Positions 1 through 64,000 of a DNA stretch of 64,000 nucleotides are shown here, one piece after another (the stretch's first letter is position 1; each line of letters starts with the position of its first letter). Below the pieces are notes generated by a model. The model was not told where the DNA came from. It did no database searches and saw only the letters and a list, made by a program, of their open reading frames with translations. The translations under genes were made by a program, and so were the position numbers. Source of the DNA: Rhyzopertha dominica. Its lineage: Eukaryota; Arthropoda; Insecta; Coleoptera; Bostrichidae. The stretch spans positions 55,198,023 to 55,262,022 of the forward strand of contig QCXZ01000003.1 in the NCBI GenBank assembly GCA_025024175.1. The letters run 5' to 3'.

Positions 1-408
1 GATAAAATCGAACGGATGCTGAGAAGACATCATATAAACACCATCTTCACCGCCCCGAGAAAGATAGCTAACGCCTTTCCGAAATATGGTTCGACGACTG
101 AGGAGCTACAAACACAAGGTGTGTACAGCATCCCATGCAGCTGTGGGAAGGTTTACATCGGCCAAACGGGAAGGCACATCAGCACGAGAATCAAGGAGCA
201 CATGAGGGACACCAGTGATCGGCAAGGNGATAGGTCGGCTGTAGCAGAACATCGAATGGAGACTGGCCACATCATCAAATTCGAGGAAGCACAAATGCTG
301 TCGAGGGAAGCGAGATTCTGGCCGAGACTGTACAAGGAAGCCATCGAAATCCAGAAGAACCCGCACAATTACGACCGAGACTGGGGCATTGAACTGCCTG
401 GAATCTGA
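1..408 (+). pseudogene. Penelope-like element family A, copy A: C-terminal GIY-YIG endonuclease fragment
   Basis: The frame is open from the window edge to a TGA at 406-408 and encodes the end of a PLE reverse transcriptase linker followed by a GIY-YIG nuclease. Visible motifs are VYSIPCSCGKVYIGQTGRH, with the GIY/YIG-like pair VYS and YIG, then the arginine-containing RIKEHMRD and the histidine/glutamate segment AVAEHRMETGH. In PLEs this nuclease nicks target DNA to prime reverse transcription. The TGA replaces a TGG tryptophan codon kept in copies B and C, so the last ~28 codons are cut off; they continue in frame to about 477. One N lies at 228. GC content is visibly higher than in the flanks. 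The upstream reverse transcriptase lies outside the window. Confidence 0.9.
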
Positions 409-794
409 AAACGGGTCATGCGTAACAACGCCCACGCGTCAGTGACCCGGACGAGTATAAATACCCGAGCAGGCTAGGACACTTCAGTTTTAGAGCTACT
501 TCTGAGGAAGACACCGACATGAGTGTCGAAACGTCAAGGTCTAGTAACCAACGTGGGAACCAGCCCGGAAAACAACATGTCAAGTACTTTCTCTGGCATA
601 ACGTATAAGTGTAGTTGTTCCACGAAATTAAAGTGGGAATTTAATATTTTCAACAAAAATAAGATATCTTTGGAACCAGTAATCGAAAAAGTATTTTATA
701 CCAAATGTTAATAGAATTTATTAAAAGCATGCAAAGAAAACGCCTACTTCCGGTATAACCGGAACCGGGCACATTTTTTATGGTTCCATTTTGC
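409..794 (+). repeat. 3' tail of PLE copy A (non-coding)
   Basis: Sequence downstream of the nuclease frame. Up to about 581 it matches copies B (minus strand, 53.57-53.75 kb) and C (55.86-56.01 kb). From 582 onward it matches only copy B, so copies A and B share an extra segment that copy C lacks. It contains the hammerhead-like motif at 496-544. The segment ends at the target site of the hAT element at 803. Confidence 0.8.
496..544 (+). ncRNA. Hammerhead-ribozyme-like motif, PLE family A copy A
   Basis: Core CTGAGGA (502-508), one extra A, stem II GACAC (510-514) paired with GTGTC (523-527), then GAAA (528-531) and CGTC (532-535) with GTC as cleavage triplet. Stem I can form from CTACTT (496-501) with AAG (536-538) and TAG (542-544), leaving GTC bulged. 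Stem III is a single C-G pair, as in the minimal, probably dimeric hammerheads described for PLEs. The base between CTGANGA and stem II is extra compared with the textbook core. Activity is not shown by sequence alone. Confidence 0.7.
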
Positions 795-802
795 CTACAG
801 AC
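795..802. repeat. Left target-site duplication of the hAT element
   Basis: CTACAGAC, identical to 1558-1565 on the other side of the element. A single copy, GTCTGTAG, sits at 53345-53352 in the inverted homologous sequence, which acts as an empty site. Confidence 0.9.
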
Positions 803-1557
803 CAGTGATGGGCGCGTAGAATACTCCATGTAGATTACGCCATTATCTACGCGTAAACTATGTAATATTCTACTTTAAAAGTCTACTGTAGAAAATAACA
901 TTATGTAGACAAACAGCAAACTAGTAATATTTAGTAATTTTAACAGCCCCAAATGCCTCAAATGGCAGTATTATTTTGCATATTATTATTTTTGTTGCTT
1001 CCTAACTAAACAAAATACTACTTCGTTGTAATTAAAATAACTAGACACACGTTAAACAACAATAACTTGTTTCGGCATACAGTTGTTAGGGCCAGAAGGC
1101 ACAAGCGTGCTTTGGAGCCCTCAATCGGTCAATGGGTTCTTAAATGACTGTAAACTATGATTTTATTATCTTTCTTGTCTATAAACGGAAGAAAACGGGC
1201 TATTTCATATGCTACCTATTATACCTAATATACTCGTAGAAGAAAAGACTTCGAAACGCATGTTTTGTCCCAAAGAAGTAAGAAAACCGTTTGGCTATTC
1301 TGATGACTTACTAAATTAAGTTATGCAAATTTATAATATAAATATTAAAAAACTGCAGTGCTTTAAAAAAATTTAAGAATTGACCCATAAAACAGGGAAA
1401 TTGGAACAAAATAATTTGCACAATACACTTATAATACAATAGCCATAATATACTCGTCTCATATTTTCTACTCAAAATCTACGCCAAAATGCTTTATCTA
1501 CATTTTCTACGCGGGTAATGTAGAAAATTATAATTTACGCGTAAACGCCCATCACTG
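803..1557. mobile_element. Non-autonomous hAT-type element (755 bp)
   Basis: The ends are CAGTGATGGGCG at 803-814 and its exact complement CGCCCATCACTG at 1546-1557, flanked by perfect 8-bp duplications CTACAGAC. An 8-bp duplication and CAGTG-type ends are hallmarks of hAT transposons. No transposase frame is present, so it must move in trans. It interrupts the tail of PLE copy A; the inverted relative at 53.34 kb has the uninterrupted site. The interior is AT-rich, with short CTACGCG/CATGTAGA-like sub-terminal repeats near both ends. Confidence 0.88.
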
Positions 1558-1565
1558 CTACAGAC
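1558..1565. repeat. Right target-site duplication of the hAT element
   Basis: CTACAGAC, perfect copy of 795-802. Beyond it, homology with the inverted copy B resumes (TTGTGGGGCA) for about ten bases and then ends. Confidence 0.9.
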
Positions 1566-1575
1566 TTGTGGGGCA

Positions 1576-1670
1576 ATAGGTAAAGGTTTAATAATCAACG
1601 TGGAAACCAGCCCGGAAAACAAAATGTCATCGACAGCAACCACGGAAGCCTTCAAACCAAAACACGTCAA
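1576..1670 (+). repeat. Second relic of the PLE family A tail
   Basis: AACGTGGAAACCAGCCCGG and the following segment ending near CCTTCAAACC closely match the sequence just downstream of the hammerhead-like motif in copy C (55990-56055). The hammerhead core itself is missing here. The tail therefore occurs twice around copy A: at 545-581 and here. Confidence 0.65.
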
Positions 1671-2000
1671 AATCTCAGTCCGTTTTATCCAACATTAATG
1701 ATTACAGCGGGTAGGTACAGTCTAACTACAATAATATTTTGATCCTTATCCTATACATGAAATGAATGCAAGTTTGGGCAAAGAACTACCCTGGGAAGTA
1801 GTTCTCTCTCACTTTCAAATTTCAGGGATAATGATAAAACGCCATAAACACATATTCCTAGAACATCGATTACAAGTAGTTAACTTTAAAAAATGTCAGC
1901 AAAATCGCTTCCAAATGATATTTAAGAATTAGTGAGTCCATCTAATATAAACTCAAAACCCGACGGGTGTTGCATTGTGAGATCATAAATGTTGTGTTAT
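1671..2000. other. No recognisable feature
   Basis: AT-rich sequence without a supported gene or clear repeat. Confidence 0.4.
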
Positions 2001-3190
2001 ACTTGGAGAAACTTGATCTCTGCAGTTGGCTTCGAAAGAATGGTGGACGTTTAGTTGATACATTCGGTTCATTCATCTAACAGGTAAATCCAGCTCTGCT
2101 AATGTAATTCTGCACCCATTCTGCATATACAAGTGTATCTACTTTCTTTTGCACTTGAATTTGTTAGATATACTTACCATTCGATGATAGGTATATAATT
2201 ACTCAATGCAATTTAGAATCAATCAATTCCGGTAGATTTGGCGGTGCCAGCTATCAATGCTCGTATAGACAAGGCAAAAACTTGCATCTGTAGTGTGCTT
2301 TGAAAGATAGATCGACCTTTAATAGAATAAACTCGGTCCATCCATCCAACATAGAAATACAACACTGTTATTTGGCATTTCCTCCTGGCTGGCGGGTCTT
2401 GTACTGTTTAGATCACAAAGATACATCTTGAAAGATAGGTCGACCTTTAGTTGATACAGTTATTGGTTCATCCATCTAACAGATAATTCCAACAGTGTTA
2501 ATGTAACCCTACATTCCCTTCTGCCCGGAAGGTCTTGCATTGTCGAATTACGATAGTACAAGACATTACATAATCCCTGCCGTTAGCTTTGATAGATAGA
2601 TCCTCTAGTCGCTACAGTCGGTCCATCCACCTAACAAATAAATACAACACTTTGTTATTATGACGAGTCCATGTGCAGGTATTGCCTTGTATAGCGTACA
2701 ATGATGTGATCTGACAGTGCCAGACTTGCCGGGCAGAAGCGAATGCTGAATTACATTGGTCGAACGCATCACCAAATGCTAGGCGTGTATTGCTTTATAT
2801 AGCGTATCATCGTGATTTAACCATACAAAACGCGCAAGGCAGCAGGGGAGTTACATTAACAAAGCGTTGGAGTTTTCTGTGTATCAATTAAAGGTCGGTA
2901 TATATGTCAAAGCTAACTGCAGAGTTCATGTAATGCCATGTGTAGCAAAAAAACCTACCTGGAAGAAGAGGGTACATAGTTTCATTAAAAATTTTGGGTT
3001 TATCTTTTGGATGGACCAAGTATATCACCTAAAAGTCGATATATCTTTCAAAATGCAAAAGTCTTGTTGTATTGCTTTGTCTAGACTAGCACTGACAACT
3101 AGCAGTGCCAAACCGACTGGGCATTACGGCATTTTAAATAACATTGAGCCAAGGTATCACCAAATGATAAGTTTATCTAAAGAATCCAAG
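2000..3190. repeat. Ancient degenerate tandem repeats
   Basis: Blocks such as GATAGATCGACCTTTA, GGTTCATCCATCTAACAG and AATACAACACTGTTA recur in the same order at roughly 2035-2110, 2295-2370, 2430-2500 and 2590-2650. Later blocks (2690-2790, 2785-2860, 3060-3170) share TGTATTGCTTT plus GCAGTGCCA-like words. Spacing varies from about 130 to 270 bp, so units have diverged and some are partly lost. A frame of about 390 bases inside (2867-3259) shows no protein family features. Confidence 0.5.
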
Positions 3191-3430
3191 TGCAGAGGTA
3201 AGTTTTTGCTTGAACTGTTGAAGTCATGGCTTACAGTACCCCTGAACATGTTCAAGTAATTTTGATTTACGGAGTTGAATTTCAATGTTATCGGCGTTCA
3301 CCGGCGGTTCTCAATGAAAAACATCCTGAACACCACGTCGATCATAAGTACATTCTACATTTAGTGGTTAATAAAATTAAGAGATAACCAAGATCAGCCA
3401 ATGAAGCTGCCTAAACTGAAGTAGGTACTT

Positions 3431-3524
3431 AAGATAATATATTTTCGGAAAGATCGCTATCTCTTGAAAACGCTGACAAAAGTGTTTTCAAGAGATAGCG
3501 ATCTTTCCGAAAATATATTATCTT
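3431..3524. repeat. Perfect 41-bp palindrome with 12-base spacer
   Basis: Arms 3431-3471 and 3484-3524 are exact reverse complements; the loop is 3472-3483. Perfect identity indicates a recent or selectively kept fold-back. It lies at the left edge of a transposase relic. Confidence 0.95.
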
Positions 3525-4440
3525 ATATTATGGACGCTGAAAGCATTCATCCACGTATACGAAGTAGGTACTTACTTGGTGAATTCTCAATGAATCCAAA
3601 TCTGCCATTTCGGGAGACAGTTATAGTGCAACAGGATTACCACGTGAATCCGTGAGGAAAGTTTTAAAGAGACACAAATTCAACAACGCCCCTATAAAAT
3701 TCAATGCCATCAGGAGGTCAATGAAGACGATCCAGATAGAACAGAATTTTGCGAAGTGATTTCCAGCATAATAGAAGTCGGCCCCAATTTTTAAAAAACA
3801 TTAAATTTGTTTTATTGACGAGTGCATTTTTGCTCTCAACTGCGGTCCTAATAGGCATAACTGTTGCTACTGGAACTATATTTACCGTATTCAGAGCAAA
3901 GTACACACAATATCCAGAAAAACTGAATGTATGAGCTAGCATTTTAGGGGATGCTATGATTGGGCCCAAATTTATTAATTGTAATTTAAATGGTGATCGT
4001 TATGTTAAACTGTTACAGGAGACCATACAACTGTCAGGATAAATCCTAGTGGGCATAGAGTTAGAGTGACAGAGCAAGAGATGTCATCTTAGTATTGTAT
4101 GAGTCCAGGAATAAACCTTGATTTGTATTCAATCGTTGGTTATTATTACTTGACAACAACCCTTAATAGTTCAGGAGTTGGAAAATAAAATCGATGAAAA
4201 TGGTGAGCAGAGGCTAGATGAGATTATACTACATTTCCAGCAGGACGGAGCACCACCGTATAACCTAGGGCGTTCATAGGTTATTGTTGTTATGAACGAC
4301 CTAGGTATAACGTGCTCCCACCAGTGAAATGTTGGCTGGACGATAAACACTAAAACCAGTGTATCGGCAGGAGAGGTCCTGTTGAATGGGCATTATAGCG
4401 TCAGATCTATCACCAAATTATTGTTTTCTTTGAGATCATC
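3525..4440 (+). pseudogene. Degenerate insect DDE transposase (IGRRGP type)
   Basis: Fragments in several frames follow the order of a widespread insect transposase of the mariner-like DDE superfamily. In order they are VRKVLKRHKFNN, then HQEVNEDDPDRTEFCEVISS, KYTQYPEKLNV, GDAMIGPKFINCNLNGDRYV, LHFQQDGAPPYNL (catalytic Asp region) and CIGRRGPVEWAL. Stops and frameshifts separate them, so no functional enzyme is encoded. A second imperfect fold-back at 4231-4332 replaces the sequence between the QDGAPP and IGRRGP motifs. A related relic lies on the minus strand at 56.5-57.0 kb. Confidence 0.75.
4231..4332. repeat. Imperfect fold-back inside the transposase relic
   Basis: Left arm about 4231-4280 and right arm about 4290-4332 are inverted copies with a few mismatches. 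GGAGCAC, TATAACCTAGG and CGTTCATA on the left mirror TATGAACG, CCTAGGTATAACG and GTGCTCC on the right. The right arm replaces coding sequence expected after the QDGAPP motif. Confidence 0.8.
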
Positions 4441-4790
4441 TGAAATCGGTATCTCCACTGTTTTCTATTCGTAGCCTTCACTTTCCATTTCTTACACCTT
4501 TTTCTTCCAAGTCTTTTAACACCGCACCTTGCCGTTGGTCGGTCTTGTCTTCTGCTTGGCAATGTACCCAAGCACATTTTCTTCAGCATTCACTCCTCCT
4601 ACCTTCTTTCTGCATCTCATAACCACCGTATTCGTTACGTTTTTATAAACTGCGTTGTCAAGGTTGTTCCTTCTTTCCCACATTTCTTCTTTTCTCCTAC
4701 CAAATATTTTCGTAAGCATTTTCCGTTCCCATACCTCCAGTTCGTATGTATCTGCAATATCAATACTCAGGTTTCGCATCCATATGTCGC
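4440..4790 (-). pseudogene. C-terminal remnant of a non-LTR retrotransposon reverse transcriptase
   Basis: On the minus strand a frame of 87 codons includes YELEVWERKMLTKIFGRRKE and ERRNNLDNAVYKN, the typical segment after the reverse transcriptase core in insect LINEs, where a WERKILRKIFG-like motif precedes the RNA-binding tail. No catalytic domain remains. The downstream part no longer matches the expected LGHV motif clearly, so it is a decayed fragment. Confidence 0.6.
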
Positions 4791-4799
4791 CGTTGGTCG

Positions 4800-5640
4800 T
4801 AGTATTGTTCTGTATACATACATGTAATTTCTCTTTCTTTCATTTTGCCAGGATTATCACATCAAATCCAAGACACTGATGGCTGTTGTTTAGAGCGCGG
4901 ACTTACTTATACAATATTTCAATTTCAAAATAGGTTGATATATACCATGGTGTACGATAGGTAGGTGATCCAAGGCTGTTATAGGGTCGGCTTATCGCCA
5001 AGAGGGGGATAATGGATGCAATTGCTTCTCTCCTCCCCCCCGCCCCCGATTCACAACTGAAGTAGGTACTTTATTTTTCTCTGCGAAATTTTGAAACTTA
5101 ATAAGCACTAAAAGAAACAGACAGCAGATACTATTTTATTCATTTAACAACACATTTTACAAGAATCGTTAACATCATCACATAATATAAAATAGGACCA
5201 CATTCAACGCAACGTCACATAGTATTGTTTATTTTAAATGTGAATTGAAAATATATGCTATAAAAAGTAATGTTAAAATTGACAATTTGGCTTGAAATTA
5301 TGAAATCTGGCTTGCACGAACACTACATCTTAATGAAGAAAAGAACTTAAAGCCAGCGGGTTTTATAAGGTGAATTTACGATTATCTCGTGAGTGTGATT
5401 GGTTCAATTTTATTTGATCACGTGGTCAATTAAACAGTTTGATTACAATTAACTTTACACGGTTCACAAACCGACTATCAGTGACTTAAATCTTAAATTT
5501 AACAACAGGCATCAAATCAGCAGCTTGGGTTGTCAAAGAAACGAACCTCCGAATTACGAAGTACTGAATCGTTTTTTCAGCCTGTCAATTAGCGAGCGTT
5601 TTAGCTTGGGCTGCAAACCCAGGGTCCGAATTAGATAACA
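4800..5640. other. No recognisable gene
   Basis: AT-rich sequence. A short pyrimidine-rich tract occurs near 5025-5050. No coding frame or clear repeat was supported. Confidence 0.4.
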
Positions 5641-5650
5641 GCAATAAAAC

Positions 5651-5840
5651 TGTTCCTCCTGTTGCTCATGATTCTCCCCGGACTTCCGAGTCGACTGTGT
5701 TTGATAGGAATGATACCTTAAATAACTGCGGGATGGTGGTTCCTACTTCTCCCAAGGCTTCCGGATAAGCTGTGTTTGGTAGCAGTGGTACCTTAAATAA
5801 TGAAATGAGGGTTCCTACTTCTCCGCAGGTTCCCGAGTAT
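5651..5840. repeat. Short tandem repeat, about 2.4 diverged units
   Basis: Units start with GTTCCT(A/C)CT at about 5651, 5739 and 5811 and share CTGTGTTTG and GGTACCTTAAATAA-like words. The unit length is about 72-88 bp. It lies upstream of the DUF4371 relic, and its relation to that gene is unknown. Confidence 0.6.
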
Positions 5841-5909
5841 ACATGATCAAGGGTATGAAATGAAGTGATATTTAGGACATAAGTATCTCAACAAATTCAC
5901 TTGGCTTGT

Positions 5910-6790
5910 ATTTTCACATGCTAAACAAGGTTTATTTTCTAAATACTGCCCTTTTTCGCAACTGGAGGTCAAAAAACTGTGCCTTTGCAGAAGCTTGTTA
6001 CAAAACCGTTGATAAAGTTTAAGGATATTAAATGGGGATTTAGAGACACATACTAAATGTATTTACCATAAACGAGCTGCAGAACAGGGGACAGCATTTC
6101 TTCACACATTTAGATAGTAATCCTAACTTAGAAGTAATAAACCGTCTACATCAGCAGTGTCTCAAAAGAGAGAACATCGTCGTCCTATAGTTGAAACTAT
6201 TATCTTCCTCGGAAGCCAGCATTTGCCATTCGATGGTCACGGAGATAATGCACCTATATTCCATGACCCTAATATTGGCGTAACTGTAAACGAAGGGAAT
6301 TTATGAGAGCTTTTAAGGTTTCGAGTATATGCTGGTGATAAAAAAAAACTACAGCAACATTTAAACTTGGCTTTCTCTAATGCAACATATATTGGCAAAA
6401 AACCACAAAATTTGCTTATTTCATGTCGCACAAAAGAAATTTCTGAAAAAATTTTAAGTGAGGTACTGGCATCAACATGCTATTCAATCCTTTTCGACGA
6501 GACAATAGCTGTATCTCATCAGTCACAGCTAAGCCCTTACCTTACGATACGTGTATGATGGAAATATTATTTTTGAGGACAGTTTTGTGTATGCCTTTGA
6601 GGCACTCGCCTATGCTAAACATGAACATGACTACGCATCCGATGAAGAAGATTGGAAAGAAACCAGAAACTACTTACTGCCGAGGAGAAGTTAGACCAAA
6701 CCTCTACACCCACAAAGTTGTCTTTAACTGGCAAGGCTATTGGCCAAAAACGCTGTCAACACGTCATGCTAATAGCCATTAACTGAATAA
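5910..6790 (+). pseudogene. hAT-like / zinc-finger MYM-type DUF4371 transposase relic
   Basis: Pieces in shifting frames reproduce the DUF4371 region of hAT-derived proteins. They are RRPIVETIIFLGSQHLPFDG (6175-6235), LRFRVYAGDKKKLQQHL and LAFSNATYIGKKPQNLL (6310-6420), then VLASTCYSILFDETIAVSHQ (6465-6525), LRYVYDGNIIFEDSFVYAFE (6543-6600) and LTGKAIGQK (6725-6755). The DET motif is the usual hAT-type Asp region. An in-frame stop at 6304 and several frameshifts show it is inactive. The C-terminal dimerisation domain is absent; the sequence runs into a minus-strand PLE relic. Confidence 0.72.
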
Positions 6791-6839
6791 CTCCATTTCA
6801 CGTAGCTCCAAAGTGCCTGCCATTCAAGACGCTGTTCAG

Positions 6840-7750
6840 TTATGAAGGAAGTGATTGCTTTCTTACGGTCACATCCGAAAAGAAAAATTTTCCCCATGAG
6901 CACCGATTCCACTTGTAGGAAAAGTCTTTTTTTGTAATTTGTTTCAGTGGCAAGGATATCAATGTTTTCAAAATCAAAACGATATCCCTTGGTTAAGATG
7001 TGCTGGGAAAGAGCACATCTACTGTGAAGCAGTCTACATTCACTCTTGTGTGAGGAAGTCCTTTGTTTAAAATTTTGAGCGGTCTGACCTGTGTAAACAT
7101 TGGGACAACCTCGACAACGTATAGAGTAGACAATATTATCTTTATCCCATTTATTATTTTATATTTAAATCTAAAAAAAACAGTTTGAAATTAGCTTTTA
7201 AGTTGTAACAAGCAATTTTTAGATTATGAAATTCGTGAAACACTTTAAGTAGTTTACTGATCGGGTGGAAGCGAGAGATGATACCTTTGGACTGGCTCAG
7301 AAGTTGGACTTGTTTCAGATAAGTCAAACCTGCTATTTGATGAGGTGGACATGAAGCAATGGGAAAATGAAAAAAGTTTTTGCTCAGAAGTTTGTGGGGA
7401 TAGTCATTAGTGCGTAGGATATCAAAAAGTCTTCTTAAAGCCTGATTGCAAAGAGTAGGATGAACTATTTTTTAATTCTATTCTTTAAGTCCGGTATGAC
7501 TTCATTTTGAAGTTGTGATGGGAGTTAAAATGTATGTATCTACCCGAGTTGGTAATTTCTTGATACCAATCCAGAATTACAGTGTTGTTGTTGGTTCGAA
7601 TTACCCTAGCATCTAGAAAAGGACTACAACCATTGGACTCTAGGTCAATAGTGAAGGATAAATGTGTGGCATTGCTCCTGAAGAATTGCTGATTGTCGAA
7701 GTAATACGAAAGCAAGAACCTGGCTTTGTCAGAGGTTGTGGTAAGTATTG
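6840..7750 (-). pseudogene. Penelope-like element relic (family B-like), reverse transcriptase end and GIY-YIG domain
   Basis: Read on the minus strand, 7715-7485 encodes the post-YVDD part of a PLE reverse transcriptase: SNGCSPFLDARVI, LDWYQEITNSGRYIHF. After a decayed linker, 7145-6870 encodes a GIY-YIG domain with NIVYSIRCRGCPNVYTGQTA, the positions otherwise occupied by Y-V-G-Q-T in the copy at 62 kb. Stops and frameshifts in the linker and YTG instead of YIG or YVG point to inactivity. Similarity in FLDxRVI and LDWYQ links it to the long element at 61.97-63.84 kb rather than to family A. Confidence 0.78.
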
Positions 7751-7846
7751 AATGACAAACATTTTTAAAATCAGTTCATCAAGTACATAAATAGGTACAG
7801 TTTGATTGAAATAAGCTTACTAAATTAATAAACACCGACCAGAACG

Positions 7847-8074
7847 ATGAACTCAACGATGTTGACCAGGAATAAAAACACCGCTGATAAAAATGGATCA
7901 AAAGCAATAGCCGCAAGAAATCCAGAGGAAGTCGACGATAAATTCGATATGCTTTTAAATAAGATATCGGATATAACCATAAGTATAAATAAAATCAAGT
8001 CAAGCATAGGAAGCATCATTGACAAAATTGCTACATTGTCGAATGGTATGGACCTCTTAAAAAAAGCAATGTGA
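7847..8074 (+). CDS. Possible small coiled-coil protein, perhaps a LINE ORF1 remnant
   Basis: An open frame of 75 codons begins MNSTMLTRNKNTADKNGSKA and continues with LLNKISDITISINKIKSSIG and IIDKIATLSNGMDLLKKAM. Hydrophobic residues every three to four positions suggest a coiled coil, as in the N-terminal part of some retrotransposon ORF1 proteins. No reverse transcriptase follows and no splice donor is obvious, so it may be an abandoned fragment. I do not recognise a family. Confidence 0.3.
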   Translation: MNSTMLTRNKNTADKNGSKAIAARNPEEVDDKFDMLLNKISDITISINKIKSSIGSIIDKIATLSNGMDLLKKAM

Positions 8075-8099
8075 ACAAAACTCCAACGAAATTTCAAAC

Positions 8100-8570
8100 T
8101 AAAACATTCAGCTAGACCCTAAGGTACTTTTCAAATATAGGTGCTTGATATTTTGTGCCAAAATAGTTACTAATTGCGAGGTCTACTTTTTAGATTATCT
8201 TAGGCCTACACTTTTACAAATTTTAATTATTATAACACATAGTGTGCACATACATAGCAGCTTACGTGCAAATGTCGATCCCCAGCTTTCGAGTTTCGAA
8301 TAAGACTGTTTTCGAACACACAGAGGCAATAATTGTGATGTTTGTAAAAAATAGATGGTTCTCTTTCTATCCACTGCCGTGGATCGAATATTACGCCTGC
8401 GAATACCAGCCTTTTATGTTTATATATTTGTAGAGATAGTGTGTATGCCATCTGCCGCCATAACCATAGAAATTACAGTTTTGTAAATTTATAAGCATTG
8501 ACTTTTTACACTATTTTATTTATTTTGAATAGAAATATTTAACTGCCGATTTGAGTAGTTGTAGTACATT
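8100..8570. other. No recognisable gene
   Basis: AT-rich spacer between the small coiled-coil frame and the SINE-like cluster. Confidence 0.4.
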
Positions 8571-8574
8571 TGAA

Positions 8575-8830
8575 AATAAAATATCGATATCATCGATATA
8601 TCGAAGTAAAATATCGATATAAATATATCGATATATTTACAAAATACATGACGAAATATAACTATTGCGTGAATGCATTTTTTAATGTTCATACATAAGA
8701 TGTAGTTAATGGATTAGCAGCCATATATATATCTACCGAAAAAGTATTGTCAGCTTGACCGGGTTTGAGCCCGGGACCTTTTGAACACAAATCAAACGCG
8801 CTAACAAACTGCGCTATCAAAGCCCTATTC
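8575..8830 (-). mobile_element. tRNA-derived SINE-like element, copy 1
   Basis: On the minus strand a tRNA-like head (8823-8753) is followed by AAGCTGACAATACTTTTTC, a body with ATATATATGGCTGC, and a tail rich in ATATCGAT units (8575-8645). The same body and tail recur in two truncated copies at 8985-9215, which argues for a dispersed element rather than a tRNA gene. Confidence 0.6.
8753..8823 (-). tRNA. tRNA-Thr(TGT)-like sequence, head of a SINE
   Basis: A nearly complete cloverleaf can be drawn. Acceptor GCTTTGA pairs with TCAAGC, one A short. The D stem is GCGC/GCGC. The anticodon stem TTTGA/TCAAA has loop TTTGTGT (anticodon TGT), followed by a 5-base variable region. The T stem is CCGGG/CCCGG with loop CTCAAA, one base short. 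The two one-base losses and its position at the head of a repeated body make a functional tRNA unlikely. Confidence 0.55.
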
Positions 8831-8984
8831 AAAATCGAGATCAAAGCGAAATATGTACGTCAAAGTTACTATGTAACGCTGCTGAACACCATCCAGCGCA
8901 TTTGCAGCAATAATCATCGCTCGTCGCTCAGTATTTTCGTCCTTCAGAGCGTGGCCATAATCTGGCCACCGGCAACTAATTACA

Positions 8985-9215
8985 ACCCAAATGTATTATA
9001 TATAATGAGAGATACATATTGTCTGAATGCTTTCTTAATGTACAAAATAGATAGTTAATGAGTTGAGAGGCATATATGTACTGAAAAGGTATGATGGATT
9101 CAAATCCCGCTCAAAACTGGCAATACTTTTTTAGTACATATATATGCCTGTTAACCCAATAATTATATCTTATTTACAAAATATATCCATATTTGTGATA
9201 TATCGATAAATTTGG
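8985..9215. repeat. Inverted pair of truncated SINE-like copies
   Basis: A minus-strand piece (about 8985-9090: GTTAATGAGTTGAGAGGCAT, GTACTGAAAAGGTAT) and a plus-strand piece (about 9095-9215: GGATTCAAATCCCGC, GGCAATACTTTTTTAG, ATATATATGCCTGTTAAC, then ATATATCGATAAA) both match the body and tail of the element at 8575-8830. Together they form a palindrome around 9095. Confidence 0.6.
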
Positions 9216-9230
9216 TATCCCTATCTTACA

Positions 9231-9840
9231 CCATGGTATATACTATACTATAGTATGGTGGTAACACTGCACTGAATGCATCGCAAGAAGTCGGTAGTTT
9301 ACAGCGCTAAGGCCCAGTAACTGCGCTTGTCGCCTTAGTGTCGTCAACCAGTGTTTTTGAACCGAACATTTCATGGGCGTACCAAGGGGGGCCAAGGGGG
9401 CAGCTGCTTTCCTTGGACCTGTGCTGCCAGTTCTGGGCCCTTTCTACCACTGATACATTTAGCTTGTTAATTATGTGCCTACACCTAAACACTGTTTTAT
9501 TCATGAAATTGTACATAAAGTGAAACTTGAAGGCAATATATTTCACAATTTTCATTCAGACCTCATACTCGTTTGACCCACGAAAATGATCTTCTCTAAG
9601 TCGTTGTCAAACGTCTTCCAAGCTTAATCGATGCCATGTGCATGCGCTTTCAAGCTGTGACTGCAACATTCTTGTTGTTACGAATCGTTGTCTTAGAGCA
9701 GATAGACTTAAAAGACTACATTTTCCAGCTCTTTTAATCCCCCACCAGTAGATACCATTCAACTATGCATGATACTATTGTATGGAATACACAGAATCTG
9801 TCACTTATTCAGCTATATCTCCAACCTTCTTCGTGCATGA
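9231..9840. other. No recognisable gene
   Basis: Holds a small palindromic AT stretch at 9232-9263 and a short GC-rich tract at 9375-9440 (CCAAGGGGGGCCAAGGGGGC). Nothing coding could be supported. Confidence 0.4.
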
Positions 9841-10720
9841 GCATATTAAGCAGGTTCAGTTACATTTTATCAATTAATACAAAAAACAATTCATAATCTC
9901 GATGTCACTTGAAGGGTTTTGGTCGAGTACAGAAAAGTTTCTACTTTGCATATACAAATTTTCTCGATTGAGTTACTGGAAGGTCACTTATGTAAAGGTT
10001 GAAAATAATAGGCGACAAAGCCGATCCTTGTGGAAGACCATTATTTAAAATCCTGAATTTGCTACTTTTTTCCCAGAAACACTCTCAATTGACGTTGGGA
10101 CAGCATCCGTTCGATAACCTTCACAGTCTTTCTACATTTCAGAGTATGAAATAGTTTGATGATCAATCTTTCACAGGTTTCAATAATTTCTGGAAACCAG
10201 CTTCAACATATGTTGTTAGAGCCAAGACTTGGTCACAGCAATTTCTGTTCTTCCTAAAACCTGCTTGTTCCTTCGGAAGTAAGTCTTCAATAATAGGTTA
10301 TATCCTCTGGTAGAGTAATTTCTCTAGTAACTTGTAGCAAACACTCAGGAAGGCAATAAGTCGGTAACTTCCTGCTTCATTTGGAGGTTTCCCAGGCTTT
10401 AAGACAGCAACCACCTTTGTTTTCTAAAAGAACCTTGGAAGAGTGCATGTATCTAAAATGTTATATAACAATAAGAACCATTTTAAAGCATTCAGCCTCA
10501 AAACCAGCAGCTTTGCTGACTTTCAGAGCACAAATAATTCGCCGAAGTTCTTCCAATGAGAATAATTGTTACAACTCTACTAAAGGTTCGTATCTTTTTC
10601 TTAACTGACGAAGTTTTTCCTTCATCTTCTTTAATTCCTCTGTAGATATTTGTACAGAATTTGAGATATTAACCAGTCGAGAAGCTATGTTTATGAAGGA
10701 ACTGAAGATATCCAACTCCG
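9840..10720 (-). pseudogene. Jockey-like LINE reverse transcriptase fragment
   Basis: Minus-strand pieces appear in the correct order for a Jockey-clade reverse transcriptase. They are LEELRRIICALKVSKAAGFE (10560-10500), VVAVLKPGKPPNEAGSYRLI (10410-10350), LSVCYKLLEKLLYQR, LLPKEQAGFRKNRNCCDQVL (10290-10230), TTYVEAGFQ and LNNGLPQGSALSPIIFNLYI (10050-9990), then RKFVYA. The stretch holding motif A is damaged and the YADD catalytic motif is lost after RKFVYA, so the fragment is inactive. No endonuclease domain was found upstream. Confidence 0.85.
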
Positions 10721-10739
10721 GAACCATAACAACCACGGA

Positions 10740-11690
10740 TATTGTACGCGTGCGGAAAAATGTGTACCATGCCAGATCCTCACACCTTCCGAGGTTGGAG
10801 AAAAATCTGGATAAATTTCACGCACTGTTGGGACAAAAATAATTAAAAACCAACAATGATGAAAACTTTATTACGAAGAACGATTCTGATGTGAATAACG
10901 TATTTTTTTCTTTTTATGTAGATGACACATTTGATTATTGTCCCAGATATTTTCTTTAATTTGTTTCCATCCATGGACTTAAAAATGGACATTATAGACA
11001 CCTCGTGTTCTGCTTGCTGCCAAACAAAAATACTGTTAGTTATAAAATGGTCTTCCGTATTTTAAAATAAGAATGTCTAAAATAGAACTGCGTCATTTCT
11101 CCACATACCATAACTTCAGATTTTGAAACTGCTATACGATACGATCAGAGGATGTCGATTCCACTTAAGACAGTCATGGTACTGGAAAATTCAAGAACTC
11201 GGGTCTTTCTACGGAGTATAAGAAGAAGAATGAACAAGTAACAGATGTTACAAGATATTTGACGTACGTTTTTGGTTTACCATTTTTTGGATTTTGGATT
11301 TTGAGGAATTAGGCCAGATAAAGAAATTGTCACAAAATTTTCCGATTACTTGGTGGATAATTGCATTGCCGAAGACTCTAAATTACCTCCACACATATGG
11401 GTCGAGCACTCATCTTCTTTGCAAAGAGCAACAAACGCGTGTGAGTCTTTTCAAGCAAAATATAGTACATTATCTGTGCGCCACATCCGATCATTCATCA
11501 ATTTTGTAATGTTCTATTAGATTTTCAAAATGATACTTATATACATCAAAAAAGAAGCACTGACAATGTAAGGATAGTTTATGATATAAATGTTTTAAAA
11601 CGATGAGATTTTGTAGAAGCCAAAATTAAGGAACTGGAAACCAATAGTAATTTTTAAAATATTTATTTTGTGAGACCATTTCCTTATAAT
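10740..11690. other. No recognisable gene
   Basis: AT-rich sequence; small frames inside lack family features or splice context. Confidence 0.4.
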
Positions 11691-11746
11691 ATTAAGATCC
11701 ACCGAAATAAGCTGACAATTCGTATATTTTTTTTAGCCGTACAGAG

Positions 11747-11822
11747 AAAAGAGTTGCCTCTGGCGGAATTTGAACTAATGATCTTTAGGGTGAGTTCAAA
11801 TCCCGCCAGAGGCAACTCTTTT
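11747..11822. repeat. Long hairpin with a tRNA-like B-box in each arm
   Basis: Arms 11747-11776 and 11793-11822 are inverted copies with one mismatch (AAAAGAGTTGCCTCTGGCGG on the left). The loop is 16 bases. Each arm carries AGTTCAAATCCCGCC or its complement, similar to the T-arm/B-box of a tRNA. Nearby CCGAAATAAGCTGACAATTC (11702-11721) and a similar piece at 12068-12096 resemble the body of the SINE at 8.7 kb. Confidence 0.85.
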
Positions 11823-12170
11823 TATTAAAACTTAAAAGTCGTTTTAACATAGAATTGCCTACATTTAATTTAGACTGAGAATGTTTTTTGCGTATTTTGT
11901 GTCAATTTTTTTTAATCTTGTGAACCCAATTACTTATAATTACATTTTTACATGGGTATTAGTCAGATTTCCACTGATAAGTACATACCTAATACCTATA
12001 AGAAAATACGTGCGTAATGAGGTTTTAATTAATTTGATTTTGTGAAACAAATTTTTTTAAGGTGTCTACCGAAAAAAACTGACAATGTTTTTTAGTGTGT
12101 GTTTGTAAATGTATCCTTCTGGCGACCTTTAAAATCGTACACAGTACTATACGGCTACAGATTAGCAAAG

Positions 12171-12194
12171 TGGCGACCGTGAAAACGGTCGCCA
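12171..12194. repeat. Short hairpin GGCGACCG...CGGTCGCC
   Basis: GGCGACCG, a short A-rich loop and CGGTCGCC form an 8- to 9-bp GC-rich stem in otherwise AT-rich sequence. A GGCGACC copy also lies at 12121-12127. No function assigned. Confidence 0.6.
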
Positions 12195-12539
12195 TTATCT
12201 AATCCTTTTTTTGCCCCTTATTTAGTACTTAGTGATAACTGTGACTTGCAATTTTGTAAATAACTTCTTTAACAACAGGTATGTATTGCTGAATTTTTTG
12301 AAAATTTTCCTAAGTACNATTTGTTCAAAAATCACTTTTCCATTTCNTGCGCAAGTGTGCGCATTCAGAAAACTTTTTAGCGACCTGTTTGTGTGTAGAC
12401 GTTCGGTTGTGTAAACTACAGATGGCAAATTAAAAATGTGATTTTTTGGAGCATGGTATGACATGAAACGTACATAGATGGCATAGCATCGATGATGTAA
12501 GCAAAAACTTCAAACGTATTTTAATTACCTATTAGTATA

Positions 12540-13440
12540 CAGAGTATGTTTGTAACAAAGCTGGAAAGAATGTGAATCATCTCTTTGCACAGATATGTGC
12601 AGGGTTTGAAATAGAAAATTTTGTCATGACACAAAATCAACAATTGAGTAGGATACGAATAGTATTTTATTAGTTAGTTNACAACAAAGCGCCAGAGGGA
12701 TGGGGTATTCGCCCCACGATTTACTTTTAATTATTATTATGTAACATTTGCGTTTATTTACCACATTTAATTAATTAATTAAAGCTAACAGACTGTTAAA
12801 GCTTTAAAATCCTAAAATACATAATTAGTAAATTATTTGTAATAAAATGACAACTTAAAAGCTACAGGGGTAAGCTGACTTTGCAGCAAATGTTAAAAAC
12901 AGTAAAAAGAAAATTTTTTTTTGCTATATTGTTAATTAATGATTAGCTATAGATTCTAGTGGTAAGCACATTTACTCGACTTATAAGCACTTATTGGCGT
13001 TATATAGTTATAATTCTATTATATTTAAATATATTTTATGCTTTGTGTTTCCGTAATTTTAGGTTGGAACACGTTACACTCAAAATTAGGGACGTATTAC
13101 ATTGGTAATGCTATCACAGCTTGTCCCAGTTTATCGGTCGCCGAAAAGATGTGTGTATGAAATTAAATAACATCGTGTTTCTCCTTCATTAGTGTCATTG
13201 TAAGAACCAACAAAAATACTGATGCAATGCAAATCCCGCAATTTTCCCCTTGCAAAGGAAGTGCTGATTGTAAAGACTCTTAATTGTAAGCTTAATTGTA
13301 AGCTGATAACTTATCATGCTTATGGAAAATATTGTAAATATTAGATAAATATGTCAAAAGTCTCGTTATATTATCGCAGTATGCAGTCCTTAACATCGCA
13401 GTTTATCTCTTAACTTTCTGCAAGTCTCGATAAATAACTA
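12540..13440 (+). repeat. Repeat family X, left arm of palindrome 1
   Basis: Matches 14270-15190 in inverted orientation. Shared words include GTAGGATAC(G/A)AATAGT, GCCAGAGGGA/GGTAATCGC, AACACGTTACACTCAAAATT, TTACATTGGTAATGCTATC and AGTTTATCGGTCGCCGAAAA. Moderate divergence and indels show it is not recent. The conserved core lies at about 13126-13160. No coding frame is supported. Confidence 0.8.
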
Positions 13441-13599
13441 AGAAGCAATATTTATTCTAAATTTTTTAAGAGATTTAAAAGTTCAGGTCATTGCATGTCG
13501 ACAGAATTGACTATAATTTAATAATATAATAATAATAATAATATACTTTAAAAGCAATACGAATAAGTGTACCTCGTGGCAACCATTATTTAATAGTGA

Positions 13600-14080
13600 A
13601 AATGTACACCTGTTGAGATAAACATATTATATACACATACCAGTTTTAATCTAAATTAAAAAATTGCTAATTATTAAAATATATCGTTATATTTTAGCAA
13701 TTCTAATCCGATCATTGCGGCTTACCCCTTACTTCCAACTGCACGAGACAGCAGCAGCACCTATAGTTAAATTTAAAACTAAAGGTAATGGGCCAATGTA
13801 TATAGATAATGCAAGGTGTAATACAAGCAACAGCAATTTTATGCAAACTTAGAATATACAAATAAATAAATATCTTTACTTACATTGATCAATTTATTTC
13901 CATTTTTAAACAGTCTTACTTCAAAAATTTAAACCCCAAATACATCCCTTATTTAAACCATCTCTCTATAATCAAACAGATAACGTACATTTTTAAGAAT
14001 TCGACTTACACTTGAGTCCTGATTTTGTTTATTACAAAAAGGAGCCGCTCTTCCTTAACGAAAACGAAACGTCCCACGAA
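13600..14080 (+). repeat. Repeat family X, direct copy of 15960-16430
   Basis: CTAATCCGATCATTG, GCTTACCCCTTACTTCCAACT, CAGCAGCAGCACCTATA and GAGTCC(T/C)GATTTTGTTTATTA occur in the same order in both places. It forms the centre between the arms of palindrome 1. A short frame inside (13664-13852) is not supported as a gene. Confidence 0.75.
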
Positions 14081-14269
14081 AGACGAAAATTATGATAGGG
14101 TTGTGGAGAACGAAAATCAACATTTCAACAATCTATTTTTATGTTATTATTTACCTACAAAAACTATCTTACTTAAGCTCACCAACTTGCGTTGCTTCTA
14201 GTATGTCTTCATATTATATTTACATTGTCCTCTAACGTAATTTACTAATACACACTGCGATCGTGACTA

Positions 14270-15190
14270 ACAGTAAGTTAGAGATAAACTGCGATGTTAA
14301 GGATTCGAACTGCGAAAATATAACGAGATTTTTGACTATTATCTATATGGCCAATCTGGATAAATACCAATAACTGTACCTAATATTTGAAATATTTTCC
14401 ATAGTCATGGTGTGTTATCAGTTTACAATTATGAGGCTTTACAATTAGCACTTCCTTTGCAAGTGCAAAGCAAAATTGAGGTATCTGCAACTATCACTAT
14501 TTTTTTGGTTTTTACAATGGCACTGATGAAGGAGAAATGCGTTGTTATATAATTTCGGCGACCGATAAACTGGAACAAGCTGTGATAGCATTACCAATGT
14601 AATACATCCCTAATTTTGAGTGTAACGTGTTGCAATCTAAAATTACGGAGAACATAAGGCATAAACTATATTTGAATATAATAAAATTATAACTATATAA
14701 CGCCAATACGCACAAGGCTAATAAAAGTGCTTGCTGCTGAAATCTGTATCCAATGATTAATTAACAAAATATATTTTTCTTTGCTTTAGGTTATTATATA
14801 TCTCTTTTCACTGTTTCTTTACAGTTGCTACAATGTCAACCTACCACTGTAGCTTTTAATTGTCATTTTGTTACGACTATAATTTACGAATTATGTATTT
14901 TAGAATATTTAAGTTTCAACAGCATGTTAAACCATTTCATTTAAATTGGTAAATAATTGCAAATGGTAGGTACATAACAATAATTAAAAGTAAATCATGG
15001 AGCGATTACCTCTTCCCTCTGGTGCTTTTTTGTAAAGTAACTAATATGTAAACTATTTGTATCCTACTCAGTAATTTTCTATTTATATATTTTAAACGCG
15101 GAAGATATCTGTGGAAAGGGATGGTTCACATTATTTCGACAGCTTTGTAACAAACAGTGAAAAATAAGCTAAATACTCTATATTTTCAGG
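14270..15190 (-). repeat. Repeat family X, right arm of palindrome 1
   Basis: Inverted relative of 12540-13440, and in direct orientation similar to 17350-18160. At the core position (14555-14575) the GATGTGTG part is deleted while CGGCGACCGATAAACTGG remains. Confidence 0.8.
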
Positions 15191-17121
15191 CAGTAATACC
15201 ATTGTATTAATAGGTAGTTACAATACGATCATGTGTATATCGAATCGAATATGAATTCCGTTTTTCACTGTGTTCAGTGTTTCAAAAACGAGTGTTTCAA
15301 TTTTGAACTACTTTAGGACGCAGTGTTTTTTACTATGCCGCGCAGTGACATTTTCCTTACGTCCCGACAGTCCGTTCAACGCGAGGGTGTTTGCATGCAG
15401 TTTTTCTTTCCAAACGATTCGCCCCCGTTTAGGCGCTGAATTTAACGATCGATTTTGTTGGTATTTTACATATTTTATCACAAGTATTTCTTACTACTTC
15501 AAACTGGACCAATAATGCTATTGTTACCAGAATAAGAAGCAAAATAAATACTTGCTAGAGCCTTCTCTTTATTGCTGTTATTGAAACTAGAATTTACTAA
15601 TAAAATAACATCTATGATGCAAGAAAAAGACGACATACGAATTCATACACACATCTTTGTGACGACCGACAGCCATGTACACAGGATTTTCAGAACAGCG
15701 GCTTTAAACTACAGTGGGAATTTGAAAACTTATAACTTCAGAAACAATTTCAATTAATGGTTGTTTTTTAATTATGAATCTTTTGTTTATATGTAAATGC
15801 TGGTATTAAAATACTTTTCCTATACCACTTTTGGCATTATAACCGCTATCTTACATGTTCCCTACTGTCTATAATTGCAAGCTAAAATGCGTTATGCGTA
15901 TGTGTTATATAGTTAATGATTAACATATTATCTGTACCTACTTAGCGATATTTATCTAGATTTAACAAACTAATTAACAATAATTATCAAAATATATGAT
16001 TATATTTTGTCGGTNCTAATCCGATCATTATTGGGGCCTACCCCTTATTTCCAACTACACGAAACAGAGCAGCAGCACCTATAAGTACATTTTAGACTGA
16101 AGGTAATGGCCAATGTACCTATATAGATAATACAAAATGTATTACAAGCAACACTGCTGATCATATGCAAACTTAATATATACCAATAAATAAATAAATA
16201 TATAAATAAATAAAAAAATAAATATATCTAGTTACATCGATCATTATATTTTCTTTTTAAACACTGTTTACTTCAAAAATCTAAACTCGAAATAAACATT
16301 CCTTATTAAACCGCCTCTCTATAAAAAAGGTTAAGCATAAGTTAAGATAACCTAAACTTTTAAAAATTTGACCTACACGTGAGTCCCGATTTTGTTTATT
16401 AAAAAGAGAAGCCGCTCTTCTTTTGAATACTAGTAATAGTTGTAATCTGATGCTCTGCATACTTCGCTACTGGGTTTTTTTACATGAGAAGATCAAGTCA
16501 TGTATGAATATTTGCATTGCTTCTTGCGATAGTGCGAACGAAAGATAAATGTAACATACGAGTTAACGCACACATCTTTTCTACGACCGATAGACCGACA
16601 CATGCTGTCATGGTGTTACCATAGTCTATACAACAATCCCAAGTGTAGTGTGCCGTATTGATAGCTGATGCAGAGGATATACGAGTAGAGCGTAAGATAT
16701 ATTTAAAATTCGGTAATATTCTAGCTGTAATGGTTAAAATCATAGGGTAAGCAAGTGTGCCAACTAAATACGTATAGGTATTAATTAAACAAAACTGCTG
16801 CTGAACAACATAGCCCAAGAATATTTTTTTTGCTTTCGGTAGGTATATAACATTTTCTACTATTACATAATAGTTAACACGAGGTATACTTATTCGTAGT
16901 GCTTTTAAATTGTTTATTATGATATTATCGTCAGATTGATTATAGTCAATTATGATGACCTGAACCTTTAAAGCTTCTAAATTTGTAGATTAAATATTAC
17001 TTCTTATTTGTTTATCCGGATATAATCAAGAATTTACACATACATTATTTCTCATTATTGTCCTAAAATCAGCACACCTATTTGAGAAAGATACGAGAAA
17101 GAAAAGTTTGATTTTTTAACT

Positions 17122-17165
17122 TTGCTTATATTTCGAGCCATAATCGGCCTATCGTCAGGATATAT
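17122..17165 (-). ncRNA. Hammerhead-like motif in repeat family X, inverted partner 1
   Basis: Minus strand: CTGACGA, one extra T, stem II (A)GGCC with GGCTC, then GAAA, T and ATA as NUH triplet. Stem I is weak here (no clear complement to the 5' side), so activity is less likely than for the motif at 17274. Confidence 0.5.
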
Positions 17166-17273
17166 TAACTCCAGATATAAAAGGGAACAAAACGACAAAA
17201 CGTCAAACTTTGATTGGGAAAAATAAACTATTACAGACTGCCGTATGTTAGAACTGAATAAATAATTAATAGG

Positions 17274-17313
17274 TGTCCTGACGATGGGCCGATTATGGCT
17301 CGAAATATAGACA
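17274..17313 (+). ncRNA. Hammerhead-like motif in repeat family X, partner 2
   Basis: TGTC (17274-17277) pairs with GACA (17310-17313) as stem I. The core is CTGACGA (17278-17284), one extra T, and stem II GGGCC/GGCTC with loop GATTAT. Then come GAAA (17302-17305), a single T-A stem III pair and cleavage triplet ATA. Faces away from the motif at 17122-17165, about 110 bases apart. Confidence 0.65.
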
Positions 17314-17349
17314 AAGTTATAAAATCCATTGCCGTTTTCCCAAGAAATT

Positions 17350-18160
17350 GTTTACAATACATCGGGCAATTAATTGACAATTATCTATATTCGATAAATA
17401 CTGATAGCTGTACCTAATATTTACAATCTTTTCCATAGTCATGGTCAGTTATCAGTTTACAATTATGAGACTTTACAAGCAGCACTCTTTTTGCAAGTGG
17501 AAAGTAAAATTAAGGTATCTGCACCTATCAATATTTCCGTTACTGTCTACAATTGAAGGAGAAATGCGACGTTAGGTATATAATTTTACACACACATCTT
17601 TTCGGCGACCGATAAACTGGAACAAGCTGTGATAGCATTACCAATGTAATACATTCCTAATTTTGAGTGTAACGTGTTGCAACCTAAAATTACGGAGAAC
17701 ATAAGGCATAAACTATATTCGAATATAATAAAATTATAACTATATAACGCCAATATTCACAAGGCTAATAAAAGTTCTTACTGCTGAAATCTATAGCCAA
17801 TGATTAATTAACAAAATATATTTTTTTTGCTTTAGGTAATTATATAGCTCTTTTCACTGTTTTTTTTAGAGTTGCTGCAAAGTCAACTTACCCTTGTAGC
17901 TTTTAAATTGCCATTTTGTTACGAATAATTGATAACTATGTATTTAAAAAAAGCTTTAACAGTCTGTTGACGCCGATTCATTAAAATAATAATTGCAAAT
18001 GTTACATAATAACTAATAAACAGGCATTTGTAGGCTACTCATTAACTGATTTTGTACTATGACAAAATGTTCTACTTTACGCGGCACATATCTGTGCAAG
18101 GAGATGATGCATATTCTTTCGACAGCTTCGTTAAAAGATTACATTTTTCTGAGAAACGGG
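17350..18160 (+). repeat. Repeat family X, direct copy of 14290-15150
   Basis: CGACCGATAAACTGGAACAA, TGATAGCATTACCAATGTAA, ACGGAGAACATAAGGCATAA and AACTATATAACGCCAATA occur in the same order as in 14.5-14.9 kb. Contains a conserved core at 17583-17612. Confidence 0.8.
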
Positions 18161-18169
18161 GCTGACTTC

Positions 18170-18890
18170 AGCACGAGTGGGACCTAAAAGGGCGCAACTA
18201 ACTTTTAATTAGAATATTTTTTATTTAGGCCTTAGTTTACGAGACAATGCAAGTTAAACCGAAAATCAGGGGTTTTTGAATCCATTGTAGACGGCATTGA
18301 AACCGAGAAAACTGATTTTTTATTATTTTTCGGCCGTAAGAGACAATGTATTTTGCAAAAGTCAAAAATTAAAAAAAAAACTCATATTTAGAGCATTTTC
18401 TGCGGCGCGGGCTTTCTACTAGAGATACATAACTATAGTTTTTTTGCTTTCTATTTGAAAAACGATGTGCCGACTGAAAATTAAGAGTGCGTGATAGCTA
18501 TCGATAAAAATATCGATGGTTATCGATGACTATATATGGAATATGGCATTTATAGTTATTATCGGTAAGTATATAACGAAATTGGACATATTAATAATTA
18601 TCAGAATAAATCGTTATCTAATATGAATTTCGTTTTTACCTGTCGTGTTCAGTGTTTCAAAAACGAGTGTTTCAATTTAGAACGAGAAGTGTCTTTTACT
18701 AGGTACATACCTATGCCGAGCAATGTTGCAGGATCCTTATTACGTCCGGCCGTCCGTTCTACGCTAGGGTGTTTATGTACTACAGGCATATTTTTTCCCG
18801 AGTAATTTTTTACACGCGCTTGGGCACTGATGCTAACGGTCAGTTTACATATGTATTTTATAAGGCAGAAATACCGTTTTCATAGCGGCG
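18170..18890. other. Spacer in the repeat mosaic
   Basis: Mostly unassigned AT-rich sequence. The part from 18620 to 18700 resembles 15260-15330 (GTTCAGTGTTTCAAAAACGA). A short cluster of ATCGAT words lies at 18500-18530. Confidence 0.45.
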
Positions 18891-19180
18891 AAAATATGAA
18901 GTACTTGCCGTTTCGCCGACTTTTGTGTATTTACCGTTGCCGCTTACCGATCAGCTGATAAGACTAAGAGTATGACTGTTTCTTCCCTCGCAGCCAGAAC
19001 TGCCAGTACTATTACAATTATAACATTAGGTACGTTGTTACATGTATTTCATACATGCATTTTATATTAATACAGTTATCAAACAATTTATTTTTCGAAA
19101 CATTTTTGTTTTTATTTTGTTGCATACAAATCTTTATTCAGTGGAAAAGCTTCATTTTCGAAATTGACTAATTACATACA
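18890..19180 (+). repeat. Repeat family X, direct copy of 24470-24720
   Basis: GCGGCGAAAATAT, GATCAGCTGAT, CAGCCAGAACTGCCAGTACT and TTCATTTTCGAAAT are shared. The inverted relative is at 20680-20900. Confidence 0.75.
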
Positions 19181-19539
19181 ATTGTAAAACCGGAAAAAAG
19201 TTCTTGCATCGTAATATTCTTGATTTAAAATTTAGGTTATAATTAAGGGTCTTCTTTGTTAAAGTCTTGGCTGAATTTATTATTACTGATGCGATTACTT
19301 TTGTTTGGGCAAATAACCAGGATCATATTTATTTTAAAACTTTAAGGCCTTTAAAGCTTATATCACGATGGAGTTAGAGGTAACAGTTAGACATCCGGCC
19401 TACTTCCACTTGAATCGTGATGTCTACAGAAAACGCTTTGATTGAGTCAACTGTAAAATGAGAAAATGCAGAAACGATCGTAAGACGCCCTATTCGTACT
19501 CCAGTTTGCTCCCTACATTTTTTATCCTACATCAAACTA

Positions 19540-20054
19540 TTCTTTTTCGTAGCCTTATCTAATAGGTGCGCTGATTTTAGGACTATAGTCAGAAATATGT
19601 ATATATATGTAAAGTCTTGATTTTATCTCGATAAATAACTAAGATGCAATATTTATTCTACAATCTCTAAGAGCTCTAAAAGTTCAGGTCATTATAATAT
19701 GTCTATTGAATTGACTATAATCAATCTGATGATATAATAATAACCAATTTAAATGCACTACGAATAAGTATATAAGTATATTACTTATGTGTATTATGTT
19801 GCAGTAGCCAAGTATGCAGTTGCATCAGATTAGCATTATTACTAATATTCAAAAGAAGAGCGGCTTCTCTTTTAGTAAACAAAATCAGGACTCACATGTA
19901 AGTCGAATTCTTAAAAAATTAGATTATATGTTAGCTTAAGCTTTTTATAGAGACGTAGTTTAATAAGGAATGTTTATTAGGAGTTTAGATTTTTGAAGTA
20001 AAGCAGTGTTAAAAATGAAAATATAATGATCGATACAAGTAGATTTGAATTGAG
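19540..20054 (+). repeat. Repeat family X, fragment
   Basis: Resembles 22080-22290 (ATTTATTCTACAAT, CAATCTGA(C/T)G) and 22770-22980 (AAAAGAAGAGCGGCTTCTC, TTTAATAAGGAATGTTTATT) in the same orientation. Confidence 0.7.
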
Positions 20055-20334
20055 TTGAATTTAACGACCTTAGACCATATCGATTTTTTTTACTTTTTTT
20101 CTGAATATAGCTAATATTGTGTAGAACATCCTTGATAAGTTTTATAATGGGCGTGGGGCGTGGATTATGTGGATTATGCCGAAGTCGCATAAGTGGCGAG
20201 CGTTAGGGGCGGCTGCGCGGCGCAGAACGCCACGCTTCGGCAGTATTTCCAGTCTAGCTCCTAGCAAGGCTGTTCTATACAATATTAGCTATTTTCAGAA
20301 AAAAATCGAAATGGTCTAACTTTGTGAAATTCAA
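20055..20334. mobile_element. TIR element (280 bp) inside the repeat mosaic
   Basis: TTGAATTTAAC at 20055-20065 faces GTGAAATTCAA at 20324-20334. Both sides then share TTAGACCAT, TCGATTTTTTT and ATAGCTAATATTGT for about 75 bp. The interior is GC-rich compared with its surroundings (GCGGCTGCGCGGCGCAG). No transposase frame. A clear target duplication was not seen. Confidence 0.65.
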
Positions 20335-20439
20335 GGAAAAAATTAAATCGAATTTTTTTAAGGTAAAACATTTTTTTTTATTTCCAAATATACGATTAAA
20401 AAGCTCATTAAATGAAGTAATAAATCCAGTGGTTTAATT

Positions 20440-21690
20440 ATTTTAATCTATAATTTTAGGACTTGCTAATCGGCTTTGAGGCACCTACTTGCATATCCAC
20501 CGGTTGGTCAAAATTTCAAAGTATTCTTAACCAATCATTATATTACTAAAATATTTGGTACACGTATCAAGGGCATGTATAGGTAGAACATACTTAAATA
20601 TTACTAAAATCGGAAACATACAGTTTTTTTACCTGTCCGCTTCGCGTGGAATGCCCCATATTTCGAAAATGAAGCTCTTCAACCGAACAAAGAATTAGGT
20701 TTATATGGACAAAACAAAAATGTTTTGAAAAATGAATTGTGTGATAAATGTAATACAAGTATGAAATACGTGTAATAGCGTAATGTTATAATTGCAATAG
20801 TATTGGCAGTTCTGGCTGTGAGAGAAGTAACAGTCGATCTGTTCGACTGAATCAGCTGATCGCTAAGCGGCAGCGAAAAGGTTAGTATTTTAATATTTTC
20901 GCCGCTATGAAGGATTAAACGTTATTTCCGCGTTAGCCCTGAGCATCTGTCGTACAACTGATTTGTTTTGTTTTTCTTTCTTTTGGTTGTGTATAGTAAT
21001 AGATAACTGAAATTAAATTAACGACGCGTTTACTTAAAAATATTCTCCGGCCTTTCATCAAACTTTTCTTTCTCGTGTCCTTCCCTAATAGATGCGCTGA
21101 TTTTAGGACTATAATCAGAAATAATGTACATTAAACTCTTGATTTTATCCAGATAAATAAATAAACAGCAATGTTTATTTTACGATAATTTCTAAGAGCT
21201 TTATAAGTTCAAGTCATTAAATNTCTAGAGAATTGACTACAATCAATCTGACGATAATTTGATAATAAACAATTTAAAAGCAATACGAATAGGTATAGCT
21301 TGTAGCAAGTATTATTTAATAGTAAAAAATGTTATATCTATACCTACCTAAAGCAAAGAAGAATTTTCTTGGACTATGTCGTTTACCAGCAGTTTCGTTT
21401 AATTGCTTACTACCTATATGTATTTAGTTGGCACACTTGCTTACCCTATGCTTTTAACCATTACAGCAATAATTTTACTGAATTTTAAATAGGTATATCT
21501 TACGCTTTGGTCGTATATCCTTTGCATCAGCTATCAAGACGGCACACTACATTTGGGATTGTTGTACAAACTATGGTAACATCATGACAGCATGTGTCGG
21601 TCTATCGGTCGTAGAAAAGATGTGTGCGTGAACTCGTATGTTACATTTATCTGTCGTTAGCAATGTCGCAAGAAGCAATGTTACTTTCCA
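20440..21690 (+). repeat. Repeat family X, left arm of palindrome 2
   Basis: Inverted relative of 23680-24960, with higher identity than palindrome 1 (for example TCCGCTTCGCGTGGAATGCC and CCGAACAAAGAATTAGG are exact in both). It ends with the core at 21597-21635. Confidence 0.85.
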
Positions 21691-21879
21691 CTTGCAAAAA
21701 GAGTGCTGCTTGTAAAGGCTCATAATTGTAAACTGATAACTGACCAGACTATGGAAAAGATTGTAAATATTAGGTACATCTATCAGTATTTATCGAATAT
21801 AGATAATTGTCAAATAATAATTGCCCGATGTATTGTAAACAATTTCTTGGGAAAACGGCAATGGATTTTTTAACTTTTT

Positions 21880-21917
21880 CTATAATTCGAGCCATAATCA
21901 GCCCATCATCAGGACAC
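21880..21917 (-). ncRNA. Degenerate hammerhead-like motif in repeat family X
   Basis: Minus strand: CTGATGA, extra T, stem II GGGC(T)/GGCTC, but GAAT instead of the required GAAA. The core is therefore probably dead. Inverted partner of the motif at 22031. Confidence 0.45.
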
Positions 21918-22030
21918 CTATTAATTATTTATTCAGTTCTGCCATACGGCAGTCTGTAATAGTTTATTTTTTTCCCAATCATAGTTTTATGTTTTCGTCG
22001 TTTTGTTCCCTTTTATATCTGGAGTTAATA

Positions 22031-22070
22031 TGTCCTGACGATGGGCCGATTATGGCTCGAAATATAGGCA
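22031..22070 (+). ncRNA. Hammerhead-like motif in repeat family X
   Basis: TGTC faces GGCA (stem I with one G-U pair). The core is CTGACGA, extra T, stem II GGGCC/GGCTC with loop GATTAT, GAAA, then T and ATA. It is the same design as 17274-17313 and is paired with the inverted motif at 21880-21917. Confidence 0.62.
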
Positions 22071-23679
22071 AAGTTAAAAAATCAAACTTTTCTTTCTCGT
22101 ATCTTTCTCAAATAGGTGCGCTGATTTTAGGACAATAATCAGAAATAATGTATGTATAAATTCTTGATTATATCCGGATAAATAAATAAGAAGCAATATT
22201 TATTCTACAATTTCTAAAAGCTTTAAAATTTCGGGTCATCATAATTAACTATAATCAATCTGACGTTAATATGATAATAAACAATTTAAAAGCACTACGA
22301 ATAAATATACCTCGTGGTAACTATTATGTAATAGTAGAAAATATTGTATACCTACCGAAAGCAAAAAAAAAATATTCTTGGACTATGTTGTTCAGCAGCA
22401 GTTTTGTTTAATTAATACCTATACGTATTTAGTTGGCACACTTGCTTACCCTATGATTTTAACCATTACAGCTATAATTTTACTGAATTTTAAATAGGTA
22501 TATCTTATGCTCTAGTCGTATATCCTCTGCATCAGCTATCAAGACGGCACACTACACTTGGGATTGTTGTATAGACTATGGTAACACCATGACAGCATGT
22601 GTCGGTCTATCGGTCGTAGAAAAGATGTGTGCGTTAACTCGTATGTTACATTTATCTTTCGTTCGCACTATCGCAAGAAGCAATGCAAATATTCATACAT
22701 GACTTGATCTTCTCATGTAAAAAGACCCAGTAGCGAAGTATGCAGAGCATCAGATTACAACTATTACTAGTATTCAAAAGAAGNGCGGCTTCTCTTTTTA
22801 ATAAACAAAATCGGGACTCACGTGTAGGTCAAATTTTTAAACGTTTAGGTTATCTTAACTTATGCTTAACCTTTTTTATAGAGAGGCGGTTTAATAAGGA
22901 ATGTTTATTTCGAGTTTAGATTTTTGAAGTAAACAGTGTTTAAAAAGAAAATATAATGATCGATGTAACTAGATATATTTATTTATTGGTATATATTAAT
23001 GCTATTATTACCAGAATGAGAAGCAAAATAAATATTTGCTAGAGCCTTCTCTTTATTACTGTTATTAAAACTAAAACTAGAAACAATAGCATTATTGGTC
23101 CACTTTAAAGTAGTAAGAAATACTTGTGATAAAATATGTAAAATACCAACAAAATCGATCGTTAAATTCAGCGCCCAAACGGGGGCGAATCGTTTGGAAA
23201 TAAAAACTGCATGCAAACACGCTGGCGTAGAACGGACTGTCCGGACGCAAGGAAAATGTCACTGCGCGGCATAATAAAAAAAAACACATCGTCCTAAAGT
23301 AGTTCAAAATTGAAACACTCGTTTTTCAAACACTGAACACAGTGAAAAACGGAATTCATATTCGATTCGATATAATCGTATTAATTATACATATTTTTCC
23401 ACGCCCAGTATAAATCGATACACATGATCGTATTGTGACTACATATTAGTACAATGGTATTANTGCCTGAAAATACAGAGTATTTAGCTTATTTTTCACT
23501 GTTTGTTACNAAGTTGTCAAAAGAATGTGAACCATCCCTTTCCACAGATATAAATAGAAAATTACTAAGTAGGATACAAATAGTTTGTTTTATTAGTTAG
23601 TTTACAACAAAGCACCTTAGGGAAGAGGTAATCGCTCCACGTCAATCTTAAATCGGCAAACTTTGTTGGAGAGAAGTCT

Positions 23680-24960
23680 TAATACAAGTATGAATGTTTG
23701 CATTGCTTCTTGCNACAGTGCTAACGACAGATAAATGTAACATACGAGTTCACGCACACATCTTTTCTACGACCGATAGACCGACACATGCTGTCATGAT
23801 GTTACCATAGTTTGTACAACAATCCCAAGTGTAGCGTGCCGTCTTGATAGCTGATGCAGAGGATATACGACTAAAGCGTAAGATATACCTATTTAAAATT
23901 CAGTAAAATTATAGCTGTAATAGTTAAAGTCATAGGGTAAGCAAGTGTGCCAACTAAGTACGTATAGGTAGTAAGCAATTAAACGAAACTGATGGTGAAC
24001 GACATAGTCCAAGAAAATTCTTCTTTGCTTTAGGTAGGTATAGATATAACATTTTTTACTATTAAATAATACTTGCTACAAGCTATACCTATTCGTATTG
24101 CTTTTAAATTGTTTATTATCAAATTATCGTCAGATTGATTGTAGTCAATTCTCTAGACATTTAATGACTTGAACTTATAAAGCTGTTAGAAATTATCGTA
24201 GAATAAACATTGCTGTTTATTTATTTATCTGGATAAAATCAAGAGTTTAATGTACATTATTTCTGATTATAGTCCTAAAATCAGCGCATCTATTAGGGAA
24301 GGATACGAAAAAGAAAAGTTTGATGAAAAGCCGGAGAATATTTTTAAGTAAACGCGTCGTTAATTTAATTTTAGTTATCTAAAACTATACATAAACCAAA
24401 AGAAAGAAAAACAAAACAAATCAGTTGTACGACAGATGCTCAGGGCTAACGCGGAAATAACGTTTAATCCTTCATAGCGGCGAAAATATTAAAATACTAA
24501 CCTTTTCGCTGCCGCTTAGCGATCAGCTGATTCAGTCGAACAGATCGACTGTTACTTCTCTCACAGCCAGAACTGCCAGTACTATTGCAATTATAACATT
24601 ACGCTATTACACGTATTTCATACTTGTATTACATTTATCACACAATTCATTTTTCAAAACATTTTTGTTTTGTCCATATAAACCTAATTCTTTGTTCGGT
24701 TGGAGAGCTTCATTTTCGAAATATGGGGCATTCCACGCGAAGCGGACAGGTAAAAAAACTGTATGTTTCCGATTTTAGTAATATTTAAGTATGTTCTACC
24801 TATACATGCCCTTGATACGTGTACCAAATATTTTTGTAATATAATGATTGGTTAAGAAGTTAACGGACTTTGAAATTTTGACCAACCGGTGGATATGCAA
24901 GTAGGTACCTCAAAGCCGATTAGCAAGTCTTAAAATTATAGATTAAAATAATTAAACCAC
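23680..24960 (-). repeat. Repeat family X, right arm of palindrome 2
   Basis: Inverted copy of 20440-21690, including a conserved core at 23752-23790. Ends close to the cysteine-rich relic at 24.96 kb. Confidence 0.85.
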
Positions 24961-25180
24961 TGTGATTCAACATTGGAGCACGACTGGCCTTGACAACTAT
25001 AGTACGTGCAAAAGAACAAAACAATCCAACATTTTTGCAGTCGCATTTAGCACTAAATCCCTTTTTACAGTTGCAGAAAATTATTTTGAAGAGTTTATGA
25101 GGCCCAGGTGGGAGTAAAGTGTCTGGACTGGTTCCAATGTATTGTCGATCATCTTCCAACTACAGTCTTTGGATCTAGTT
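24950..25180 (-). pseudogene. Cysteine-rich C-terminal relic (CxCKKG...CxCKxxGLxCS)
   Basis: Minus-strand frame with TSPDTLLPPGPHKLFKIIFC, then CNCKKGFSAKCDCKNVGLFC and, after a one-base shift, SCQGQSCSN. Repeated CxC spacing resembles the cysteine-rich tails, broadly like CXC/TSO1 modules, found at the end of many uncharacterised transposon-associated insect proteins. Only this tail is present and a frameshift breaks it, so it is a relic. The family name is an inference from cysteine spacing. Confidence 0.55.
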
Positions 25181-25199
25181 GATAACCAAACCACACTTG

Positions 25200-27350
25200 A
25201 ATTCGATAATGTAATATTTATTTATTAATATTTACTGATTATTAAGAAACCGAATAAAATAACATACAACGCTAATTAAATGCTTCTTCCACAATCTTTG
25301 GAAAAAGTGTTACAAATAGAACATTCTAAATTTCAATAGATGTCTCCAATTTTTTATAACAGATTAGTAGTCAAATATGGCTAATAGATTTGCAGGTACC
25401 TACTAAAAAAAGTGTGTTTTATAAGATTTTTTAACTTGCTTGTACGCAGCATCTGGTATAATCTTTAAATCCTTGAGTGAAATAGTACATAAAATGAAAT
25501 ATTTTTATTCAGTTCTATTAGCTACAGCTAAAGATGCATATGTGAAATGCGTATGTTGCCTACCTACATTTCATATGATTATCTACAAAATACGGTAATA
25601 TTGACTGTTCGTTAGAAACTTATTTGAACCAGATATAACAAAGCCGAAATGTATATAATTATGAATTTAGCTGATTGATATTTTTATCGGGGATATGTTC
25701 TTAGAAAAGTTGAGGTCAATTAACCTAACAACATGTGACCTAAATGAAAAAAAAAAATTACTGCATATCTGTTGGTGATTTTCATCCCATAGTGAAAATG
25801 CATAATGGTATATACAGTGATGATCTAGTCATATTTCTTGGATGGCTTCTGTGGAAAAAAACATCTAATGTAAATTTGTAATTGAATAAATGTTCAGGAA
25901 GAGCCAGACTGGAGCCGAAACGTCCATGTCGTAAACTAATTGTTTCTTTCTAAGAACTATTCCTAAGAAAAAACAATCAGCTCACAAAAATGGTTCAGTA
26001 ATGATTGTAATACTATAAATTTTAGTTAGCAATTTTCATTATATTATTAACATTTTGGTTATTAACGGGCTAATAACTGTAGTAATTATCATTATTTTTC
26101 CAGATGTAAGTAAGTATATTCACTAAAATGGAAACAGATATTCCATACGAATTGATTATACCTATGCGGCAAGATAAAACAAAAGAAATATTTTGAAACA
26201 TAAATTGTTACAAAAATGTAATAGAATTGTGAAAGTCTTAATAGCGTAGTAGATGTACTTGAAATATAATAGATTAATAATTGTAATAAAACTGGCAACT
26301 CTATACTGGAACGCGGGGTGCGCCTGCTTCCGAACTTCCGACTTCAAAGCTGATGTCATACTTGAGGAATCTATTAACGACTGGCGGCCGGTGGTGGCAC
26401 GGTATTGTGCATAGTTGCCAAACATGCAATAATTAATGTACAAGTAGTGTTATTATTCTTAGACCTCAAAGACAACCATTAAAAGATAACTTGATTTCAG
26501 TGCGTATAGGATAAGGATTCAGCGTATTGAGAGATTTGACAAGTCGGATATACTGCAAACGAATAGTGTTAAAGAAAAAATTGTTGATTTCTCGCATTTT
26601 CCTGTTTTGTTATGTGCTAAGAATTATCAGCATCTATCTATCAGCATCTGCTTTATTAGTAATACATAAGTGTTTGCTGCTTATTGCTGAACGCTTTAAC
26701 CTTGGTAATAGGATTTGGCTGTAAAATAATTGAAATTTCATTTTTTCTGTATATACCTCTCCGTATGTTTAAATTTAATCTTACGCATGATCGACAGTTC
26801 CCAGACCATCGCTTCAAGTCGTAACTGGATCTGAAAANTAACTTTATTTATGTCAAACAAGAAATTGAACTGAACCGAAAAATNTATTGCTTCTTTGACA
26901 AAAGTGAATGTTCTCTTCAGTCTCTATTTCAGTTACAGTTTGTTTTTCTTTNTTTGTAGTGGGANATACTTTTTTGGTATAAATAAATTAAAATGTTTAA
27001 AAATTGATCATCTGAACGGAACCGTAAACGGAAAAGGAAAAAAACGTAATTTTTATCGAAACTAAAAAATGAAGTTTGAAACCCTGTTCCAGACAAAAAC
27101 ATTTTTATCGTTAAGTTATACTTGCTATCGGTCTTTCTTTTAAAACAGAATATAATCAAGTACCTATATATACGGTAGATACACATGAATTAGTAGGCGC
27201 AAAGCATAGTAATAATAAAAGAAAATCTTTTTATCGTTACTGCTTATAGATACAAATGTGTTTTTGGTAAAGTTCGCTAGTTGTTGCTTGTATTATCTAT
27301 CATCTACATACTACACAAATATCGCAATGATAGGACTTTTTATTACAAAG
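25200..27350. other. No recognisable gene
   Basis: AT-rich; several Ns at 26838-26966. A weak PLE-tail-like piece (GCCGAAACGTCC at 25914) lacks the hammerhead core. No coding frame was supported. Confidence 0.4.
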
Positions 27351-27354
27351 AAAA

Positions 27355-27560
27355 GGCAAAATAATTATTGCTAGGGTTTTGTCGATTAGCCTTCATATCA
27401 GCAGATATTTTACAGATTATCGCAACGGCTTTGATCAAATATAAAGTAGACATCCGAATTCATACACACATCTTTGTGCCGACCAACAGACCGGTACACG
27501 CTGTGATGGCGATGCCCATTACATGCTGGATTTTTAGAGTGGAGCCCTGCAAGTGCAAGT
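27355..27560 (-). repeat. Outlying relic of repeat family X with conserved core
   Basis: GGCAAAATAATTATTGCTAG matches the GCAAAATAAAT(A)CTTGCTAGAG landmark at 15540. On the minus strand GGTCGGCACAAAGATGTGTG and TATGAATTCGGATGTC carry the core. A frame of 71 codons overlaps but is not supported. Confidence 0.6.
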
Positions 27561-28239
27561 TGACACTAATTAACCACGGTTAATGAATAGTGTAGGTACC
27601 TAATGGACAACTTAGATCAATAAAGTTTCTTTCCTGCCACGCCAGTTTTGCTATTCAATAATCACTAGTTCAAAATCAGCTTGTTCTAGATAGTTTGAAA
27701 TTACTTATTTTATATATATTCGTCGACATCACAGACAAAGCTTTTTCTGTGTGACTGTAAAATAATTTAAGCTTTAAAATGTTCGATTATTATGCTATAC
27801 ATTGTAACGAAATATTTTTACATTTTTTTTTCTTTAAATGAATACCTATTACTGGTTAGCATATCTTAATTTGTTATTGAGGTAATAATGGTAATAGTTA
27901 AGATGGAAGTGACATACAGCTTAATAATATGTATCACTTTGGCGACTGGTAGGTACACATGTTATGATGGGTCAAATTTTTAGAGAAACAACCTAGGGAA
28001 GGTTGTACCAAGATCTTAAAGCGATTTATTTATTTTCTTCTAGATGTGCTTCATAGGTAATGTATAGGTAATACATATTTGTTTATAACTTTATAATTTA
28101 CGCTGAAGATAGAAAAAAAGTGCGTTTAATGGCGAAAAGCGCTGAGAAAGAGATTGAGTGAATTCGTTTTTTAAGTAAGTGGTTAATATATCTAGGGCCT
28201 TGTCAACAAGACAGAAAGTAAATTCAAGGTAGGTATACG

Positions 28240-28380
28240 TAGCCAAATTGTGAGTGCTTTTCGTTATCGTTATAATAAAAGAGAAATGCGACATTGGTAA
28301 ATCATTCATACACACATTTTCGATGACCGATAAACCGTTACGCGACTGTTTAGTGCATCGGCATGGCAACAAAGCGTCTG
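28240..28380 (-). repeat. Outlying relic of repeat family X with conserved core
   Basis: Minus strand: GGTTTATCGGTCATCGAAAA followed by TGTGTGTATGAAT and ATGTCGCATTTCTC. It lies about 150 bp upstream of the candidate first exon of the SET gene. Confidence 0.55.
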
Positions 28381-28517
28381 TCTAATATAACACGTGAGAT
28401 ACTTCTTAGTTCTTAGACTTAGTTACATACTTCGTTCCATCGTACATCAGGCGTCAGGCATCACGCTGTGGTCAATCTGTGAGTTGTGAGTTTAAAGTGA
28501 TTACTTTAGTTTCATTA

Positions 28518-28528
28518 TGGAGAGGAGG
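28518..28528 (+). CDS. Candidate first coding exon of the SET-recombinase gene
   Basis: ATGGAGAGGAG followed by the donor GTAAGG. The two left-over bases AG join the first G of the exon at 30841 to give arginine, and the reading frame then continues without a stop into the SET exons (M-E-R-R-C-R-N-K). The next exon has no in-frame ATG before the conserved region, so an upstream start is needed. The evidence is only the start, the donor and phase agreement over a 2.3-kb intron. Confidence 0.35.
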
Positions 28529-29041
28529 TAAGGATAACAATGCTAAATAAGTAGGAGGTTTGTATAGAACTGCTACCTATTTCTACTTTGATTGTGCAGC
28601 GATATTTATTGTGTGGTACAGAATATATGTAGAATAGTAATAATTAATCATTCTAGCAATATTGGATTCACAATTAAGTTTTTTCTTTTGATGCCTTATA
28701 TATGTATCTGTTCCCAATTGTGTTTGAAAAAAAAATATACAAACTTTGCTCATGTTATTTTATGTTGAATTTATTGAACTAATTGAGACAATAACACAAC
28801 TCGAGCTCTTTGCAGGTAGATATAAGTAATGTCCATGTAACGTCACGAAAATAAGATATTTGGTAAACCAACGTACATAGGTAATGAATAGGGAAATATG
28901 GGAAATACCTACCCCAGTTTTGTACGGAAGCAAAAAAATTTTTCTCGGATGAAATTAATGTCGCGTTAGCGAAAGTGAGTTGAAATAAATTTTAACGTAG
29001 TGACGTCAGACAACGAAACGTTGCCACATCGACGTTGAATA

Positions 29042-30214
29042 CTGGTGTGCTTCATTATGTGGGCAACCTCTCGGAATGTCAAATCTGGTTTAAAAATAAC
29101 ACTATTTTACTGTATAACTTTTTTAAATAACGCCCCCGCCTACTGAGATATTCACTCTTAAATAAGGAAGGCAAAAAATAGTTTTTCAAAAATATCTCTT
29201 ACAGTCTTACACCGGTTGATATAATTTCATCAAATTTGGTTATTATTATTTGAAGTGAAAACCGCTAAAATGATGCGCACATTTTGTAATAAATGTTTTA
29301 CGGCGGCAGTGAAACGACCAATTCCCCCCTCCCCACATTTTAACCTTTAACTTTAACACGGATAAGTATTTTTTAAATATGTTTTTTTTTATTCTTTGGG
29401 CCTTGCAAAGAGAAAAAGATACCATTTATTTATGCGGCAAAAGTGGACTCTTTCCGAGAAAATTACAGGTTGACATGTTCACTGTATAACCCATTGTTTT
29501 TATCAAATTGGCCGTGATAAATAATAAAAATTGTGATTGATCACTTCTCGTATTTAGTTGTTACAATAGGCGATCTTTAAAATAAAAAGTTTCAAATATA
29601 GAAAATCATTCAATGCAAACTAAAAATGCATGTCGGAGTACTCATTATATGAATATTCCATTATCATTATTTCATAATTTTTGAAGCAAATAATTTAAGG
29701 TACTAACAAAATGTCAGTGTAACAGTGACAATTAACACAGTTATTATTTATCACGGCCAATTTGATAAAAACAATGTGTTAGACAGTGAAATTGCCAACC
29801 CGAATATTCTACTGTAATTTTCTCGGAGAGAGTCCATTTTAGCCGCACGAACAAGGAGTATCTTTATTTAATTACAAGGCCCAAAGATCAAAACAACATA
29901 TATTTTTGAAAAAATACTTATCCGTTTAAAAGTTAAGGGTTAAAATGTAGGGGTTGGCCCCCTCTCGTCCGCACCAAAATGTTTATTAAAAATTTAGCGG
30001 CTTTTACTTCAAATTATAATAACCAAAATTTGATGAAATTGTATCAACCGGCCTAACAGATATTTTTCAACAACTATTTCCCTTCTCCCATACTTACGAC
30101 CGAATATCAGTAGGCGTGCGTTATTATGGGAAAAAAGTTATATAGTAAAATATTTTTATTTTTGCACCAATTTTCTGATTCCGAGAGATTGCCCACATAA
30201 AGCGGGACACCCTG
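29042..30214. mobile_element. Fold-back element with ~490-bp inverted arms
   Basis: Arm 29042-29545 and arm 29715-30214 are inverted relatives. Shared words are ATGTGGGCAA, CTCTCGGAAT, TTTTCTCGGA, GGGCCTTG and TTATCACGGCCAATTTGATA. The outer ends resemble CAGGGTGTCCCGC (right) and a decayed version (left). No transposase frame. It sits in what would be the first intron of the SET gene. Confidence 0.75.
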
Positions 30215-30840
30215 TGTGGTGTTCTTGACGCGTAGTGTAAAATGAGAAACCCTTCACATCTATTGTTAGATTAATGTAACGTGATAATCCTAATTCGAGA
30301 GTGATTGTATTGTTTATGGATAATTTACGGATAGCATAAAATAACAGGCAAAAATTGTTAATGTACCTATGCAGATTATGAATTAACCATTTCCTACATT
30401 CAACTCCTTTATTTGACATTGAAAAAAAAAATTCCGTGCAAAAATGATACAGTTCAGTTGAGATTATGTTTTAATATTAATTGCTGCATAGATTTATTAC
30501 ATCTTCTGGTTGTTTTACGAATCCGAAAATAATTTCTCTTTGCCAGTTAAGTTAATTATTTTTTCCCAAAGTTCTAGAACTTCTCGTACATGGGATAAGA
30601 TCGGCCACATCTCTTAATTGATCACCCTGTACATTATTGGTAACATGCTAACTCTATGTATTTAAGTTTTTTAGTGTACACTATTTTAGTGTGCCTAGGC
30701 TCCCTTGAATTTGAATTAATATCGCATCATAACGCATTTATAATAATGCGCATGCGTAAACTCGCCAGCCAAAGTAGACAGTAGATCATCTCTCCCTACC
30801 CTAGAGTCTTTTTTATAAACGTCAGTGTACATGTTCGCAG

Positions 30841-31694
30841 GTGTCGAAATAAGAATGTCGATGCTCCACTTCCACTTTCTGCACGGCATTTGGCCGAATT
30901 AGACGAACTTGCTACAGCTCTGGTATTAGATCCATATTTGGGAATAATTACCCACAAAATAAATACAAAATACAACTCAAGTTTGCCTAATGGTAGCTTG
31001 AAACGTATTTTAATGGGTTTTTTTAAACAACCGAATTACGATCTGGCATACAAAAGTTACGAGAAGGTTTTGTTTGAAAACATTACTACCTTCGCGGGAA
31101 AGACTGAATATCTGAAGCATATGGTATGAAAATGTGTTTTATTTTTAATATTAAATTAAAAATTATTTTAATATTTGTTTCAGGTAACATTATACTTAAA
31201 ACTTATTGATAAAAATTCCAAATTCGGAATAGAGGTTTGTACGGAGTATAGCAGAGAAAAATATTGTGGAGCAAAAATAATTGCAAACGAAAAAATAAAA
31301 AAAGGTGAAATGATGGAGGACTTAGTAGGCTTATATTCACCTTTAACCAATTGTGATGAAAGCATTATCACTACAGATGTGAATGACTTTTCTATCTTGG
31401 CTATAAAGAATGTAGATTGCCTTGTATTGGGCCCGTTATCTTTTGTTAATCACAGTTGCAAACCCAATGCGAAATACCACTTGGGCAACAATAAATTATA
31501 TTTAATTGCTACTACAACTATCGAACCTGGCGAGGAAATCACTGTGTATTATAGTAAAAATTTCTTTGGAAAGGGAAACATTTACTGTGAATGTAAAGAA
31601 TGCCGAAACCGAGGAACAACAAGGGGACGTAGAATGCTAAATGCGCTTCGTAATAATGCAAAACAAGATCGACTGAATATATGTACAGAAAAAA
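30841..31694 (+). CDS. SUV4-20-like SET domain exons
   Basis: Exon 30841-31123 contains LATALVLDPYLGIITHKINT, the N-terminal signature of SUV4-20/KMT5B-C enzymes. After a 60-bp intron, exon 31184-31694 contains FGIEVCTEYSREKYCGAKII, NDFSILAI, GPLSFVNHSCKPNAKY (NHSC, SAM-binding/active-site motif), EPGEEITVYYSKNFFG and the zinc-binding CECKEC of the post-SET. All key motifs are intact, so a working H4K20 methyltransferase fold is plausible. Translation reads on past 31694 to a stop at 31781-31783, but AAAAAAGTAAGTA there is a strong donor, and the alternative 202-codon end would lack further domains. Confidence 0.85.
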
Positions 31695-34600
31695 GTAAGT
31701 ATTTTGTTTGTACAGATTGGCGCTATAATAGAACATTTGTTATTGATGAAATTATGGGCTCTTTTTTATTAAATTCGCAGTGATACATGCATATATATTT
31801 TTCATCAATGCCAGAGTTTAGGATTTTGTTTTTAATATTTCAAACTGACTTATTTTTATATACAGGGTGATTCAAATTTGATGCTTACCATTGAATTCTC
31901 GGAAACGGTAAAAGATACTACATCAATTAAATTGGGGCATAATTGTTTACATATCTTGATGGTCTTCAATATTCTAAAGAGATAATTGGTGTTCTTGAAA
32001 ATTTAAAAAAGTATAAAAAACGGTATTTTAGAAGATTGTTTTTAACTTTTTTGTTTATATTTTTTTTGCATTAACGTAAATGCCTTCTTAAGGTAACTTT
32101 TTATGCTGCATCGGAATGGTGATCGGCTTTTATTTGTTTATAAAATGTTTTTTTTTCTACAAAACCATTATTATTTTTTTTACTTTCACGAAAACCAATG
32201 CAGAGAGACCAATTATCTTTCAGATTATTAAAGACCTACATAACACACAGCTTTGCCCCCATTTAACCGTCTTCGTATCATACCGTTGAGATTTGAATCA
32301 CTGTTTAGATAACCACTTAACCCTAGTTGACATGTTTGCTTCCTCTAGAAGACACAAGAGAAAAACGTTTGTATGATGTTTTTGCATATTTTCTTTATCT
32401 GTAAAAGTAGCATCTAAGACAGTAGCTGATTTATAAAGGAACGAATAAGTTTTTATTTTATAAAAAATAACCCCCTTAAGCAGTTTTTTTGTATCATGCA
32501 TACCTATTAGTGAAATATCATACAAGCTAAATGCGCCAACTTGTAGGTATTAATTGCTTTCTTCATGTTATCATTTTTTCCATATTTAATTTTCAGTACC
32601 TGAATCTTCTCCTAATCAGACAATCCTGAACCACCTTTTAGTCAACAACATTGACATAGCAGAACAAGGTAGTTTTATTTGAATATCTAAGTTTTATGAA
32701 TTTTTTATATAATAAATTTTAGTGGAAATTGAAGAGTCACCAAACTCGAAACCTGCGAATTTTACACGCTATGTCATAACACCCACATCCAGTAGCCATG
32801 CAGCCACTAGGAGCAATAAGTTAAAGCCAAGAATTCTTTTTAAAGATGAGATTGAGAAAGGTTATTAAGCATAATTTTTTGTCGATATAATCTCACACTG
32901 CAAATTATTAACTTCGTATGAATCATGCAATTGCTATAATCAGTTCTTTTTACTATGTATGTAAAAGGGTTTGTTAAAGTGATAAATTTTCAAATCCAAA
33001 AGAAAGTTAATAAGCATATGATAGGTACATTTAGTATTGTTTTAAAAGCCACTATAGGACCTCTTTCACTTGCAGTAACGCTTTAGTTTGAAAAGCGTTT
33101 GGTTGCAGCATCTAAATTTATTTGATTTAATAGGCTTCGATAATGTAGCCTAAAGTAAACAAGTTTTATTTAGATTAAGGACCTGTTTGAAAAATTACTA
33201 TCTACTATGCAAAGCAATTGCGTGATGTTTTACTAATAGAAATATAATTTGCAGGGAGGTTACACTGTACACTGCTTCTAATTAACTACAACATGTTTAC
33301 AGCAACAAAACCACCAGCTGCACAAGAGGAGAGTAATGCTCTTTTAAGCACTACACAGCAAATTGTGACTCCTGAAATATGTATTGGTGAGTATGTTGAA
33401 TAGCTTAGTACTGATAAAAAATGCACACTTGATACTGTTGAATTTGTGTTGCAAAAGATAAAAATACAGTAATACAATAAGTTTTTTTCCAAAATGTTAA
33501 CATTAGATTCAATCGTGTGTGTATTATTCCAACAGGACCCAGTGAAACTGTGATCAGTGAACAACCTCATGCATACAGTAAAGTTTCTGATTGGCTCGAA
33601 TCGAACATGATAGCTAAATATTCAGGTATGTGATCCTTGTGTTATATGCAACTACACATGTGATGAATGCTTAACCAACTGTGATAGTTCTAAATTTAGT
33701 TCCACTTTAATTCAGTTTAAAACAAACCTTTTTTCTGTATGAAGTATTCACAAAGTTCAGCATTATTTATTATATATTATGTATTTTTAAGTAATTATTA
33801 TCAGTATATTATTCTCTATCAGGAGAAAGGGCATGCAGTATGAAGTCACCACCTAATAAGCAGCGCAGTGCAAGATGCATTACGAAGAATAAGAATAATG
33901 TTGAATCTACAGTAGAGGTTGAAGAGCCCTTTGAGTACAGCTCTGAAAGCTACAAGCCAAGCTCTGGTAGCAGTAAGGCTACATCAGAAAAAGATTATAG
34001 TGAAGGTGAAATCCCACTAAATAATGAAAAACAAAATAAAAAAACTAAAACAAACTTGGACAGCGGTATGCAGTTGAGGAAGCCTCTTGAGGAATTGAAA
34101 ACCATTGTAATACAACCAAATTCGTTATTAAACAGTGCAATGGAAATTGATGTAGATCAGAATTTTGATACTGAAATTAATTCTATGATAAGAAATGCTA
34201 CTGAAAAAAAGCCTTTGTCTTCATTAGTAATACCTGGAAAGAAACAGGGCCAATCTTCGAAACGGCAGTGTTGCTTATTTTGTCAAAAACTGTGCACTCA
34301 ATTACCTCGTCATTTAAGAAGGAGGCATGCTAATCAAGAAATAGTGGCCAAAGCAGAGAGCTTGCCTGCAGATTCTACAGAAAAAAAAGAAATTTGGAAA
34401 CAACTACGTTTGGCAGGCAACTTTAAACATAACTGCCGCGTCTACAGTTCGGGAGTAGGTCAGTTGGTAGTTAAAAAACGCCCATCAAATTATAATACAT
34501 GTGCAGAAGACTACTGCCCATGTCCGAACTGTGGGCAGTATGTGAAATCGGTCAATTTATGTAGACATGCAAATTACTGCGTTAAAGGTGATGCCACGAA

Positions 34601-37071
34601 AATAACAAAAATTCGACCATATAGTCGAATGTTGCTGCCTGTAAGTAAACAGGCTAGCCCGACTTTGAGACTATATGTATTGTGCACAATGGTAGATGAT
34701 GATATAACAAGAATAGTTAATAGAGATGACTTAATTTGCCTATTTGGTTCTTTTCTGTGTGAAAAGTACAGGATGGCTGTAACTGCTAGACATAAAGGTT
34801 ACATATCACAGAGACTACGAGAATTAGGTAGACTGATGCTAAAGGTAAGGGAACTGGACTCTACAGTAAAAGAACTTTCAAACTTGTTCCATCCTGCCAA
34901 GTTTGATCTTCTAATAAGTGCTACAAAGGTTGTAACTGAAGAGTTTAACAAACCTTCGTTTGCGCTGAAAATAGGACACAGCATAAACGCATGTACCTCA
35001 GTATTGAGTGGTCAGTATATTAGATGCAATGAAATGGAGAAACTTGGAGAAGTATCTCACTTTAACCACCTATTTAATACTGAATGGAAATATAGAGTAT
35101 CATCTATTGCTTTAAAGCAAATTAGCGATTCAAAGTATAACAAGGAAATACAATTACCTCTTGCTGAAGATGTTCAAAAGCTTACATCCTATATTATAGA
35201 GCAGGAAGAGTTGTTACAGGCTCAGCTCCTACAAGAAGACGATTACGGTATTTACCTAAGACTAGTTAGGATAATATTATGCCGCCTAATTTTATTTCAA
35301 CCGTAAACGTGTAGGTGATGTGGACAAATTCACAATTGAGCAGTTTGAGAATAGAAATAAGGCAATGTAATAAAGACATACTTTCCTCATTGTCTGTCCA
35401 AGAACGAAAACTGTCACAATACTTTGTCCATGTTGAGATAAAAGGGGAAACGTGGAAGAAAAGTACCTCTGCTTATTCCAAAGCAAACAGAATCTTGTCT
35501 TTTGTTGCTTATTGGAAGTAGAGCTCGCATTGGAATACCTCCCACCAGTACTTATGTATTTGGAACAAAAAAAGGTGGCTTTGTAAGAGGATGTGATGCT
35601 CTTAGGACTGTAGTTGCATCTTGTAAACTTAAACATCCAGAATTTATGACGTCAACTCGATTTAGAAAGCAAATAGCTACTATGTCCCAAATTATGTCTT
35701 TACGTCAGCATGAAATGGAAGGCTTGGCTAACTTCATGGGGCATGATTACTCAGTTCACAAAAAATTTTTACCGCTTGCCAGAATCTGCCTTGCATATTG
35801 CAAAATTTAGTAAGCTGCTTTTAGCAGTGGAAGGTGGTAACGTAAACAAATATAAAGGCAGAAATCTAGACAATTAGATATTGACGATATTGAAATACAA
35901 GCTAGTGATAATTCTGATGATGATATAAATCCCGAATACGACGACAGAAGTACCAGTGATGAACTTGCAATGCCAGGATCAAGTCAGCAAACAGCCTTGA
36001 GTACTACACCTCAGAAACGTACAGGTAAAAAAGCCAAGGTATGTTAGTTCACAGATGATAATGGTATAAATACACATATTTGTTACGACGTCAAAAAATT
36101 ATAAAATTATTTATGAGTTCAATAATGCCTTTTCTCCAAATACCTTTATTTAATAAGGTAACCGCTTTTCGAGGTAATTAATGAAACCTCATCCTCGGAC
36201 CATCTGGTACAAAAAGAAACATAAATCTACATACATTTAAATACATTTAAATTCTACAATCAATTTAGCTTACAATAATCTATTGTAGCCAATGGTCCGA
36301 GAATGAGGTTCCAGTAATTACCTCCAAACCAATTACCTTATAAAATAAAGGAATTTGGAGAAAAGGCATTATTGTACTCATAAATAATTATATTTACTCC
36401 AAAGTAGGGTCTACTACATATATTCCATTAATTTTTAGGTATTGTTTCGAAATGTGTTAGAATAAGTCATATTATATGGCCATAACAATCTTCATATATA
36501 AAATGTTCCACATCTTTCCCCGTTTGCTGCTTCTAACATTACTTCAAAAGAAGAAACAAGAATACATGTTTGATTTGCCAGTTTTATGATATGGTTGTAA
36601 AAACAATTTTCAGTGTGTGCTTCGGTTGTTAACAAAATGGCCCTTACACTCAAAATCAAAAGGTCGTCAAATTTTGCTTTTAACAGTGCAAGAAATTTAG
36701 ATTTCACCTATAAGAAGTGTGCATATTGAAGGGAGATTTTCAATTGTTAATGAATTTTTCTCAAAAAATTGCTAAAGAGCATAAACACTTTTTAATAGAA
36801 GTAAAATTGTTTCTTATAAACTGCTAGCAGTTGGGTGTGTGATGTAAAACTTAAAAATTTTATTACAGTTTGTGATGAAGAAATGGACCAAAGAAGAAAA
36901 TGCTGCCGCATATAGACATCTGTCTCATTATTTAAAAAACAGAGACTTAGGACTCCCTGGAAAGCAAGAGTGTTAAAAATTCAATCCCTTGAACCATGTT
37001 TGCAACACAGAAAATGGGACTCCATTAAGTTTTGGGTGAAAAATCATTTAAAAATGAAAACAGTTTATTGA
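30841..37071 (+). CDS. Fusion gene: SUV4-20-like SET domain joined to zinc-finger/tyrosine-recombinase-like protein
   Basis: Proposed exons are 30841-31123, 31184-31694, 32597-32668, 32723-32860, 33303-33386 (or from 33255), 33536-33625, 33823-36038 and 36869-37071. All have GT/AG borders. Internal introns 2-6 are all phase 1, and every short exon stays open in the one frame that links the SET exons to the large exon. The product would be about 1,200 residues: SET methyltransferase, acidic/serine-rich linker, two C2H2-like fingers, a tyrosine-recombinase-like region and a short basic C-terminal domain. Known SUV4-20 enzymes di/trimethylate histone H4 Lys20 in chromatin. Here the partner region looks transposon-derived (Crypton-like), so this may be a domesticated gene or a mobile element with a captured SET domain. 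Five one-base indels interrupt the large exon. Separate neighbouring genes remain possible without transcript evidence. Confidence 0.65.
31863..32303. mobile_element. TIR element (441 bp) in an intron of the SET gene
   Basis: CAGGGTGATTCAAAT at 31863 faces ATTTGAATCACTG at 32291-32303. Arms of about 135 bp share GGGGCA, GATAATTGGT and related words. No coding capacity. A clean target duplication was not found. Confidence 0.7.
32597..33625 (+). CDS. Short linker exons of the fusion gene
   Basis: Exons 32597-32668 (encoding PESSPNQTILNHLLVNNIDI), 32723-32860 (EIEESPNSKPANFTRY..., basic near its end), 33303-33386 (ATKPPAAQEESNALLSTTQQ) and 33536-33625 (ETVISEQPHAYSKVSDWLES). Each begins after AG, ends before GT and has phase 1 at both ends, so each could also be skipped without shifting the frame. 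Lengths are 72, 138, 84 and 90 bases. The composition is low-complexity and polar; no domain recognised. Four consecutive short exons without a stop in the required frame is the main support. Confidence 0.6.
33823..36038 (+). CDS. Zinc-finger and tyrosine-recombinase-like exon (Crypton-like)
   Basis: Open without interruption from 33823 to 35306, with an internal ATG at 33840. C2H2-like CLFCQKLCTQLPRHLRRRH starts near codon 144 of the ATG frame, and a second cluster CPCPNCGQ...CRHANYC lies near codon 227. The downstream region follows a tyrosine-recombinase pattern once frames are joined: NRKRVGDVDKFTIEQF (first catalytic Arg, 35299 on), STRFRKQIATMSQ (second Arg), LANFMGHD (His) and KKFYR (Tyr). 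One-base indels at about 35295-35298, 35363-35367, 35444-35447 (GGGG), 35766-35770 (TTTTT) and 35871-35876 break the frame; at least three are in short homopolymer runs. A smaller plus frame at 35502-35810 carries the recombinase C-terminal core. The acidic end closes with the donor AAGGTATGT at 36036-36044. Confidence 0.75.
36106..36388. mobile_element. TIR element (283 bp) in the last intron
   Basis: ATTATTTATGAGT at the left faces CTCATAAATAAT at the right. The arms extend about 100 bp with a few mismatches (AATAATGCCTTTTCTCCAAA in both). The loop holds a duplicated ATACATTTAA. No transposase. Perfect boundaries with the flanking AT-rich intron are hard to fix. Confidence 0.78.
36869..37071 (+). 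CDS. Last exon of the fusion gene (basic C-terminal domain)
   Basis: Acceptor TTATTACAG precedes TTTGTGATGAAGAAATGG in phase 0, matching the donor at 36039. It encodes KKWTKEENAAAYRHLSHYLK, then GLPGKQEC. After a one-base loss at about 36970 (GTGTTAAAAA instead of GTGTTTAAAAA in the second copy) it continues to KWDSIKFWVKNHLKMKTVY and a TGA at 37069-37071. The second copy at 39484 lacks the opposite base (TGGACTCC versus TGGGACTCC), so only the combination of both gives an open exon. That points to sequencing error. Confidence 0.6.
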
Positions 37072-39383
37072 TAAGTAAGTACAACTTAACATAGTGGTCT
37101 TTTGTTTTAATATTACAGAAGTTAAGGTGTTAATGTTAAATTTTGTTAGTGGCTTTTATTTTGTAATCAGCTTAAAATAGGATATATTGGTAGAGATTAA
37201 AAAGTACATCTACGATCATCATAAAAAGTATCAATGTATAGAACAAAGATATCTTTTTCAAAAAATGTAGATACCAACATTTGTTGGCATAATGATCAAA
37301 TCATATTTCTGTATCTAAAATATTGATATATGAGTATGTATATGATGGTCTAGTTATTGTGTTAGACGAAAAAGTTATAGCACTTAAGAAGTACGTCGAT
37401 AGCTTACAGAATAAGAAACAGGATGTTCAGTTTTCTAGTGTTGAGCTTAAAAACTTGCATATTTTTATATAGAACTACCAATCTGTTATGCCAGATTTTG
37501 ATAGCAAATCAAATTGCAAGAAAAAAACTACCAAAAAATTCATATGTCCTAAAACTTTTATTAGAAACATAATTTCAAAATAAAACATATAATTGAGTAA
37601 GGACAACGCAACCGTTCATTTTAGAACATATGCTTTTTTAATAGTTAATTTGTTTATAATTTGATGGTGTAATTAAAGTCTGGCGTAAAAGGTTGGAGGT
37701 TGTATTAAAAGAATGTTGGTTTTGTTCGCTACTAAAAACTGAACACTGTATAGACACTTTAAATTGTGTTGTCGTTTACTCTTGGCTGCTGTAACTTTTG
37801 TTCCAAACATTTTTCTTTAGGATTTTGACGTAAAAGATGTCGATTGGGTGAGCACGATAAACTGGACCACCCTGTACCATCGGAATTTTTGAAAATAAGT
37901 GAGAAAGCATTACTCAAGCCACTGTAACACCATGCATCGTAGATTCCTCGCTTACCAGAATATCATCGTTCTTGATATTGTTGTAATAATATTTTTTACC
38001 TATATTTTCATTAATAGTATGAATATTTGATAGTGATATATTAATAGTATAACTATCTGATATGCTTCAACCATGATTAGATGTATTCCCTTGTATAGTG
38101 ATTTTACTTTCTGTTAATAACCAAGTTAATTTCAATTGTTCTTTTTTCAGACAGTTCATTGTTGTGTGGAACTTGGAAGTGTCAAAGAGCAAAATAAAAA
38201 TTACACGCATATGTTTGTGTTATTTTCTTATACCTTACCAACTCCATCAGTATATGCCAGAAATAATTTATGTGACAATAAAAGAATTTCAAAATCATAG
38301 TTTTTTCTTGTTTGTTCACAATGTTTACAACCCTTAACAAATGTTTAATAGAACCCATAAAGGAATTTGAATAACGAAATACAACTATGTACATGGATTG
38401 TATGAATGCAGGTACGTACACATGAATATTTATTAAGATTATTTTAAATTAAGCTTTACATGTGGTGCACAATATAAATGCAAGTTATATAGACAACAAA
38501 TGCGACCATTGTTGTTACAAATATTTTTACTCAATAAGGGCTAACCTTTAGTGATGTGGAATCGTTCAATCTCTGTTGGCTCTTGATTTGGGTGTATACT
38601 GTGCTAGTACGTCCCATCATTTGCTTTTAACTATACGAGGTGCAACTAAGATATTACATTCAAGGCAAATTAATGACTTTTATGTAATATGTATGATACA
38701 AAAGCACTTATAGCTATTTTCTTTATTTTATGTTAAGTTAATTGCTTTCGGTTCATAAACAACCAAAAGGTTACAAAAATTTAAAAAAAAGTGAAATAAC
38801 ATTGCCTGCTTACTAGTGGTTTTGTATTTACAATTATTAAAAATCTACTGTTCAGATGGCAAATCCACTATTTTTTTAAATATCCATCGAGCAACGCTGG
38901 GTGATCCACAGTTTCAGTCCAGTGTTTTAGTCATTACTACTGTCACTAAAAGTGGAATACCGTAGCGCAACGTCCGCCATATCTGGAGTAAAAGTTTTGG
39001 CGGAAACACTCAAATTTCCCAATGTTTGTTTCTCTCTACCTTGATCAGTAATGGGTTTCCATTATTGATCTTGGTCTTATTACAGTTCCAATCTAAATAA
39101 AATTAACATTGCAAAATTTGAATGTTCTCGGAAAACTTTTACTCCAAATATGGCGGATGTTGCGGTACTGTATTCCATTTAGTGCTGTAGTCCTTACTAC
39201 AGGGTGCTACAGCAGCGTTCTGCAGAAAAGGACGGTACGACGGTTTTCCAAGAAATACACATTGTCGTATGTATAACACTATATTACATGAGCTGACTCG
39301 TCCGCCATATTGAGGCCACTGACAGTTCGAGCTCTGGGTATTGTTTACGGGAGTCGGTAGTCCGTGTTTAAAAATTTTATCTT
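36877..39383 (+). repeat. First copy of a 2.5-kb duplicated segment, ending at the assembly gap
   Basis: Nearly identical to 39484-41985. Differences are almost all one-base indels in short runs (for example AAGTACGTCGATAG versus AAGTACTCGATAG). Ends exactly at the first N. Apart from the last exon start and the TIR element at 38934, it holds no recognised gene. Frames such as 38098-38337 are not supported. Confidence 0.95.
38934..39199. mobile_element. TIR element (~266 bp)
   Basis: TACTACTGTCACTAAAAGTGG on the left faces CCATTTAGTGCTGTAGTCC on the right. The arms continue with CCGCCATATCTGGAGTAAAA and its inverted near-copy for about 100 bp. Non-coding. Repeated at 41535-41801 because of the duplicated segment. 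Confidence 0.75.
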
Positions 39384-39483
39384 NNNNNNNNNNNNNNNNN
39401 NNNNNNNNNNNNNNNNNNNNNNNNNNNNNNNNNNNNNNNNNNNNNNNNNNNNNNNNNNNNNNNNNNNNNNNNNNNNNNNNNNN
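39384..39483. other. Assembly gap (100 N)
   Basis: Exactly 100 Ns, a conventional placeholder of unknown size. The flanks on both sides are the end and the start of the same 2.5-kb sequence. Confidence 0.99.
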
Positions 39484-41985
39484 GAAGAAATGGACCAAAG
39501 AAGAAAATGCTGCCGCATATAGACATCTGTCTCATTATTTAAAAAACAGAGACTTAGGACTCCCTGGAAAGCAAGAGTGTTTAAAAATTCAATCCCTTGA
39601 ACCATGTTTGCAACACAGAAAATGGACTCCATTAAGTTTTGGGTGAAAAATCATTTAAAAATGAAAACAGTTTATTGATAAGTAAGTACAACTTAACATA
39701 GTGGTCTTTTGTTTTAATATTACAGAAGTTAAGGTGTTAATGTTAAATTTTGTTAGTGGCTTTTATTTTGTAATCAGCTTAAAATAGGATATATTGGTAG
39801 AGATTAAAAAGTACATCTACGATCATCATAAAAAGTATCAATGTATAGAACAAAGATATCTTTTTCAAAAAATGTAGATACCAACATTTGTTGGTATAAT
39901 GATCAAATCGTATTTCTGTATCTAAAATATTGATATATGAGTATGTATATGATGGTCTAGTTATTGTGTTAGACGAAAAAGTTATAGCACTTAAGAAGTA
40001 CTCGATAGCTTACAGAATAAGAAAACAGGATGTTTCAGTTTTCTAGTGTTGAGCTAAAAACTTGCATATTTTTATATAGAACTACCAATCTGTTATGCCA
40101 GATTTTGATAGCAAATCAAATTGCAAGAAAAAAACTACCAAAAATTCATATGTCCTAAAACTTTTATTAGAAACATAATTTCAAAATAAAACATATAATT
40201 GAGTAAGGACAACGCAACCGTTCATTTTAGAACATATGCTTTTTAATAGTTAATTTGTTTATAATTTGATGTGTAATTAAAGTCTGGCGTAAAAGGTTGG
40301 AGGTTGTATTTAAAAGAATGTTGGTTTTGTTCGCTACTAAAAAACTGAACACTGTATAGACACTTTAAATTGTGTTGTCGTTTACTCTTGGCTGCTGTAA
40401 CTTTTGTTCCAAACATTTTTCTTTAGGATTTGACGTAAAGATGTCGATTGGGTGAGCACGATAACTGGACCACCCTGTACATCGAATTTTTGAAAATAAG
40501 TGAGAAAGCATTACTCAAGCCACTGTAACACCATGCATCGTAGATTCCTCGCTTACCAGAATATCATCGTTCTTGATATTGTTGTAATAATATTTTTTAC
40601 CTATATTTTCATTAATAGTATGAATATTTGATAGTGATATATTAATAGTATAACTATCTGATATGCTTCAACCATGATTAGATGTATTCCCTTGTATAGT
40701 GATTTTACTTTCTGTTAATAACCAAGTTAATTTCAATTGTTCTTTTTTCAGACAGTTCATTGTTGTGTGGAACTTGGAAGTGTCAAAGAGCAAAATAAAA
40801 ATTACACGCATATGTTTGTGTTATTTTCTTATACCTTACCAACTCCATCAGTATATGCCAGAAATAATTTATGTGACAATAAAAGAATTTCAAAATCATA
40901 GTTTTTTCTTGTTTGTTCACAATGTTTACAACCCTTAACAAATGTTTAATAGAACCCATAAAGGAATTTGAATAACGAAATACAACTATGTACATGGATT
41001 GTATGAATGCAGGTACGTACACATGAATATTTATTAAGATTATTTTAAATTAAGCTTTACATGTGGTGCACAATATAAATGCAAGTTATATAGACAACAA
41101 ATGCGACCATTGTTGTTACAAATATTTTTACTCAATAAGGGCTAACCTTTAGTGATGTGGAATCGTTCAATCTCTGTTGGCTCTTGATTTGGGTGTATAC
41201 TGTGCTAGTACGTCCCATCATTTGCTTTTAACTATACGAGGTGCAACTAAGATATTACATTCAAGGCAAATTAATGACTTTTATGTAATATGTATGATAC
41301 AAAAGCACTTATAGCTATTTTCTTTATTTTATGTTAAGTTAATTGCTTTCGGTTCATAAACAACCAAAAGGTTACAAAAATTTAAAAAAAAGTGAAATAA
41401 CATTGCCTGCTTACTAGTGGTTTTGTATTTACAATTATTAAAAATCTACTGTTCAGATGGCAAATCCACTATTTTTTTAAATATCCATCGAGCAACGCTG
41501 GGTGATCCACAGTTTCAGTCCAGTGTTTTAGTCATTACTACTGTCACTAAAAGTGGAATACCGTAGCGCAACGTCCGCCATATCTGGAGTAAAAGTTTTG
41601 GCGGAAACACTCAAATTTCCCAATGTTTGTTTCTCTCTACCTTGATCAGTAATGGGTTTCCATTATTGATCTTGGTCTTATTACAGTTCCAATCTAAATA
41701 AAATTAACATTGCAAAATTTGAATGTTCTCGGAAAAACTTTTACTCCAAATATGGCGGATGTTGCGGTACTGTATTCCATTTAGTGCTGTAGTCCTTACT
41801 ACAGGGTGCTACAGCAGCGTTCTGCAGAAAAGGACGGTACGACGGTTTTCCAAGAAATACACATTGTCGTATGTATAACACTATATTACATGAGCTGACT
41901 CGTCCGCCATATTGAGGCCACTGACAGTTCGAGCTCTGGGTATTGTTTACGGGAGTCGGTAGTCCGTGTTTAAAAATTTTATCTT
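39484..41985 (+). repeat. Second copy of the 2.5-kb duplicated segment, starting at the assembly gap
   Basis: Begins directly after the last N with GAAGAAATGGACC, the same sequence as 36877, and ends with AATTTTATCTT, the last bases before the gap. It then continues into unique sequence (TGGAGTACATTTTAC). Includes a copy of the last exon of the fusion gene and of the TIR element (41535-41801). Confidence 0.95.
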
Positions 41986-42318
41986 TGGAGTACATTTTAC
42001 NTACAAAAACGAGAAACATCTAAAAACCACGAAGGCAATTAGGTAAGGATCTCATTAAGTGGTTTTGTTAAATAACCAAATATGTCTTTAATATCAGTGT
42101 TTTTTATTTAAAGGACTGTGAGACAATTAAAGTGCCTATCATGATATACTAACCCAATTGCCATCCGTCGTTGCTTAGTGGTTTTGTCGTTTTCATCTTA
42201 AAAAAGCCTCCAAACTGAAAATATTATGGGTGACTGCCCATTCCCATAAACAAAACATGCAGTTCAATCTGTCAGTGCTCAATGAGCCACAATATGCCGG
42301 ACGAGTCGGCAATGATAT

Positions 42319-42780
42319 CACAGCATAGGGAAACCAGCAAGCTCACTCAAACGGCGGCACTTTGATCTTAGTAAGTGATGTTTTGCGACATATGGTGGGG
42401 TTGTAGTGGGGGTGGGTACCCGATGTCACAATGCTCGCGAGCCAATTGCCTGACCAGGTCCGGATTTAAAAATTTGTTATCGGATAAAAATAATAAAATA
42501 GTCAAAAAGAATACGTTTAAATAATGTTTAATTTAATTCACCGACCTTCCATATTCACATTCATTGCACTAAACGGTGGACCTCAGCATAAAAAATGCTG
42601 TGTTTGAACCACGAATAAAATTTCCACAATCCGGCCCTGGAATATCGGCGCNCACGCGACCATTGCACGAACGATACTGACGCTCTGCATCCGGAGAACA
42701 TGGCGGAATTATAGCTTAGGATGCTTCGAGTGCACTTACGATTTTGGGCGGAGTGCGCCTGCTGGTTTTCCTATGCTGTG
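42319..42780. mobile_element. TIR element (462 bp), CACAGCATAGG ends
   Basis: Left end CACAGCATAGGGAAACCAGC and right end, read inward, CACAGCATAGGAAAACCAGC; about 27 of the first 30 bases agree. No transposase frame inside. The flanks AATGATAT and GTAATATA are not an exact duplication. The superfamily is not assigned. Confidence 0.75.
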
Positions 42781-42784
42781 GTAA

Positions 42785-44775
42785 TATACTAGTACTAGTA
42801 GTGCTCTAGTCGCACAATTTAAGTCACGGACGAGTTCATTTTGCGAGTGTCTAAAACTGACCAATAAACTATTAATTAGCATAAAGCACGAAAGTGTCAG
42901 TTTTATTAGATATTTTACTCGTTGTTTCTATCGTTTGGTGTATTCGTTGTTCGCAAATCAATTCTTTGCTGCTGTTGTTAGATACTTTATTAGTTATTGT
43001 GTTCCTGGCGTTCGGTGCAAGGCAGTGCGCGTAATCAATCTCAATAGGTAGATTTTTTGTATATGCGAACTAAATGGCGCAATAACTAAGTATGAAAGTG
43101 GGCCAAAAATAATCCGAAAAGGTGGACCTCGTAATTAACAATAAATTCAGCAAAAAATTAAGTATACATGTGTTAAGAAAATGTATAGAGTATAGTTGAA
43201 TCTTTTATATTTCAGATATGCATTCATAATTTAACTCTAAATATTCAGTAGTTTGTGAGTAGTTTTGTAAATTATTATATAGCATACAATTGAATATGAA
43301 CCCCCGCTAACAAACAAAATTGACAGCACTACTGATTTGAAGGTTGGACAATGTGCTACTTGCACAAAAAATTTTATGTGCTTATTTCGATCATTAAGGT
43401 CATATAATTACGTGTGCAAAGTATTTTTGAATTGTCTTTGTTAATACGATATTTATTTCGTCTTAAAATTCGAACCCATTATCTGCGCGCCAAAACGATC
43501 ACTTAACCGCTGTGACGTCAGAATTATCCAAATAAACAAGTTAAAGGAAACGGCGCGAGGCCCTTTGCTTTTAGAGATCATTGCCACTCGTCACTCGCTG
43601 TTCCAGCGTTTATAGTTTGTTTACCTTTTGCGGGCGCCGAGTATGCGCATAACAGACTCGATACTGGTGAAGTGGACATCGTTTTGACGTCACGTGAAAT
43701 TTAAAGCGCCAAATGCAATTTTTTATTAATAATTTTATGCACTTGCGATTTTTTGCATTGACCATTGAAGTTTTCCAGATTTATCCAAAAATAAAATTAG
43801 TGCAAGTAGCCCATTCTGCCGCCCAAAACGGGTGTTACATGGCAGGTTCAACAAATATCGGGCTAGTTTTAATTGCGTATATGCTGAACTTTATAAAGAG
43901 AGAAGTATTTATCCGGTTACGAAAAAAATTTGGTTTTCATAAAATTTATCAAACTATCAGTTACCAGGTCAGTTTAAACTAGTTAACCGTTAACAGACTT
44001 CCGGTTAACTGCCTAACGTGTGCAGTCTTATGCTTAAAACGTTACATGTCTCGAATTAATTCGTCGGGCAAGTTAGCAATATGGCAACATTGCAATGCGT
44101 CCTTGGTAATTCTTGGTTATAGTATAGGACACACAGCACAGTGATTGCGAAGAATCACCAACAGACACAGACATTTCAACTGCGCATAAAGCAGTATTGT
44201 TATATTGCTTCCCTGCCAGATGAATTAACTCCAGACATATTACGTTTTAATTCTGAATTGAAAATATGTTAAATACATATTTGAAATTCATTTTCTTGAT
44301 ATATAAACCAAGACATGACATGAAAATTTCGGATACAGATTAATAAGAGATGAAATAAAAAAAGTTCCAAAACAAAAATGGTGCTTTTTTGAAATGTAGT
44401 TTAGTCTAAACAAAAAATATGTCAGTAAAATTTTGAAATTGAATGTTTCTGGTACACATACGGATTAAATCGTTTGGTAGCTTTAGTCGAATAAATTTTT
44501 TTCTAGTGTATTAGAAATTATTGTTTGTCAACACTGTTCCAAAACCGTCTTGAATTAAATCGTTTAATATATCGTTTCATTCCGTATAAAAATGTATTTA
44601 TTACTCGTATTTTACTGAAATAATTTGTTACGAAAACGAAAGAATAATACGATTATGAAGTTCGTTAACAAGAAAATAGTATAATGATGTAATAGGTATG
44701 TACATGTATTTAAAATGTTTAGATATTGGAATATCGTACTGAAAAGTAAAACTGCTTGCTATAAGTTATGTTACG
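42785..44775. other. No recognisable gene
   Basis: A CpG-containing stretch at 43490-43690 (GGGCGCCGAGTATGCGCAT) stands out from AT-rich surroundings and could be promoter-like, but no downstream coding exon could be tied to it. A frame of 89 codons at 43713-43982 has no family features. Confidence 0.35.
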
Positions 44776-44900
44776 CTCAAAATTGGAGATGGTTTATATT
44801 GGTAATACATTCACAACGTATATCGGTCGTTGAAAAGACGTGTGTATGAATCAATATGTCGCATTTCTAAGAACCAATAAAAATACTGATACTTGCACAG
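44775..44900 (+). repeat. Outlying relic of repeat family X with conserved core
   Basis: TTATATTGGTAATACATTCA, then TATCGGTCGTTGAAAAGACG, TGTGTATGAATCAATATGTC and GCATTTCTAAGAACCAATAA; the last words match 13200-13225 as well. Confidence 0.65.
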
Positions 44901-45429
44901 ATACCTTGATTTTGCTTTCTCTTTGTAAACGAAGAGTCGATTCTATGCAAATTAAAGATACAGACACTATTATTTATAAATTTTTGATCATTCGAATGTG
45001 TATGGGATATGTTATCAGTACATAGTTATTAGTACTTTTTGAAATTCTAAACATCGCGGTCTATCTCGATTTTCAACTCTACCAGACACCGTCGTGGTGA
45101 AACAAGTTAACCATTTATCTAAGATATTTTGCGAAGATACTGACTTATCCAATTTGGCCATGTTTTGTTCTTCGTTTTTTATAGGTACGTTATGTGACTT
45201 ATCATAATCTTTCATCTTCCATTTTTGGCGCCTTCCGGTTCGATTCGTTTCGGACGAACTTGGACGCCATTTTTTTTGTAGTGGACTTTGTCCACTTTAA
45301 TGCCGTACCTAAAATGGAGAAAAAATGTATCTTAATTTACTGTCAGTTGGATTAGGTAAGTGAATAACACTTCGAAGCTAAAAATAACACGTCTATTGAG
45401 CCTTTTACACAAAACGAAAACGGTAATTA

Positions 45430-46235
45430 CNATACATATATGAAACAAGGTTAACCAGTCCTGGACGGCTTGGTTATAGACCTGCGAAATAGGCGGCCGA
45501 CATGTTCACTCTGAAAGCAGAAGCGTACTTAGCGTATGAAAGCTCCTACGGGGTTAGTCGGTAGTGTATTCAAAGCCAAGCTACAAGCAGTGAGCAAAAA
45601 CCCAAAAAATACAGTTACCAGGGTGAATCAGTGCCCCATAATCGGTGCGGTAATCAACGGAGAACCCTTCCGGCTAATAGTCCTCGGAAGAACTCCTGGC
45701 ACCCAATACAACGACAACCTCCAAGTTAGTCGGCCTTTGGAGGGTACTGGTGCACTCCACGGGGCTTGGATCGGAAGGAAAGATGTAGTGTCCGCTTAGT
45801 CGACCTCGGAGTTCCTTTGTCTGAGATTACAACGACGATCCACAAGTTGGGGATGCCGGTGCAATCCGACGGGCCGGTGTCGTGAGATAGGAATAGCGCT
45901 GTCGCCGACTGGACCTGTTNTCCTAAGTGAGGATATCAGGAACAATCCAGCAACAAGCTGGGAAGAGAAAGCCGAGGTAAGCTGGACTTCCTAGGGCACA
46001 ACTCACCTGGTCGCTAGTTTTCTCCTGTCGGCTTCCTCGGATGGCTGCTGGTGGCTGACTCCGGCTGGAACTGCCTTCCTTTTTTTGGACTTTTTCGTCG
46101 GTTGTTATGGAGCATCTGATATAAGTATCATTTTCTCCTAACATCCATGTTAAATTCATGTGGGGAAAATTGGATAGATATGTATAATTTATTATAATAT
46201 TAGGATCTTCTTGAGTTGCCGCGATTGTGAGGTTC
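45430..46235. other. GC-rich unassigned segment next to a LINE fragment
   Basis: Base composition rises sharply compared with the flanks. Two diverged internal repeats share ACAACGAC and GGTGCA(A/C)TCC (about 45705-45780 and 45829-45895). It lies downstream of the minus-strand LINE, so it may be its 3' untranslated end. An 87-codon frame at 45536-45799 has no recognised family. Confidence 0.4.
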
Positions 46236-46239
46236 ATGC

Positions 46240-47400
46240 CACTCAGTTGGCAGGCTCACATATCGCGGCTGTCCTTGGAGGTCAGCGGGGCTTTGGAGCT
46301 ACTGCAGCAACATCATCTTAGACCTCTTGTGGGTACGAATTTCCTTTTCATCGTAATCTCCCAGATTACGTATGAGGGGATTTGCGTGGACGCCCGCTTT
46401 GTGGAATACCTTGGCCGCTGCTTCTCGGAAAAATTCCTGGATCGTAAGAACTTCGATATCTCCGTGTATCTGAGAATTCCTGACGAACTAGAGAGCATCG
46501 ACGACCATGCGTAGAACTTTGTTCTGGATAACCTAGAGACGTTTAATGTGTGTAGCGGATGCGTAACCCCATGTAGCCCATTCGTATATCATCATCGGCC
46601 AGAGTATCATCTTATAGATCAAGAGCTTGTCGCTGCTCAGCTTACTATTGCGGCTTAGTAGACAATACAGGCTGGTTAGCGGGGCCATCGTCTTGTTGGC
46701 TCGGTGTTCGATGTGCGATTTCCACAGCAGCTTCCTGTTGATGGTGATACTCAGGTACTTAGCTTCTTGTTTACACGAGATGTCGCGATCGAAGATCTCT
46801 ATGTTTTGATCGGGCTGCTCCCTCCTTTTGCTAAAAAATAATGCAGAGTTATTTTCGGCGTCGACCCCTATCCTCCATGGGGAGAATCAGTCTTCGGCTT
46901 TCTGAAGACGTCGAGTGATCAGACGTAGATCAACGATCGGATGAAGATAGTGGTATCGTCTGCGTATAGAGCAAGTTCTGTTGTTTCTGTCTTCGAGATG
47001 TCCCTCGTGAACACGGTGAACAACAGCGGAAATAACGTCGAACCTTGTAGAACCCTTGATGTGGAGGTGCGCAACGAGGACCTTGTGTCGCCGAGCTTCA
47101 CACCCAAGTGTCTGTCCATCAGGAACGATTACGTCAGACGGACGAGTCTGGTTGGGAAGTCGGTATGTGATAACTTGAGTATCAATCTCTCATACCATAC
47201 CTTGTCGAACGCTTTCGACACGTCCAGAAAGACAGCTCCGGTTAACTACTTGACGCTGAAGCCCTCGGTGGCGTACTCGACGGGCCTGAGCACCTGGTGC
47301 GTGGTAGAATGGCCCGCCCTGAACCCGGCGTCTTCACCTCTCACTGGACTTGGTCACCGGCAGCGCATAAAAACAACGGTTTGTTTCTAATACGAAAGAC
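46240..47400 (-). pseudogene. Jockey-like LINE reverse transcriptase fragment
   Basis: Minus-strand pieces in order are KQLTGAVFLDVSKAFDKVWY (motif A Asp, 47260-47190), FPTRLVRLIRSFLMDRHLGV, SRVLQGSTLFPLLFTVFTRD, TELALYADDTTIF (YADD catalytic motif, about 46970-46945), LLIYKMILWPMMIYEWATWG, LQVIQNKVLRMVVDA and IQEFFREAAAKVF. This covers most of the Jockey-type reverse transcriptase and its C-terminal tail. A frameshift or stop breaks it between blocks. The endonuclease and ORF1 are missing, so it is a 5'-truncated dead copy. Confidence 0.88.
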
Positions 47401-48500
47401 ATCGGAGTAAACAGAAAAGAGCGCTCCGGCTAGACTATTGAATGAAATGGATTAATTACAGCGGTTGGTTAAATTATAGAGGTTTCCTGTGCCTACGGAA
47501 AATGATAGGCGTCCCTACTTTAAACTTAAACTTCGGCAACTCTGCAAAAGAAAAACTAACATAACTTTTTGGCGGGTGTGGATGACTACAGCATACGGAT
47601 ATAAGTTTGTACTTATTGTTATTGAAATACTATATTTGAAGTTATTTCTCGGTTTGTGTCCGGCTATCATTATGAAAACTGACGTTCACGCTATCTCATT
47701 TTGCTTTCCNAACATAAAACATGCTACGAAAAAATAAGGTGAAGAAGTCTTAATGAATTATAATAATATTAACATATACCATCGAGCGGTTAAAATTTCA
47801 TATGGAAAATGTGAAAAATATATTGTTTTAACACGATTCATTAGAATTTTTTAATAAAAATTACAAAAATACCCGAAACTTAGTTTATTGTTTGTACGTA
47901 ATAAAAGATACTATAATCTCTTATCTTTCCAACGATTAATGAATGATGCACTTAGGGTTAAATTGATATAAAATGCTTTGTAATATCGTGACGATGTTTG
48001 TGTTAATGGCTTTTCTTTGTATCACCACAATAAGAAATTAGTGGATGTATATCAACAGAACAGAATTTAATATTTCTGCCTTCCAAATGTTAGTTTTTGA
48101 GAGAAGAGGTTTCAAGTTTAAGATACATCGCTCTGACAAAGGAATTTGGGCTGATTCTGAGTCACCACATTTAATGATATAGGTGGCATCACATTGGACT
48201 AGCATTCCAAAGGTCCTTTTCACATGTCTATTGGCTTGCTAACCCATTAATTAAAAAAAACTTTCAGGAGATACTTAACTTTATCGTACAACGTTACTAA
48301 CAGGCAAAAACTTCAGGATTCTATTGTGAACAAATCGGCTAACGTTAAGTTTTACAATGATTTTTGGAAGGTCATTGACTAATCATATCTTGATAGTTAT
48401 AACGAGGAATTGAAAGACGTTTTATATTACATATGCGCAGCAAGTTGATAATATATGTTTAATGACTACTGAACATAAAATTCAGCTACCTCAATGTGAT
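47401..48500. other. No recognisable gene
   Basis: AT-rich. A minus-strand frame at 48223-48038 looks protein-like but could not be assigned to a family. Confidence 0.35.
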
Positions 48501-48610
48501 TCTATGGTAAGCATTTTAAAATATTCCTCACATATTATCGGTCGTCACAAGGATGTGTGTCTAAACTCATATGTCCTCTTTTTTACTTTCGAAGGCGCTA
48601 TTGCAATAAG
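48500..48610 (+). repeat. Outlying relic of repeat family X with conserved core
   Basis: TTATCGGTCGTCACAAGGAT followed by GTGTGTCTAAACTCATATGTC; same order as the other cores but flanks are strongly diverged. Confidence 0.5.
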
Positions 48611-48699
48611 CAGTGAAATAGTAAATCCTACTGGAGTGAACGTTAATCAAGGCGAGAGTTTAGCGAAAATACGTTTTGTTTTGTCCTTGCAATAAAAGG

Positions 48700-50280
48700 C
48701 TATGTTTGGGTTGTTCATATAATAGACTCCTGTGCTTTTTAGTGAGCAATATTTTTCCATGTAGAAGTATGTACTGATCCATCTCTCAAAGTGAAATATA
48801 TCTATATCTAAATAGGGAGAAAAGACCCAAACTTCAATTACGCTGATGGTTTACTGGTTTTATTATAAAAATGTTGCAACATTTGGAAATATTTTTCTAA
48901 TTCGTAGGCAAATAATACGATAATATGCACATCATTTTAGAATGATTTGAAGAGTATATTATATATTGAACACACTGTAATTTGTACAAAATTATTTGAG
49001 TGCGGTTCAGTTCATTTTAATAAAATAATATTGCCATTAACTAAATATAAAATATTACTGAGAAGTTCCTTAAGCGTTGTCTTTATGCCTAAGGCTTTAG
49101 CTTAAAATATTGCGATTGAGGTAAAACCTGCTAATATCTTCTGCACCATGGTATTTATAGGTACAAATATCAGTATTTTAACTTTTAAGCATATACATGG
49201 TAACATAATATTTACAATCATATACCGGAAGAAATTTTTTAAAAACCAATACCGATAGAGACCCCTTCAAGTTTAACAACAAGCAGCGGACATGTCTTTG
49301 TTATTTACATGCTTATACAAACTAGTCTGTAATAATGATTTTAAGTAAAATCCAACACTATTGTCGTACGTTATTTTTAAGTAACTTTAAATTGGTTTAA
49401 GTTTAAATTAGACAATGAATATTTTTCCCGAAATTGTAGAATAAGACATCCAAGTCTAAGGCTACAATACTCATTGTCCTCTTCAATTGGATAAATCATT
49501 AATAATACGAAATATTTGTGTCCCCATTCAAATACAGTTTCATGACCAACTGCATTTTACGAAACTGCAGTTTATTATTTTAAAAAGCAAATCGTTCCTT
49601 TTATTATACAACGTTTTATATATCATATGAATACCGTAATAATAGTCTTGCCTTGATTAGCGTTCAAATGACTAGATTTAATATTTCTACTGCTTCTCAC
49701 TGTTGCAAAGTGCCTTCGTGATTGTGACGACCGACAATATGTAAGAAATGTTTTTACAAAAGAAACACATGAAGGTACATTAATTTTTCATTAGCCATGG
49801 AACATATAATATTACCTTGCTGCATATTGTATTCAATTCCTTCTTTCTTTTTTTCACACTATGTAATATGTAATTCGGATTATTTTTATTCTCGTTGGTA
49901 TACAATTTCTTGACCAACTGCAATTACCTAAATTGTAACGTTTAAAATGTCTATGCATAGGCATTATGACATTACAATATTATTTATAATCATGTAGTTA
50001 GGTGTGTACCATAAACATTTTGTTAGATGTTATAAATTACATTAGATAAGGTACCTACAGGTTTCTGCGTTAATGTTCGTTTCATGCCATCTACGGGTGA
50101 AAAAACTATTTTAGCTTACACACTAACTACGGCGACCGGCGTTTGTGTATAAAACTGATATTTACAATCTTCCAACGACCGGTCGCAATAAGCATAATTT
50201 TTGTTGATTGTCGCCAGAATGCATAGGTCGCCACTTTGTTATGTAAAAAATGAGGTCGCCTTAAGGTTCGTTTTACGCGT
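48700..50280. other. No recognisable gene
   Basis: AT-rich. A possible further decayed core (GACGACCGACAATATG) lies near 49727. Short GGCGACC/GGTCGCC words occur at 50130-50280. Confidence 0.35.
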
Positions 50281-50281
50281 A

Positions 50282-50310
50282 TGTGTGTGTGTGTGTGTGT
50301 GTTTTTTTTT
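50282..50310. repeat. (GT)n microsatellite followed by a T run
   Basis: About ten GT units and then nine T. Confidence 0.95.
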
Positions 50311-50499
50311 TCGTGAATTAAATACAACAACATTTGTATTTGCTTTTTTTTTAATTTGTAAAAGCAAATTCTTATTATTTTTGTTAGCTCCACCAAAAGC
50401 CAGAGATAAGCAAATCCGACCTTTTTGGTATGCAGCTAAATTTCTTGCTTCGGGAGACAACTCGACCCTATCCGAATGTTCTACTACAGCTCTATAATA

Positions 50500-52226
50500 G
50501 AATTTTAATGGATGACGGGACGGGACTCAAAACTGCGTACGCCCATGGAACCTTTTATCATTTGTGGTCGTTTAGTCGGTTAGTGTGCACTGTGCAGTAG
50601 TTGCTTTGCTTGCATATTAATATTAACACGGTGTTCAGTTATATCGGGTAAAGCATAGCTTAGTAAATACAGTACATCCTGTAACCACAAGGATTTTTCG
50701 CTGTAATATAAAGTAAGTAACTAACTTCAAAGAAAACTTAATTTTCATTTAACCTAAAATGAGCTCTCACTTATCTTCTCTTTCAATACCTTAGTTACAA
50801 GGTGGTAATTAAAAAAAGTAGTCTTGTTCATTGTGTAAATGTATTTTTAGTTAACAAGTTCTAGCAGCAATGCTTATTCATTCCAAATACCCATTGTAAT
50901 TATTTTTTCCGTTGCTTTTATTGCTCCTATTGAGTATTATTCTGAAAACTGATACGTTGCTACAAATAACTATGAATTCGACACTACCCAGGTAATCCTT
51001 TCAATCATTGTAAATGAAAATATAATTGATGAGTATTTTACTCTAAATGAACTAAGTATACTGGGGTTCAATGAACATTACATTGCTTATGAAATTGATA
51101 GAGCTGACAAACATTTATTTTGCAAAAAGTGATTAGATCTATTACACAACAATTTCCCTACAGTAATGCATTCTGTATGTGGAGAATTCTTAGTGTAAAT
51201 TAGTTTTGTAGGCTTAAAGCGTTGTCTGAATATTATATTCAGACAAAGCTTTAAGTCTTCCTTCAACACTAATTAAACAGCTGAACAAACAGTATGGGAC
51301 ATTGACGCAATGATCATTTGTATTTAGAATAACCATTATAATTTGCTCATTAAAATATACCTAGATATCGATAAGAAGTGATTCTGATGTTGCATTAATA
51401 ATAGTTAAGTCATTGAATCAACAATTTAATAGTTTATACAAAATAAACAAAAAAATAATGTTTAGGAGGTGTTTAAAAGAATATACCACAAGGTTTCATG
51501 CAATAAACTGAAATGATAATTCAATGTACCTGAACGCAATGTGAATGGAATTGCTTTAGAAACTGTTGAATCAGTTAACAAAACTAATGCATTAGAATGG
51601 TTGTTAGCGTTTTAAAGGGAAACTACCTGATGGATATTTGAAACAAATATTTAATATTTCATTTCTGTTGAAGTAATGTTGTAAGAACCTTGTTCGTATG
51701 TTTTGTTAACTAAACGTTTTATTTTTTAGTATAACAGTCTAGTGTTCATTCGACACCCGACGTGCTTATTTTATATAATTTATACAAACTGATATCTCAA
51801 GCATTCCAGGAACCGGCTTCTCGGAGCTGTGCACCTTGTTTATCAGACCGATACGTTATCAGTGCACTTATATAAATGTTTTTCATAATAGCTTTATTCA
51901 CCTGCGAGTCTGAAACTCCACCTCAGATTTAGTGTCTTTACAAGTTGCTACAAAATTAAACCATTTTATTACGTAACTCCTATTAAATTCAGAAAAGAAC
52001 AGCGATTAATATTTAGCAAAACATTAGTAAGCCTTATGAGAACCAAGAAAGAAACCTAAATGTTTAAATGAGTTACGATTGTGGGCGACTTCGATACAGG
52101 CACGCCCTTATTTAAATTTCCAAAGAAAAGGAACGTGAGTATTATGAGATTTGATGGTCACGGTTAAATCTATCGTTACTAAACGAATAGGCGTTTAAAT
52201 ATAGTTTTCTTTTTGTTAAATTTTAG
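50500..52226. other. Non-coding or unrecognised; possible 5' region or intron of the LITAF-like gene
   Basis: AT-rich, no supported coding frame. The AAATTTTAG acceptor at 52218-52226 closes the segment. Confidence 0.35.
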
Positions 52227-52305
52227 TACAACACAATGAGCAAGGAAGGACCACCGCCATACGTTATGCCGACACCTATGCAGGAACCCCCCGCATCGTC
52301 TCCAG
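52227..52305 (+). CDS. Possible first coding exon of a LITAF-like protein
   Basis: After the acceptor AAATTTTAG, ATG at 52236 opens MSKEGPPPYVMPTPMQEPPA and the exon ends SSPG at the donor CCAGGTATAA. A proline-rich N-terminus with a PPPY motif just after the start is typical of LITAF/SIMPLE-family membrane-associated proteins, where PPxY binds WW domains of NEDD4-type ligases. The cysteine-rich LITAF domain expected in later exons was not found in this window, so the assignment is an inference from the N-terminus alone. Confidence 0.42.
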
Positions 52306-53330
52306 GTATAAATATGCATATAGCATTAAAAAACCGCTGCAAATTGAATCAATACTTCCACATCCAATTGTCAAAATGGCATTTACTTTTTTATTTCTTA
52401 TACTATACGATTAGTAATCAGGTTTTGAGCATTTTTTCTCTCTACACATTTTTTCTAAGACAAACAGTCCTCGTGATATTAGCAAAAATATATACATTTT
52501 TAAAATCTGTTTTTTCCAAATAACTCGAAAATTATTAACTTAACAAAAAAATTACAAGAGCTTTTACTGATCAGAAATTTTATTTTCTATATAATACCAA
52601 AATTTTAAAAAAATCGTACGTGCAGGTTCCAAAATAGGTTTTTTGGAAGTATTTCGAAAAAGTCAAAATTTTGGATAAATTTTCTAAGACACTTTTTATT
52701 TCCTATATGATGGCATTTTCATTTTTTGATTATATTAAATACATTCGGAGATATTTAGGATAAACCGTTTTCTTTAAGTGACGCTTTTTTGCTAATATCT
52801 TCTAAACAGTTTGCTGTAGCGAAAATTTATAAGAGCTAATAATACTCGCAGTTATACTACTAATCACATACTAAAACGAAAAAAATATAAAAAAAATAAA
52901 AATTTGCAAAATGGGTAGTTGCTACCCCCCTTCCCGATACCCTACTTACCCCACAAATAATAGGTCGCTTTGGGTAGTTGAGATTTATACGTTTGTCAAA
53001 TTTCGAGTTCATATATTAAGTCTTTCGAAAGTTATCGTGTCCACAAACAATACCACAGACACACGGACACACAGATAAGAAATTTTTAGCGTTTCCGACC
53101 ATTTTAAAGCAAATGAGCAAATAAACATTTTTGAAATTTTTTTTTCGCGATACAGTACTTTCCATCCGTTGTATGTGGAAGTAATTAATTATATAAAAAC
53201 ACTAGAGATCACTGGCTTAAATAGTTTACGTTGTGTATACTTAATACGTGTTTTTGAAAAATCTAAAAGAATGCCCGTTAAGAAATCATCTACACAGAAT
53301 TAGCTACCATGAGCAGCTTTGATAAGTTAC
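52306..53330. other. Non-coding; likely intron of the preceding exon
   Basis: AT-rich with no supported frame. Confidence 0.4.
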
Positions 53331-53334
53331 AGGG

Positions 53335-54292
53335 TGCCCCACAAGTCTGTAGGCAAAATGGAACCATAAAAATTGTGCCCGGTTCCGGTTATACCGGAAG
53401 TAGGCGTTTTCTTTGCATGCTTTTAATAAATTCTATTAACATTTGGTATAAAATACTTTTTCGATTACTGGTTCCAAAGATATCTTATTTTTGTTGAAAA
53501 TATTAAATTCCCACTTTAATTTCGTGGAACAACTACACTTATACGTTATGCCAGAGAAAGTACTTGACATGTTGTGTTCCGGGCTGGTTCCCACGTTGGT
53601 TACTAGACCTTGACGTTTCGACACTCATGTCGGTGTCTTCCTCAGAAGTAGCTCTAAAACTGAAGTGTCCTAGCCTGCTCGGGTATTTATACTCGTCCGG
53701 GTCACTGACGCGTGGGCGCTGTTACGCATGACCGGTTTCCAGATTCCAGGTAGGTCGATGCCCCGGTCTCGGTCGTAATTGTGGGGGTTCTTCTGGATTT
53801 CGATTGCTTCCTTGTACAGTCTCGGCCAGAATCTCGCTTCCCTCGACAGCATTTGTGCTTCCTCGAATTTGATGATGTGGCCAGTCTCCATTCGATGTTC
53901 TGCTACAGCCGCCCTATCACCTTGCCGATCACTGGTGTCCCTCNTGTGCTCCTTGATTCTCATGCTNATGTGCCTTCCGGTTTGGCCGATGTAAACCTTC
54001 CCACAGCTGCATGGGATGCTGTACACACCTTGTGTTTGTAGCTCCTCAGTCGAACGATATTTCGGAAAGGCGTTAGCTATCTTTCTCGGGGCGGTGAAGA
54101 TGGTGTTTGTGATGTCTTCTCAGCAGCCGTCCGATCTTATCTGTACATCCATTGACGTAGGGCAGGTGTGCCGCAGCGATGTGCTCCTCTGGTTCCTTCC
54201 TCCGTGGTTGGCTTCCTATAGACCCGATGTCCTAGCGTGCCCTCTTGTTTCCTTGTCACCATCACATCCAGGAAGGGGAGGGCGCCGTTGGT
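53335..54292 (-). pseudogene. PLE family A, copy B (inverted): reverse transcriptase end, GIY-YIG domain and tail
   Basis: Minus strand: LETNGALPFLDVMVTRKQEG and HRVYRKPT from the end of the reverse transcriptase, then a deletion of about 65 codons relative to copy C, then RRHH and the GIY-YIG domain (VYIGQTGRH at 53999-53973, RIKEH, VAEHRMETGH) down to TRTSINTRAG and a stop near 53672. The deletion joins AAGCCAACC to CACGGAGGAAGG, which share an AACCAC-like word in copy C. Stops from frameshifts near the deletion make it non-functional. It abuts copy C head-to-head at 54292. Confidence 0.88.
53603..53651 (-). ncRNA. Hammerhead-like motif, PLE family A copy B
   Basis: Minus-strand sequence identical in core and stems to copy A: CTGAGGA, extra A, GACAC/GTGTC stem II, GAAAC, GTC, with CTACTT and AAGGTCTAG as stem I. 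Confidence 0.7.
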
Positions 54293-55511
54293 CTCCAAAC
54301 CCCCGAAGCCTAACTTGAACAGTAAAGAAAGGAGTGCCATAAGGGAGCTAAAGAACAACCCGGACCTGACAGTCTTACCGGCCGACAAAGGCAACGCCAC
54401 CGTCATTTTGGATACGACGGACTACACAGCAAAAATGAGGAAGATACTCGAGGACCCAATCTACAAGAAGATAAAGAAGAACCCAACAAGACGCATCGAA
54501 AAGACCATCAACTCAGCTATACGGAAATCGAAAATACCAGAAGAGCTACATCGCGGCATGATCAAAACAGATACAAGGACGCCACAACTATATTGCCTAC
54601 CTAAGATACACAAACCAGAGATACCACTGAGACCGATTGTTAGTGCAACAGGATCTGCCACCCACCCTCTATCTGGATACATCGCTCGGACCCTGAAAGG
54701 ACTCGTAGGAAAGACAGAGCACCACGTCAGAAACGCCGGAGAACTTATGGAGAAAATGAAGAAGATCAGACTGGACCCGGAGGACATCTTAGTAAGCTTT
54801 GATATCAACTCACTCTTCACGAAGATACCATTGGACGATGCCTTAAGGGAGTTGAGGGACCGGCTACAAGAAGAAGACCTGGATGAAGAAATAGTCCAAC
54901 TTGCGAATATCTGCCTGAAATCTACTTTCTTCAAGCTCCAGGAGGAATACTACGAGCAGACAGAAGGTGCTCCGATGGGGTCACCGCTTTCTCCAATGAT
55001 AGCTAACATTTACTTGGAAGCCTTCGAGACAACTGCATTGGCATCGGCACGGCTTAAACCTAAGTGTTGGTTTAGATACGTGGACGACACCTTTACCAAC
55101 GGCGCCCTCCCCTTCCTGGATGTGATGGTGACAAGGAAACAAGACGGCACGCTAGCACATCGGGTCTATAGGAAGCCAACCCACACGGATCGCTACCTGC
55201 ATGCAGATTCACACCACCACCCCGCCCAAAAACAAGGAGTCATCAACACGCTGATACAGCGGGCGACGCTAGTCAGCGAACCAGACCATCTAGAAGAGGA
55301 ATTAGAACATCTACGCAGTGCACTACAGAAGAACGGATATCCTAAGGCACAGATTGAGAAGGCTATCAACAAGCAACCACGGAGGAAGGAACCAGAGGAG
55401 CACATCGCTGCGGCATACCTGCCCTACGTCAATGGATGTACAGATAAGATCGGACGGCTGCTGAGAAGACATCACATAAACACCATCTTCACCGCCCCGA
55501 GAAAGAGATAG
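54292..55511 (+). pseudogene. PLE family A, copy C: reverse transcriptase
   Basis: Encodes a Penelope-type reverse transcriptase without its N-terminus. Motifs in order are KPNLNSKERSAI, TVLPADKGNATVI, CLPKIHKPEIPLRPIVS, ILVSFDINSLFTKI (motif A Asp), GAPMGSPLSPMIAN (motif B), FRYVDDTF (catalytic YVDD, motif C), GALPFLDVMVTRKQ and YRKPTHTDRYLHADSHHHP. About 35 residues expected between YVDDTF and NGALPFLD are missing, an in-frame deletion in the palm/thumb region. A two-base GA duplication at 55502-55508 (GAAAGAGATAG against GAAAGATAG in copy A) puts a stop after APRKR and separates the nuclease. This copy is therefore inactive. PLEs copy RNA into DNA at nicked or telomeric targets. Confidence 0.92.
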
Positions 55512-55921
55512 CTAACGCCTTTCCGAAATATCGTTCGACGACTGAGGAGCTACAAACACAAGGTGTATACAGCATCCCATGCAGCTGTGGGAAGGTTTAC
55601 ATCGTCCAAACCAGAAGGCACATCAGCACGAGAATCAAGGAGCACATGAGGGACACCAGAGACCGGCAAGGTGATAGGTCGGCTGTAGCAGAACATCGAA
55701 TGGAGACTGGCCACATCACCAAATTCGAGGAAGCACAAATGCTGTCGAGGGAAGCGAGATTCTGGCCGAGACTGCACAAGGAAGCCATCGAAATCCAGAA
55801 GAACCCGCACAATTACAACCGAGACCGGGGCATCAACCTACCTGGAATCTGGAAACTGGTCATGCGTAACAACGCCCACGCGTCAGTGACCCGGACGAGT
55901 ATAAATACCCGAGCAGGCTAG
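55512..55921 (+). pseudogene. PLE family A, copy C: GIY-YIG endonuclease
   Basis: Out of frame with the reverse transcriptase because of the two-base insertion. Reads VYSIPCSCGKVYIVQTRRH, so the YIG glycine is replaced by valine and the GRH glycine by arginine, unlike copies A and B (VYIGQTGRH). Then come RIKEHMRD, VAEHRMETGHITKFEEAQML and TRTSINTRAG up to the stop at 55919-55921. The glycine change in a core motif suggests the nuclease would be impaired even with the frame restored. Confidence 0.88.
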
Positions 55922-55939
55922 GACACTTCAGTTTCAGAG

Positions 55940-55988
55940 CTACTTCTGAGGAAGACACCGACATGAGTGTCGAAACGTCAAGGTCTAG
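55940..55988 (+). ncRNA. Hammerhead-like motif, PLE family A copy C
   Basis: Same core, stem II and stem I as copies A and B, 19 bases after the stop codon of the nuclease frame. Followed by a tail (55989-56068) that ends CCAGAGAAAGTACTT. Confidence 0.7.
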
Positions 55989-56110
55989 TAACCAACGTGG
56001 GAACCAGCCCGGAAAACAACATGTCATCGACAACAACCACGGAAGCCTTCAAACCAGAGAAAGTACTTATAATAGCTTTCCAAAAGTTTTACAGGTTTCG
56101 TCATAATGCT

Positions 56111-57013
56111 TACGGGGTGTTTAAAAATTAGTGTACAATTTACTGAACTTCAGTAGGTACCTACTAACTTTTTTACTATAAATATTATGACCCATTATTC
56201 AATAGAATTGATTGGTATATAAGGTTGTTTTTAACCAAATCCAAGTTTTTAAAGATTTAAAGTTTTGTTGAAAATTGCACATATCAACTACCCATGTACT
56301 TACCTGTGGAGTAGGCTATGGAAAAATTACTGTGCATGATGTGTTTAATGTTACTTTATACGCTTTCAAGGATTGTATCCTTTAATTCATGACGTTTAGT
56401 CATGATCAAGAAAAATAACAAAAAAAAATACAAATTCCACGCACTTTTTCACCATTTTTTAAAACGAAGTCATTTATAGGCTTAACTAGCTGAAGATGAG
56501 TAGCTTATTAAAAGCTTGGTAAACTCTCGCTTTCATGTCATCTTCTGTGGTCACTGGATCTAAGTAATCTTTTATTTTTATATAACCTCATAAAAAAGTC
56601 CGGCGATGTTGCATGGTAAGGTGATGGACCTTTGTTCCCTATCCATTTTCCGTTAAACCTCCTTTCAAGATAATCTGGTATAGTATTGTGATAACCAGCG
56701 CCATCGTACTGACACCAGGCGTTATCATTTTTTATGGCGCAAACGACATTGAAGTACGAAGACTATTACACTGACAATCTCCAGTTAAAATAGCGTTTTC
56801 TGGACACCAGCAATTGCTGTTATGACGATTGAATAAATCGTTTTTTGTAAATTTTGCATCATCTATCGATATAATATTATCTTCTTACGCCATCCGGTAA
56901 GAATTCTGTCGGGTGTTAGTCTGATTATTATCTGATTGGCTTACCAAAAATGTTTAATTCTTTTTTTCAAATACCCTGCACGCTTTGCTTTGTACTTTTT
57001 GACACTCCCCGTA
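56111..57013 (-). pseudogene. Degenerate DDE transposon (IGxxGP type) with short terminal repeats
   Basis: The ends TACGGGGTGTTT (56111 on) and, read inward from the right, TACGGGGAGTGT are similar. On the minus strand, pieces of a transposase appear in order: CWCPENAILTGDCQC, QYDGAGYHNTIPDYLERRFN, GKWIGNKGPSPYHATSPDFF. These match the QDGAPPH...RRFP..WIGRRGP..W..RSPD block of the same insect transposase class as the relic at 3.5-4.4 kb, with frameshifts between. Only the second half of the enzyme is recognisable. Confidence 0.65.
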
Positions 57014-57310
57014 AATAATCAGTATTATGTTGAAGAAACCTTCGTAACAAAATCCTATAAGAGATGTGTTGCAACGTCTTGTACCAATCTTTTTGGGTAA
57101 AACATTTTGACATCAGTAATACAAACTGTCAACAACAATTGTTATTTTTCATCACCCACTGCATCAGGTACCAGGTACAACATAAGCAGAAAATGGATAC
57201 AAATTATCATAAAACTTATACCAATTAATTCAGAAATAAATTTTCTGCCGAATAATGAAATTAAAAATGAATCATTCTGTTTTAAATAAAAAAGTTATTA
57301 GGTTCCTCAG

Positions 57311-58640
57311 GCACAATTGCGGCCGTTAAAAATGTCCCGGTCTCCGCGGGTTAGGGTTGTCGAATATCACCTGAAAATTAGGCAACCACTATAACGTGCC
57401 TAAGCATGCGAATATTTTATCGCTCGAGCATATCTAAGCTCCCAAACGGTGAATTTGGACGGCTCGTGTTACGTGGGACCACTTTATTTACAGCATGCAC
57501 CTTAGGAATACATACAATTGAACATAATTTTATTTTTGATAACTTCGTATCTTTCGGATTTGAGTTAATAGTGGAATGAATTTAAATCGAACAACATTTA
57601 ATAAATAAGTATGTAATCTGTTTTGTGAAGGCCATTACCTAATTATTTTAAGCTAACTATTATAAATAAATTAGCGAATTGTGATGCATTTTGAGTTGCA
57701 AACGAAATGTATTAAAACCTTCCAGATGACTGGTATAGTTACGGAATTTTTAGACAAGTATGCTTATTCGATGTTTCAATACAGAAAATTCAAATTGGTA
57801 AATTCGTTGTAAAGTAAAATAATCAAAATGACGATTTCTTTTTAGATTTGATTAGTAAAAAATGTAAACTTTGTATTGGCAAAAAGTAAGTAACATGATC
57901 GTATCTAGCAACCGCATAATGATACAAATACGTTTGTTTAAAACTATATTTAGTGGTCTGGCCATTGCCGGTTTGCTAGTTATACATGATGAGAATGTTT
58001 ACTCAGCTCCCCGACCCTGACCAAAATTTACCTGTTTCCGAACAAAGGTTATATGCAGATTGCACCCTTGCGATTTTAATCGGTAGTTCCCCACATCTTA
58101 CCAAATTTGGTGGATTTCCTAATAAGCGTAATTTGTATCTTGATTTGTATTTTGAACGAAAATAGGTGTTAGCGGAAAAGTTAGTCGGCTAGTAACAACG
58201 CAAGGGTTTTAGTGATTTCTATACATGCATTGTATTGTTATACGTCATATTGCATGTTGAATTTACAACTCGTGCTTAATTGTTATAAAATAGTTTGTGC
58301 ACTGAGCGAGACCGATTCCGAAAAGAGAGTTGTCACGGCATAGGTCAAATGTAATATAAAATTAATGTCAACTAATCCATTCCCTCTGTTTGTGTAAAGT
58401 GTGTTCAGAGTACGGTGAACAACGCTAAAAGGGTACAAACTAGTTAAACCAATATAATTGATAATTATGATTACTCAATGTGCATTCTTATACGGCATAT
58501 ATGGCAGCCCGATGTCCGTCGAAATTTGAACATTTTTTTCATTTAATCGAAGAAAAATTGATCCAAACATCATGAAGAATGACTCAGTAGAAAAAATATT
58601 CGTTTACATTTAATATAACATTTTCAATGTCTAAATTATC
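57311..58640 (+). repeat. Left arm of a large fold-back element
   Basis: Starts CACAATTGCGGCCGTTAAAA. It matches inverted sequence in 59390-60227 (its inner 58540-57880 part plus the terminal end) and in 60640-61220 (its outer 57880-57311 part). Landmarks are GGACCACTTTATTTAC, TATGCTTATTCGATGTTTC, TTTGTATTGGCAAAAAGTAA, TAGTTCCC(C/T)ACA and GTCGGCTAGTAACAACGCAA. No transposase recognised. Confidence 0.82.
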
Positions 58641-59389
58641 AAACCATAGTGTTATCTTCGGTACAATCTTTTATGATGTAAAAATAAGCAATTTGAAGGC
58701 AGGCATCAGATAACAAGATTAATAATTAATGTTCATAGAAGTAAGTTGTAATAAATGATATGTTTATATACTTCTTTATGTCGCACTCTTGTGAGTAAAA
58801 TAATTTTCTAATAAAGTTAAAACTACATATGAAAAATCGATAAATATTCATCTCCTAACATAAAGGAATTTTAGTGGGAAAAAAGAGCTGTTTGACAATT
58901 GTAGGCAATGAAAACGATACTATTAATATACACTAATGGGTGGTTCATTTGTTTGTCTTTGCAAAAAAAAAACCGTATGCAAACTGATAATGTAGTAAGA
59001 AGGCAATCATAACTGTTTACATCTCTTTGGGAATTTAATCTGAGGTCTATTTTTAATGTTTCTCCTGTGTGTTAACATAAAAATATTTATCAGTTGAATC
59101 TCACTGACACGATGTTTCTTTACCTACACATATTTTTCAGCAACCGTTTATCACGACCTGTCTTTCATTGCATAAGCAACTTATGAATCTATTTTGTATC
59201 AATTATTACATCATACTTTTAAGATGAATATGAATCTAATCTTCTAATCTAATTCTTCTTATCTGATGGCTACCTTCAAATTACTTACATTTAAAAGTAT
59301 GAAAGGTTGTATCGAAAATAACCGTATAGTTTGATAGTTTCGAGGATAATTTAGACATTGGTTTCAATAAATTTTTAAAACGCCATATT
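58641..59389. other. Centre of the large fold-back element
   Basis: AT-rich unique sequence between the inverted arms; no coding frame supported. Confidence 0.45.
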
Positions 59390-60227
59390 TAGTGTAAACG
59401 AATATTTTTTCTACTAAGTCATTCTTCGTGATGTTATGCTCAAGTTTTTTCGATCTACTGTAAAATACAATTTTTATTTTTTTTTGAAAACTTCAACGGG
59501 TAATCAGTCCGCCATATATGCAGTATTACGAAAATTGCGTAATCTCCACTATTAGTTATATTGGTTTAACTAGTTCGTTTCCTCTTAGCGTTGTTTACCG
59601 TACTTCGAACACATTTTACACAAGCAGATTAATTTTATATTACATTTGTTTATACAGTGACAACCCTTTTTTAGGAATCGGTCTCGTTGAGTGCACAAAC
59701 TATTTTATAACAATTAAGCACGAGTTGTAAATTCAACATGCAATATGCATGTATAGAAGTCACTAAAACCCTTGCGTTGTTACTAGCCGACTAACTTTTC
59801 CGCTAACACATATTTTCGTTCAAAATACAAATCAAGATGCAAATTACGCTTATTAGGAAATCCACGAAATTTGGTAAGGTGTAGGGAACTACCGATTAAA
59901 ATCGCAAGGGTGCAATCTGCATATAACCTTTGTTCGGAAACAGGTAAATTTTGGTCAGGGTCGGGCAGCTGAGGGCAGCATCGTGTATAACTAGCAAACC
60001 GGCAATGCCCAGACCGCTAAATATAGTTTTAAACAAACGTATTTGTATCATTATGCGGTTGCCAGATACGATCATGTTACTTATTTTTTGCCAATACAAA
60101 GTTTACATTTCTTACTAATCAAACAATAAGAAGTCGTTATAGTGGTTGCCTAATTTTCAGGTGATATTCGACAACCCTAACCCGTGCAGACCGGGACATT
60201 TTTAACAGCCGCAATTGTACATTATGG
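59390..60227 (-). repeat. Right arm 1 of the fold-back element, with its own end
   Basis: Inverted relative of 58640-57880. At about 60120 it jumps directly to the terminal segment (GTGGTTGCCTAATTTTCAGG ... GCCGCAATTGTACATT at 60227), skipping about 500 bp of the left arm. It thus forms an internally shortened arm with a proper end. Confidence 0.8.
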
Positions 60228-60639
60228 CATTTTTCTAAAGTACTTTGTCTGACATAAATGCTAATAGCTTGTTAAGTATAGTTATTCGGATAGTAAATCT
60301 TTCCTAATGTCTTCCAACTTAATATTTTGCACAAAAATCAAGATATATTTGAAACCAATAGGAATTGAAAAAAATTTTTGTAAAATGTCATGGAATTATA
60401 TACAAGGAATTCAAAAATACAAAGAAAACTGAAGTTAGGTAATACCAAGATATTTTCGTTCAACTGGCCCTTACATTAAGAATGGTTTTATTTCCACTCA
60501 AGAAATTAGCACAGTATTTTTTAAACAAACATGTGTTTTTGTATTACTTCGGTAAAATGCACCGTTTTCGAGTAAAATGATTTGAGACTTTGATTGCAAG
60601 CTACGTTGCCATGATATAACATAATGCCGGTACTATACG
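60228..60639. other. Spacer between the two right arms
   Basis: AT-rich sequence with no recognised feature. Confidence 0.4.
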
Positions 60640-61220
60640 ATCATATTACTTACTTTTTGCCAATACAAAGTTTACATTTTTTACTAATCAAACCTAAAAA
60701 GAAATAGTCATTTTGATTATTTTACTTTACAATGAATTTACCAATTTGAATTTTCTGTATTGAAACATCGAATAAACATACTAAAAATTCTGTAATTATA
60801 CCAGTCATCTGGAAGGTCTTAATACATCTCGTTTGCAACTCAAAATGTATCACAATTCGCTAATTTATTTATAACAGCTTAAAATAATTAGGTACTGGCC
60901 TTCACAAAACTGATTACATAATTATTTATTAAATGCTGTTCAATTCAAATTCATTTCACTATTAATTAAAATCTGATAATTACGAAGTTACCAAAAATAA
61001 AGTTATGTTCATTTGTATGTATTGCTAAGGTTCAAGGTGTAAATAAAGTGGTCCCACGTAACCCGAGCCGTTCAAATTTACCGTTTGGGAGCTTAAACAT
61101 GCCCGAGCGATTAAATAATCACATGCTTAGGCACGCTATAGTGGTTGCCTAATTTTCAGGTTATATTCGACACACACGACTTGGAGACCGGGACATTTTC
61201 AATGGCCGCAATTGTACATT
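60640..61220 (-). repeat. Right arm 2 of the fold-back element
   Basis: Inverted relative of 57311-57910, including the segment missing from right arm 1, and ending GGCCGCAATTGTACATT at 61220. Confidence 0.82.
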
Positions 61221-61412
61221 AACCGTCCCGTGCACACCGACAATCATAGCTTGATTATACAGAAGAGGCTTCCACCAATCTGTATCGAGGGTTCAACGAC
61301 TGATAACTGCATATGCAGGTAACCAAAATTGGTTAGTATCAAACGACAATAGACATTTGATTTTTAGATCGCAAAATAACATCGTCGATTACCATAATGA
61401 ATACAAGTTCAA

Positions 61413-61415
<3 letters not shown>

Positions 61416-61508
<93 letters not shown>
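61416..61508. repeat. (TA)n microsatellite, about 46 units
   Basis: Uninterrupted alternating TA/AT run. Frames through it on both strands encode only alternating Ile-Tyr and are meaningless. Confidence 0.99.
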
Positions 61509-61510
<2 letters not shown>

Positions 61511-61615
61511 CTTTGAATATGTATAACGGTCGCAACTTGTTGAATGCTCAAGCTCCAGAAGTAGGGGGTATTCGACCTTTTGATTATATAAAATTAAGCG
61601 AACTCTTTTTTCATT

Positions 61616-61652
61616 GCCAAGCTTTCGTCTTTATTTAAGACATCATCAGGGC
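61616..61652 (-). ncRNA. Hammerhead-like motif of PLE family B
   Basis: Minus strand: GCC (stem I), CTGATGA, one extra T, stem II GTCTT/AAGAC, GAAA, a G-C stem III pair with CTT as NUH triplet, then GGC closing stem I. It lies about 315 bases downstream of the end of the family B frame (61967), where PLE terminal repeats are expected. Confidence 0.62.
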
Positions 61653-61966
61653 TTCTACAATAAATTTACAATGGAGTAAGCATATCATAATACTAGGTTT
61701 TACATAAATCTTACCGAAAGTGAGATTAATTTAAAAATATTTTATGTTGTGAGTTATTTTCCTTCAATATACCATGTAATTTCTTCGTGTTCTTGCCTCT
61801 AGTAGTTTAAATTAATAAGAAATAGATAATTGTTCGTACAATATTCAAATACAGCTTAAAATTATACGATTAAATTCAACACAACAGGAAATATAGACAG
61901 TGTCAATATGTCGGCGTCAAAAATCACAGCCTTCCATCACAGCAACATTTTCTAGTTTTTATATAG

Positions 61967-63838
61967 TTAATTATTCAAAATCCCTTCCGAAAGTAAGTAT
62001 GTATAAATATTACTAAGATTTTGGGTGTCTGACTTTTTATTAATAGTATTTGTATGTTTGTTAATTTGATACATTTCCAAAATTAATCTTTTTTTTGTAA
62101 TTTTTTCTTTTTCCAAAATTTTAATTTCTTGCCAGTTGATCGAATGTTGATTTTGAATTGCATGTTCCGCTAGAGAACAACGATCTCTTTTATTAGTTCT
62201 GATGTCACTTTTATGCAGATTTACCCTACTTGATAGCCACTGTGATGTTTGTCCAACATACACATTATTACAATTTTGACACTCTACACAGTAAACCACA
62301 TTTGACTGGTATTTTACTGGAATTTTGTCTTTAAGTTTACTAAAAATGTTTGAACCTTTCTTAATGTTTCTTATGGATATTTTAATCTGTTCAGATTTGA
62401 AATTTCTGATGATTTTAGTTACTAAACCTGTTATATTTGGAAGAGATCCGAAACGGGGAATTCCTATGTTATTTATTGAAGAATCTATGTTCTCTTGCTG
62501 GCCCACATTTTCTTGGTTATTTGTACCACCGTTTGTTACAGAGAAAATAATTTTATTTAATAGAATCTTTGGATATGAGTTTTCCAATAACATAATTTTG
62601 AGTTTTTTTAAATTTTTATTTACTAAACTTGGATGTGAAATTTTTTGAATTCTATGTTTCATTTGTTTAACAAAATTTGTTTTTATTCTAACTGAATGAT
62701 TTGATAGAAAATTTAGATACCTGCCGGAAGAGGTTGGTTTTTGATACCAGTCTAGAATTAAAATGCTATTTTGTCTTATGACCCTAGTGTCTAGAAATGG
62801 CACACTGTTATTAACCTCCCTTTCAATTGTAAATCTAATATTTTCATCGAAAGAGCCAAAAATTGTTAAAATTTCTTCCATGCCGTCCCTTGGAATTATC
62901 AGTAGCAAATCATCCACAAATTTTTTGATGAAAAATACATTATAAGATAGTTTCGGTATGCAGGTATCAAGTAGATGGTCCATTATGTACTGCGCTAATA
63001 TTGGACTCAATTTTGAGCCCATGGCACAACCAAAAATTTGTTTGTAGTATTTTTGTTGGTAAGTAAAATAGTTATTGTCTAATATGAAGGATATTAACTC
63101 TAAGAACAACTGTCTTCTTTTATCAGTGGTCGAAATTTTGGGACATACGAAAAAAGGGTCAATTTTGTACCAGTGTTCACACAATACCTTGATAACTAAT
63201 TGTTTTGAAATGTTTCCAAAAAGGTTTACTACATCCAATGATACTACTTCATGATTTGGAGGAACTTGTATGTCCTTTATAGATTCAACAAAATGGAAAG
63301 TATCTTTTATATAATAGATGTTATTGGTATCGTACGCTTTGGTTAGAATTTCACAAAGTAATTTGGATAAGTTTGTCATTGGACTTTGAATGCTGGAAAC
63401 TATTGGTCTCAAAGGTACATCAGGTTTGTGGAGCTTAGGGTTTCCATAAATCCTTGGTGTTACTGAATTATATATTTTATACAATTTTGCATTTTCGGCG
63501 TTGAGAAAATTTATTTTTTCTAACTTGCTTATATATGAATTTGCTTTGGTTTGTATAGTCCGAGTCGGATCGCTTTTCAGTTCTTTAAAGTACTTTCTAT
63601 CTGATAAAATATCCATCATCTTTTGTTGGTATTGCTCTCTATCCAAAACAACTGTTACGCCTCCTTTATCACTGTTTAAAATTAATAAATTTTGATTTTC
63701 TTTAAAATATCTCAAAGTTTCATTATACAGTGTGTCAGTTTGGTTTTTTACGTCTTTATTTTTATGTACGTAACTTGTTATTATGCTTGTTAATTTGGCC
63801 CTGTAATAATCCCTATGTTCCTCTGTTATATAATACCA
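61967..63838 (-). CDS. Penelope-like element family B: reverse transcriptase with GIY-YIG endonuclease
   Basis: One uninterrupted minus-strand frame of at least 620 codons. It runs back past the first in-frame start-like codon at 63715 to about 63838 (AKLTSIITSYVHKNKDVKNQ), so it is 5' truncated rather than starting there. Motifs are LILNSDKGGVTVVLD, NPKLHKPDVPLRPIVS, EVVSLDVVNLFGNIS (motif A), GCAMGSKLSPILAQ (motif B), KKFVDDLLLIIP (catalytic FVDD), SVPFLDTRVIRQ, SSGRYLNF, then the nuclease YCVECQNCNNVYVGQTSQW, RVNLHKSD, SLAEHAIQNQHSINW. It ends SEGILNN and a stop. Catalytic residues are present, with YVG where YIG is usual. The open frame suggests a young copy lacking only the N-terminal region. 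Confidence 0.93.
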   Translation of the reverse strand, partial: WYYITEEHRDYYRAKLTSIITSYVHKNKDVKNQTDTLYNETLRYFKENQNLLILNSDKGGVTVVLDREQYQQKMMDILSDRKYFKELKSDPTRTIQTKANSYISKLEKINFLNAENAKLYKIYNSVTPRIYGNPKLHKPDVPLRPIVSSIQSPMTNLSKLLCEILTKAYDTNNIYYIKDTFHFVESIKDIQVPPNHEVVSLDVVNLFGNISKQLVIKVLCEHWYKIDPFFVCPKISTTDKRRQLFLELISFILDNNYFTYQQKYYKQIFGCAMGSKLSPILAQYIMDHLLDTCIPKLSYNVFFIKKFVDDLLLIIPRDGMEEILTIFGSFDENIRFTIEREVNNSVPFLDTRVIRQNSILILDWYQKPTSSGRYLNFLSNHSVRIKTNFVKQMKHRIQKISHPSLVNKNLKKLKIMLLENSYPKILLNKIIFSVTNGGTNNQENVGQQENIDSSINNIGIPRFGSLPNITGLVTKIIRNFKSEQIKISIRNIKKGSNIFSKLKDKIPVKYQSNVVYCVECQNCNNVYVGQTSQWLSSRVNLHKSDIRTNKRDRCSLAEHAIQNQHSINWQEIKILEKEKITKKRLILEMYQINKHTNTINKKSDTQNLSNIYTYLLSEGILNN

Positions 63839-64000
63839 GTCAAATGTGGTTTACTGTGTAGAGTGTCAAAATTGTAATAATGTGTATGTTGGACAAACAT
63901 CACAGTGGCTATCAAGTAGGGTAAATCTGCATAAAAGTGACATCAGAACTAATAAAAGAGATCGTTGTTCTCTAGCGGAACATGCAATTCAAAATCAACA
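63834..64000 (+). pseudogene. PLE family B, inverted fragment running off the window
   Basis: Plus strand reads YQSNVVYCVECQNCNNVYVG and on to SLAEHAIQNQ, the start of the nuclease domain. It appears identical to the reverse complement of 62310-62144. It abuts the truncated 5' end of the neighbouring copy head-on, a common PLE arrangement. The rest lies beyond the window. Confidence 0.92.

What the first reader, a model, noticed from the sequence alone, without database searches (positions are those of the whole stretch)
28518..37071. SUV4-20-like SET methyltransferase apparently spliced to a Crypton-like tyrosine recombinase
Seen: intact SET motifs (NHSC, CECKEC) in two exons. Four following short exons are all phase 1, all open in the required frame and bordered by GT/AG. 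A large exon then carries C2H2-like fingers and an R...R...H...Y recombinase-like pattern. Known: SUV4-20 enzymes methylate H4K20, and Cryptons use a tyrosine recombinase with DNA-binding modules. Inference: this is either a domesticated recombinase targeting a chromatin writer, or a mobile element that captured a SET domain to set the chromatin state at its insertion site. I know of no standard SUV4-20 gene with this architecture.
Basis: partly seen in the sequence, partly recalled or inferred. Interest (0 to 1): 0.88.

Follow-up and report, generated by a model that had tools for sequence, protein, structure and literature searches.

The report
Mobile element carrying a histone methyltransferase
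In an unnamed animal genome, probably an insect, a DNA-moving enzyme (a tyrosine recombinase) appears to be fused to a histone-modifying enzyme, and the gene sits in a 38,000-base unit whose ends recur at other places next to GT repeats; because relatives in fish and sea urchin carry a different enzyme of the same histone pathway, such elements may write chromatin marks where they act.

Summary
SUV4-20 (KMT5B)-type SET exons join through four phase-1 exons to a zinc-finger tyrosine recombinase (YR). In the window copy the YR exon is broken by single-base differences after about 35.29 kb; a second copy (C41) reads through, with a predicted product of 1,219 aa. A relative's predicted structure has the XerH/Cre fold.

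New: (1) The gene lies in a 38.2-kb block (12096-50294). Its right end occurs at 4 genome sites and its left end at 6 (two sharing one flank); all ten junctions border GT tracts, and GGCGACC clusters at both ends. This is a mobile-element family; 2 of 4 paired insertions carry the fusion gene. (2) 29 of 121 YR relatives, in fish and sea urchin, carry an N-terminal SET of another family, KMT5A/SET8. Both belong to H4K20 methylases. (3) KMT5A-like expansions reported in 2023 in Hydractinia and sea urchin fit this layout.

Not shown: a fused transcript, methylase activity, or that this YR moves the element. Best reading: a giant Crypton-like YR element whose recombinase carries a chromatin writer. 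New variant of a known kind.

The parts
12096..50294 (.). 38.2-kb mobile unit (block) that contains the fusion gene
   Evidence: collinear with C41:27630102-27593990, flanks differ; ends recur in the genome
12096..12700 (.). left end; 6 full-length copies in the genome at 97-100%, each preceded by a GT tract of 7 bp or more
49800..50294 (.). right end; 4 copies in the genome at 99-100%, each followed by a GT tract and a different flank
12121..12193 (.). three GGCGACC sites (+, +, -) near the left end
50131..50260 (.). three GGCGACC sites (+, -, -) near the right end
28517..28527 (+). exon 1 (start codon; rests on frame and donor site only)
30841..31123 (+). exon 2: SUV4-20-type N-terminal domain
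   Evidence: aligns with the host Suv4-20 N-terminal exon
31184..31694 (+). exon 3: SET and post-SET, SUV4-20/KMT5B type
32597..32668 (+). linker exon 4, phase 1
32723..32860 (+). linker exon 5, phase 1 (weak donor GTTATT)
33255..33386 (+). linker exon 6, phase 1
33536..33625 (+). linker exon 7, phase 1
33823..36038 (+). exon 8: two zinc fingers and tyrosine recombinase; frame broken after about 35.29 kb in this copy, open in the C41 copy
36869..37071 (+). exon 9: C-terminal helical domain (WTKEE...RHLSH), with one frame break in this copy

Best explanation
The window holds one copy of a giant (38-kb) DNA mobile element of the tyrosine-recombinase type. Its key gene makes a fusion protein: a SUV4-20-type SET methyltransferase, a linker, two zinc fingers, a two-domain YR and a C-terminal helical domain. 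I propose that the zinc fingers and the YR core-binding domain recognise the GGCGACC arrays at both ends, that the conserved R, R, H and Y residues exchange strands between a circular form of the element and a GTGTGTG tract of the chromosome, and that the SET domain methylates nearby nucleosomes (H4K20, by homology), so that donor or target chromatin favours the reaction or the new insertion is kept quiet. The SET part probably came from a genomic, intron-containing SUV4-20 copy. Shown: domains, exon frames, element ends, GT-bordered insertions, several copies. Inferred: the fused transcript, the circular form, that this YR moves the element, and every SET function.
For: Open 906-aa frame over 8 exons; SET of the KMT5B family; XerH/Cre fold of relative P0005; catalytic R 125, R 118, H 119, Y 114 of 125; unbroken second copy; 8 of 9 substitutions between the two copies in 33825-35303 synonymous, P 2.6e-5, or 1.3e-3 for transitions only; SET N-terminal of YR in 29 of 29 SET-bearing relatives among 121; block with different flanks at its two full copies; ends at 4 and 6 sites, all bordered by GT tracts; GGCGACC three times in each terminal 200 bp, against 1 of 4863 random pairs for any complex 7-mer. 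Precedent: zinc-finger YRs go with insertion of large units into microsatellites in crustaceans (PMC10871703, abstract and passages).
Against: No transcript data. The window copy of the YR is broken. Two of the four paired insertions show no YR of this family and no SUV4-20-like SET, so the ends do not need the gene in cis. The splice chain is not unusual under relaxed rules (80 of 200 shuffles). A 74% relative of the left end (C3:18.56 Mb) shows no clear GT tract. The KMT5A-like SETs of relatives have ND for NH in the 28 of 29 where the motif was found, so SET catalysis may not be needed there. The window SET shows no close kinship with the C7/C44 SETs.
Confidence: 0.6

Rival explanations
1. 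Passenger model: the SET-YR gene was carried along inside a larger element that another enzyme moves, and the GT preference belongs to that enzyme.
For: Two of four paired insertions lack a detectable YR and SET; only two copies of the gene exist in the genome search, plus one decayed YR copy elsewhere.
Against: No other recombinase or transposase domain in 10 block ORFs tested by Pfam, of 31 listed; no ORF of 120 aa or more in 9.9 kb of one short copy; the YR is under purifying selection.
Confidence: 0.2
2. Domesticated host gene, like SETMAR: a SUV4-20 copy fused to a recombinase whose zinc fingers now serve as a DNA-binding part, with catalysis lost, later copied as part of a 38-kb block.
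For: Low copy number; catalytic half broken in the window copy while SET, linker and zinc fingers are open; selection on the YR exon.
Against: The catalytic residues are intact in the C41 copy and conserved across the family; the gene lies in a unit with recurring ends; SET-YR genes are multicopy and 98.4-99.8% identical at six loci in Alosa.
Confidence: 0.12
3. Two independent neighbouring genes: a SUV4-20-like gene ending after exon 3 and a recombinase starting at the ATG near 33.84 kb.
For: The Littorina relative P0001 starts with a similar Met-Lys and has no SET; relaxed splice chains are common by chance.
Against: Five phase-1 junctions with open frames; linker GC 0.40 against 0.28; SET and YR in one protein in 29 of 121 relatives; SUV4-20-like SET and YR remnants also follow each other on one strand at C7 and C44.
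Confidence: 0.08

Closest known systems
Crypton YR DNA transposons (Kojima and Jurka 2011, PMC3212892)
   Same: YR is the only recombinase recognised; short direct repeats (here GTGTGTG) border the unit, as in fungal Cryptons; no long terminal inverted repeats found.
   Different: Animal Cryptons have no C-terminal domain and no terminal repeats according to the paper; here there is a C-terminal domain, an N-terminal SET, box II Thr for His, introns, and a length of 38 kb.
Fungal Starship giant YR elements (search listings only)
   Same: Tens of kilobases, YR gene, units of varying inner content with common ends.
   Different: Animal genome; no DUF3435 match in the Pfam scans of this family; a histone-modifying module is fused to the YR.
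Endogenous nimaviruses with zinc-finger YRs (PMC10871703, abstract and passages)
   Same: Arthropod hosts; YR with C2H2 zinc-binding domain; insertion into microsatellites.
   Different: They use (GGTTA)n or other sites and carry viral genes; no viral gene was recognised here; homology of the YRs was not tested.
KMT5A-like genes with N-terminal SET in Hydractinia and sea urchin (PMC10368294)
   Same: N-terminal SET of an H4K20 methylase family and a long conserved C-terminal part; P0013 is a sea urchin protein of this layout with our YR.
   Different: SET is KMT5A-type there and SUV4-20-type here; the paper does not mention a recombinase.
Host Suv4-20 (KMT5B)
   Same: N-terminal domain, SET, post-SET cysteines, phase-0 intron at the same place to within one codon.
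   Different: Window SET is 41% identical to the host gene, which is itself 74% identical to human KMT5B; fused to a recombinase.
SETMAR (recalled, not searched)
   Same: SET fused to a transposon enzyme.
   Different: SETMAR has a mariner DDE transposase; here a YR, inside a unit with recurring ends.

Membership tests
SUV4-20 (KMT5B/C) methyltransferase | SET domain closest to KMT5B/C, with N-terminal domain and post-SET cysteines | tested here: met
SUV4-20 (KMT5B/C) methyltransferase | H4K20 methylation | not testable with these tools
   needs an enzyme assay
Tyrosine recombinase | two-domain fold and conserved catalytic residues | tested here: met
   (fold on relative P0005)
Tyrosine recombinase | catalytic half in one open frame | tested here: inconclusive
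   broken in the window copy, open in the C41 copy
Crypton | R-H-R-Y tetrad | tested here: not met
   box II His is Thr in 119 of 125; my assignment of the boxes rests on recalled YR motifs
Crypton | short direct repeats at the termini | tested here: inconclusive
   GTGTGTG at both ends, but the target itself is a GT tract
Crypton (animal) | no C-terminal domain after the YR | tested here: not met
   exon 9 domain; helices 663-720 in the model; criterion from PMC3212892
Crypton | YR groups with Crypton YRs in a tree | not tested
   no Crypton reference sequences were fetched
Starship | DUF3435 captain | tested here: not met
   no such match in Pfam scans; fungal host not met either
Mobile element | same ends at several sites with different flanks | tested here: met
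Mobile element moved by this YR | YR acts on the ends | not testable with these tools
   needs binding and recombination assays

The most novel reading that the evidence does not exclude
Animal genomes hold giant YR elements whose own recombinase carries a histone H4K20 methyltransferase. Different lineages recruited different H4K20-type SET families (SUV4-20 here, KMT5A/SET8 in fish and sea urchin and probably in hydrozoans), while some molluscan relatives carry BRCT domains instead. Such elements may need to control nucleosomes or DNA-damage signalling at the recombination site, and a large share of the expanded KMT5A-like genes of animals would then be transposon proteins.
Probability: 0.45. 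Interest if true: 0.93.

Novelty: new variant of a known kind. Interest (0 to 1): 0.86.

Why it matters
If true, a mobile element writes histone marks with its own recombinase, a direct way to prepare or silence its site. Repeated recruitment of SET domains of H4K20 methylases makes a question testable: why this mark? It offers a new reading of the KMT5A-like expansions reported in Hydractinia and sea urchin, and a YR that may target GT microsatellites.

Tried and rejected
Simple alleles: I first took the C41 copy for the other haplotype, but the shared block ends abruptly at 12096 and 50294 with different flanks. Host Suv4-20: rejected, the canonical gene is elsewhere. Window frame breaks as proof of decay: not accepted. 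The two near-identical stretches around the 100-N gap (36877-39383 and 39484-41985) differ by 19 events, 17 of them single-base indels, so assembly error is possible; not settled. Shared SET origin with fish: rejected; blastp of the window SET part against the 123 proteins held finds no SET of a YR relative, only a 23-residue match to P0031 at E 0.34, and the window YR lies in another part of the tree. C7 and C44 as further SUV4-20-YR elements: suggestive only. SET and YR remnants are about 10-11 kb apart on one strand; C7 has stops; for C44 the profile finds only the last part of the YR; other RT-like ORFs (my reading) lie between. Long terminal inverted repeats: best match 10 bp. Viral-contig scan: 57 pattern matches, none a relative. 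The SET part as protein query gave only 2 hits, so absence there means little. Codon positions against the decayed YR copy: 58, 56 and 80 changes at positions 1, 2 and 3, a mild third-position excess. A FastTree of 7 SET sequences did not join the window SET with C7/C44: too few, too long branches to tell one capture from two. Rfam scan of the window: one tRNA only.

Full report
1. What is in the window. The first exon is 11 bases and rests on frame and donor site only. Exon 3 is a SET domain (Pfam 5.8e-13) of the SUV4-20 family (KMT5B 2.6e-29; the best match outside KMT5B/C is NSD2 at 1.7e-06). A further exon at 36869-37071 holds the C-terminal domain of the recombinase.

2. Is the splice chain more than chance? 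With strict splice rules of my own 3 of 200 Markov shuffles reach four exons (observed 5); with relaxed rules 80 of 200 do (observed 6). This is modest support. Linker exons have GC 0.40, introns 0.28. Better support comes from relatives (point 5).

4. The mobile unit. The window is C3:55198023-55262022 of a 479-Mb genome in 138 contigs. Window 12096-50294 is collinear with C41:27630102-27593990, and both flanks differ as far as compared; a 100-N gap lies about 0.5 kb beyond the left edge in C41. The right end (49800-50294) occurs 4 times at 99-100%; all four run into a GT tract and then into four different flanks. The left end (12096-12700) gave 13 matches, 6 of them full-length at 97-100%. 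All six are preceded by GTGTGTG or a longer tract; two C41 copies share one flank, three others differ from it and from each other, and the sixth (C3:22.5 Mb) is GT throughout the stretch printed. The best of the seven partial matches (74%, C3:18.56 Mb) shows no clear GT tract. Paired ends give lengths of 38.2 kb (window), 36.1 kb (C41:27.6 Mb), 32.5 kb (C3:16.8 Mb) and 14.8 or 19.8 kb (C41:32.2 Mb). The last two share the right 586 bp and some inner pieces with the window but show no YR of this family and no SUV4-20-like SET (none in the SET list either). GGCGACC occurs 9 times in the window (1.13 expected; 0 of 100 shuffles reach 9), 6 of them within 165 bp of the two ends in mirrored orientation. 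I chose the motif after looking at the ends, so I ran a control: 1 of 4863 random pairs of 200-bp stretches shares any complex 7-mer three times on both sides. GT tracts of 7 bp or more with 5 bp on either side cover 0.56% of window positions. Whole-genome counts are lower bounds by the tool's own note.

5. Relatives. 29 of 121 YR relatives carry a SET domain, in all 29 N-terminal of the YR. It is KMT5A/SET8-like (fish P0036 3e-26; sea urchin P0013 7.6e-12; these two were compared with the PDB). The window SET finds no SET match among the YR relatives by blastp. In the 28 where the motif was found it reads ND, not NH, so their catalysis is in doubt; the window has NHSC. In the shad Alosa sapidissima six annotated loci are 98.4-99.8% identical over 1,147-1,251 aligned residues, and two more are 98.9% identical to each other over 999, a pattern of recent copying. 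Two oyster proteins have BRCT domains instead (P0025, P0028). In a FastTree of 92 YR sequences, drawn without support values and rooted at midpoint, the C41 YR lies in the same part as Myzus, Harmonia and Armadillidium proteins, next to unnamed P0107; the fish SET-YR clade is elsewhere, and the sea urchin SET-YR lies apart from the fish. So two SET families, both of H4K20 methylases, were joined to the same YR family.

6. The host gene. Canonical Suv4-20 is at C41:1.636 Mb; its SET is 74% identical to human KMT5B, while the window SET is 41% identical to either. By my reading of the sequences, host and window genes have a phase-0 intron at the same place to within one codon, which fits capture of genomic DNA rather than cDNA. 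Two further loci, C7:81.2-99.9 kb and C44:921.1-907.4 kb, have SUV4-20-like exons followed by YR remnants on the same strand; they may be older elements of the same design or chance neighbours.

7. Literature. Kojima and Jurka 2011 (PMC3212892; abstract and passages) define Cryptons; the text has no 'SET domain' or 'methyltransferase'. The Hydractinia paper (PMC10368294; section 9 whole, other passages) reports up to 65 KMT5A-like genes in Hydractinia, 24 in Hydra and 61 in sea urchin; most of the Hydractinia and sea urchin ones have an N-terminal SET, and the longer genes of these two share a conserved C-terminal end; 'recombinase', 'integrase' and 'Crypton' do not occur in its text. P0013 is a sea urchin protein of that layout, so I infer that this C-terminal end is the YR; the paper's own sequences were not fetched. 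PMC10871703 (abstract and passages) links zinc-finger YRs to insertion of large units into microsatellites. Four searches combining SET, KMT5A/SETD8 or SUV4-20 with YR terms and one on giant YR elements and microsatellites listed no paper whose title or abstract start describes such a fusion; only open-licence papers are held and the listed papers were not all read.

8. Mechanism. Shown: parts, ends, GT-bordered insertions, copies. Inferred from the YR family: strand exchange through a circular form. Inferred from homology alone: H4K20 methylation. The link between YR and ends is indirect: the gene lies inside the unit, no recombinase or transposase domain was found in the 10 block ORFs tested of 31 listed, and insertion at a microsatellite fits known YR units.

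Noticed in passing
54222-55511 (+), 61967-63850 (-): Long ORFs that look like Penelope-like reverse transcriptases (label recalled, not searched), outside the 38-kb unit.
   Followed up: no
36877-39383 and 39484-41985: A 2.5-kb stretch with the last exon is present twice around a 100-N gap; 19 differences, 17 single-base indels. The C41 copy has a similar doubling and gap.
   Followed up: partly
8751-8824 (-): tRNA-Thr (anticodon TGT) gene, outside the unit.
   Followed up: no
G000:C41:26807148-26808716: A decayed YR copy, about 80-91% identical in DNA to parts of the window YR exon, without the SET part.
   Followed up: partly
L004 and L005 (C1:28651633 and C1:28661627): Another YR family of the same genome: two nearly identical 715-aa open frames 10 kb apart, 29% identical to the window YR; no SUV4-20-type SET within the 4-kb loci.
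   Followed up: partly
P0025, P0028 (oysters), P0100 (Mercenaria): YR relatives with N-terminal BRCT domains (P0100 by its precomputed Pfam entry only), suggesting that the N-terminal module is exchanged between lineages.
   Followed up: partly
12500-25000: Many internal direct and inverted repeats of 0.2-1.3 kb within the unit; some recur in the shorter copies.
   Followed up: no
L021 (C41:1635685-1636469): Canonical Suv4-20 gene of the genome, useful as reference for the captured SET.
   Followed up: yes
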